In this document: positions 1 to 36,672 of the stretch, piece by piece
How positions within the stretch are numbered: position 1 is the stretch's first letter
Layout: each line of letters begins with the position of its first letter
DNA from: a virus
Virus record (IMG/VR): IMGVR_UViG_3300044713_000060
Span: 1 to 36,672 of that record
DNA length: 36,672 bases
Direction: 5' to 3' (one strand)
Program-made: the position numbers and the translations under genes
The notes under the pieces: generated by a model
Databases searched by the model: none
What the model saw: the letters and a program-made list of their open reading frames with translations, nothing else
What the model was told of the DNA's origin: nothing

Positions 1-745
1 GCGAGTTGTTCATTCCAAAGATGGCAAGATCATGCCAGTGCGATGACAGCACGCCATTTAGACAGGCATGTGAGCTGAATCCGCCGGTACATCCGGTAAG
101 CGGAGCGACCGGAATAAGAATCGTGATCCCCTGGCCTTGGCCGTGAATGTCCATGCCCTGGCCCCATGCGCTGGTATCCGTTCCAAGGGGACGGCAATTT
201 GCAGGCGCGGTGATGAAGTGAGCTGCGCTGAAAAGGATTACGCCACCCGGAAGCAATCCGGCCGCACAAGTTGGGTAGGCTTGAATCGCGGTATCAAGCG
301 CGGTGAGGCCCGTATCTTCCAGCGGGCCGATGACGAAGCACCCTCCCGAAGCCACGGTTCCCGTATTCGCTATGCTGAGCGTGACCTGCGTCGCGCTGTT
401 GACGGTGATCGTTCCGGAGGCTGTAACCGCTCCACTTACTTCTTGCGCTCCGCCAGCCGCGCATGTGGAAACGCCTATCAGCGTCCAGCCGTTCATCGCC
501 GAAGTGAATCCGCACGAAGCGGAAGTCAGCGTAGATTGCGTGTTCGTCCATACGCCATCCAGGCAAATCTTTCCCGGAGCTTTGATGGTGGTGGTGACTT
601 GCGCGGGGTTGGTGGCGTCGATGATGTGCAGCGCTACCGAGTTGCTGCTCCCGCTACTGCTCCCCGACGGGAAGTTTTGTTGCTGCGCGAATGCGCTACC
701 GCCAAGCGCCAGCAACGTGGCGAAAACTACGATGAGTCTTTTCAT
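1..745 (-). CDS. Exported tail/surface-like protein, cut by the window edge
   Basis: The reading frame opens with ATG at 745 and stays open to base 1, so the C-terminus is missing; 248 codons are visible. Residues 1-20 form a clear Sec signal peptide (MKRLIVVFATLL..., cleavage likely after AFA). The mature part is rich in Gly, Ser, Thr and Ala with short beta-like strands, and the last visible part (about residues 215-248) has His, Gly and aromatic residues resembling the start of a beta-helix. It begins 7 bases after the stop of the tailspike-like gene, so the two are probably co-transcribed. Function is unknown; a secreted or virion-attached surface-binding protein is the best guess. Confidence 0.75.
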   Translation of the reverse strand, partial: MKRLIVVFATLLALGGSAFAQQQNFPSGSSSGSSNSVALHIIDATNPAQVTTTIKAPGKICLDGVWTNTQSTLTSASCGFTSAMNGWTLIGVSTCAAGGAQEVSGAVTASGTITVNSATQVTLSIANTGTVASGGCFVIGPLEDTGLTALDTAIQAYPTCAAGLLPGGVILFSAAHFITAPANCRPLGTDTSAWGQGMDIHGQGQGITILIPVAPLTGCTGGFSSHACLNGVLSSHWHDLAIFGMNNS

Positions 746-752
746 GGTTTAG

Positions 753-2963
753 CTATCTTCCTGGGCAAATATAGGTAACTCGGTAGTGCACGGAAGCCGT
801 TAAGGCCGCTCCATTTGTGTTCCAAGTGAAAGTGTCCGTCGTATTGGTCGGCGTGTTTTCGGCAAAGCTGGATGTGCCCAGCCATGCGGTGGCCGTATTG
901 TTCGGATAGACGATGCAGCCGGTCGTGTTGTTCGTGAATGTCTTCTGGAATTGAATCTGGATCGTGCCGGATGCGGATGGTCCCGTGCCGGTAGTGCAGT
1001 CGATTGCACCCCAGCTATCCGTGCTGCCTACGAGACCGCCGGAACAAGTAGCACCACCGCCACCGCCTGTTCCCCACGCAGCCAGCGGAGGAGTGGCCTG
1101 CGATGCCTGCAAGTGCGCGGAACCCATCTCTGACGCTATTCCGCTGCCGACAATGCGATGGTTTAGGGTCGCTAGTCCTAGGTTAGCGACGGGAATCGTA
1201 GTGGGAGAGTTGTCGATTACGTCGCAGTTTCCGCCCAGAGTACCTACAAAGAGAGAGGTCGGAGCCGCGCGACCCACGTTCTGGAACAGTTGGATATTGG
1301 AGCAGTTGATGTAATTCGCGGTGAACCAATAGGCTGCGGCCGAACCGCTAGAACTATCTTCCAGCGCCTCGCCGCCGATCAGATTCAAGATGCCGACGCC
1401 GCCAGATAGATTCACGTAATTGACGTTCGAGGTTCCAAGGTTCTCGAAATGGCAGCCGACGCAATCAATCGTGCCCGCCGAGCCCGCGGTCGTGCCATCA
1501 ATCGACAGCACCGTGTTGGAATCGAAGTGTGTCCCGATGAATCTTTTATTTGCCGCGCCGGAGCCCGCTCCGGTTAGTTTTACGCCCGTGCTGTTGACGG
1601 AGATCGAGCCGCCGTAAAAGGTATCGCCTTCAGTGCCGTCTGAGTTGTGGCCGATCGTGCAATAGGCGAGGCTTATGCTGTAGAAATTCATGGCCCAGCC
1701 GACGCCGAGCGACCCGCTGCTATCAACGCATTTGCCAAAGCCCTTCACCGCCAGATCGAACCAGTTAGCGAGTTGCGCTCCCCCGTTCGTTCCGCCGATC
1801 TTCAATCCGGTAGCCGATGAGCCGCATCCGCCGTTGGTCTCGCATGGTGTCGAACCAAGGTCGGTCGAACTGTTCAAGATGGCAACGTCTTGCCAGCCCT
1901 CGCCGCCAACGTAAGAGCCGCCCGCTGCGGGAGTGACATCGTAGATCAGTGCCGTGGTCGCAGTGGTGTGTTGATACTGAATGCAGGCGCCAGAAGTCGT
2001 CGTTCCGCTGGCACTGCCGACTACGCTCACCGGCCGAACGCGAATATACTTTCCAGCCGTGTTCATCACGATCGGCGTGGTGTAGAGATAGCAGCCGCCG
2101 CCGGTTTGTGGGATTAGATCAATCTCACCGTCCGATGATAAGGTCGCGTACGCTGCGTTGAACTGCGCTCCGATGTCCGATGAGCCCCAAAACGATGCGC
2201 CGAGTGCGCCGCCAACGTAGAGCGCCGTATTCAGGTTCACGGCCGAGATTGTGCCGGTGAACGAGTTGTTTCCGCTGAAGGTATTGTTTGCGCCCGCCTG
2301 AATCCCGCATGTCCCTGTGGCAGATCCCGGTACGCACGCTACCGTAACCACATAGGTGGTCGTCGTGACCGTTGTGGAGTAGTACTGCAGCAGATAAGGA
2401 TTGGCGAGCGCGTAGAAATTGACGTTCCCGCGCCCGTCCGACGTGAACGGATTGCTCGCCGTCACCGTTCCCGTGGTGTCGGTGTAGACCGTAGCGAGCG
2501 GCAGGCAGGAAACCGTTGGCCCGCCGATCTGCACCACGTTCCCGGCTGTCGCGCCGCTGCCCGTGGCCGAACTGTTGATGAAGGTAATTGTGGTCGGACT
2601 TAGACCTGTGATGTTCTGGTAGGTGAAAACGCCTGCATTCAACGGGCTGTTGTAGGAATTGAGCGGCGACGGAACGTTATAGACCTGCACCGACGAGCCG
2701 ATGGTAAAGCCTGCCGTGATCGGATTGCTCGAAACCGTCAGTGTCACGATGCTGGAAGATACCGCCACGCTCGTGATCGGGATGCCCTGGCACACCGCCA
2801 CGTTGACGCCGCCAAGCGGACGGCCCTGCCCGTTGAGCGCGATAGTCTGGAAATTCCCAGCCTGACCCTTCGCCGAAGACAAGGCGAAAAGCGAAAGCAG
2901 GGCTAGTACTGTAGCCTTAAGGCACAACGGTACTTTTAGGCTATGGCGTGTTTTTGGGCTCAT
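753..2963 (-). CDS. Exported beta-helix tailspike-like protein
   Basis: 736 residues from the chosen ATG. The frame extends upstream to a GTG at 3065, but only the ATG at 2963 puts a Sec signal peptide at the N-terminus: basic n-region, hydrophobic core at about 14-28, cleavage near residues 32-35. Residues 155-195 resemble a carboxypeptidase-regulatory-like beta-sandwich (YTDTTG, TSDGRGN). From about residue 262 the motif DIGAQFNAAY followed by GEIDLIP looks like the entry of a right-handed pectate-lyase-type beta-helix, as in phage tailspikes and depolymerases. The position after the ejection-protein genes matches P22 gene 9. A signal peptide is odd for a virion protein. It may act outside the cell, or the signal may have another role. 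Confidence 0.8.
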   Translation of the reverse strand: MSPKTRHSLKVPLCLKATVLALLSLFALSSAKGQAGNFQTIALNGQGRPLGGVNVAVCQGIPITSVAVSSSIVTLTVSSNPITAGFTIGSSVQVYNVPSPLNSYNSPLNAGVFTYQNITGLSPTTITFINSSATGSGATAGNVVQIGGPTVSCLPLATVYTDTTGTVTASNPFTSDGRGNVNFYALANPYLLQYYSTTVTTTTYVVTVACVPGSATGTCGIQAGANNTFSGNNSFTGTISAVNLNTALYVGGALGASFWGSSDIGAQFNAAYATLSSDGEIDLIPQTGGGCYLYTTPIVMNTAGKYIRVRPVSVVGSASGTTTSGACIQYQHTTATTALIYDVTPAAGGSYVGGEGWQDVAILNSSTDLGSTPCETNGGCGSSATGLKIGGTNGGAQLANWFDLAVKGFGKCVDSSGSLGVGWAMNFYSISLAYCTIGHNSDGTEGDTFYGGSISVNSTGVKLTGAGSGAANKRFIGTHFDSNTVLSIDGTTAGSAGTIDCVGCHFENLGTSNVNYVNLSGGVGILNLIGGEALEDSSSGSAAAYWFTANYINCSNIQLFQNVGRAAPTSLFVGTLGGNCDVIDNSPTTIPVANLGLATLNHRIVGSGIASEMGSAHLQASQATPPLAAWGTGGGGGATCSGGLVGSTDSWGAIDCTTGTGPSASGTIQIQFQKTFTNNTTGCIVYPNNTATAWLGTSSFAENTPTNTTDTFTWNTNGAALTASVHYRVTYICPGR

Positions 2964-3003
2964 TGCGATAATTGGTTGTGCGGCTAGGACGACGGTCCGA
3001 ACG

Positions 3004-3023
3004 GCAGGTGCATCCCGACCTGC
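3004..3023. repeat. Inverted repeat in the divergent intergenic region
   Basis: A perfect 6-base inverted repeat, GCAGGT and ACCTGC, is separated by 8 bases. It lies between the leftward tailspike-like gene (start 2963) and the rightward cassette (start 3068), where a shared operator or transcript hairpin would be expected. No T-run follows, so it is not a typical terminator. Short repeats like this arise by chance, so the role is uncertain. Confidence 0.3.
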
Positions 3024-3067
3024 TTGCCGCGCAGTAAAAACGGGAAGCTGCACGGGAGGCAGCACGG

Positions 3068-3472
3068 ATGAAATATCTAGCCTTGGTTGTTCTGTTGTTC
3101 CCCATCGTCACTTTTGCCGGACCTGAAAGAAAGATCGAAGCACCGAAACCTAAAGTTATGGATCGGGAATTCTTTGCTGCGATGACCGTCCTTGCTGCTG
3201 CGAAAACGGCGGACGGCATTACCAGCATCCGAATGCTGAACCGCGGCTGCCACGAGACGAATCCGATTTTCGGAGAGCGGTATCCTTCCAGCGGTCGCAT
3301 CGCCGGTACGAATGCTGCTTACCTTGCTGGCGAAGTCGCCCTGGCGTATACGCTGAAACGCTTGGGACAAAATCATCGTTGGACGAAGCATCTTTGGCTG
3401 ATCGAACCGGCTTACCAGGTCGGAGGCCACATCGCAGCCGCCGCCGACAATGAAGCGTTGGTGTGCCAATGA
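3068..3472 (+). CDS. Exported 134-residue protein of unknown function
   Basis: First gene of a plus-strand cassette in a minus-strand genome. ATG is preceded by GGGAGG at about 8 bases spacing. Residues 1-18 are a Sec signal peptide (MKYLALVVLLF..., cleavage after TFA). The mature protein contains a helix ending in ADGITSIRML, then CHETNPIFG and YPSSGRIAG. This resembles a small protein type that I recall from soil bacteria and phages (TAD-ETNP-PS pattern), related to DUF5658-like proteins; that match is from memory. Two further hydrophobic segments (about 75-95 and 105-125) could be membrane helices. Its stop overlaps the next start (ATGA). Lysis, exclusion or host-surface roles are possible, but none is shown. 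Confidence 0.75.
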   Translation: MKYLALVVLLFPIVTFAGPERKIEAPKPKVMDREFFAAMTVLAAAKTADGITSIRMLNRGCHETNPIFGERYPSSGRIAGTNAAYLAGEVALAYTLKRLGQNHRWTKHLWLIEPAYQVGGHIAAAADNEALVCQ

Positions 3473-3603
3473 TTCACTTCGCGCTGACCATCGCAGCGGC
3501 TCTCTTTCTCGCATGGGTCGGCTTCATCGCCATCGGTGTCTTCATCTCAATTTTCAGTGCGATTTTTGGTCCTAAAAAATATCGGTACAAGGGGACACGA
3601 TGA
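3469..3603 (+). CDS. 44-residue single-helix membrane protein
   Basis: A small gene coupled by ATGA to both its upstream and downstream neighbours. The product starts MIHFALTIAAALF and is almost entirely one hydrophobic helix (residues about 4-34), ending in a short basic tail (PKKYRYKGTR). Size and topology would fit a minimal holin or a membrane partner of the exported protein before it, but there is no second helix and no recognisable family. The precise double overlap is the main evidence that it is real. Confidence 0.6.
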   Translation: MIHFALTIAAALFLAWVGFIAIGVFISIFSAIFGPKKYRYKGTR

Positions 3604-3806
3604 ACGACGCACACATAACCGCAATGTGGCTTTTGTTCTGCAAAGCTCCGAAGAAAGCGACGCCTGACGTTGACGGTTCATTCTCACTTGGAGAAATTGG
3701 CGGAGCTCCCGAAAAACAATGGACTCGCTTAACCCCGTACTCGATCGCACGAAAGGAGCCCCATGAGTTCCACGTCAATAGCTACGCGCTGGTTCCCTGC
3801 CGCTGA
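3600..3806 (+). CDS. Hypothetical 68-residue protein
   Basis: Starts at an ATG overlapping the stop of the 44-residue membrane protein (ATGA). The product has a cluster MWLLFCKAPKKAT and a charged, aromatic C-terminal half, with no recognised domain. Its last 44 bases overlap the next gene, which has a much stronger ribosome binding site. It is kept because it continues the coupled chain; it could be a leader that only couples translation. Confidence 0.45.
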   Translation: MNDAHITAMWLLFCKAPKKATPDVDGSFSLGEIGGAPEKQWTRLTPYSIARKEPHEFHVNSYALVPCR

Positions 3807-4047
3807 AACTGCCGAAGAGTGCAAGTGCGGTGTTGAAGGCTGCTTGGGGCATGAAGTTGTCGATACGATTGTTCAGTTTCCTGGCTTCACGTCTGCCGTT
3901 GTCGCTGACCGATGCACAAATCCTATCTGTTTGCTCGATCTTCCTGCGGAAGACGGCGTTTACGTCTTTACTGACGACCCCGAGATGGCTGGCGCAACGG
4001 CTGGGAGTCCAGCACTGTTTCTGTACCGTTGGCGTCCACGCGAATAA
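3763..4047 (+). CDS. Hypothetical cysteine-containing protein, last gene of plus-strand cassette
   Basis: 94 residues. The ATG is preceded by AAAGGAG at about 5 bases, one of the best SD sequences in the window. Residues 20-28 carry CKCGVEGC with a nearby His (GHEVV), then a further C-x4-C (CTNPIC), so a small metal site is possible. The last 80 bases run antisense to the 3' end of the leftward gene ending at 3968, so the transcripts converge and overlap. No family is recognised. Confidence 0.65.
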   Translation: MSSTSIATRWFPAAETAEECKCGVEGCLGHEVVDTIVQFPGFTSAVVADRCTNPICLLDLPAEDGVYVFTDDPEMAGATAGSPALFLYRWRPRE

Positions 4048-5230
4048 TCTTTTGCCCTGGCCCAGCCTTCAAGTCCTGACGGCCGAGTCCAACGAGCGGA
4101 GAACGTCCACCACCCGGATTCTCGCGGAAATACTTCACGCCTTGCGCGTTTTCGGATGTCATTCTTCCCTGCTCCTCTAAACCACCACCGCCCGGCGCTC
4201 CACTGGCGTTGATGCGTGGCCCAACGGACTCCGGTTCCATAAGCTCGATTTCCGGTTCGCCCTGACCTAAAGGTTCAAGCGGATTTCCCTGCGCATCGAA
4301 ATGCGTAACCGACCTGGCTGCGCCCGACGATGGAGTCATTGTTGCGTTCGGATCAGCAATCAATCCCACGTTCGGAACGTCCAATTGGCGCAACTGTGCT
4401 TGCACGGCGGCCGGACGAGTCAGGGCGTTCCCTGTACTGGCGAGGTCGGCTACGCTCGTGTTCTTCCATGTTGCGGGCCTACCTTCAGATTCAGGTACCG
4501 GAGTAGTCGGCGTTACTATAGGAGATTGCGCCGCGGCTTTTTGTGCCGCCTTCTGAGCGGCCTTGACTCCAGCTGGCCCCGTATATCCGCGGGGAACCGG
4601 GCTTTTGCTGACAGGCACCGGCTTGCCGGATTCCCCTTCAAACTCACTGTAAGCCCCGTGTACCTTGGGAGGTTGGGTAGCATCGGGAACCAAAGCATCA
4701 ACAAGTCCGGCTGTCATCGAATGCGGGGCAGCAACCTTGGCGACGTTAGATAGAGTATCTTTGGCTGCAATCACTTGGGATTTCGCTGCGTTCAATCCAG
4801 GTCTAACTTCACCAGCGGCTAGAGGTCCGGCAATCGTCCCGCCCAGCGTTGCCGCAGCGCCACCGTAATTCCCTGCCCGCACATCCTTTGACGCTGCAAC
4901 AGCGCCAGGACCAATGATCGGCACGGCACCGACAATGCTCTCTTGGCTCGGATGCTGAATTGCCTCTTGCGCAGGTTTCCAGAACGGCTGAGAGTCTTCG
5001 TTTTGCCCGAATAATCCCTTTGTCCAATGCGGGACATCAGAAAGCGAAGTCGGCAAGCCTGCAGCACCGAGAAACTTCCCTGCGTATTCGTTGCCCTTGG
5101 CGAGAGCTGAATCAAGCAGCCCCGGCTTTGCAGCGGGTTTCTGTCCGGGTACGTCTTCCCAATCCGCATCGGCAACCGCAGCACCACCGCCGCCTGCACT
5201 GGGCTTTACGTCCTCCCAGTCATCAGCCAC
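3968..5230 (-). CDS. Putative ejection (internal virion) protein, Ala/Gly/Pro-rich
   Basis: 420 residues from a GTG that overlaps the stop of the preceding gene by 8 bases. Two DWEDV repeats stand at residues 4-8 and 24-28, followed by Ala/Gly-rich segments (about 95-150) that look amphipathic or membrane-seeking. The C-terminal half is low in complexity and rich in Pro, Gln and Gly. There is no enzyme motif. It is the last of three genes between the nozzle-like protein and the tailspike, where P22-type phages keep proteins injected with the DNA (gp7, gp20, gp16). The role is inferred from position and composition only. Confidence 0.7.
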   Translation of the reverse strand: MADDWEDVKPSAGGGGAAVADADWEDVPGQKPAAKPGLLDSALAKGNEYAGKFLGAAGLPTSLSDVPHWTKGLFGQNEDSQPFWKPAQEAIQHPSQESIVGAVPIIGPGAVAASKDVRAGNYGGAAATLGGTIAGPLAAGEVRPGLNAAKSQVIAAKDTLSNVAKVAAPHSMTAGLVDALVPDATQPPKVHGAYSEFEGESGKPVPVSKSPVPRGYTGPAGVKAAQKAAQKAAAQSPIVTPTTPVPESEGRPATWKNTSVADLASTGNALTRPAAVQAQLRQLDVPNVGLIADPNATMTPSSGAARSVTHFDAQGNPLEPLGQGEPEIELMEPESVGPRINASGAPGGGGLEEQGRMTSENAQGVKYFRENPGGGRSPLVGLGRQDLKAGPGQKIIRVDANGTETVLDSQPLRQPSRGRQ

Positions 5231-6650
5231 CGGCCGGAACCTCTCTAAATTCGCCTGTCTTTTTGTTCTGCTGCCACTTCATGCCGGGTTTGGCGTCGCG
5301 TGGCGGGGCTGAAGCCTTCGTCTCGCTGTCGGACGGCCCAGGGATTGGTTTCACGCGGTCTCGAAATCCCTTGCCGCCGTAACCTTCGACAATTCCAGCC
5401 TCGTCTTCGTAGATCGACTGGTATTTCTGATGCGCTGATTGGGTGAGAATCTTAGCCAGCTGCTTGCCCTCTTGTTTCAACTGAGGCGTGAGCTTCCCAC
5501 TCGTGGCTTTGTCGAACCACGCGTTGAATTGTTCCGCCCAGCCACCGGGAAGTTGCGCTGCCTGTGCTTCTGCAGGAGAGATGCGATGTACGCCGTTCGA
5601 TGTGTTGATTCCCAATACCGCCATCGTCGGGACAAAGGAGGTCAGTAAGCCGTTTCCATCACTGGCCGCGTCGATGGATGTGGTTAATTGGCCGACGCTC
5701 TTTTGCGTGTCACGGTATCCCTCTTCTGCTTTGCGGATTGCTCCACGAGCTTCACGTTCAACTTGCGCTTGCTCGGAAGCTGAACGTTTCTCTGCTGGCG
5801 CCTCGCCGGGAATCTTTGTCTGCCCCTCATCCTTGATGTCCTCACCAGTCCGGCTGTTGACCATGATCGTGTGCGGGACGCCGCCAACGACGCGGGTAAT
5901 CTCTTTGGTTTCAGGAGCCGTATGCTTATCCACCGAAGCCACACCGGGAGCTTGCGCGATACGAATCTGACCGGAATTCTTCTCCTGCTGAACAGGTTCA
6001 CCGTTCGGGCCGGTGAATCCGGGGATAGTCGTCCACTGCTCTTCCTTCGGCGTGAGTTGCGGTGGTCGCAACGCCTTTTCCGCTTGTGCGCGTTGCAAAT
6101 CAATGCGGGCCTGGTTCTCTTGCTCAGCGCCCTGAGAAGCAATCCCTTGGTTCTCAGCCGTGGCTTCGCTTTCCGCCAAAGGAATTTGTTTCTGCTGGTA
6201 GTTGAGCGTCGTTCCGGGGATTTGTTGCATCGCGTTCGGAACAATCGCGCCGCCAACAGCGTCGAGTGTCTTCAAAATCCCACCACCGATGCCGTGATGG
6301 TGCGAGACGCCCGGCCCGGAAGCTTCAAGCTGCGCGAGCCTATCTGCTGCGGGCCGCGGCGATGCTGGTTGCGAGATTGGCCCGCCGATAGATTCCGGCA
6401 TGGCAGGCTGAGCCGATGCACTGATAGGCTGGGCCTCCGCCATTGACTTGTCGAAGCCGGGTGTAACCGATTCACCTTTAGGCGCTGCCCCAGCAATGGT
6501 CGTGCCCGTTAGCGAAGGATGCTCTTCAGCGCCAGCGTACCGTGACGGAGGCGCAATTGGAGTCCCTACCGCTTCCGGCTGGCGTTTCCGACGTTCTTCC
6601 TCTTCGTCGGTTAGGTCTAGGTCTTCGTCGTCTTGAACGTCAGTGGCCAA
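5223..6650 (-). CDS. Putative ejection (internal virion) protein, Gln/Ala-rich
   Basis: 475 residues from a TTG inside the end of the preceding gene (11-base overlap), with AGGAAGG just upstream. The N-terminus is strongly acidic (DDEDLDLTDEEEER). Residues 165-215 and 285-330 are Gln/Glu/Ala-rich and likely coiled coil. A region near 395-440 (FDKATSGKLTP... YQSIYEDEAGIV) looks folded and helical. The end contains GMKWQQNKKTGEFREV, a short element also common at the ends of phage structural proteins. With its neighbours it occupies the P22 ejection-protein slot. No sequence match to those proteins is claimed. Confidence 0.7.
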   Translation of the reverse strand: MATDVQDDEDLDLTDEEEERRKRQPEAVGTPIAPPSRYAGAEEHPSLTGTTIAGAAPKGESVTPGFDKSMAEAQPISASAQPAMPESIGGPISQPASPRPAADRLAQLEASGPGVSHHHGIGGGILKTLDAVGGAIVPNAMQQIPGTTLNYQQKQIPLAESEATAENQGIASQGAEQENQARIDLQRAQAEKALRPPQLTPKEEQWTTIPGFTGPNGEPVQQEKNSGQIRIAQAPGVASVDKHTAPETKEITRVVGGVPHTIMVNSRTGEDIKDEGQTKIPGEAPAEKRSASEQAQVEREARGAIRKAEEGYRDTQKSVGQLTTSIDAASDGNGLLTSFVPTMAVLGINTSNGVHRISPAEAQAAQLPGGWAEQFNAWFDKATSGKLTPQLKQEGKQLAKILTQSAHQKYQSIYEDEAGIVEGYGGKGFRDRVKPIPGPSDSETKASAPPRDAKPGMKWQQNKKTGEFREVPAGG

Positions 6651-7383
6651 GAGCCTTCCTCAAGAACCAAGCGAAAAGCTTTCTGGTAACGTTCCGCACC
6701 GTCGCGTTGCGCCGTACAAGCGAGGCCCATCGTTCGCCGAAGCGTGCGTAGAAAGCAGCGAATGGCGTCATGTACCACGTGCTGAAAATCCAATTGCGAA
6801 CGGCGAACCACGAAGGCGTGTACCAGCCGTAGAATTCCGCCGCTACCCAGCAACCTTTCCCGACGCTGCCAATTGCCGTGAGTAGCTGACCCGTTGTTTG
6901 TGCCCATCCTGGCGAGGCGTTTGTCTGTGCGTTGATGACCGGCGCGGCCTGACCGTACATCGCCGTGGAATTTCCGAGCGAAGTACCGTACAAACTGTTT
7001 AGCAGGCTAAGTCCCTGCTGACGCTGCGTGTCTTTCTCTTGCGCGTTCGCAATTTGAACATTGCCCGCCGCTGTGCCGCCAGCGATTCCCTTCTGTTGCG
7101 CAAGCGCATCAAGTTGCCCGGCGACTCCGGCTGGGTTGTGCGTTTGCGCGGCGTTGCGTTGGATCTGATCTGCCGCCGTTCCGAAAGCCGCATTGCTGGC
7201 GCCCATGCTGGCGTTGGTGATCGCTCCCAGCGTCGCCGGATCGTATCCCGTGCTGTTGACGAGTGAGTTTGCAGCAGGCTGCAGCGTGTTGAACGAACTC
7301 TGCGCGTTGGCCTGATTCTGCCCGGCAACTTTGTTGGTCGTGTTTAGCTGATTCTTGGCTTCGCTGGTGGCAGCCCTAGACAT
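6640..7383 (-). CDS. Putative ejection protein with C-terminal Cys/aromatic hydrophobic tail
   Basis: 247 residues. The first 170 are Ala/Gln/Asn-rich and helical, typical of small P22 gp7-like internal proteins. At residue 178 the composition changes abruptly: CWVAAEFYG is followed by a dense run of Trp, Phe and Tyr and then a basic, hydrophobic end (about 178-247). The start of this tail resembles the CFIATAAYG-type motif found at the ends of many secreted and phage proteins. The ATG overlaps the GNAT-like gene stop by 8 bases. The tail could anchor in or cross a membrane during DNA ejection; this is inference. Confidence 0.7.
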   Translation of the reverse strand: MSRAATSEAKNQLNTTNKVAGQNQANAQSSFNTLQPAANSLVNSTGYDPATLGAITNASMGASNAAFGTAADQIQRNAAQTHNPAGVAGQLDALAQQKGIAGGTAAGNVQIANAQEKDTQRQQGLSLLNSLYGTSLGNSTAMYGQAAPVINAQTNASPGWAQTTGQLLTAIGSVGKGCWVAAEFYGWYTPSWFAVRNWIFSTWYMTPFAAFYARFGERWASLVRRNATVRNVTRKLFAWFLRKALGH

Positions 7384-7774
7384 CGTAAGAGTAGCAGCGC
7401 CACTCTTCTCCTTGGTATCGCTTCCAACCCATATGACTCAACCGTTTCCCAAACTTCGCGGCGATCTGCGGAGGCAGGAAAGCGTTCACTTCGGCAACTC
7501 CGCAGTTCTTGGCATCGGCCCAACTGACGGTATGCACTTGCCGTAAAGCTTCGAATCTCCACGCTGGAGTTTTCCAGCGTGCGTCTGCGATAAGAAAAGC
7601 TTCAGCAGTGAGTTTGAGAAATGCGGCCATGCGGACCCCAGACTCGTCTGATACAACCCGGCGAGAGAAAAACTCCGGCTGGGAAAAGTCGGGCAGAACG
7701 TAGGCGAATCCACTCGCAGTATGGAGAGCTTCAACTCTTTCAAGATCGGCTGGCTCGAATTCCCGGACAATCAC
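7376..7774 (-). CDS. GNAT-like acetyltransferase domain protein
   Basis: 132 residues from a GTG overlapping the previous stop (GTGA), with AGGAG about 11 bases upstream. The opening MIVREFEPADLERVEALH is a typical GNAT beta1-alpha1 start, and the end HMGWKRYQGEEWRCYSYDV resembles the last strands of the fold. The middle is short, and the usual Q/RxxGxG/A acetyl-CoA loop is not evident (VHTVSWADAKN occupies that region). It may be inactive, diverged, or bind without catalysis. Such genes appear among phage virion genes; the substrate is unknown. Confidence 0.65.
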   Translation of the reverse strand: MIVREFEPADLERVEALHTASGFAYVLPDFSQPEFFSRRVVSDESGVRMAAFLKLTAEAFLIADARWKTPAWRFEALRQVHTVSWADAKNCGVAEVNAFLPPQIAAKFGKRLSHMGWKRYQGEEWRCYSYDV

Positions 7775-7956
7775 AGTGGAGAACGCTCCTGCGGCCCGGA
7801 TGCGCGGCTGTCCACAATCGGGACATTCGTAACTTTTAGGTGACTCGTCACCGAAGCTTGCACTTGCGCGGGTGTCTGGCCCTGCGCGGTGTAGTAGGTC
7901 TGTAAATTCGCTGTGATTGCCGCAGAAATCTGCTGTTCGTAGTTCGGGATGCTCAT
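7771..7956 (-). CDS. Small virion-region protein, 61 residues
   Basis: Starts at ATG overlapping the stop of the 46-residue gene (ATGA) and ends overlapping the GNAT-like start (GTGA). The product is Gln/Ala-rich (YTAQGQTPAQVQASV) and probably helical, ending in a polar tail. No family is recognised. Its place between nozzle and ejection genes is where P22-type phages carry small tail or assembly factors (gp26, gp14). Confidence 0.65.
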   Translation of the reverse strand: MSIPNYEQQISAAITANLQTYYTAQGQTPAQVQASVTSHLKVTNVPIVDSRASGPQERSPL

Positions 7957-8093
7957 ACGCGATTTCCCTGGACCGGAGTAACGTTCTTATTGATGTACTG
8001 GAGAATCGCTTCCAGGGCTTTCCCGACTTCCGGGTGCGTCTGATGAACCTTCGGCAACATCGGCAAGCTAAGCAACTTTGGTTTCTGAGCCAT
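7953..8093 (-). CDS. Small 46-residue protein downstream of nozzle gene
   Basis: A short frame from ATG at 8093, overlapping the nozzle stop (ATGA) and ending in another ATGA overlap with the next gene. The product starts MAQKPKLLSLPMLPKVHQTH and ends with a helical stretch (GKALEAILQYINKNV). The overlaps at both ends and the perfect fit in an otherwise empty 136-base gap make it very likely real. Function unknown; probably a small assembly or tail-plug factor. Confidence 0.65.
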   Translation of the reverse strand: MAQKPKLLSLPMLPKVHQTHPEVGKALEAILQYINKNVTPVQGNRV

Positions 8094-11000
8094 CAGGCAA
8101 CTCCTCGCACGGGCGTGAAAAGTTCGCGCTGGACGGTCGCGGCCAACCGGGTAGTTTCAAACCACGAACCAACCGCATCGGTCCCGAACAAGTAGCTAGC
8201 TCGCTCACCTACGAAATTCGTGTTCTTTTCCCAGTCCCAATGCGCTGGGTTTTGCAGCGTGAGGTTAGAGAGCGATTTCGCACGTTGGTTCTGTGCGCCA
8301 AACATCGTCCAAGTCATTGTTCCGACGCCGATCGAGTATCCAGTCAAATATTTGAACAGCTTGCGATGCGACCCGAGTTGCAACTGCTGCTCCATCTCGA
8401 TTTCCGGGATGAAAGCGGTCTGGTATTGCGAATTGATGGCTGTGCCGTCGTCCGAGAGCTGCGTGGCCAACTGATCGTAGACTTTCCCGTTGCCGATTGC
8501 GTTTCCGCGAATCAGATGGTACGAACCATCTTGGCGAACCATGACAACCGCGCAGTTCGCCCCCTGTCCGCCGTTCAAGTTCCATACGGTCCATTTGCGA
8601 GCCTTGCCAGGAGCGAGAACTTTCGTCGGCTGATAGGCCGAATAGTAGGCTTGCGGGTGAGAAACGATGTCTTCTGCGCTCGTTGCTCCTTCAGAATTCG
8701 CCAGCTGGCTGTAATCACAAACGAATTCCACGTTGGGAATCGTGCTGATGCCTACGGGTGCGCCGATGTGAATGCGCTTGTTAAACGTATCCACCGCGCA
8801 ATAGATGGCCGAGGCCGCCGACCAGTTGATAGTGTTCCAGTCCGGCTGAATTTCCTGGCTGATCTTGACCGGCTCGCTGCCCCAAAAAATGTACACGCCA
8901 TCGTGCGCGGCAATAATGGCCCAGCTCTCACCCACCGCCGCACCGTGAACCGAAGGAGTTCCAACCGTGTCCGAGACGGTGTTGACAACCCACAAAGACG
9001 GCTCATTCTGACCGTCGTCGTTTGTGACGTACATGCTGCGTTCTTTGAGGATATAGAGCTTGTTATCAAGCAACCGGAAGCTGCACCGAATTGCCTGGCC
9101 ATTGTCCACGCCCACATCTAGAAAGCCGGTGAGCTGATCGAAGGCTTCCGGTTGACCTGCATACGAAAAACGCACTCGCGTCCGATTATTCGCTTGCTGC
9201 GTCGGATAGATTTCGACGCAATCGACGTAAAAGATTCCGCCGTTTGTCGGCGTGCCATCCGCATAGACCTGAAGCTGAAGATCGGACTCCGGCGACGCGA
9301 TGGCTGCGGTAAGGACAGCGGTGTATTCGGCGTAGGACGTTGTGACCGCTCCGGCCGCGAGCGAGATTCCTACCGTTGTGAAGCCTCCCGAAGTGCTTTG
9401 CAGGTTGATGTGCAAAGTACCAGCCGCGAGGATGTTGTTTTTCGCCACACGCACCCGAATGCTGTAGGCCGTGGCGGAGAAGATGATCGGAACGCCAAGA
9501 TAATCCTGGTAGGCGGTCTGGAAGATTTTCCCGCGAATCGCTGTGGCGCCGTCTCCGGTGATGGTGTAATCGCCGCCCCAATACGGGTTGGTGTAGTCGC
9601 CCGCACCACCGCCGCTGTTTGTCGGATCGGGAATCCAGCCCAGCGGCAGATTGTTGAACTGCGAAAAGCCGCCGTCGAAGGTCACATTGACGAAATTGGG
9701 TACCTTGTTGCGCTCGCCAGTCCAAGAGGTGCGGTTGGAGTAGGCCGCCATGCCGGAACATTCCCCGAGTTCCAGCAGATTGAAGAGATTCGTTGCCGCC
9801 GTCGCGTTTTCGAGCACCGCATCGAGGAAATCAATTGCATAGGTCGTCGTGGTGTTGTCGTTGATGACCATCGTCGGGAAAATCCCCGCCGTAGGCGTCG
9901 CAACGGTATTCGGAAAGTAGAAAAACGGGCCTGTGGTGGCCGGTGCGGTGATAACCGGCGTGAAAATCAGAATTCGCTGCGTGATATTCGCTGGGCCAGT
10001 CGGAATGTTCGATACGATCGCGCGCTTCGAGCCTCCCGCGGTCCAAGAGGTGTACGGCGAAGGCTTGGTGATGTAGTTTTGCCGCGTGACAAAGCACACG
10101 CTCACCTGATGCACGCCTGCGCTGATGTTTCCGGCCGCGGTTCCTGTCCCGCCGCCAGAATTCGCCAGACTCAGCGTCGTAACAGCGATAAAGAACGTTG
10201 TCCCGGTGCCGCCAAGCCGTATTTGCCAGGTGCCGTCATACCCAGCCACGCCCGCACCAGCAATCGTCATCGTCGCGCCAGCACTGAAGGAAATCGAGGC
10301 AGTAAAGACAACCTTCGTAATGCCCGTTGCAAGTGAACCTGAGCCGGAGTTGTCCGTAGCCAGCCCAGTGACGGTGGAAATGTACTGGAACGCCGTGCTG
10401 GAAATGATGTTGCCGACCGCCCAGGTACCGTTGTAGCCAGCGACGGTTGCGCCGGTAATGATGACCGTATCGCCAGTCCGTAGAGTTGCGGTTCCCGGCC
10501 CGGATACGGTAACGATGTTGCCGATTTCACTCAGCGTCGTGATGCCCGAGGAGATTTGCTGCAATCCGTTAGGCGAAGCAACGATGGTTCCCGAAACGCT
10601 TTCGTCAATGACTGCTGGCGGTGCTCCAGGCCCGCATTGGCTCGCTCGATCGAAGTTGGTTCCATCCCACTGCCTGGGAATGTCGATACCGAATTGCCCA
10701 TCTCCGATTGCCTGCCACTCGCGCCCGTTCAAGGTGTCGGACTGCGCGAAAGAAGCAGCGACAACGTTCCCGATTGTCGATAGCGTCGCAGCGGGAAACT
10801 CCTGATGCAATACCCCGAGACCGTCAAGGATGAGCTGGCGGAAGTTGCCCAGCGTATCCTCGAAGGTCCGAACGTAATTTACGGTGGGATTCCCTGCGAA
10901 GGCGGGGTAGAACGAGGAAAGGCCGGGGCGTGTGGCCACGCCCGTGACCATGCCGGTACCGGAAGGATTCTGGCCCGAGAAGCTTACATCCTGATTGAAC

Positions 11001-11101
11001 GGCGACGCCCCTACCGGCAGGTTTTGCGGATCGAACTGTGTCACTCGTCCGCCAAAAACCTGAATCGGAACGTCAACGCTGTTCTTGTCCGGCGATGGCA
11101 T
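8093..11101 (-). CDS. Large tail nozzle / stabilization-like protein
   Basis: 1002 residues, about twice P22 gp10. It begins with a structural-protein pattern (VFGGRVTQFDPQNLPVGASPFNQDV, here split: VFGGRVTQ, DPQNLPVGASP). Residues about 194-255 and 262-325 are two related beta modules sharing AGYNGTW and AGYDGTW. A jelly-roll-like part at about 530-640 (SYAEYTAVL, YVDCVEIYP) resembles a carbohydrate-binding domain. The last third (DNKLYILKERSMYV, GVYIFWGSEPVKIS, FNKRIHIG) looks like the beta-propeller of podovirus nozzles. It follows the adaptor-like gene, as in P22 (gp4 then gp10). The extra modules suggest a nozzle that also binds a surface. Confidence 0.75.
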   Translation of the reverse strand: MPSPDKNSVDVPIQVFGGRVTQFDPQNLPVGASPFNQDVSFSGQNPSGTGMVTGVATRPGLSSFYPAFAGNPTVNYVRTFEDTLGNFRQLILDGLGVLHQEFPAATLSTIGNVVAASFAQSDTLNGREWQAIGDGQFGIDIPRQWDGTNFDRASQCGPGAPPAVIDESVSGTIVASPNGLQQISSGITTLSEIGNIVTVSGPGTATLRTGDTVIITGATVAGYNGTWAVGNIISSTAFQYISTVTGLATDNSGSGSLATGITKVVFTASISFSAGATMTIAGAGVAGYDGTWQIRLGGTGTTFFIAVTTLSLANSGGGTGTAAGNISAGVHQVSVCFVTRQNYITKPSPYTSWTAGGSKRAIVSNIPTGPANITQRILIFTPVITAPATTGPFFYFPNTVATPTAGIFPTMVINDNTTTTYAIDFLDAVLENATAATNLFNLLELGECSGMAAYSNRTSWTGERNKVPNFVNVTFDGGFSQFNNLPLGWIPDPTNSGGGAGDYTNPYWGGDYTITGDGATAIRGKIFQTAYQDYLGVPIIFSATAYSIRVRVAKNNILAAGTLHINLQSTSGGFTTVGISLAAGAVTTSYAEYTAVLTAAIASPESDLQLQVYADGTPTNGGIFYVDCVEIYPTQQANNRTRVRFSYAGQPEAFDQLTGFLDVGVDNGQAIRCSFRLLDNKLYILKERSMYVTNDDGQNEPSLWVVNTVSDTVGTPSVHGAAVGESWAIIAAHDGVYIFWGSEPVKISQEIQPDWNTINWSAASAIYCAVDTFNKRIHIGAPVGISTIPNVEFVCDYSQLANSEGATSAEDIVSHPQAYYSAYQPTKVLAPGKARKWTVWNLNGGQGANCAVVMVRQDGSYHLIRGNAIGNGKVYDQLATQLSDDGTAINSQYQTAFIPEIEMEQQLQLGSHRKLFKYLTGYSIGVGTMTWTMFGAQNQRAKSLSNLTLQNPAHWDWEKNTNFVGERASYLFGTDAVGSWFETTRLAATVQRELFTPVRGVA

Positions 11102-11107
11102 GGAGAA

Positions 11108-11542
11108 CTAACGAGCCCAGTAAATCTCGACTTCGATCAAATCTCCCAACGCATCCGCGCCGTACGCGCCCGCACTGTATTCGCCGCCACCGATGAGGAT
11201 GAGCTTTAGTTTTAGAGCTGTGGCGATGTTGGCGAGCGGGATAGGCACGACGCCAGCGGCAGAAATAATCTCATATTGCCCGCCAGCCGCGGCGAAACTC
11301 GTCGTCAGCTTACTGATTGGCCGCACGTCAATCTGCACCAATCCTCGGCTCTGCGCGTTCGGAACGGTGTTGGGAGCCGCCACAGTGCCGCCAGCATTCG
11401 TAAGATCGAGCGTGTCGCCGCCAGTGACATAGCTTCCCGACAGTGCCAAGCGGACCAGTGTCTTGAGGAACCGCCCGCCCGCTGCCTCGATGGAGTTTTG
11501 GTCGAACGGATTACCGTCAAAGCCTAGAACCTGAATGCTCAT
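11108..11542 (-). CDS. Hypothetical structural protein, 144 residues
   Basis: ATG at 11542 follows AGGAGG at about 8 bases, the strongest SD in the structural block, so high expression is likely. The product is Gly/Ala-rich with beta-like strands (LVRLALSGSYVTGGDTLDL; GGGEYSAGAYGADALGD near the end) and has no Cys. High expression and small beta composition would suit a decoration or tail-associated protein. I do not recognise the family. Confidence 0.7.
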   Translation of the reverse strand: MSIQVLGFDGNPFDQNSIEAAGGRFLKTLVRLALSGSYVTGGDTLDLTNAGGTVAAPNTVPNAQSRGLVQIDVRPISKLTTSFAAAGGQYEIISAAGVVPIPLANIATALKLKLILIGGGEYSAGAYGADALGDLIEVEIYWAR

Positions 11543-11554
11543 CGTTGATTCCTC

Positions 11555-12328
11555 CTAAGAATTTGAGGGCGGCCGAAAACTCCGGTTCCGCCCTGACCAT
11601 CCGTACGAATGCCGAGTAATCTGTTCGCGCTGCTTCATGCGCGCATTGCGTGTCGTGAGTTGCCCTAGCCGCAGAGTCGCTTCAGATGCGGCCATTTGCG
11701 CAGCTTCAGGATTCTTGCTGATGAGATACCCGCTCACCGTCTTGTAAGCAATCGGGCCGTTGGCACCGCGGTAGTACAGCGTGTCGTTGATGGTGGCGAA
11801 GGCTGCCTGCGTGCCAACGTACCGCAGTCGAATGTCGTTCGATTGGACTGCGCCGAGCATGTTGAGCGCATCCTGACGCCACTCCCAGATCCCTAGCCGG
11901 GAATTCTGTGTCTGCGATGGCAAGCCGTCCGGGCGTTCCTCCATCTCAATCCACTGTTCGGTTGAGCCTGTCTGGCGCTCCCATAGGAACGTTGGAACAA
12001 GCAAGTCGGTCGGTACCGTAGGCTCAGCATGATTGATCGAGCCATCAAAATAGCCGGTGTCGGAGATGTTGACCTGTATGCCTGGATCAACAACCGCAAT
12101 CGGCAGAACCGGAGTGAGCAACGTCTCCTTGCGAAAAGTATCTACGCCGTGGTTGTTCACCTCATTGGTGAACCACTCCAGCGAATCATTCATAAGAGGC
12201 AGCAACAGAGTCGAAGTATCCGTGAGGATTTCTCCAGCCGCCGAATAAATCACATCGTTGGCCAGCACGCGGATCAGGTTCGCTACCGTCTCAATCGTGA
12301 CGTATGCGCTGGAGGCAAGAACGGGCAA
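11555..12328 (-). CDS. Head-tail adaptor-like protein
   Basis: 257 residues from TTG just after the previous stop, with AAGGA about 7 bases upstream. The helical N-terminus (ETVANLIRVLANDVIYSAAGEILTD, split here) and the later pattern FLWERQTGSTEQWIEME ... LGIWEWRQDALNMLG ... NDIRLRYVG resemble podovirus connector/tail-accessory proteins (T7 gp11 or P22 gp4 type), which join the portal to the nozzle. The order coat - adaptor - nozzle supports this. The Arg-rich end (NARMKQREQITR) is typical for a protein lining a DNA channel. Call from pattern and order, not from a search. Confidence 0.65.
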   Translation of the reverse strand: MPVLASSAYVTIETVANLIRVLANDVIYSAAGEILTDTSTLLLPLMNDSLEWFTNEVNNHGVDTFRKETLLTPVLPIAVVDPGIQVNISDTGYFDGSINHAEPTVPTDLLVPTFLWERQTGSTEQWIEMEERPDGLPSQTQNSRLGIWEWRQDALNMLGAVQSNDIRLRYVGTQAAFATINDTLYYRGANGPIAYKTVSGYLISKNPEAAQMAASEATLRLGQLTTRNARMKQREQITRHSYGWSGRNRSFRPPSNS

Positions 12329-13087
12329 CTAAGCTTCCTTTTTGGCGCGTCCTGCCGCAAATCGTGCGTCGTACTCCTCTACATCGAAGATGTAGCCGCA
12401 GCCGTGCGGAGTCGCGTGCCACACAATGCCCTCGCGCACCGCTTCACCGCAGCCGGGGCAATCAACCATCTTGTGCTGCGAACTGTTCCAGCTGACTTTG
12501 ATCTTCAGGTATTTGGCCGCGCGGCGATGCTCTTCGTTGATTTCGTTGAATTGCCGGGCCTCCGCCAGCTGATTTCCGCGATCGACCAATTCCTTGCAAC
12601 GCTGCGTGTAAATCCCTACTGCGCGCGCAACTTCCTGGGGCTTCGGCGGATTGTGCTCCGACGCAAACCAGCCCATTTTGCGACGGTCGTTCTTCGTGTC
12701 CATGCCAGGGCCGATGCGTAGAATCGCATCCACGAGTTCTACGTCCGTAACCGGCGTAAACTCCGTCACGTCTACCTTGGCTTCCTCGAAGAACACAATC
12801 GGCGCCACGGAGCACGCCTCGCCATACTCTTCGCCTTCCGGGCAGGCGTTGACCTGAAACTTCGGCAAGCCGGTTCCAAGATCCACCATCTCGCCATAGT
12901 CCGAAACGCTGTAGATGAACCACTTTGGTTCGCTGGGGATGCCGCGCGGGAGAATCTTACGAGTGAAGCCGAACAGTTTCTTGGAATTGGCAGTTACCAC
13001 GCGTACAGCATCGTCGGCGGTAAGTACTCCGGCTTCTGCAGCGGCAGAGCGCGGCATGGTCGCGGCAAGTACGTTCTTTGAAGGCAT
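12329..13087 (-). CDS. Hypothetical protein with C-terminal zinc-ribbon-like motif
   Basis: 252 residues, ATG with GAGGAGAT about 7 bases upstream. The N-terminal 100 residues look like a compact alpha/beta domain (KWFIYSVSDYGEMVDLGTG). The C-terminus has CPGCGEAV followed by HATPHGCGYIF at about 208-230, a plausible Cys/His metal site. The stop abuts the start of the adaptor-like gene. The gene lies between coat and adaptor, where P22 has no counterpart, so it may be an extra head-completion factor. No family recognised. Confidence 0.7.
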   Translation of the reverse strand: MPSKNVLAATMPRSAAAEAGVLTADDAVRVVTANSKKLFGFTRKILPRGIPSEPKWFIYSVSDYGEMVDLGTGLPKFQVNACPEGEEYGEACSVAPIVFFEEAKVDVTEFTPVTDVELVDAILRIGPGMDTKNDRRKMGWFASEHNPPKPQEVARAVGIYTQRCKELVDRGNQLAEARQFNEINEEHRRAAKYLKIKVSWNSSQHKMVDCPGCGEAVREGIVWHATPHGCGYIFDVEEYDARFAAGRAKKEA

Positions 13088-13870
13088 CTAGGTGATCTCC
13101 TCTTGTTTTTTACCAGGCAAAACAATATTCGATTGCCGGAAGGCGCTGCGGCCTAACGGCTGGCGCACGTCCGGGTTAATCTTCGGCTCGGGAACAGATG
13201 TCCGGCTGTTGGTTCCTTCTTGCCAGCTGGTTGGCTGCGTGGCCAGTCTCGGCCGGAGAGCGTTTTGCACCCGTTCGGCTACCAGCTTGTTTCTGACTTG
13301 CCGCTTCTTATCTTCACGCAAAAATAACGCCGTCTTCTCTTCCGCTTCGGTGACGTTCTCGCTACGGCGGAGCGCGTCGATTTGCCACTCGATCATGTGC
13401 ATGTTTTCTTCGAGTGGGATATACGAACCGCTGGAGGCTTTGCAGAACACGCACCACTCCGCGTCGCCTTCTTTCATGTGGACACATTCCGCGAGGTAGA
13501 AGACGTGCTCGTAATCGCCTTCGGTGGGATAGTCGCCCATGCGATGCAGCTTGGCGTCTTCGTCCCAAGTGTTGGCGTACCACTCTTCGCGTGTGCCGTA
13601 AAAGTCCGGTGAGCGCCAACGTTCCAGGTGCCAGCGTTGCGGATGATACGCGAGCATGGACCGCAATTCAGGAACTTCGGTTACCACACCAACTCTCGTG
13701 CCGATGACTGGCCCGGAAACTTCCACGACGTGCTTGAACATCCCGCCAACGAAGTGGAAACGATTTCCGCCCCAGATGACGCGATAGTTCGGCTTGCCGT
13801 AAATGTTGAAGCCGCCGAGCAGGTTCACTCGGTCAACAACCCACTGCGGCGGCTCCTGTTTTTCAATCAT
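13088..13870 (-). CDS. Hypothetical head-region protein, 260 residues
   Basis: ATG at 13870, 5 bases after the coat-protein stop. The product is rich in Trp, Tyr and charged residues (QRWHLERWRSPDFYGTREEW) with Cys in AECVHMKEGDAEWCVFC at about 127-143. From about 160 it becomes helical and basic (AEEKTALFLREDKKRQVRNK), then ends in a disordered Pro/Ser tail. It sits directly downstream of the coat gene and is co-oriented with it. Function is unknown; a head accessory role is inferred from position. Confidence 0.7.
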   Translation of the reverse strand: MIEKQEPPQWVVDRVNLLGGFNIYGKPNYRVIWGGNRFHFVGGMFKHVVEVSGPVIGTRVGVVTEVPELRSMLAYHPQRWHLERWRSPDFYGTREEWYANTWDEDAKLHRMGDYPTEGDYEHVFYLAECVHMKEGDAEWCVFCKASSGSYIPLEENMHMIEWQIDALRRSENVTEAEEKTALFLREDKKRQVRNKLVAERVQNALRPRLATQPTSWQEGTNSRTSVPEPKINPDVRQPLGRSAFRQSNIVLPGKKQEEIT

Positions 13871-13875
13871 GCGTT

Positions 13876-15150
13876 CTAGTGGCCGAAGTAGCCGGTCGGA
13901 ATTCCGTTGAGGGTCGAATAGCAGCCAGCGCGCAAGTTTTCACTCGCAAGATTCCAGCCCTGCCACAAATAGGTGATGAAGCTGGAAGCGAGCCCTCCGT
14001 CGTCTCCGTAAATCGGGAACAGCGTTTGCCCGTTGACTTCATAGAAGTCCAAAGGCTGAATTTCCGCCCTGAACCATGCCTCGGTCGGCAGGCCGTCGAT
14101 GCGGCCGGGTTGCGCGTGGATGTTGGCGAAGATGGGCTTCCCACCGAACGTCTTGGGAGGCATCTTCTTCAGCATGTCCACGCTGTTTTCGCCGCTCACC
14201 TGGTTCTGAATAACCGTCGAAACAATCAGCCCGATGTTTTCAATCGCAGCTTCCTGATCGACGTTCATGTGCCAGACGAACTTTGTGGCGTCCGGGGTCT
14301 TGATGCCCATCGCGGTACGCACGAGGTTGAACAAGGCCCGCGCGCGCTGCGGAGTGATGAAGCTGTTATTCCCCGCGATGAACGGAGTGGAGAGGCGCCC
14401 AGGATACGCAGACCGCTGAATGCCGAGATAGTTCCCGACGTTCGAGTTGATCTGCAGGGTGTTGATGCCGTTGAGCGAAGAGGTTGCGACCGAAGGCCCA
14501 ACGCAGCCATCAATGCTCAGGAAGTCGCCAGCCGCGAGTCCAGCGGGAAGCGGAGTAGACGGATCGGCGGTAATGGTGTTGGCCAAACCGTCGGCGGTAA
14601 GGACTTGGAACGAGCCGCGCAGCACTCCGGCAGGGGTGAAGTCCTGAACAATCTGGTTATCGAAGAACTGATTGCCGTTGTTCATGGTGACGGTCTGGCC
14701 GCTGACACTCACAACCGTGTCGAGCGTCCCGGAACTGTCGCCATACGCCAGCAAAGCTTCTTGCCCCGTCTTGTACTGCTCCATCATGCGGGTCATCTGC
14801 CGCGTGACGTAGTTCTCAACCGCCTTTTCCTTGTCGTCTGTCGCAATCTCAGCCAGCGCGGTGTATTCCACCGCGAAGTTGAAATAGAACTGGTTGATGA
14901 GCATGACTTCGGTCTTGATGGCCGAGCCACGCCCCATGTTGCCGCCGTCCGGGTTGAACTGACGGATAGCGCCGCCTGCGGTGATTTCCACCGGAGCGCG
15001 GTAAGCACGCGAAGAGACCGTCTGCAGCCCCTTGGCTTTCTTCTGAATCAGTTCCAGAAGGGTGTTGTCGATCTGGTAGAGCAGTGGAACTTCCGGCCGC
15101 ACTGCCTCGATCTGTAAAGCGATAGCGTTCTGGTTGAGTCCTGGAGCCAT
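13876..15150 (-). CDS. Major capsid protein
   Basis: 424 residues, close to P22 coat (430). Typical features of phage coat proteins are an N-terminal helix, an extended E-loop-like region (VEITAGGAIRQFNPDGG at 52-70), a long spine helix (ALAEIATDDKEKAVENYV), a beta-rich insertion at 150-240 and a C-terminal P-domain with the pattern FVWHMNVDQEAAIENIG ... KTFGGKPIFANIHAQPG. The gene follows the acidic scaffold-like gene and precedes head-completion genes. It forms the icosahedral shell. Confident as coat by order and architecture; the exact subfamily is not determined. Confidence 0.85.
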   Translation of the reverse strand: MAPGLNQNAIALQIEAVRPEVPLLYQIDNTLLELIQKKAKGLQTVSSRAYRAPVEITAGGAIRQFNPDGGNMGRGSAIKTEVMLINQFYFNFAVEYTALAEIATDDKEKAVENYVTRQMTRMMEQYKTGQEALLAYGDSSGTLDTVVSVSGQTVTMNNGNQFFDNQIVQDFTPAGVLRGSFQVLTADGLANTITADPSTPLPAGLAAGDFLSIDGCVGPSVATSSLNGINTLQINSNVGNYLGIQRSAYPGRLSTPFIAGNNSFITPQRARALFNLVRTAMGIKTPDATKFVWHMNVDQEAAIENIGLIVSTVIQNQVSGENSVDMLKKMPPKTFGGKPIFANIHAQPGRIDGLPTEAWFRAEIQPLDFYEVNGQTLFPIYGDDGGLASSFITYLWQGWNLASENLRAGCYSTLNGIPTGYFGH

Positions 15151-15157
15151 TTAGCGA

Positions 15158-16450
15158 TTAGGCCGTCCTTTTAAGGTGCGACCAATCAACCTTTCTGCCG
15201 CTTTTCAAAACGGCTTTACCGGAAATAATCATTTCCGGTGGCGATTTCTGGCGGTCAATCTCTTCGGCCTGTGGGCGAGCATTGACCTTGACCCATCCGG
15301 CGGCCGGTGCAGCGCCGTTGCGCGGTGGTTGGCCTTGTGGATTCGGGGGAGCAGGCTTCGCGGCTGGACCGGCAAACATCCCGTAGCGCCGGGCAATCTT
15401 CTTTACCGCGGACGGCATGGCATCTTCACGGGCAAAGCGAGAACGGGTGAGGCGAACCGCTGCTTGCGAGTCGCCGCGGTCGATATGCGCCTGGCGCTGG
15501 GCCAGAAATTCCTTGTCGGCTTCCACTACCCGGTTGGCCAGCACGAAAGATTCGCGGAGCAAGTCCTTGCGGTCTTCCTCGTCAATCTTCCGGCCCTTGA
15601 AGTAGCTGTCGAAGGTTTTGCTGCCATCCTCGACAACTCCATTCGTGGCCTCGGTGCGGTAGCCTTTCAGGAACTCTTCGCCCTGCGCTTTTGCTTCGTT
15701 CTCTTGCCGTGCTTGCCGTTCGGCCAATAGCGTCTTGACGCGAGGGTCTTCCTGCTGCCGTGCGATGCCGGAAATTTTCTCCTGCCACGTCCCGAACGAT
15801 TGCGCCCAGGCGGTAGCAGTTTCTTTGTCTCCGGCGGCGATGGCGGCGAGCAGGTTCTTGACGCCGTTGGCGAAGCCTGTTGCTTGGAATTCGGTATCCC
15901 ACAAACGTGCGAGCGTGCCTTGATATCCGGCCTTGTCCTTCTCGCGGAAGGTTTCGAGCATGTGCGGAACGTGAAGCGCCGCGGCTATCGGGTCTTCTTC
16001 AAATAGGTCTTTGACAAAGCCCGGATCGCCCTTCAGGAATTGCTGCGCGGCGGTCTTGAAGACTTGGCCGTCTTCGCGCAACTTCGTGATTCCTTGTGGC
16101 CCTCCCAGGTCCGCGACAAGCTGATGCTCTTCCCGAGCGGCTTGCACGGTGGGGTGAACCGAACGGCGGGCGTCCAGATCGTAGAACTCCGCCTTCGCGC
16201 GCTTGTAACCTTCGGGATTCTTCTCCTTCAGGTCGCGCACGTAGGCGGGCAGCCTTCGCCCATCCTCTTTCGATTCCTTGTCGTCCGATGGAGTGCCGGG
16301 TTCAGGTGCTCCAGCTTCCGGCTCTGCTGGTGTCTCTGACTCAATCGGTTCCTCGGCCGTAGTTGGAGTTTCTACGACTTCGGGTTCGGCAAGTGCCGGT
16401 TGCAAGCCCTCACTTGGCTCAGCGGCAATTGCGCTAGGTGTCGTGCTCAT
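15158..16450 (-). CDS. Scaffolding-like protein
   Basis: 430 residues, ATG with GAGGAGC upstream. Residues 10-70 are very acidic and Pro-rich (EPEAGAPEPGTP) and probably disordered. The central part is helical and highly charged (KEKNPEGYKRAKAEFYDLDARR; LLAERQARQENEAKAQGEEFL), and the end is basic (LKSGRKVDWSHLKRTA). This layout, placed directly upstream of the coat gene, is what scaffolding proteins look like: an internal helical core with a basic C-terminal coat-binding helix. It would guide procapsid assembly and then leave the head. Confidence 0.75.
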   Translation of the reverse strand: MSTTPSAIAAEPSEGLQPALAEPEVVETPTTAEEPIESETPAEPEAGAPEPGTPSDDKESKEDGRRLPAYVRDLKEKNPEGYKRAKAEFYDLDARRSVHPTVQAAREEHQLVADLGGPQGITKLREDGQVFKTAAQQFLKGDPGFVKDLFEEDPIAAALHVPHMLETFREKDKAGYQGTLARLWDTEFQATGFANGVKNLLAAIAAGDKETATAWAQSFGTWQEKISGIARQQEDPRVKTLLAERQARQENEAKAQGEEFLKGYRTEATNGVVEDGSKTFDSYFKGRKIDEEDRKDLLRESFVLANRVVEADKEFLAQRQAHIDRGDSQAAVRLTRSRFAREDAMPSAVKKIARRYGMFAGPAAKPAPPNPQGQPPRNGAAPAAGWVKVNARPQAEEIDRQKSPPEMIISGKAVLKSGRKVDWSHLKRTA

Positions 16451-16519
16451 CTATTTGGCTCCTCGCTCTGACGTTTTCCCCTTGCGGGCCGGGTTACGAT
16501 CCCGGTAGAGCGAAACTTG

Positions 16520-16528
16520 TGCTAGACT
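16520..16528 (+). promoter_or_regulatory. Possible extended -10 element for the Tat-signal gene
   Basis: TGC followed by TAGACT fits an extended -10 (TGn then a TATAAT-like hexamer). The ATG of the Tat-signal gene begins 6 bases after it, so transcription would start at or next to the start codon and give a leaderless mRNA; no SD is seen before that ATG. There is no -35 hexamer at 17 bases. Suggestive only. Confidence 0.3.
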
Positions 16529-16534
16529 TCGCGC

Positions 16535-16948
16535 ATGAATCGGCGCGGCTTTCTGCAAACTCTAATTGGCGGTGTGGCGGCTACGGCTGCGGTGCGGACT
16601 TGGCCGTTTCGCGTTTACAGCTTCCCGACTGAAATAATTGGCGAATACCCTAAATTCTTATTTCAGGAAGTTTCATACACACCATTCGCCGACATGCTGA
16701 GCCTTGATGATTCCTGGCTAAATCTGGAACGTTCTATCTATCCCGGACGACTTATCCAGCCATCGCCGGGGGCGGTGCAGCCGGATGAGCTGCGGCTGGA
16801 GGCATTGGCGCGGGGGGGATACCTGGGCCTCCCGCTCCGGGTATCGGCGGCGGAGCCATTGCCTGCTTGTGCTCAAGCCCGTGCTGCCTCACGTTCGCAA
16901 AGCCTTCGGGATTTTCGGTCTTCGCTCGCTGTCCCGGCGCGCTATTGA
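16535..16948 (+). CDS. Twin-arginine (Tat) signal protein, antisense to the portal 3' end
   Basis: 137 residues on the strand opposite to all neighbours. Residues 2-7 are NRRGFL, a classic Tat motif, followed by a Gly/Ala hydrophobic core (GGVAATAAV) and then VRTWPFRVYSFPTEI. It lies in the 301-base gap between scaffold and portal. The first 72 codons are outside any other gene; the last 65 run antisense through the Pro/Ala-rich end of the portal gene and look random, so the functional protein may be only the N-terminal half. There is no SD, and a possible -10 box suggests leaderless expression. The substrate may be exported folded; its role is unknown. Confidence 0.6.
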   Translation: MNRRGFLQTLIGGVAATAAVRTWPFRVYSFPTEIIGEYPKFLFQEVSYTPFADMLSLDDSWLNLERSIYPGRLIQPSPGAVQPDELRLEALARGGYLGLPLRVSAAEPLPACAQARAASRSQSLRDFRSSLAVPARY

Positions 16949-18977
16949 TCCAGTCCTGCACGGTCTGGAACTCCGCCATGTGCACGTCGTAATCCTTGTC
17001 GATCGGGACCGTGCTTTGCAGCGTTGGCGGCGGCTGGATCGTTTCCATTACGCCTGGCGCCAAGGGATTAGGAACCTGCATCGGTGGAGGCTGGACTGGA
17101 GTCGGCGGAGCGGTTAGCAGGATGTTGATTTCCTGCATCTGCTTGTTCCAGCTGTCGGCACCGGGTAACTCGAACTCCGAAAGCCCAATAAATTTCTTGC
17201 CAAGTTCCTGATTCTTAGGCAGCAAGAGTGTCTGGGCCATCGCAGGATTCTGGGCCGATTCCTGCATCAGCTGCATGTACGTCGCGCGCTTCGCGGTCCA
17301 GCTCTCGGGGAAGTTCTCGTCCGCGTCGGCGTAGCAGCGCACCGAGCCCTTCATGTCCTCGATGCGAACCTGGATGGTCTCGATATTGCCTTTGCCGTCC
17401 GGGATGCCTTGCTTCACGTCTGCCTTGCGATTGCGCGCGCCGCAGCGTACTGCCTGCTCCATCATGTTGGCGTAGAAGCGTTTGATCGTGCGCCAAGGGA
17501 GCCCAATACGCCCCATCGCGGCGTTCTGCTGAATCGAAAGTGCTTTCCCGCTCTTGTCTCCGCCGGAGTCCGAGCCAAACAGGATCGCGGAAATCCCGGT
17601 AAGAAACTCAGGGATGTCCGTCATCAACTCTTTGAGGTATTGCAACATGTCGGCGCTGACGGCCGCAGCGGGCTCAAAGAACACATGGCCCGCAACTGTG
17701 TCGCCGGGCTGCAGTTGACTTACATCTACGCCGTAGCGTGCGCCAGGCATTGACCGCTGGCGCCGCATTCCATCAAGGTCGAATAGCTTGTCATCCCAAT
17801 GCGAGGCAGGCTGAGTCTTCTCGTAGACATCCTGGGCGGTGTTGATCGTATCGTTCGCGCGTTCTTGCACAGACAGAAGGCACGAGCCCTTCGCGTTTCG
17901 ATACTGCCCGTCGCCTTCCATGATGTTCTCGACGGTCCATTCATCATCCATGTTGGCGTCGCGCGATCCGGTGTAGACGCCATTATCGAATTCGCAGTAG
18001 CAGCCTGACGGGAAAAGCTGCTGCAGCTGGGCCTGGAACTTTTCCTCCACGCATTCGCAAAGGAAGGCTTCAGGCCGCATCCACGTTCGTTGCGTGGTGA
18101 CGAGATGCGCGTAGGCGTCGCCGCCTGCCGAACGCATCGAAATGCCTTGCTTGACCGAGATGCGCGCGGTGCGCTCGTACATGTCCTGGCCGTTGCCAGA
18201 CGAGCCGCCGCGTACTTTCTTCCAATATTCAGGGTCTTCAAAGTTGCGGCCTTTGACTTTTTGCCGCACCGTCGCCACATGGTATTCGTCGCTGTACTGC
18301 AGATAGACGAATTCGCTTTGCTCGTCGCAAGTGACCGGAACCTTGACTTCCATCGCGCCGAAAACACGTTGTGTTTCTCGTGGCTGCCCGGTACGCTTAT
18401 CTACCGCCCAGCACGTCCAACCGTGGATTCGTCCGTCGGTCCAGCTGTAGTACGCTGCTTTGGTGAGCAGCTTGATCGGGTCGTTCTCATGCTGAATGAT
18501 TTTGCGGTAACTGTCCGAGCACCGCGCCGTCTCGATGTCGGCGGCTTCGTCCGGGTCTTCCGGCTCAAAGCGGACATTCGGAACGCTCTGCGTCAGAATC
18601 GCAATGTAGCTCTCGCCAAAACCCTGAAAAAGATTCGTGCTGTAAAGAACGGCCGAGTCGTATTTTTCCGCTTGAGTTCCTGACCGTGTGCCAGCGGGAC
18701 CAAGACACTCCCATGCTTCGTTTTCCCAGTTCCAGCTAAGATGCTGCATTTCGCGCCAGAAGCAGCGCGCCTTCCACGCCATCATGACTTCTAACCGGCG
18801 TGGATAACGGAACTCATCGCAGAAAAACTGTGCTAACCGCTTTAACTGCTCCTTCAGCTCATCGGGGAGCAGTTCGTTCCATTCGCCAAGGTCTTCCCCG
18901 GCAGCTTCCTGGGAACTCTCCGGCTCATCTACCAGCTCGCCGGTTGTCTGCGGATCGAGTAGCTCTGTCTCAGCCAT
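16752..18977 (-). CDS. Portal protein
   Basis: 741 residues, near the length of P22 portal (725). Recognisable parts: an N-terminal acidic leader; a helical clip/wing region beginning RLEVMMAWKARCFWREM; VLYSTNLFQGFGESYIAILTQ at about 111-131; and a core with LTGISAILFGSDSGGDKSGKALSIQQ at about 465-490, typical of portal tunnel segments that follow dityrosine-like contacts. The C-terminus (from about 610) is Pro/Met/Ala-rich. Forms the dodecameric ring through which DNA is packaged and to which the adaptor binds. Order terminase - portal - scaffold - coat supports the call. The stop overlaps nothing on the same strand; the antisense Tat gene reads into its last 197 bases. Confidence 0.85.
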   Translation of the reverse strand: MAETELLDPQTTGELVDEPESSQEAAGEDLGEWNELLPDELKEQLKRLAQFFCDEFRYPRRLEVMMAWKARCFWREMQHLSWNWENEAWECLGPAGTRSGTQAEKYDSAVLYSTNLFQGFGESYIAILTQSVPNVRFEPEDPDEAADIETARCSDSYRKIIQHENDPIKLLTKAAYYSWTDGRIHGWTCWAVDKRTGQPRETQRVFGAMEVKVPVTCDEQSEFVYLQYSDEYHVATVRQKVKGRNFEDPEYWKKVRGGSSGNGQDMYERTARISVKQGISMRSAGGDAYAHLVTTQRTWMRPEAFLCECVEEKFQAQLQQLFPSGCYCEFDNGVYTGSRDANMDDEWTVENIMEGDGQYRNAKGSCLLSVQERANDTINTAQDVYEKTQPASHWDDKLFDLDGMRRQRSMPGARYGVDVSQLQPGDTVAGHVFFEPAAAVSADMLQYLKELMTDIPEFLTGISAILFGSDSGGDKSGKALSIQQNAAMGRIGLPWRTIKRFYANMMEQAVRCGARNRKADVKQGIPDGKGNIETIQVRIEDMKGSVRCYADADENFPESWTAKRATYMQLMQESAQNPAMAQTLLLPKNQELGKKFIGLSEFELPGADSWNKQMQEINILLTAPPTPVQPPPMQVPNPLAPGVMETIQPPPTLQSTVPIDKDYDVHMAEFQTVQDWINSAPGQRAKTENPEGFANVRQHGLEHKQAMAPPPIPGAGGPGIPPAPMPPAAAHPAAPPPAMAG

Positions 18978-19212
18978 TGGCCAGTGCTAGGAAATATTGA
19001 GCGCAATCCGCTGAGCCACGTGAGGCAGACCACAGCGAGCACATAAAATACGACACGCGCAAAGTGCTTTGGTGAGGACGATGGTTTAGGGCGATCACGT
19101 ACAAAGGTTCCAAGAACTCGTCCGATAGGAAAAGTGCGTCCTTATCATTCAGGAGCACGCGAACTAGCTCAAAGACTTCAGCTTTGACGACCGATTGTGC
19201 TGGCGCTGGCAT
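18970..19212 (-). CDS. Hypothetical 80-residue protein upstream of portal
   Basis: ATG at 19212; the end overlaps the portal start by 8 bases. The N-terminal half (VVKAEVFELVRVLLNDKDALFLSDEF, split: VVKAEVFELV, LLNDKDALFL) is helical and acidic. The second half is mixed, with a Cys and aromatic cluster (YFMCSLWSAS). No family recognised. Overlap and packing support it. Confidence 0.6.
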   Translation of the reverse strand: MPAPAQSVVKAEVFELVRVLLNDKDALFLSDEFLEPLYVIALNHRPHQSTLRVSYFMCSLWSASRGSADCAQYFLALANG

Positions 19213-19214
19213 AA

Positions 19215-19559
19215 CTAGACTCCAAGGTTGATAACGGTTAGTTCGGGAATGCCGTGAATCAGATACTCCAGCTTTGTCGCGTCGGCCTTGTCGTCTTTCT
19301 TAATCGCCACGCCATCGCCTACGCCCGTGGGGGCCGGTACGCAGGCGACGCGCGTAACCTTGCGGCCCAGCGGGCCGGGCGTGTCACCGATTTGCACCAC
19401 TTCGGCAACATCGGCGCATTCGGCTACAAGAGCGTCAAAAGTAGACGGATGCATCCGCAGCGTCAAGAACCTGGCCGGAGCCAGCTTGCGCGCCTCTTTG
19501 TAGGCTTTGGTGAAGATAGCCAGAGAGAGGCGCGCGCCGTTGGCGTCAATCGTAATCAA
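19215..19559 (-). CDS. Small virion-region protein, paralogue of the next gene upstream
   Basis: 114 residues from TTG overlapping the previous stop (TTGA). It aligns along its length with residues 50-160 of the gene at 19556-20317: FTKAYKEA against FAEAYRAT, DVAEVVQIG against DISDVVEVG, GVAIKKDD against GAAIIKDD, and GIPELTVINLGV against GIPEVQIVNLAV. The two are therefore tandem duplicates. The fold seems alpha/beta with a conserved C-terminal strand. Located between the exported protein and the portal gene. Function unknown; a minor capsid or internal protein is possible. Confidence 0.7.
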   Translation of the reverse strand: MITIDANGARLSLAIFTKAYKEARKLAPARFLTLRMHPSTFDALVAECADVAEVVQIGDTPGPLGRKVTRVACVPAPTGVGDGVAIKKDDKADATKLEYLIHGIPELTVINLGV

Positions 19560-20317
19560 GGCTTCGCGGGAGGCTCAGGAACGACAACTGGTTTCACGGC
19601 CGGGGCCACAACAGGAACCGGGGCAGGTGGATTCGCCACCGATGCTTCGCCAGCCTTCATGGCCTCATCGAGCACCTTCTGCTTGGCATCATTGATGGCC
19701 TTGAGGCGCCCGGCTTCAAAGGCTGCTTTCTTCTCGGCTTCGAGGTTCGCGTTGACGCTGGCTTGATCCTGTGCGGTGGCTTTCTGAGCGGCTGCGTCGG
19801 AAGCTTTCTTCTGGGCTTCCAGCTCTGCGGTCGTTACCGCGAGGTTCACAATCTGCACTTCGGGGATGCCGTTGATTTCAAACGACACCACGCTATTAAG
19901 GAAGGTGTCATCCTTGATGATTGCGGCGCCGTCGTCCACATGGACAGTAACCGGCACAGCGACCGCGCGCAGTTTTGGCGGCTTCTCCGAACTCATCCCG
20001 ACTTCCACCACATCGGAAATGTCCGCAGCGACCGCCGTCAACTCCGCAATCCTGGCTGAGCACGCACGAACCGTCACATGCTTGGCGTCGGCCAGAACCG
20101 GAATGGTGGCCCGATACGCTTCTGCGAACAGCGCGTCGGTGAGCTTCAAACCTTTTGCGTCTAGGACTTTTTGCATCTTAGCAATCTCCTTTTGTCGATT
20201 GGATTCACTGATGGAACGGAAACATTGCAGGCAAAGATCGTGGTCGGCGTCGGCGCGAATCTCGCGGCGATAGATGAACTTCGCGGGCCGTTTGCTGCAT
20301 TCGCTGCATAGGCGCAC
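19556..20317 (-). CDS. Zinc-finger fused to the tandem-duplicated domain, with coiled-coil tail
   Basis: 253 residues if started at GTG 20317. Residues 1-45 hold CSEC ... HDLCLQC with basic residues, a four-Cys zinc ribbon. Residues 50-160 are the paralogue domain of the 114-residue neighbour. Residues 165-230 are Ala/Glu/Lys-rich coiled coil, and the end is a Pro/Val tail (PAPVPVVAPAV). An in-frame ATG at 20176 with a strong AAAGGAG at about 9 bases could give a shorter product (206 residues) without the zinc ribbon. Whether one or two proteins are made cannot be settled from sequence. Confidence 0.7.
   Translation of the reverse strand: MRLCSECSKRPAKFIYRREIRADADHDLCLQCFRSISESNRQKEIAKMQKVLDAKGLKLTDALFAEAYRATIPVLADAKHVTVRACSARIAELTAVAADISDVVEVGMSSEKPPKLRAVAVPVTVHVDDGAAIIKDDTFLNSVVSFEINGIPEVQIVNLAVTTAELEAQKKASDAAAQKATAQDQASVNANLEAEKKAAFEAGRLKAINDAKQKVLDEAMKAGEASVANPPAPVPVVAPAVKPVVVPEPPAKP
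20186..20192 (-). promoter_or_regulatory. Strong internal ribosome binding site
   Basis: AAAGGAG on the minus strand, 9 bases before the in-frame ATG at 20176 inside the zinc-finger gene. It is stronger than the site before the GTG at 20317, so internal initiation producing a protein without the zinc ribbon is likely. Confidence 0.55.
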
Positions 20318-20318
20318 A

Positions 20319-20495
20319 TTATTTGTGGAGGTCGCCTTTCATAAATCGCTTGCCGAGATTCCCGCGAGCACGAATATGCGGGTTGGAACTGTGCGACTCT
20401 TTCTCGGCTTCGGCGCTCTTCGACAGCCCATGACGCTTGGCCGCAGCCGTCAGCGCGCCAGGATGCTTCACTGCCCTTTGAATCCACTTAGCCAT
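20319..20495 (-). CDS. Small basic phage protein, 58 residues
   Basis: Starts MAKWIQRAVKHPGALTAAAK and ends GNLGKRFMKGDLHK. This pattern (MAKWIQ, HPGAL, a Ser/His linker, then a GKRF-type helix) is one that I recall as a recurrent small protein in phage structural regions, usually without known function. It is basic and helical. It overlaps the start region of the four-Cys protein upstream by 28 bases and ends one base before the GTG of the zinc-finger gene. Confidence 0.7.
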   Translation of the reverse strand: MAKWIQRAVKHPGALTAAAKRHGLSKSAEAEKESHSSNPHIRARGNLGKRFMKGDLHK

Positions 20496-20680
20496 GACTT
20501 TGCTTTGAACCTTTTGCAGTAGTCTTCGGCTCGTATGGGACTAGAAACCGACTCACAACGCGGAGGGTCGGCAGCGATAAAATGCTTGCACCGCCCGCAA
20601 CGCTCTTGACCGTGCCGACTCGGATGCTCGTAAGCAACTGAATCGTGGGAGAGCTTGTCTTGGGTTGCTCGTTCATCCAT
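20468..20680 (-). CDS. Four-cysteine HiPIP/rubredoxin-like small protein
   Basis: 70 residues. The core CGRCKHF ... PPRCESV ... AEDYCKRF has four Cys spaced C-x2-C, then C, then C, preceded by His and Arg. This resembles the small high-potential iron-sulfur-like or zinc proteins often found in phage structural operons, here with the usual order of an S-P-I turn (SSPIRAED) before the last Cys. Metal (Fe-S or Zn) is not determined. It overlaps the previous gene by 8 bases and the next by 28. Its role in virion assembly is unknown. Confidence 0.7.
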   Translation of the reverse strand: MDERATQDKLSHDSVAYEHPSRHGQERCGRCKHFIAADPPRCESVSSPIRAEDYCKRFKAKSWLSGFKGQ

Positions 20681-20834
20681 GTGCCGCTTTCTTCCACTTG
20701 CCGCTGCCCTTGGTTCCTTTGAGCTCGCCCTTCTTCGTGGCCGCGTCCCACTCTTTGACGCCTTCTTTGCCGAGAGCCTTGCGGCCCGCTGGAGAATGTC
20801 CCCAACGGGCCTGTGCGACAGAGACCCAAGGCAT
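20673..20834 (-). CDS. Small phage protein, 53 residues
   Basis: ATG at 20834 is 2 bases after the stop of the exported protein; an upstream TTG at 20873 lies inside that gene and is less likely. The product MPWVSVAQARWGHSPAGRKALG... continues with VKEWDAATKKGELKG and a Lys-rich end. The pattern (SxAQxRWxHSPAGxxAL, then EWDAATKG) recurs in small phage proteins near portal and terminase genes, as far as I recall. Basic and probably helical. Confidence 0.65.
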   Translation of the reverse strand: MPWVSVAQARWGHSPAGRKALGKEGVKEWDAATKKGELKGTKGSGKWKKAAHG

Positions 20835-20836
20835 TT

Positions 20837-22564
20837 CTAAATGAACTTCGCTCGTAGGTTTTGCAGCGTCCAAACGTCGGTGCCCGTTGCATGCAGGAAG
20901 ATAACGTTGAGGCGAGTCGCATCGGCAAGATTCAATGAGCCGACGGTACCAGCCGCTACGATGTCACCTGCAGCCGCCACGGTTGCGACGGATACTCCGC
21001 TGGCAACAGCGGTTCCCATCACGTGATTGATCGAGCCGCCAGTATTCGATGCGGAAGCTACGGTAGTTTGGAAGTCCACACAGAACGACATGTGGCCTCC
21101 GGTTGCGAACGTGACGGTGCTGCCCAGATCGGCAAGCAATACACCTTTACCGGCAGTGTTCTGGCCTTGAGCGTCCCACTGGAATTGAACGTCTTCGGTG
21201 GTGGCAGTCGTGGAGGCTGAGGTCATATCGCCGCAGACTTCCAGCGTTCTGCCCACCTGATTCATCGCATTGGGAGCGAGATTGATGGTCCCGACGACAG
21301 CAGGAACGGTCGTATTCGTCGAAGCCCCGGCTGGAAACGCAAGAGCGTTCGAAACGGTGACGCCCGCTGTGCCTACCGCTGTAGCTTGCGCGTAGGTGTA
21401 CGTGGTGCGCCCGCCCGCTTGAGGAATGTAAATGGAAGTGGTTGAACCTGCAGTTGCGGTTCCGGGCTGGATCTGTGAGGTGTTGACCGTGATCGCCGTG
21501 ACCGTCGCAGTAGCGCCAGCCTGGCCGTAAGAGGTGTTGGCCACTGCGCAAGCCGGTGTAATCGTCTCGACCGTGGTCAGCGTGCAAACGCCGTTGGCTA
21601 CCGGGTAAGCGCCAATGACGGTAGGCTGAGTTACGAGCGGAACCTTGTACTGCAGGATGGTTGAACCGGCCGCAGTCAAGCCGATGTAGATGGTGTATCC
21701 AACCGCACCGGTCGAAGCTGCCGGAGCCGAGAAGATGAACGAACTGGTTGAACCGGCGCCGGTGTTCACGAACGACGTGGAGCATGGGCCTTCCTGCCCG
21801 TAGATGTCCACATACGCGATGCACATGTTGTAGGCCGTCGCCGTGAACGCACCGACCGGAGTGGTCGAAGGTAGAGCCGTCAATGCCGTGAGAGTCGTTG
21901 GAACTGCGAGAACGGAAGCGCCGCCGAGCGGAACCCAGTACGATGCTCCAGCGCGGTCATCCTCCAACGTAACGCCCTGGTAGACATTGGCCGCCGCCAT
22001 CGCCGCGGTTACGGTCTGCGCGCCGCCAAGATAGAAGTTGGCGGAGCCGTCTATGGAAACGACACCGCCGCCCCAGAATGCCGCATCGTTGATCGCTTCC
22101 TGAATACCGGCCGAGCCTGAAGTTACAACCTCGCCTTGCCCGTGCGCGTTCGAAAACGTTGCGGTAATCGAGCAGGTACCTTGCGGTGCGCCGACATAGC
22201 AGCCGGACACAGCCGTGGGAGTGACCGTCTCTTTCGTAGTGCCAGCGCCTACCGTGATCGGAATCGCGGGATACGGTCCAGGCTGGCCGAGGATGTTGAA
22301 TCCGCCCGCCGAGAACGGCACGATCGTGCGACCGTCCTGCAGGCGTACTGAGCCTTGACTGAGCGTGATCGTCGCCGCACCGGAAGCGTTGTTGCCGCTG
22401 AAGATGCGGATGCCCGGATAGGCGTAGTTGCGGGCAACGAACTTGCCGCCGACAAACGATTGGTTGGCCGGGGGATTCTGTTGCGCGTTGGCCGGAAGCG
22501 GAGCAAACACCAGCGCCGCAGCCAGCAAGAGCGAGAAAAGGGCCTTCGTTACATAGTGCGTCAT
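20837..22564 (-). CDS. Large exported repeat-rich protein within the packaging module
   Basis: 575 residues with a clear Sec signal peptide (KALFSLLLAAALVFAPLP, cleavage after ANA at about 27). The mature part is Thr/Ala/Gly-rich beta. SAGIQEAINDAAFWGGGVVS at about 150-170 resembles a beta-helix entry, and residues 210-310 look like fibronectin/Ig-like strands (AYNMCIAYVDIYG; VGYTIYIGLTAAGS). The end (TGTDVWTLQNLRAKFI) is compact. It lies between small phage proteins and close to the portal, not in the tail block. Virion proteins rarely carry signal peptides, so it may be displayed on or released from the host. Confidence 0.75.
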   Translation of the reverse strand: MTHYVTKALFSLLLAAALVFAPLPANAQQNPPANQSFVGGKFVARNYAYPGIRIFSGNNASGAATITLSQGSVRLQDGRTIVPFSAGGFNILGQPGPYPAIPITVGAGTTKETVTPTAVSGCYVGAPQGTCSITATFSNAHGQGEVVTSGSAGIQEAINDAAFWGGGVVSIDGSANFYLGGAQTVTAAMAAANVYQGVTLEDDRAGASYWVPLGGASVLAVPTTLTALTALPSTTPVGAFTATAYNMCIAYVDIYGQEGPCSTSFVNTGAGSTSSFIFSAPAASTGAVGYTIYIGLTAAGSTILQYKVPLVTQPTVIGAYPVANGVCTLTTVETITPACAVANTSYGQAGATATVTAITVNTSQIQPGTATAGSTTSIYIPQAGGRTTYTYAQATAVGTAGVTVSNALAFPAGASTNTTVPAVVGTINLAPNAMNQVGRTLEVCGDMTSASTTATTEDVQFQWDAQGQNTAGKGVLLADLGSTVTFATGGHMSFCVDFQTTVASASNTGGSINHVMGTAVASGVSVATVAAAGDIVAAGTVGSLNLADATRLNVIFLHATGTDVWTLQNLRAKFI

Positions 22565-22821
22565 CGCGTGATCTCCTTTAATTGGTTACGGATAGAAACG
22601 AAACTGTTGATGCGAACGGTAAGAATCGTGGCTTCGCGCACGCAGTACGCCGCATGAATGTCCGGCGAGCGCATCTCCCAAATGCTGGCGAATAGGAAGT
22701 CATGTGCAGTCGTCCGCGGCTGATACTCCGCATTTACGCCGGGAACCACGAGCTTTTGCCAGTACGGGTTATTGCTGCGAAAGTCCGGCCGATGCAGGCT
22801 AGACGGCTTGCTCTGCTCCAC
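22561..22821 (-). CDS. Hypothetical 86-residue protein
   Basis: GTG at 22821 inside the end of the previous gene (about 22-base overlap); the end overlaps the ATG of the exported protein (ATGA). The product has a polar N-terminus (SSLHRPDFRSNNPYWQKL) and a mixed central part with Trp and Cys (FLFASIWEM, AAYCVREAT). No family recognised. A later start would remove the overlap, but none is clearly better. Confidence 0.55.
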   Translation of the reverse strand: MEQSKPSSLHRPDFRSNNPYWQKLVVPGVNAEYQPRTTAHDFLFASIWEMRSPDIHAAYCVREATILTVRINSFVSIRNQLKEITR

Positions 22822-23224
22822 CTATGCTCCCGCCTAACGCGTCCGAATAGTCGTCGGCTTCCATTGGCTCGTCGTGCTCGTTCGGGCCGTGCTGGCTGGG
22901 AAATGCTTCGTCCATCGCGCCCTTGGCGTCGGCCTCGTTGTCGTGCTGCTTGGTGTCCACGCTGCCATCGTCGTGGTGTGTGTGGCTGGTCATCTTGCCG
23001 CCGCCGGTGTGGTGCGCCGAGAAAGCATGAACGCCGGTTGTCGGATGTGGCTGCGTTGCGCCGGGGTGAGTCTCCTGAACGTGCTTCTCGCCAGCGTGGC
23101 CACCTTGCGAGGCTTGCGGCTTGCCGTGCTCGCTCACCGGCCGAGAGCCGCTGTCAGGTGCCGTCTTGTTGGCTTCAGGCGGTTTCGCGCCAGGCTTCAC
23201 AAACTTGCCTTTCGAAAAGGGCAT
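22799..23224 (-). CDS. Hydrophilic His-rich protein, 141 residues
   Basis: Starts MPFSKGKFVKPGAKPPEANK. The central region is dense in His, Gly and Asp (AHHTGGGKMTSHTHHDDGSV at about 69-88) and the end is acidic and Gly-rich. No hydrophobic core is evident before about residue 110, so it is largely disordered. A region of this kind could bind metal, or act as a flexible virion-associated linker. Placed between terminase and portal with other small genes. No function is known. Confidence 0.65.
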   Translation of the reverse strand: MPFSKGKFVKPGAKPPEANKTAPDSGSRPVSEHGKPQASQGGHAGEKHVQETHPGATQPHPTTGVHAFSAHHTGGGKMTSHTHHDDGSVDTKQHDNEADAKGAMDEAFPSQHGPNEHDEPMEADDYSDALGGSIGGAEQAV

Positions 23225-23225
23225 A

Positions 23226-23552
23226 TCAGGCTATCTCCTTCTGTATTCGCTGGTTGAGAGCGGCCATGCTATCAGCGGGAACCGGCGTGGTGCTTTGCTC
23301 CTGAGCTGCGCGACGTCCGCGCCAGCCTCCACGTCCAGGGATGTCCACAGGCTTGCTCTTAAGCGTGACCGTCTGCTCGTCCTGCTTCACGACTTCAAAC
23401 TGGCTCGTCTTGCTGAACAGGGCCTTCAATTCGGCAATCTGGCGCTCTTGCTCCAAGATGCGATCTTCCAAGTGTTCGACCGTGCGTTCGGCGTTCACCG
23501 CGCGGAGTAAGGCTTGCGCGTAGGCTTCGCGGCTGACGATTGGAAGCTTCAC
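23226..23552 (-). CDS. Coiled-coil protein downstream of terminase
   Basis: 108 residues from a GTG that overlaps the terminase stop (GTGA), with GGAGGTG about 7 bases upstream. A longer in-frame reading from 23768 only retraces the terminase gene in another frame and is rejected. Residues 20-55 form a clear coiled coil (RTVEHLEDRILEQERQIAEL). The rest has QFEVVKQDEQTVTLKSKPVD and a Gly/Arg stretch GRGGWRGRR. Could be a terminase partner or assembly factor; unproven. Confidence 0.7.
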   Translation of the reverse strand: MKLPIVSREAYAQALLRAVNAERTVEHLEDRILEQERQIAELKALFSKTSQFEVVKQDEQTVTLKSKPVDIPGRGGWRGRRAAQEQSTTPVPADSMAALNQRIQKEIA

Positions 23553-25123
23553 GATCCCCACCTCCGTGCTCGTGCAGAACTGCGCGAGTTCACCATGCCA
23601 CGGTCTTTTAACGATTGCTGCCGCTGGGCTAGAATCTTTGTAATCTCCAGGTTGCGCACGGTGATGTCGGGAATAGTTTCCTTCAACTCTGCAACTCGTT
23701 TGGCGTGCAGCACTTGCCAAGGCTTGGACGCTACGGACAGCATGTTTTGCAGGCCGTAGCGCGCGCAATCCGCCGGGTCGTCTCCGATGTAACTGTCGCT
23801 GTGATCGACCTTCAGAACATCTTCAGGATTCTTCTGCATGTCCCGAACAAGTGTCGGCAAACACTCAATCAGCTTCGGACATGCGCGGCTGATCTTCCAG
23901 GCTTCGGCGTCCAACATCTGCGACATCAACCGCCAACCGCTGATCCGTGAGCCCGGCGAAGCGTCTGCGGGCGTTGGCTGCGGCATGTCCTTGGGCATCG
24001 CGTCGCCAATCATCTTCACGATGGATTTCTTCGTGAACTTGTTCAGCTTGCCGAAGGCGTCCCAGGAGAAGAAGAAGTTCGAGAGCTTGTCGCCTGCGTT
24101 GAGCCGCCCAATCTCGCGGCCCATCTCTTCCTCGCCTATGCCCTTACACCAAAACTCGCGGTAGGTCGTTACGTTGCCGTATTCGTCTTCAGCGTGCCAG
24201 TGAAAGCAAGCCGGGTGATAGTCGCCCCAGTCGCCGGACATCCATCGGCGGTGCCACTTCGCAATCTTGATTTCTTCCGGATCAACGGTGTCGCGCTCGT
24301 ACTGGAAGTTCTGGAAGTATTGCCCTTGGAAGACGCCCCACTTGCCGAACAGCCAGGCGTCACGCAAATACGTGTTCGTGATGGCATCAAGCGTTGCGCC
24401 GAACTCTGTTCGGGAGAGAAAGAAATCGCGCCGACGATCTTCATCCCAAGCATAAAACTCTTCCTCGGTAACGCCTTCGGGTTCAAGCTCTTTGCGCGCC
24501 CATTCGTAATTGTCCCAAGCGAAAGCTTGAAGGAACGCCCAGCTATGCCGATGCTCCTTGTCCCGAATCTCCTGATCAACAAACACGCGCTTCAGATAGT
24601 CAAGGCCGATCGGTGGCAGGCCGGATTCGCTCAGCCCTGGCATGAACGTGAACAACATCCCAGGCTTCACGGATTGATTCGTTGTGCAGCGATTCGAACC
24701 GCTGAGACGTTCCAGTTCTTCCTTACTAAACTCTTGCGCCTCGTCCGGCATGATGTCCGTGAATTCCGAGGAGTAGAAGCTGGACATGTCTCCGGAATGC
24801 TGCGCCGACCCGAAGAACAATCTCGAACCGTTCTCCGGAAAGTAAAGCTCTTTGCTTTCCGCTCGCCAATACTGCGTGAGCTCCGGAAACTCTTCGAACA
24901 GCTTAACGATGTGCGACTTATAAAGTTCCGGATACGTCCTGCGAAGAATAAGGCCAGTTGTGTTCGGGTATTGAAAGCGGCGCATCAACATCAACCGCCG
25001 CCCACCGCCTGACTTCGCTCCACCGCGAGCACCGCCGAATCCTACGCGGCTATGCTTCTCCGTATCCCATAAACGCCAAAGCTGGCTCTGTTTAGGCTGA
25101 AGCTTTATCTTTAGTTGCGCCAA
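23549..25123 (-). CDS. terL: Terminase large subunit
   Basis: 524 residues; packages DNA into the procapsid using ATP and cuts it. The ATPase has a Walker A-like GGARGGAKSGG at 30-40 and a Walker B DIMPDEAQ at 123-130 with the catalytic Glu following Asp. The nuclease part has GDWGDYHPACF with Asp 298, SWDAF with Asp 355 and DDPADCARYG with Asp 449/452, matching the acidic triad of RNase H-like terminase nucleases. Start chosen at TTG, which overlaps the candidate small terminase by 32 bases; no ATG lies before Walker A. Length fits the family. Confident. Confidence 0.93.
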   Translation of the reverse strand: MAQLKIKLQPKQSQLWRLWDTEKHSRVGFGGARGGAKSGGGRRLMLMRRFQYPNTTGLILRRTYPELYKSHIVKLFEEFPELTQYWRAESKELYFPENGSRLFFGSAQHSGDMSSFYSSEFTDIMPDEAQEFSKEELERLSGSNRCTTNQSVKPGMLFTFMPGLSESGLPPIGLDYLKRVFVDQEIRDKEHRHSWAFLQAFAWDNYEWARKELEPEGVTEEEFYAWDEDRRRDFFLSRTEFGATLDAITNTYLRDAWLFGKWGVFQGQYFQNFQYERDTVDPEEIKIAKWHRRWMSGDWGDYHPACFHWHAEDEYGNVTTYREFWCKGIGEEEMGREIGRLNAGDKLSNFFFSWDAFGKLNKFTKKSIVKMIGDAMPKDMPQPTPADASPGSRISGWRLMSQMLDAEAWKISRACPKLIECLPTLVRDMQKNPEDVLKVDHSDSYIGDDPADCARYGLQNMLSVASKPWQVLHAKRVAELKETIPDITVRNLEITKILAQRQQSLKDRGMVNSRSSARARRWGS

Positions 25124-25370
25124 CGTGAGTAATCTCGATGGAGAGGCGTTCGCCGTCTTTGCCTGTGTGCTCGTTCGACTGAATGGGCTTGCCGAACTTC
25201 ATCTCCAGAGTCCGGAGCAGCATCGTCGGAACCTTCTCGTCGCGGATATGCCTGCAAACGAGATTTACGAGGTTGTCTTTATTTGCTCCCTTGGCTAAAG
25301 CACGCTCGACGTAGGCCACGAAAGCTTTCTGATCATCTGTTTTGCTTTTTGACCCTTTTGGGCGTCCCAT
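25092..25370 (-). CDS. Candidate terminase small subunit
   Basis: 92 residues, basic N-terminus MGRPKGSKSKTDDQ, then a helical region (AFVAYVERALAKGANKDNL, split: AFVAYVERAL, KGANKDNLVN) and CRHIRDEKVPTMLLRTLEMKF. Immediately upstream of, and overlapping, the large terminase gene, the usual place for the small subunit that recognises DNA. The size is short for a small terminase, and no clear DNA-binding helix-turn-helix is provable by eye. Alternatively it is a regulator or DNA-binding accessory. Confidence 0.55.
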   Translation of the reverse strand: MGRPKGSKSKTDDQKAFVAYVERALAKGANKDNLVNLVCRHIRDEKVPTMLLRTLEMKFGKPIQSNEHTGKDGERLSIEITHVGATKDKASA

Positions 25371-25426
25371 TTGCTAGTTTTCCGGAGTTTCCGACGCGTA
25401 TTTTGGCGTTTCCGCTGGTTATAGGA

Positions 25427-25921
25427 CTATACGTAAACGAGCTTGGCCGTGAAGCTGACGCTGTTCGGGTTGGCGATGATTTTCAAAGTGTTGAAGTGCC
25501 CGCCCTCGGGCTGCAGCGCGGTTGTCCCGATGTAATTCGTTGTCCCGCCAATCTGCGTCCAAGTGGTCATCTTCCATGCCGTGCTGCCCGATGGTGCGGG
25601 AGTGATGTAAGCGCCGTCTGCGTCTACCGCAGCGTCTTGAACGTCAATTTCAGCCGCACCTGGATTCGCATTGGCGATGACCTGCACAAACATGCCTGGA
25701 GGTGCGCCGCCACCGGGGCGAGGCCCAAGAGTTACCGCAATGCTGCGTTCGCCGACTGTCACAGCTTCGGTTAAGACATTGGAATCATTGGGCTTTTGGC
25801 TCTGCCCAGGAGTTAATGTTGCCGTGCCAAACAAATAGGTTTCATCGCCGGGCATCAGCACTGTCGGCAGGACAGGATTCGGCGTGAGCGAGTTCGTTCC
25901 GCTGGTGTTGTAGGCAGGCAC
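25427..25921 (-). CDS. Hypothetical structural-type protein, 164 residues
   Basis: GTG overlaps the stop of the membrane protein (TAGTG). The product is beta-rich with Gly/Pro loops (VLPTVLMPGDETYLFGTATL; PRPGGGAPPGMFVQV) and ends SFTAKLVYV. The composition suits a head decoration or minor virion protein. It is not recognised, and it lies upstream of the terminase genes, so expression with the virion block is inferred. Confidence 0.6.
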   Translation of the reverse strand: MPAYNTSGTNSLTPNPVLPTVLMPGDETYLFGTATLTPGQSQKPNDSNVLTEAVTVGERSIAVTLGPRPGGGAPPGMFVQVIANANPGAAEIDVQDAAVDADGAYITPAPSGSTAWKMTTWTQIGGTTNYIGTTALQPEGGHFNTLKIIANPNSVSFTAKLVYV

Positions 25922-26055
25922 TATTTAGCTCCGTACGGCCATAAATACACGATAGCGATGGCCACGATGACTGCAATCGCGGCGACGCTGATAACTACGA
26001 CAACCATCCAAAAGGCGATCAGTTCCCATTTCGACCAAGGACTCGCGTCTTTCAC
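25921..26055 (-). CDS. 44-residue single-pass membrane protein
   Basis: GTG at 26055 overlaps the previous stop (GTGA) and follows GAGGGG at about 9 bases. A longer in-frame reading (from 26148) retraces the upstream gene. Residues about 10-38 are one strongly hydrophobic helix (WMVVVVISVAAIAVIVAIAIV) flanked by Lys/Trp and ending YGAK. A holin, antiholin or other membrane factor is possible, but a single helix of this kind is not diagnostic. Confidence 0.6.
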   Translation of the reverse strand: MKDASPWSKWELIAFWMVVVVISVAAIAVIVAIAIVYLWPYGAK

Positions 26056-26372
26056 GCAAGGGCGCCCCTCAACCGTAACTGGCACACCAGCTCGCCTACC
26101 CGCGCTTCGCTCTCGCGGTAACGTTTGCCGTCGCGCTCGAAGATCCATGAGCCTTCGAGGTAGCCGGTCTGCTCGATCGGCTGGAAGAGCTTGTCTTTTA
26201 AGCTGGATAGATCGGCGAAACTGTGGAAGGTGCGTTGCGGGCCAATGTAGCGGTAGGCGTTGAAGCCGGAGGGTTCGATGAGCAGAGATGCCAGGAGAGA
26301 ATCGCGGTCAGAGCGACTGATATTTGCCTTAGTGCGATCGGGGTAGGTGACTACGAATTGTTTGCGGGCCAT
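26052..26372 (-). CDS. Hypothetical 106-residue protein
   Basis: Starts MARKQFVVTYPDRTKANISRSD and ends with a basic helical part (ESEARVGELVCQLRLRGALA). It looks like a small alpha/beta protein with RYIGPQRTFHSF in the middle. Single Cys only. No family recognised. Its ATG follows directly after a TGA that closes an otherwise unassigned open frame (26373-26510). Confidence 0.6.
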   Translation of the reverse strand: MARKQFVVTYPDRTKANISRSDRDSLLASLLIEPSGFNAYRYIGPQRTFHSFADLSSLKDKLFQPIEQTGYLEGSWIFERDGKRYRESEARVGELVCQLRLRGALA

Positions 26373-26510
26373 TCAGAGACGACAATGCTCTTGGGAAAGC
26401 AGCATTGGACCCACCGCGGTTTCCGACCCTGCGCGATGGACAGGGACTACGTTGGTACCGCCACTATATGACGCTATCAGAGCGCGTAAAGGGAAAACTG
26501 TAGGAAGGGC

Positions 26511-26711
26511 TTACGTGGAGGCTATTTCTAGTGTTGGCTTGGTGGCGATGACCTCGCGGGTCCAGAATTGGTGAGCGCACTTAGGATTTCTGCATTTTTG
26601 CCGACGCATTCGATGGAGACTCACCCCTTCGCCGCGGCGATGCGAATCGAGCACTTTAGATGGTCCGTGACACATCGGGCAGGGTAGGCCGCCTTTCGTG
26701 CGAGCCTTCAA
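26511..26711 (-). CDS. Zinc-ribbon protein resembling NrdR N-terminus
   Basis: 66 residues from TTG overlapping the previous stop (TTGA). The pattern CPMCHG ... VLDSHRRGEGVSLHRMRRQKC (split) ... KCAHQFWTREVI has two Cys pairs with basic residues between them, like the N-terminal zinc ribbon of the NrdR repressor (CPxC, DSR, RRRxC..C..RF/TxE). It lacks the ATP-cone of a true NrdR, so it is a small zinc-binding regulator or DNA-binding protein. The same open frame continues past its TAA for 45 codons. Confidence 0.65.
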   Translation of the reverse strand: MKARTKGGLPCPMCHGPSKVLDSHRRGEGVSLHRMRRQKCRNPKCAHQFWTREVIATKPTLEIAST

Positions 26712-26881
26712 TGCCGCGCCTCTGGCCGCTTGAATTCGCTCTCCGACTTGATGCGCTCGATGGGCCAGCCCTTTTTAGCTGCGATGGCCTGCTCTTTGTG
26801 GTTCGCGCAGAAGCCAACAGCGTTGACCTGATACAAAGCGGCTTTGCCACAAAGCACGCACTTCGTAGGCTCCAAGGTCAT
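26708..26881 (-). CDS. Zinc-binding-like protein, 57 residues
   Basis: ATG at 26881 overlaps the stop of the HNH-like gene (ATGA); the upstream part of the frame retraces that gene. The motif CVLCGKAA ... VGFCANHKEQA contains two Cys pairs (the second as C-x2-H) typical of small zinc ribbons. The rest is basic and helical (AKKGWPIERIKSESEFKRPE). One of many small Cys proteins in this region. Function unknown; no HNH or enzymatic residues are visible. Confidence 0.6.
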   Translation of the reverse strand: MTLEPTKCVLCGKAALYQVNAVGFCANHKEQAIAAKKGWPIERIKSESEFKRPEARH

Positions 26882-27333
26882 GCCTTGGCTTTCCGATGTT
26901 CCTCGAGGTGACAATTCACGCAAAGCCAGACAACTTGATCTGGTTTGCTGTAATCACGGTGATGCCCGTGCAGCAGAGAGGCCCCATTTCTCGATCTTTT
27001 TTCCGGTTTACCGCAGTTGGAACAAGCGGAAGGCTTAGAAATCAAGCCCTTGGCCAAAAGTCGCCTAAAAATCTGATGGACCTTCCTCTTTTGAGGTTCT
27101 CTCGAAGCCCATTCCCTAGTACGCCGACGCCTGGCCTCAGCTAGACGCTCTTGGTTCTTTTCCATCCAAAGTCTACGAACCTCTTTGGCGTGCTCGCTCT
27201 TTTCATAGATGGCTATCTTTTCCGCATGTTTCGCTCTGTATTTGGCCGCGTGATGCACCATTCTTTCTCGCAGCTTGTCCCTGTTTCTTTCGCGGTACCT
27301 GGCGTTGGACAGTCTCTTTTTCTCAGTAGCCAT
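26878..27333 (-). CDS. HNH-like zinc endonuclease
   Basis: 151 residues. The long basic N-terminus (ARYRERNRDKLRERM) reads like a DNA-binding coiled helix. Residues about 104-143 contain CSNCGK, then HGHHRDYSKPDQVVWLCVNCHLEEH, the Cys-His-His-Cys layout of an HNH fold. It shares the core with the gene at 30461-30796 (GHHEDYSKP, LWLCRPCHCKAH), so the two are paralogues. Cuts DNA or acts in homing; target unknown. The upstream 78 bases hold nothing else recognisable. Confidence 0.7.
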   Translation of the reverse strand: MATEKKRLSNARYRERNRDKLRERMVHHAAKYRAKHAEKIAIYEKSEHAKEVRRLWMEKNQERLAEARRRRTREWASREPQKRKVHQIFRRLLAKGLISKPSACSNCGKPEKRSRNGASLLHGHHRDYSKPDQVVWLCVNCHLEEHRKAKA

Positions 27334-27411
27334 TTATCGCTCCGCCTTGCCGCATAGGCAGCAGATGGTAGGCTCCCGATTTCGACCCAGCGGTGTGGAT
27401 TCAATCACGGG

Positions 27412-27738
27412 CTACCGCTCGCTCGATTGGCCGCACTCATCTTCGACCATTCGCTCGGCTCGCTTCTTCGCTTGTTCCAGAGATTGGTAATGGGGTCCAT
27501 TGGCAATAAAAACCTCTTTCATGCCATCCTCGCTAACTATCCCAATATGTTTGAGTTCCCCGTCTTTGCACACGTAGTCATCGTTAAAATTGTAGTCGCC
27601 GTCACGAGGGCCTTGGGATGTGACCCAATGGTGCCTGCCGGTTGTGATCCAATTGTGCTTACCTTCAATGTGACCGAGTGCGAACCCAGCAACGAACCAA
27701 ATTAGAGTGAAAACGTAGATTTTTGCTCGCTCGCTCAT
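27412..27738 (-). CDS. Membrane-anchored hypothetical protein, 108 residues
   Basis: ATG with GGGAGG about 5 bases before it. Residues 4-24 (AKIYVFTLIWFVAGFALGHI) form a transmembrane helix, then a polar part rich in Trp, His and Asp (HNWITTGRHHWVTSQ). The second half is a soluble domain with FIANGPHYQSLEQAKKRAERM. The topology is one N-terminal anchor with an outside domain, if inserted normally. Not recognised. Confidence 0.65.
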   Translation of the reverse strand: MSERAKIYVFTLIWFVAGFALGHIEGKHNWITTGRHHWVTSQGPRDGDYNFNDDYVCKDGELKHIGIVSEDGMKEVFIANGPHYQSLEQAKKRAERMVEDECGQSSER

Positions 27739-28367
27739 CGCTTCCTCCCGCGGTCGCCGCGAACTTTCGCTTGGGAACTACCGCGTTTTGTGTCAGTTAT
27801 GGCTACCGCCACAGTCATTTTGTGCTCAGGATCGAACTCATCCGCCAGCGCTTTGAGCATCTTCTCTCGATGCGTGTGACCTCCTGCGCCATACTGTTCC
27901 GCCACTTGCCGCAAGCGCGTGCCAACGTGAGCCTTAGAGATCGTCTTACCTGCCAACGCTGCAACGTCCCCAACCGTGGCCAGCGTCGCCTGGGATTGCT
28001 CGATGCGCGCCAGCCGGTCATAGATGGATTTCGCTATGGCTTCTCTGTGATCCGTTGCTTCCTGCTCGATTAGGCCGATGCTGTAGCCCAAAGGATCGCC
28101 ATCCGGCCCTACAACAGCCTTATCAATCCGCTCTAGATACTCAATGAGCCACGCCTTTCCCAGCAAGCTTCGCGCCTGCGTGCAGTCGTGGCAGTTGCAG
28201 ACCGGCTCTGTATGTAACCCCTGCGGTGCGGGCTGCTTCATGGCTACCGCCTCATTTGTGATGGGCCTAGCCACATTGCAGTCAGGACAAAACCACTCTG
28301 GCGACCACGAAGATTTCCGTAGCGCGGTTCCGCATTTAGAGCAAATCGGCATTATCGTTGCGCTCAC
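27735..28367 (-). CDS. Hypothetical protein with N-terminal zinc ribbon, 210 residues
   Basis: GTG at 28367 overlaps the previous stop (GTGA); an in-frame ATG at 28352 would remove only five residues. CSKCGTAL ... WFCPDCNVA at about 9-32 is a clear zinc ribbon, and CNCHDC at about 57-62 is a second Cys cluster. The rest is helical (LLGKAWLIEYLERI; LRQVAEQYGAGGH) with an Arg-rich end (VRGDRGRKR). Looks like a DNA- or RNA-binding protein. No enzyme motif is seen. Confidence 0.65.
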   Translation of the reverse strand: MSATIMPICSKCGTALRKSSWSPEWFCPDCNVARPITNEAVAMKQPAPQGLHTEPVCNCHDCTQARSLLGKAWLIEYLERIDKAVVGPDGDPLGYSIGLIEQEATDHREAIAKSIYDRLARIEQSQATLATVGDVAALAGKTISKAHVGTRLRQVAEQYGAGGHTHREKMLKALADEFDPEHKMTVAVAITDTKRGSSQAKVRGDRGRKR

Positions 28368-28492
28368 GCTGGGCCTATCTCACGCTTTGGCGGTGGTATC
28401 GACTTGCGCCAGCACCGCTCAGAGCAGAATTTTACATTGCCGTGCTCCGACTGATGAATCGGTCGGCCACAAGTAAGACATGCTCGTTTCAC
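28364..28492 (-). CDS. Small four-Cys zinc-ribbon protein, 42 residues
   Basis: A short gene on GTG overlapping the RusA-like stop (GTGA) and ending in another GTGA overlap. CLTCGRPI ... KFCSERCWRKS holds two C-x2/3-C pairs, as in small zinc ribbons of the type found at the ends of many phage proteins. Basic throughout. Double overlap and Cys pattern support it. Confidence 0.65.
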   Translation of the reverse strand: MKRACLTCGRPIHQSEHGNVKFCSERCWRKSIPPPKREIGPA

Positions 28493-28866
28493 GCTGCCTC
28501 CGCTGGACCTATCTCAATCACCGTGCGCTTGTCCTTGCGCGTGCTCTTGACCTGCTCGACGTTAAGCTCAAAGAATTCTGGACGGTCATCGTAGATCATC
28601 CCTGCTTCTCTCGCGGCGTCAGCGATGATCTTGCACGCCCCGAAAGCATTGTCTCGGTCGTATTGGCGAGAATTATAAATGGTCACTACCATTCGCATCT
28701 TGCTGCGACAATAGGCTTTAGCTGCCAAGAATTTAAATGCTGACGGAGGCAATCCGTAGAAATGATTTCCCCAGTTCATTTTAAGCCTGCGCTTCACAGC
28801 CCAATGCATCCGCAGCACCTTGTTTAAGCTCGGCGGCACATCTGGCACCGTGATCGTGTAGGTCAC
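28489..28866 (-). CDS. rusA: RusA-family Holliday junction resolvase
   Basis: 125 residues, close to RusA size (120). It opens with IPxxPPSLN-like VPDVPPSLNKVLR, then NSRQYDRDNAFGACKIIADA with Asp 70, Asp 72, Asn 73 and Lys 79, and GMIYDDRPEF with Asp 93/94. This matches the catalytic acidic residues of E. coli RusA (Asp 70, Asp 72, Asp 91) and its Lys. Resolves recombination intermediates of the phage DNA before packaging. It belongs with the ERF-like and exonuclease genes further upstream. Confidence 0.88.
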   Translation of the reverse strand: MTYTITVPDVPPSLNKVLRMHWAVKRRLKMNWGNHFYGLPPSAFKFLAAKAYCRSKMRMVVTIYNSRQYDRDNAFGACKIIADAAREAGMIYDDRPEFFELNVEQVKSTRKDKRTVIEIGPAEAA

Positions 28867-29066
28867 TTGGGCGCCCCCTGCGTTTGCGAGCCCGCCGGTC
28901 CCACAGTCGATGCCGCATCATTCCTAGCTAGCGCCCTCAATTCTTTCGCGGCGTGCTGGCGACAATAAGGAACACCGTTCATCTTCCGATCTGCGTAGCA
29001 TCGACATTGGTTGCCAGCAGCCGTGATCCCTTCGCAACGCTTCGTGGTATCGTAAATCTCGCTCAT
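28863..29066 (-). CDS. Small Cys/His zinc protein (DUF5763-like)
   Basis: 67 residues from ATG overlapping the methyltransferase stop (ATGA), with GGGAG at 5 bases. The motif RCEGITAAGNQCRCYADR ... VPYCRQH gives Cys, Cys-x-Cys, Cys and His, typical of the small C-G-T-xx-G-xx-C ... YC-xx-H proteins found in phages and plasmids. Probably zinc-binding. The remainder is Ala/Gly/Thr-rich and disordered. Confidence 0.7.
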   Translation of the reverse strand: MSEIYDTTKRCEGITAAGNQCRCYADRKMNGVPYCRQHAAKELRALARNDAASTVGPAGSQTQGAPK

Positions 29067-29545
29067 GGTTGCTCCCAACTACTAACTCGCGGTCCGCTAG
29101 TCATTCGATAAGGAGATTCACTTTCCCGGAATACAATGAGCGCGTGACCTGTGAATGGAACGCCTTTTTTGCCATTGCTTGCGACAAAACTAAGCTTCTT
29201 ACGGATAAAGCGGATCTCATCGGCTCTCAGCACCCAATCGTGCCACCAAGGCGCGTTCGTGTTCGTAGGCACAAGCGCCACGACGATGGTTCCCATACAA
29301 TCGCGCGTCGATTTAATGGCCTTGGCCATGAACGCGCCCATCGTTTTCACATTTCCGTATGGCGGATTCAGCCAACCTATACCGTCCCAAAGGACATCAC
29401 TTGCCAAGGTCAGGCTCGTTGGGATGAACTTCTCACACTTTCGATTGATCCTGTCCGCACACAAATCGACCGTGAAGTGGAACTCTGCGTCCAGCTTGTC
29501 GAACACAGCTTGCGGCGTAGACCATACCGTTGCGCTAGCTATCAT
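29063..29545 (-). CDS. Phage-type DNA N6-adenine methyltransferase
   Basis: 160 residues from ATG 29545, chosen because the Dam-like domain starts here and it overlaps the previous stop by 11 bases. The sequence VWSTPQAVFDKLDAEFHFTVDLCAD (shown split: VWSTPQAVFDKL, FTVDLCAD), a conserved Cys, the catalytic NPPY at about 60-63 (GWLNPPYGN) and a WWHDWVL segment fit the phage DNA N-6-adenine-methyltransferase family. It would methylate adenine to protect phage DNA from restriction or mark it for packaging; the site is unknown. Confidence 0.85.
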   Translation of the reverse strand: MIASATVWSTPQAVFDKLDAEFHFTVDLCADRINRKCEKFIPTSLTLASDVLWDGIGWLNPPYGNVKTMGAFMAKAIKSTRDCMGTIVVALVPTNTNAPWWHDWVLRADEIRFIRKKLSFVASNGKKGVPFTGHALIVFRESESPYRMTSGPRVSSWEQP

Positions 29546-30185
29546 GCCGCCCGTCCTGACTGTTCGACCGTGGCGTTTGCGAGCGTTCGATGGCCGCATT
29601 CAACAAATCCGCAATATACTTACACTTTTCACGCTTCCCGCGAGCTTTCGTAATAGCCTGTTCAATCATTTCTTTCGTGACCAGTCGCGCCCCAGCCATC
29701 GCTCGATCACCCGGCCCCGCCGCCCGTCCAGCATCATACAGAGCTTGCGCGTAGGCTAAGTCCGTCTTGTTAAACTCATCAGCCGAGACTTTGCGCTTAA
29801 TCAGCGGCTCCCAATACTTCGCGCTGAACTCAGCTACGTCGAACTTGTCACCCGGCCCCGCCGCCTCAACTTCTAATTCCTTGAGGATGTGCTCGCAGAC
29901 CGCCGTCATCAGCTTGCGATTCTGCTCAGGGACCTTTTCCCACTCAACCGCCGACTCTTTGCGCGTCTCGTAGCCGAATTTTGGAGCTAGGTACTCGTAG
30001 GTCTGGTGGAAACGTTTCGCCAAGTCATCGGGCGTCCAGCGTGGCCCCGGCGTGGGCGTCTGCGAAGCTAGCGCGGCGTGCGCCAATAACCGAACATCCC
30101 GCGTAAATTGATCTATCTCAACGTTCACGTGCTTCAATACTCGCTCAGCCGCTTCACTTAACTGGCTCATAGCTTCCTCGTTCAT
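29535..30185 (-). CDS. Hypothetical phage protein, 216 residues
   Basis: ATG at 30185 directly follows the previous stop; an in-frame ATG at 30170 has a better SD (GAGGA). The core DLAKRFHQTYEYLAPKFGYE ... EWEKVPEQNRKLMTAVCEHI is a helical motif that I recall in many phage early proteins of unknown function (W..V.E..R..M..A). The C-terminal part is basic helical (TKARGKREKCKYIADLL) and disordered at the end. Role unknown. Confidence 0.65.
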   Translation of the reverse strand: MNEEAMSQLSEAAERVLKHVNVEIDQFTRDVRLLAHAALASQTPTPGPRWTPDDLAKRFHQTYEYLAPKFGYETRKESAVEWEKVPEQNRKLMTAVCEHILKELEVEAAGPGDKFDVAEFSAKYWEPLIKRKVSADEFNKTDLAYAQALYDAGRAAGPGDRAMAGARLVTKEMIEQAITKARGKREKCKYIADLLNAAIERSQTPRSNSQDGRHDS

Positions 30186-30365
30186 TCACTTATCGACCGA
30201 GTCCGTACGCAGAAAACTAAATTCTGACAACTTCTCAATACGCATCGCCTTGATCGAAGGAATCCGCGCTTTGGGCAAACATAGCTGGACACGCTCAATC
30301 GCCTCCTTGCCATTGTCACAATCAGGAACATGAATAGTTACCGTTGCCTTGACTTCCCAATTCAT
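30186..30365 (-). CDS. Small hypothetical protein, 59 residues
   Basis: ATG at 30365 preceded by GGAGGAGG, one of the strongest SD sequences here although at short spacing (3 bases). It begins MNWEVKATVTIHVPDCDNGK and continues as an alpha/beta mini-protein (AIERVQLCLP, IEKLSEFSFL). The stop is immediately followed by the next ATG. No family recognised; strong expression is suggested. Confidence 0.6.
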   Translation of the reverse strand: MNWEVKATVTIHVPDCDNGKEAIERVQLCLPKARIPSIKAMRIEKLSEFSFLRTDSVDK

Positions 30366-30460
30366 AGACCTCCTCCGCCGCGCTAGTCGTCATTGCTGCC
30401 CTCCCCGACTGTTTGCCCGCCCTACCTTGTCGAAGGACGCTGCGCCCGCCCTGTCACACC

Positions 30461-30796
30461 TCATAGAATCCTCATTTTTCTTCCATGCGCTTTACAGTGA
30501 CACGGACGACACAACCACAACACCTCTAGCGGCTTACTGTAATCTTCGTGATGCCCTTCTGGATTGCAGATTAAACCGCAACGAGTGCAATGGTCAGGCT
30601 TTGAAATCTTCGACCGCACGGCATTCCTCAGTATTTTCCCGGCTAAATGTCGGTCAGGGTGTTTTTCCCTATAGTTGGCTTTATTTTTCCGATGCTCTTC
30701 TGTGTTTCCTCCAACGCGCTTCCGCACATACAATCCACAATGGAGGGCATTCTTTTCTCGCCACTTCCTCATGTACTCCGCATGTTTAGAAGCCAT
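30461..30796 (-). CDS. HNH-like zinc endonuclease, paralogue of 26878-27333
   Basis: 111 residues. The basic N-terminus (KHAEYMRKWREKNALH) is followed by ISKPDHCTRCG and GHHEDYSKPLEVLWLCRPCHCKAH, the same core as the gene at 26878-27333 (ISKPSACSNCG, GHHRDYSKP, WLCVNCHLEEH). Two Cys pairs and three His would form the HNH metal site. It probably arose by duplication of one endonuclease gene. It may be a homing-type enzyme inserted among early genes. Confidence 0.7.
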   Translation of the reverse strand: MASKHAEYMRKWREKNALHCGLYVRKRVGGNTEEHRKNKANYREKHPDRHLAGKILRNAVRSKISKPDHCTRCGLICNPEGHHEDYSKPLEVLWLCRPCHCKAHGRKMRIL

Positions 30797-30808
30797 TCCC
30801 CGCTCCGC

Positions 30809-31057
30809 TCAACTCATCGTTCGATGGCATACCGCCCCCTCGTCCCCGATGAGTCGTACGTTTCTTTTCCTCAGTTCTTCCACCGACTTTTGCTCATCGA
30901 ACCACGACAAAATAGCGGCTCCAAGTAATCGCCCTTCGTATGGGCCGATAAACTCACACGCCTCGCGTACTGCCGTCTTTTTAATGTGCATCGTGTAGAG
31001 CCGAATCTTCCCGGACCCCCACCGCGACGGACTCCACAACTTGCTTTCAGTTCTCAT
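30809..31057 (-). CDS. Hypothetical 82-residue early protein
   Basis: ATG with AAGGAGGT about 7 bases upstream, a strong SD. MRTESKLWSPSRWGSGKIRL leads into an alpha/beta domain with KTAVREACEFIG, GRLLGAAILSWFDEQKS and ELRKRNVRLIGDEG. Charged, compact, not recognised. A host-takeover or regulatory role is a guess only. Confidence 0.6.
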   Translation of the reverse strand: MRTESKLWSPSRWGSGKIRLYTMHIKKTAVREACEFIGPYEGRLLGAAILSWFDEQKSVEELRKRNVRLIGDEGAVCHRTMS

Positions 31058-31107
31058 CCCCTAGACCTCCTTGCCCGCGCCAGCTCTCATGTCGCCCACC
31101 CATCGCG

Positions 31108-31431
31108 TCACCAAATCGAACGTTCTGGCGGTAGCCACTTCAAGATCAAATCTTTCTTCTCGCCATCCGGCATGTGCTCTCGGTGCTGAAGCATCCATGT
31201 TTTCGGAGTTCCCTGCGGAAGCTTGTGAAACGTTCTGTGGCAAGGCACGCACACGGCTACAAGGTCATCGTCTTTTTCGCGGCCGAGTCTCTCATAGGTC
31301 AAATGATGGACCTGAAGCGTGACATTGCTCTGCCCGCACATTTCGCAGTAACAATGCCGCTTGAGATATTCCCCGCGGCGAAGAGACCAGCAATCCAGCT
31401 TCACGTATTTTTCGTAAGTTGCTTTGTCCAT
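31108..31431 (-). CDS. HNH endonuclease, 107 residues
   Basis: ATG at 31431 was chosen for its GGAAGG at about 4-5 bases; the frame also has an ATG at 31443. Canonical HNH layout: CYCEMCG (Cys 29/32), VHHLTYERLG (His 42/43), LVAVCVPCHRTFHK with the Cys pair at 61/64 and His 65. The end is basic. It cleaves DNA, and may be a homing enzyme or act at packaging. It overlaps the end of the preceding gene by about 31 bases. Confidence 0.8.
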   Translation of the reverse strand: MDKATYEKYVKLDCWSLRRGEYLKRHCYCEMCGQSNVTLQVHHLTYERLGREKDDDLVAVCVPCHRTFHKLPQGTPKTWMLQHREHMPDGEKKDLILKWLPPERSIW

Positions 31432-32039
31432 GCGGCCTTCCATCGAAGTCGATTCCGTTCCTGAAGAGGTAAGTTGTAAAACATCGCCAGCTTTTGTTGC
31501 TCCGACCGCGGAGTCGGTGCCAAGCCTTCTTTGCGCTGAGCCTCATCGCGCGTTTCTTCGTCCTTTAGCCACTGGATATAGGCATCGTGATTGACGTTGA
31601 ATGCATCCGAAGTGACCGGCGAAAATACGGGCGAACTCGGTCTGGCTTGCTTTTCCTCGATCTGTGCCAGGTTGGCTTTCAATTTCTCCGAGAAATACAG
31701 AGCTTCAGTTCGCTCTTCTTCGCTAATCGGTGCCTCGTCCAAGTACTCCGGCCTTTCGCTGATTACTACGCCTTCAAAGGTCCGCTCTCGGATGTGTGCG
31801 ACAGTCGGCATACGGTCTACCTCGCGCAACGCAAGCGCACATGCGCGGTCAATCTGTTCCGGTTTAAGGTCTGCGAGGCCCTCAATGTACGCCACCATCC
31901 CCAATTCGCTTATTTCCTTGTGGTGATGCTCCATGAAGATCCCGACCCACTTGGTTATAACTTCCAACCGTTCTCTGGATAGCTGCAATGCTCGATTCCC
32001 TGCGGATGGCATCGAATGTCTTTCGTGTTGCTCCGTCAC
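31401..32039 (-). CDS. Helicase-loader-like replication protein
   Basis: 212 residues from a GTG with GGGGAG 9 bases upstream (an ATG at 32012 is the alternative). The N-terminal part LEVITKWVGIFMEHHHKE ... AYIEGLADLKPEQIDRACALAL ... MPTVAHIRERTF resembles the G39P-like helicase-loader domain (helical, with L..L.PE..D.A...AL and FPT/MPT..ELR) and is followed by a charged tail. It would place or regulate the replicative helicase at the phage origin. The first 158 bases overlap the upstream gene in another frame. Resemblance from memory; moderate confidence. Confidence 0.6.
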   Translation of the reverse strand: MTEQHERHSMPSAGNRALQLSRERLEVITKWVGIFMEHHHKEISELGMVAYIEGLADLKPEQIDRACALALREVDRMPTVAHIRERTFEGVVISERPEYLDEAPISEEERTEALYFSEKLKANLAQIEEKQARPSSPVFSPVTSDAFNVNHDAYIQWLKDEETRDEAQRKEGLAPTPRSEQQKLAMFYNLPLQERNRLRWKAAWTKQLTKNT

Positions 32040-32259
32040 CGTCTCGGTCTCCCCTCAGAGGCCAAAGTCCCTGCCAGCACATGAATGTCGATTGATCAAG
32101 CACCATTGCCGGGTCCCATCCTTGTTTGCGAAGGGCCGCGAGTCTTTTTATCGCCATGCCCTCCGCTCTCTTTGTCATCGGTTTTTTCATCACCCGACGC
32201 ATCTCTATGTACCCATCCCAAGCTTCTTTTGAGAGCCAATCAGGTAATTCAGTGGTCAT
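31882..32259 (-). CDS. DnaT/O-like replication protein fragment
   Basis: 125 residues from ATG 32259 (AAGG about 8 bases upstream); an earlier TTG at 32283 has no SD. ELPDWLSKEAWDGYIEMRR, then KRLAALRKQGWDPAMVLDQS and CWQGLWPLR, match the conserved C-terminal part of many phage replication initiation proteins (LPDWIxxEAW..Y..MR, GxDxxxVLxxS...WxGL). Here it stands as a gene by itself. The final 52 residues are encoded in the 158-base overlap with the helicase-loader-like gene. First gene after the non-coding stretch at 32260-32574. Confidence 0.65.
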   Translation of the reverse strand: MTTELPDWLSKEAWDGYIEMRRVMKKPMTKRAEGMAIKRLAALRKQGWDPAMVLDQSTFMCWQGLWPLRGDRDGDGATRKTFDAIRRESSIAAIQRTVGSYNQVGRDLHGASPQGNKRIGDGGVH

Positions 32260-32340
32260 CGAGGAGACCTTTTTCCACTTCAAAACCTAGAAGAAAGATA
32301 GCACGCGATTCGCCAAACTTTACTGCTCGTAATAGTCAAC

Positions 32341-32350
32341 TTTCATGAAA
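32341..32350. repeat. Perfect 10-base palindrome in the replication intergenic region
   Basis: TTTCATGAAA is its own reverse complement. It lies upstream of the leftward replication genes, close to a possible promoter. Could be an operator half-site for a regulator. A palindrome of this size can occur by chance in AT-rich stretches, so only moderate weight. Confidence 0.35.
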
Positions 32351-32371
32351 CAAAGCCACTTAAAACCCCAC

Positions 32372-32402
32372 TTTCGCTATTGACCAACCGATGGTAGCGA
32401 AA
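32372..32402. repeat. 8-base perfect inverted repeat near a candidate promoter
   Basis: TTTCGCTA and TAGCGAAA, with a 15-base loop. The right arm lies where transcription from the candidate promoter at 32406-32414 would begin, so it may be an operator or a transcript hairpin controlling the downstream replication genes. No T-run follows. It is the strongest structure in the stretch 32260-32574, which otherwise holds no gene. Confidence 0.5.
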
Positions 32403-32405
32403 ACC

Positions 32406-32414
32406 TAAATAGCA
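32406..32414 (-). promoter_or_regulatory. Candidate extended -10 promoter element, leftward
   Basis: On the minus strand this reads TGC followed by TATTTA, an extended -10 (TGn TATAAT-like). There is no -35 hexamer at normal spacing, as is common for extended -10 promoters. Transcription would start near 32399 and run into the DnaT/O-like gene. The inverted repeats at 32372-32402 and 32413-32426 flank it. Confidence 0.35.
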
Positions 32415-32426
32415 CAACCTATTGTG
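32413..32426. repeat. Inverted repeat CACAA...TTGTG
   Basis: CACAA, 4-base loop CCTA, TTGTG. It overlaps the upstream edge of the candidate -10 element, where a repressor could block transcription. It is too short to be decisive alone. Confidence 0.35.
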
Positions 32427-32574
32427 GTACTAGATAAAGACAAGTACTGCCCGTAGATGAAAACACCAATCCTTCGCCGGGTATTCGTTGTCAATTTCCA
32501 GTTAACCCTCAGATCCTATCGATCGTCTCTTCGCGCATGGCCAGCACAACACCTGACTGCGCCAGCGCCTACGC

Positions 32575-32826
32575 TTACCGCACCAAATACAAATCCCTTG
32601 CTCCTTCAATCTCGCGCGCCGTTGCTTTCCGTACTCTTTCAGATAAGCGAGCTGCGCCCTCCGGCCACCCCTGACCATAGTCCAGCCCTTCCCACTCCCA
32701 CTTCCCCCACCAGTCTTTGGTGTAAAGTTCGGAACTAGAGCCCATCGTGTAAAAATACGGAATGCGGGTTTGCTCGTAGTAGCGCGTGTAGACCCAGCCT
32801 CCGATCTTTTTAACTTCGATCTTCAC
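32575..32826 (-). CDS. Hypothetical Trp-rich early protein, 83 residues
   Basis: GTG at 32826 overlaps the HNH gene stop by 17 bases. The product KIEVKKIGGWVYTRYYEQTR ... ELYTKDWWGKWEWEGLDYGQG has many Trp and Tyr, followed by a charged helix (RLSERVRKATAREIEGARDL). No family known to me. It is the last early gene before the intergenic region at 32260-32574. Confidence 0.6.
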   Translation of the reverse strand: MKIEVKKIGGWVYTRYYEQTRIPYFYTMGSSSELYTKDWWGKWEWEGLDYGQGWPEGAARLSERVRKATAREIEGARDLYLVR

Positions 32827-33211
32827 GCGGTTCCAATCCCAATAGTTGAGCTTCGGTCAGCGGCTTGGTCAGGTACTTGCCTCGCTGTTTGCGCTGGGCT
32901 GCATCGAGCTTTCGGTGGCAATCGAAACAAACCGCTAACAGGTTCTCGATTCTGTCGTCCCGCGCGATGCTTCGGAGCACGATATGGTGCGGGTGGACAG
33001 CATCTCTGCCACACGGATGCAGCCGAATTACCCCGCCTTCCATGCCAGCGCCCAGGATGTTTTCGCACCGGTTGCGACTTCGCTGTTCCAGTTCCCGCTT
33101 GCGATCGTCCCAATCCTCGCCCTCCAGCCACTCCCGCTGATCTTTGAACACGAAGCTGCCAGGGTCTTTGAAGTGCCGCGCCTCCGTGGCTTGGACATCA
33201 CGCTTTGGCAT
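32810..33211 (-). CDS. HNH endonuclease, 133 residues
   Basis: ATG at 33211 with AGGA just upstream; a longer reading to 33316 would run 119 bases into the neighbouring gene and is less likely. Residues 1-60 carry basic and acidic helices (EWLEGEDWDDRKRELEQRS). HPCGRDAVHPHHIVLRS and LLAVCFDCHRKL give His 65, 73, 75, 76 and a Cys pair 95/98 with His 99. This is an HNH layout with a short N-terminal extension. It cleaves DNA; homing or packaging role unknown. Confidence 0.8.
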   Translation of the reverse strand: MPKRDVQATEARHFKDPGSFVFKDQREWLEGEDWDDRKRELEQRSRNRCENILGAGMEGGVIRLHPCGRDAVHPHHIVLRSIARDDRIENLLAVCFDCHRKLDAAQRKQRGKYLTKPLTEAQLLGLEPREDRS

Positions 33212-33647
33212 GTTTCCTGTTCCATTCAATTCGGCAAGTTGTGCAGCCGCGTTTCCGGTCGGTCGGGTGCCGATAGGCATGGCCGTGGATGCATTTTGTA
33301 TGGTCTCTGCGAGCATTTATCGCTGGAGGACTAAATCCCCGACGCTTATTTTCTTCTAACGTCACGGGTTCTAAATGGTCAGGATTGCAACAAGCGCGGA
33401 CTCGGCACAAATGATCTAGAGTTAGGCCGTCTGGAATAGGACCTTTAATAAGCTCGTAGGAAACTCTGTGCGCCCTCGCGCGTGGTCCGAATTTTCCTCC
33501 CGTTCCAATATTTCCGTATCCATCGCCAACCGTGCTTCCTTGCCAAATCCAGCAAGGCCCTAGGTCGGGCCGGTATTCAGGGATGGGTCCATTCTTGTTG
33601 ATTCTCGGCCAGAGCCTATCGGCCAATGGTTTCCTTTTAGGTGGCAT
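33198..33647 (-). CDS. HNH homing-type endonuclease, 149 residues
   Basis: ATG at 33647 with GAGGA upstream; a TTG at 33665 adds six residues. CWIWQGSTVGDGYGNI and AHRVSYELIKGPIPDGL, then LDHLCRVRACCNPDHLEPVT with EENKRRG, form the HNH_3-type fold of phage homing endonucleases (DHLCRxRxCxNPxHLExVT). The C-terminal CIHGHAYRH ... CTTCRIEWN fits the family's metal-binding end. It overlaps the next HNH gene by 14 bases. A selfish gene that cuts at a specific phage site is the usual role. Confidence 0.85.
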   Translation of the reverse strand: MPPKRKPLADRLWPRINKNGPIPEYRPDLGPCWIWQGSTVGDGYGNIGTGGKFGPRARAHRVSYELIKGPIPDGLTLDHLCRVRACCNPDHLEPVTLEENKRRGFSPPAINARRDHTKCIHGHAYRHPTDRKRGCTTCRIEWNRKHAKA

Positions 33648-33921
33648 CGCTTGGTTCGTCCTCAAATCGTTTCTCTAGCCGCTGAATCAAAATGTCCCAG
33701 CCTAGCTGCTTGCCATACTTCTCTACGTAGCGGTTGATCTGCGCCGCCATGCGCTTTTTAAGATCGGCGTCAATGTTCAGCCGCAACTGTTTTTGCGGGT
33801 TCGTTCCTTGCTCCCGGCGCCGCGTCCTCGGCAAATCAATCAGTACGCCATCGGCCAACGCGCGGTCGGACAGGCTGTTGAGCACGCCTAGCAGTTCATC
33901 CTTTGAGTGAAAGACCGGCAT
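33637..33921 (-). CDS. Hypothetical 94-residue protein
   Basis: ATG at 33921, inside the end of the exonuclease gene. The product is charged and helical, starting MPVFHSKDELLGVLNSLSDR, with a basic stretch RTRRREQGTN and RMAAQINRYVEKYGKQLGWD. It may bind DNA. No family recognised. It lies between the exonuclease and an HNH gene and overlaps both. Confidence 0.65.
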   Translation of the reverse strand: MPVFHSKDELLGVLNSLSDRALADGVLIDLPRTRRREQGTNPQKQLRLNIDADLKKRMAAQINRYVEKYGKQLGWDILIQRLEKRFEDEPSDAT

Positions 33922-34606
33922 TTTCCCCCGTTGGGATTACCGCCCGCGGTACCAAACTTTCGCGCAGCACTTCCGCAAGCCCGCCTCTCAGTTGCGTGAC
34001 CATCGCATCGACTTCGAACAAGAACCTGACGGCTTCGGCTTCCATCTCCGCAATTCGCTTGTCGTCCCGCGCCATGCGCACAATGAACAGATCGAGCGGC
34101 GCCGGAAAGTCTGGACACCAAGAGACAAAATCGTTCCAAGCGCGCCCGGTACAGGCCATCTGCCACATCATCTGATCGCGGTATATCTCAGGCACGACTT
34201 CGGCTAAGAGGTAGCTGGCGTGCGTCGTCGGCTTTGGAACCTTCACTTCAAGCAAGCCGTCATCACCTACCAACCCGTCCGGCGAAGCCGCTGCACCTTC
34301 AATCGTCGGGTGTAGTACGAGGTCAACGCGCTCGGTCGTAATAGTGGCGAGTTCGTAGGCCGCACGCGCCAAGTCTTCCATCTCTTTGCCGCGCTCCATC
34401 CACTCCGAAACAAAGTGCTCCGACGTGCGGCCGGTGATGCGCTCCACCGCCAGCTCCAGCTTCAAGTTACGTCGCGCCTGCAACTCGCCAGTGGATTCGC
34501 GCTTGGCTTTCCCGATGGCATCCGAGATGCGCGAAGCCGTCAGCTTGCCTAGGCGCGCCTCGAACCATCGCTCTGTTCCCTGCCCGCCACATTCAATAGT
34601 TCTCAT
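33896..34606 (-). CDS. YqaJ / lambda-type recombination exonuclease
   Basis: 236 residues. Pattern: E-x8-WFEARLGKLTASR at about 5-26, HPTIEGAAASPDGLVGDDGLLEVKVP at 99-124 with Asp 110, Glu 120 and Lys 122, and YRDQMMWQMACTGR. This is the PD-(D/E)xK core of viral YqaJ recombinases, related to lambda Exo: a 5'-3' double-strand exonuclease that makes single-stranded tails. It is paired with the ERF-like annealing protein upstream. Together they form a phage recombination system. Confidence 0.88.
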   Translation of the reverse strand: MRTIECGGQGTERWFEARLGKLTASRISDAIGKAKRESTGELQARRNLKLELAVERITGRTSEHFVSEWMERGKEMEDLARAAYELATITTERVDLVLHPTIEGAAASPDGLVGDDGLLEVKVPKPTTHASYLLAEVVPEIYRDQMMWQMACTGRAWNDFVSWCPDFPAPLDLFIVRMARDDKRIAEMEAEAVRFLFEVDAMVTQLRGGLAEVLRESLVPRAVIPTGENAGLSLKG

Positions 34607-35349
34607 GCGGCCTGTAACTCCTGTTGGCGCTTCTTCCGCGCTTCCATATAGACCTTCACGGCTTTCGGGCTCTGCGCACCTAGCGCCGTCTTGATGGCTT
34701 CCTTGTAGCGTTTCTCCAGTTCTTCCATGTCCGAAGCTTCCTGAATGTGCGCGATGAAGTCGGCAGCCTCCTGCATGGTCACGCCATCGGAGTCTTCGTC
34801 GCTTGTCGCCATACCTAGCACGCCAAGCAAGGTGTAGCGACGCAGGTAAGACACGGCTGAACCGATGGCCTGAATTGCGTTCTTTGAGCCGCTGGGATCT
34901 GCTCCCGCGCTCAGCACGTTTTCGATGGAATGCCCCTGCGTGTGGCGCAAGATGCAGGTGACGGTGATGGATTCCTTCGTGGAATCCTGCCGCCAGTTGT
35001 AGCAGAGGCCGTGCTTTCCAAGGATTGGCCCGAGCGTGTTGGCGATCAGGTCTAGCGGCGTGTATTTGTAGGCCGTGCGCTTCTCGCCAGCGCCGTAGCC
35101 GACTTCCTTCGTCTTCTCCAGCTTGGGGGCCTCGCGCTTGAACGCGGCAAAGGCTTCCTCGAACGCCTTACGCGCCTGGTTGGCCTCAAATCGCTCATTC
35201 AACTCCATGAGTTTTTGCAGCTTGTCGATGTCGGCATTCTGAGAAACCGCCATGCGCACCAACTCGATAGGCGTCAGAGCCGCTGGCGGAGCAGGTTTGA
35301 CAATCTCAACAGCCTTCGGAACTTCAAACTCCTGTACTTGTTCGCTCAT
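34603..35349 (-). CDS. ERF-family single-strand annealing protein
   Basis: 248 residues from ATG 35349 with AGAGGTGG just upstream; an in-frame upstream extension retraces another gene. KYTPLDLIANTLGPILGKHGL (split here) at about 95-115 and AIGSAVSYLRRYTLLGVLGMAT with EDSDG at about 161-188 are the ERF signature (A-x-TY-xRRY-xL, D-x-DG). It coats and anneals single strands made by the exonuclease downstream. The C-terminus is a basic helical tail. Its start overlaps the preceding small gene by 26 bases. Confidence 0.88.
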   Translation of the reverse strand: MSEQVQEFEVPKAVEIVKPAPPAALTPIELVRMAVSQNADIDKLQKLMELNERFEANQARKAFEEAFAAFKREAPKLEKTKEVGYGAGEKRTAYKYTPLDLIANTLGPILGKHGLCYNWRQDSTKESITVTCILRHTQGHSIENVLSAGADPSGSKNAIQAIGSAVSYLRRYTLLGVLGMATSDEDSDGVTMQEAADFIAHIQEASDMEELEKRYKEAIKTALGAQSPKAVKVYMEARKKRQQELQAA

Positions 35350-35521
35350 TTGCCACCTCTCTAGGTCTCGTCTTCGCGCACAACTGTAAGAATCGGTCGC
35401 TGAGCACATCCCACTGCTCTGCCGTGATCGGCTCGCAGGCCCCGGAAACGCGGTCATAGCGCGGATGGCAGGTCTCCTCCAGCAGCACCACGAACTCCGT
35501 CAGTAGCTGGTCGGGCGTCAT
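35324..35521 (-). CDS. Small acidic protein upstream of ERF, 65 residues
   Basis: ATG at 35521 overlaps the stop of the tiny membrane peptide (ATGA). MTPDQLLTEFVVLLEETCHP is helical, then RYDRVSGACEPITAEQWDVLSDR, ending in a Lys/Thr-rich tail. Two Cys with a His. Not recognised. The overlap chain, not any domain, is the main evidence. Confidence 0.55.
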   Translation of the reverse strand: MTPDQLLTEFVVLLEETCHPRYDRVSGACEPITAEQWDVLSDRFLQLCAKTRPREVANERTSTGV

Positions 35522-35586
35522 CGAATCAACGCCGCCCACAAGAGCACCGCAATCCAAACAGCCGCCGCAAAAAGTTTCTGCCTCAC
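35518..35586 (-). CDS. 22-residue hydrophobic peptide
   Basis: GTG at 35586 overlaps the previous stop (GTGA), and the stop overlaps the next ATG (ATGA). The product (MRQKLFAAAVW..., then LLWAALIR) is one short hydrophobic helix with basic ends. It may be a membrane peptide or only a translational coupler between its neighbours. Confidence 0.4.
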   Translation of the reverse strand: MRQKLFAAAVWIAVLLWAALIR

Positions 35587-35672
35587 GGCAGCACCACAAA
35601 TGCAACCCAGCCCACAGCCGCGATGACCATGAGCAGTACGACCAGGACAGAGCGCCATTCACGGTTCATCAT
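35583..35672 (-). CDS. 29-residue single-helix membrane peptide
   Basis: ATG at 35672 overlaps the previous stop (ATGA); the larger in-frame reading retraces another gene. MMNREWRSVLVVLLMVIAAV is followed by GWVAFVVLP: a polar start with a single transmembrane helix. Overlapped at both ends, as are its neighbours. Role unknown; candidate membrane-active peptide. Confidence 0.5.
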   Translation of the reverse strand: MMNREWRSVLVVLLMVIAAVGWVAFVVLP

Positions 35673-35815
35673 TGCCACGAGAACCACCTCAGCCAGCGCC
35701 AGCGGTCGATCAGCCAGCAAATCAGCTTTATGCGCAGCCGGGGCTGATGCAGATTCAGCCGCCGACACAGCCCGCAGTCGCATACCGGCCCGTGCGTGCG
35801 GTAGATCAAGCTCAC
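35669..35815 (-). CDS. 48-residue Cys/Trp-rich basic peptide
   Basis: GTG at 35815; the SD is weak (GGAG close to the start). The pattern VCDCGLCRRL holds three Cys, followed by RLRIKLICWLIDRWRWLRW, an amphipathic basic helix rich in Trp. This is the profile of a membrane-interacting or zinc-binding peptide. A possible 11-codon frame (35812-35847) precedes it. Real coding is probable but not certain. Confidence 0.45.
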   Translation of the reverse strand: MSLIYRTHGPVCDCGLCRRLNLHQPRLRIKLICWLIDRWRWLRWFSWQ

Positions 35816-35855
35816 CTCCGGCTCCAATTTCCCCGTGCGCTAGCCATCGAATGCC

Positions 35856-35951
35856 TCAGTGCCGCTGGTTTGACCACCACAGCTTGAGCGAACAGTGCGC
35901 CAGCCCCAGAAGCGACAGCAGCAAAACGAGGCTGCCGAAGAACACCCTCAC
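35856..35951 (-). CDS. 31-residue single-helix membrane peptide
   Basis: GTG at 35951 overlaps the previous stop (GTGA). The product MRVFFGSLVLLLSLLGLAHC plus a short basic, Trp-rich end is one hydrophobic helix. A lipobox-like LAHC is visible at 17-20, so it may be a lipoprotein signal; that would leave an 11-residue mature peptide. Function unknown. Confidence 0.5.
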   Translation of the reverse strand: MRVFFGSLVLLLSLLGLAHCSLKLWWSNQRH

Positions 35952-36130
35952 GGCTTCACCGGCCGAAACGGATTCACGCCAAGGTTGTTCATCAGGATTT
36001 TGGTTAGCTCCTGGCCGCGTCTCAGCCGTTCATCGGCTTGCGTAACGATCAGCGTGGCCTCGTCGTCCGTGGCATCAACTCCCAATTCCATGTCTGGATT
36101 TTCGTAATCGCCGCTGCATGCGCTGCACAT
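35948..36130 (-). CDS. Small acidic protein, 60 residues
   Basis: ATG at 36130, 3 bases after the previous stop. Starts MCSACSGDYENPDMELGVDA; the Cys pair C-x2-C sits at the N-terminus. DDEATLIVTQADERLRRGQE is helical and charged, and the end is basic (NPFRPVKP). Not recognised. The stop overlaps the next start (GTGA). Confidence 0.6.
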   Translation of the reverse strand: MCSACSGDYENPDMELGVDATDDEATLIVTQADERLRRGQELTKILMNNLGVNPFRPVKP

Positions 36131-36133
36131 GGT

Positions 36134-36247
36134 TTAGCTCCTTGCCCAAAGAAACAGTCTTAAGATTCCGAGCCACATTCCGAGTGTTACACTGGCCATC
36201 GCCCATACCACCTGCCAGCCCGTGAGCGAGATGTCGCGCCTAATCAT
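36134..36247 (-). CDS. 37-residue single-helix membrane peptide
   Basis: ATG at 36247 overlaps the previous stop region. MIRRDISLTGWQVVWAMASVTLGMWLGILRL (split: MIRRDISLTGW, VVWAMASVTLGMWLGIL) is a single hydrophobic helix with Arg flanks, N-terminus probably cytoplasmic. A longer in-frame version (from 36322) only retraces the gene above it. Confidence 0.55.
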   Translation of the reverse strand: MIRRDISLTGWQVVWAMASVTLGMWLGILRLFLWARS

Positions 36248-36497
36248 TGCTAGCGAACTCCTTCGGCTTGGATAGCTGTTCTGCGAAAGCGCGCATCCAC
36301 ATGTCACTATTGCGGCCGTCAAAAAAGTCCGCTCGCTCAGTATCGGAGATGGTGTTGGCGAACTTGCGAAACTCGCGCATCAGTCTCCATTCGGCTCCGG
36401 CCAGTACTCCGGCGTTATGTGCTTCGCTCGGTTGACCTTGTTTCTTCGCCAGCGTGTCTATCGGCCTACTCGTGCTCACTTCGTTTGATTTGCTCAT
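36240..36497 (-). CDS. Hypothetical early protein, 85 residues
   Basis: ATG at 36497 overlaps the previous stop (ATGA), with GGAGG about 4 bases upstream; an earlier TTG at 36605 in the same frame has no SD and its extension retraces the other reading frame. The product is polar and helical (AGVLAGAEWRLMREFRKFAN; ERADFFDGRNSDMWMRAFAE). No family recognised. First complete gene at the right end. Confidence 0.6.
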   Translation of the reverse strand: MSKSNEVSTSRPIDTLAKKQGQPSEAHNAGVLAGAEWRLMREFRKFANTISDTERADFFDGRNSDMWMRAFAEQLSKPKEFASND

Positions 36498-36672
36498 TCG
36501 GCCTCCATGCGGTTGCTGATTCGCGGAAAGAAACTGTGCCCCTCGGCTGGCGGGAAACTCAGCTTCATCTGTGTAGACGAAGTAGTACCGCGTATTCTTT
36601 GACAAACTTCTACGATGTCGCCCAAACTGCCGCTCACGATGAAGTGCTTAACCAATCGCAGGCAGAGCATTA
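36494..36672 (-). CDS. C-terminal part of an early gene, open to the window edge
   Basis: The frame ends at TGA overlapping the next ATG (ATGA) and is open to base 36672. An ATG at 36670 would give a 58-residue protein, but the true start may be outside. Visible sequence includes KHFIVSGSLGDIVEVCQRIR and LSFPPAEGHSFFP. The coupling and normal codon use favour this frame over the TTG-initiated alternative. Not recognised. Confidence 0.5.
   Translation of the reverse strand, partial: MLCLRLVKHFIVSGSLGDIVEVCQRIRGTTSSTQMKLSFPPAEGHSFFPRISNRMEAE

Follow-up and report, generated by a model that had tools for sequence, protein, structure and literature searches.

We found that a block of four plus-strand open reading frames (ORFs; genes A–D), lying within a minus-strand late operon of a viral contig, is headed by a copy of the int-alpA RNA. 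The contig, hereafter the window, is one whole IMG/VR record of 36,672 bases and is probably a fragment of a phage genome. Our computations demonstrated the leader RNA, its two loop targets, the insertion and the family of gene A. We estimate a probability of roughly 0.7 that the block is an acquired moron lying antiparallel within a podovirus-like late operon, where it separates the last pre-spike gene from the tailspike gene, that it is controlled by its RNA, and that it is a spike-linked envelope or exclusion unit.

Organization of the cassette

Genes A–D are flanked by two minus-strand genes, a divergent tailspike-like gene at 753–2963 and a convergent gene of 420 aa at 3968–5230. The contig terminates within a second spike-like gene (2–745, minus strand) at the left end of the window. 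The N-terminus of the 753–2963 product, which has a signal-peptide-like start, matches the protein starting at L010:9025 in G001, a relative whose terminase is 63% identical. Starts of this type were clear in three spike-like or structural-looking proteins of the window (753–2963, 2–745 and 20837–22564, all minus strand) and likewise in relatives. The original prediction of an isolated four-gene plus-strand cassette held for the ORFs and for their position between minus-strand genes, and we noticed no further multi-gene unit on the plus strand when reading the ORF lists of the window. Its start at 3004 did not hold, as the leader RNA begins at 2977. Because the divergent gap contains the int-alpA RNA, we moved the start of the unit; that is, the true extent of the cassette is approximately 2964–4047. 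A divergent regulatory gap had been correctly recognized, but the RNA element inside it had been overlooked.

Gene A (3068–3472) encodes 134 aa with a signal-peptide-like start and a D..TS...G.HE.NP motif, and its product is predicted to be an exported helical membrane protein. Gene B (3469–3603) encodes a strongly hydrophobic membrane peptide of 44 aa; the earlier description of a signal-sequence protein together with a 44-residue membrane peptide was thus borne out. Gene C (3600–3806; 68 aa) has the Shine–Dalgarno (SD) sequence AAGGGG, and gene D (3763–4047; 94 aa), with several Cys in its first 60 residues, has AAAGGAG. The end of gene D overlaps the convergent minus-strand gene by 80 bases. 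ATGA overlaps, which had been reported throughout, join A to B and B to C but not C to D, as D begins 44 bases inside C. Good SD sequences were found for A, C and D, and codon statistics favoured A and B, were weak for C and were neutral for D. As gene A has homologues, its coding evidence is real; that for B is fair, that for C weak and that for D neutral, and these last two may be non-coding ORFs.

The gene A family

Protein searches recovered homologues of gene A in G001, in L150 and, twice, in L153, whereas our searches gave no relative of B, C or D; the search of viral contigs for gene D likewise returned nothing. In L153, the first copy lies antiparallel between two spike genes and is followed by a small membrane protein, as A is followed by B in the window; this protein looks unrelated to B. 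The second copy lies past the second spike. The L150 homologue is located between two spike-like genes, to which it is ATGA-linked, and the diverged homologue of G001 (alignment score of 80 versus at most 61 in 2000 shuffles) is located behind the terminase gene, away from the spikes. The copies of L150 and G001 and the second copy of L153 are ordinary late-strand genes; therefore, expression from the opposite strand is not essential to the family. Gene A represents a spike-neighbour family in this phage group, the orientation of which changes freely.

None of genes A–D showed a meaningful match in Pfam, NCBIfam or PHROGs. DUF5658 (PF18902), whose motif D..T..G..E.NP we take to be similar to that of gene A, was rejected because the window and five relatives gave 0 profile matches. 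Searches for exact gene A peptides in viral and genome collections and a pattern scan of viral contigs with a two-sequence gene A profile returned nothing. The AF2 models were too poor to use (pLDDT of 48 for A, from a two-row alignment, and 42 for D).

The int-alpA leader RNA

The gap before gene A contains an int-alpA RNA (Rfam RF02996) at 2977–3048 on the plus strand, which scores 37.1 bits (gathering score, 35.8). The match is full-length (model positions 1–71; E of 3e-4 when the window is searched with all Rfam families), and int-alpA was the sole Rfam RNA in the window; in particular, C4 antisense RNA (RF01695) showed no match in 2700–4400 at E ≤ 1. The folded RNA (2977–3034, plus strand) comprises helices P1 (2977–2984/3026–3033), P2 (2987–2990/2995–2998) and P3 (3004–3009/3018–3023), the last of which carries the loop GCATCCCG at 3010–3017. 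This three-helix fold was kept, with 0 non-standard pairs in the Rfam and R1 alignments of the window copy. The model R1, built from 35 dereplicated viral int-alpA copies with the window left out, detected the window RNA at 43.9 bits (E of 1.7e-12), a score that is somewhat inflated because the R1 training pattern shares 15 letters with the window (and also with the Rfam consensus); the RF02996 match is free of this selection bias. Viral contigs contain at least 120 stretches that fit a core pattern of the family. Double changes preserving pairing occurred in 10 of the 15 pairs of the int-alpA family, and the segments CUAG, CGACG and CGAA are common to the family and the window RNA. Several members also have a T-run after P1, which is missing in the window copy; a terminated small RNA (sRNA) is therefore doubtful for the window. 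Comparison of the leader DNA with known phages gave one unannotated 40-base match, which had no Rfam match.

The P3 loop varies freely across the family, yet it complements two sites, T1, shortly past the RNA, and T2, in the SD region. Among 39 int-alpA copies, including the window, the mean longest Watson–Crick run was 5.13 for T1 and 4.64 for T2, whereas swapping the loops among copies gave 3.19 and 3.43, with maxima over 500 swaps of 3.70 and 3.82, respectively. In the window, both sites are at the usual spacing of the family. T1 is CGGGA at 3041–3045, and T2 (CGGGA, 3053–3057), together with most of the SD sequence, lies in the loop of a hairpin, GCTGC-ACGGGAG-GCAGC, at 3047–3063 (both plus strand). 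The SD sequence often lies inside the loop of such a small hairpin in the family (mean stem of 4.95 versus 3.82 in shuffles). The C4-type feature of a loop complementary to the ribosome-binding-site region was thus found both in the T2 statistic of the family and in the window, at 3053.

An extended −10 promoter-like element, TGCGATAAT, was read at 2964–2972 on the plus strand, and transcription from this putative promoter element would begin close to the 5′ end of the RNA. A weak TATAAT-like peak occurs 16–20 bases before CTAG in some members of the family; the window element is at −17. A sigma-70 two-hexamer scan found no promoter, and terminator-like sites were at chance level.

The int-alpA RNA in other viruses

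The integrase–alpA context is missing for the window copy, which lies between the spike gene and gene A, and for most viral copies examined; this location is the naming context of the family and no condition of the Rfam model. The first genes after 43 viral copies encoded HNH, GIY-YIG and endonuclease VII proteins, XhlA-like membrane proteins, Rha, Dam and unknowns. No more than about 20 bases separate the start of the RNA from the stop codon of the gene before it in more than a dozen viral loci (L020, L025, L039, L045, L057, L060, L076, L086, L092, L105, L111, L121 and L133), as if the RNA itself formed the left border of the unit. In the annotated Acinetobacter phages TRS1 and qsb1 (L137/L138; KX268652/PV107591, approximately 2500–3500), a related int-alpA-type leader stands between the genes for the tail terminator and the major tail protein; its cargo is Rha in one phage and AntB in the other, a natural cargo swap. 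The Rfam cut-off was reached by the qsb1 leader but not by that of TRS1.

Because the first genes are unrelated, the RNA starts close to the preceding stop codon and the cargo differs between TRS1 and qsb1, the int-alpA RNA acts within late operons like a portable head for cargo. We discarded the idea that the RNA is part of an RNA-guided HNH system, as much of the cargo is non-nuclease and the cargo in the window contains no nuclease. Several HNH-type endonuclease ORFs are present in the early region of the window (26052–33665, minus strand; Pfam HNH and HNH_3, with many PHROGs matches), and the int-alpA leader is absent before them. In one viral contig, int-alpA, isrK and C4 RNAs occur within 3 kb (L066:1263–4261). 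The literature searched, which did not cover the original motif description, contained no link between int-alpA and cargo cassettes and no description of a biological role for this RNA. The int-alpA RNA as the head of cargo cassettes, and the leader with one loop and two targets, are new here, and the window is a complete instance.

Probable acquisition of the cassette

The junction was compared with that of relatives. In G001, the positional equivalent of the 420-aa gene overlaps the spike gene by the 4 bases of ATGA, with no block between the pre-spike and spike genes. Such a block is likewise missing from the G005 junction, where only a membrane ORF of 61 aa is present, again antiparallel to the late genes (L012:6318–6503, minus strand). 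The absence of the block from the same junction in both relatives, together with the occurrence of the leader RNA before movable phage genes elsewhere, supports the proposal that the cassette is an acquired moron. The RNA was found in 0 of 80 further relatives, collected via the ejection-type protein, and its pairing with gene A was observed once. Near the end of the late operon, the relatives L185 (18359–19014, minus strand) and L178 (20834–22149, minus strand) have groups of small antiparallel ORFs whose products look like membrane proteins, exported proteins or lipoproteins; these are possibly further morons. The suggestion of an Acidobacteriota host received no support; a terminase scan of 84,980 genomes gave neither a relative nor a prophage.

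Proposed function and alternative explanations

We propose that genes A–D would be transcribed separately as a block with the int-alpA leader at its head. The RNA would keep translation of gene A low or timed, and that of B–D likewise through translational coupling. Pairing of the P3 loop with the SD site would take place in cis or, through a released sRNA like the P1 C4 and P4 CI RNAs, in trans, and T1 would compete with T2 for the loop. From its sequence, the loop with its two sites looks like an antisense switch of the C4 or P4 CI type. Exported A and membrane-bound B may alter the host envelope next to the step used by the spike, and we infer from their location and the kind of protein that their most likely role is spike-linked superinfection exclusion or receptor masking. 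The location and the kind of protein also make superinfection exclusion or conversion, as originally suggested, plausible; several other insertions near spikes in late operons would have a similar appearance, whatever they do.

Three other explanations concern the RNA and gene A. It is highly improbable that the RNA match arose by chance or marks a functionless, decayed relic. Although the RF02996 score is only 1.3 bits above the cut-off, J2/3 departs from the common AAAA and the RNA is absent from the phage-group relatives checked, the E value over all Rfam families is low, all pairs are intact, and the RNA lies exactly in front of gene A with both loop targets and the SD hairpin preserved. 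A serious possibility, which we place somewhat below even, is that the RNA has no trans antisense action and works solely in cis, through a pseudoknot that occludes the SD sequence or as a ligand- or temperature-sensitive leader. The short, narrow spacing of T1 past P1, the position of T2 at the SD sequence and the lack of a T-run in the window copy are consistent with this; however, members bearing the T-run could release an sRNA, Rfam files the family as an sRNA, and C4 and P4 CI act in trans (PMC5320573, PMC4825925). It is unlikely that gene A is a spike accessory, i.e., a chaperone, assembly factor or anchor for exported or membrane-bound spikes that travels with them for this reason. The homologues of L150 and L153 do adjoin spikes, with ATGA coupling in L150, and the spikes themselves begin with signal-peptide-like segments, but the copies in the window and in the first L153 locus run opposite to the spikes and have a start of their own, and that of G001 lies away from the spikes.

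The original prediction had also raised a new lysis cassette, in which A or B would be a holin and C or D would be lysis effectors. The cassette does encode small membrane proteins, and, as had been noted, no standard lysis gene was recognised elsewhere in the window among the matches listed by the Pfam and PHROGs scans. However, A–D gave no Pfam, PHROGs or NCBIfam match to endolysins, holins or spanins, and the lysis genes of relatives lie on the late strand past the spikes: a peptidase M15 gene in G005 and L173, and in G006, the record of L153, a Hydrolase_2 cell-wall hydrolase gene (E of 6.5e-15) with holin-like and coiled-coil spanin-like genes. The L153 phage holds its two gene A copies alongside that lysis set. 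As the sets of relatives lie beyond the spikes and the window ends inside the second spike-like gene, short of that position, the lysis genes of this phage are expected off the left end of the window. A lysis role for the cassette is therefore unlikely, and the new lysis cassette as formulated is very improbable.

Returning to the preferred reading of an RNA-controlled, spike-linked moron, the gene A family becomes a candidate for superinfection exclusion in an environmental phage group for which no cultured relative was found. More broadly, we tentatively suggest, with a confidence clearly short of even, that int-alpA RNAs are portable control heads for a wide class of phage cargo cassettes, each with a self-specific switch whose single loop chooses between a decoy, T1, and the SD site, T2, the window being an envelope-operon instance. 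If this is true, an RNA-led cassette could land in an active late operon without mistimed translation, with homing endonucleases, antirepressors or membrane proteins as cargo. The occurrence of the int-alpA RNA before many unrelated movable phage genes, with a covarying loop and two targets, leads to a specific hypothesis, namely that it is a plug-in translational lock for the cargo of phage operons; it could also mark morons in viral contigs.

Comparison with known systems

The leader resembles the int-alpA RNA of RF02996 in fold, conserved segments, size and place just upstream of a phage gene. It differs in that the family was named for its integrase–alpA position, whereas the window and most viral loci examined lead other cargo, and in the two loop targets described here. 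The C4 RNA of P1 and P7 lies upstream of the genes it controls, and its loops complement a specificity site and a ribosome-binding site (PMC5320573). Both are phage RNAs upstream of genes with a loop complementary to the ribosome-binding site; however, C4 (RF01695) has another sequence and model and uses two loops, whereas int-alpA has one loop for two sites. A similar case is the P4 CI RNA, a single RNA whose own operon contains two complementary sites (PMC4825925). CI, however, terminates transcription prematurely and its sites flank the RNA, whereas both int-alpA sites follow the RNA, the second being the SD sequence.

With regard to the cargo, the llp moron of T5 presumably adjoins the receptor-binding protein gene (llp–oad layout). 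Llp blocks FhuA and prevents superinfection (PMC9586334). By analogy, the predicted exported product of gene A is likewise small and could mask a receptor; Llp, however, is a lipoprotein, whereas gene A lacks a lipobox, and we found no sequence relation between the two.
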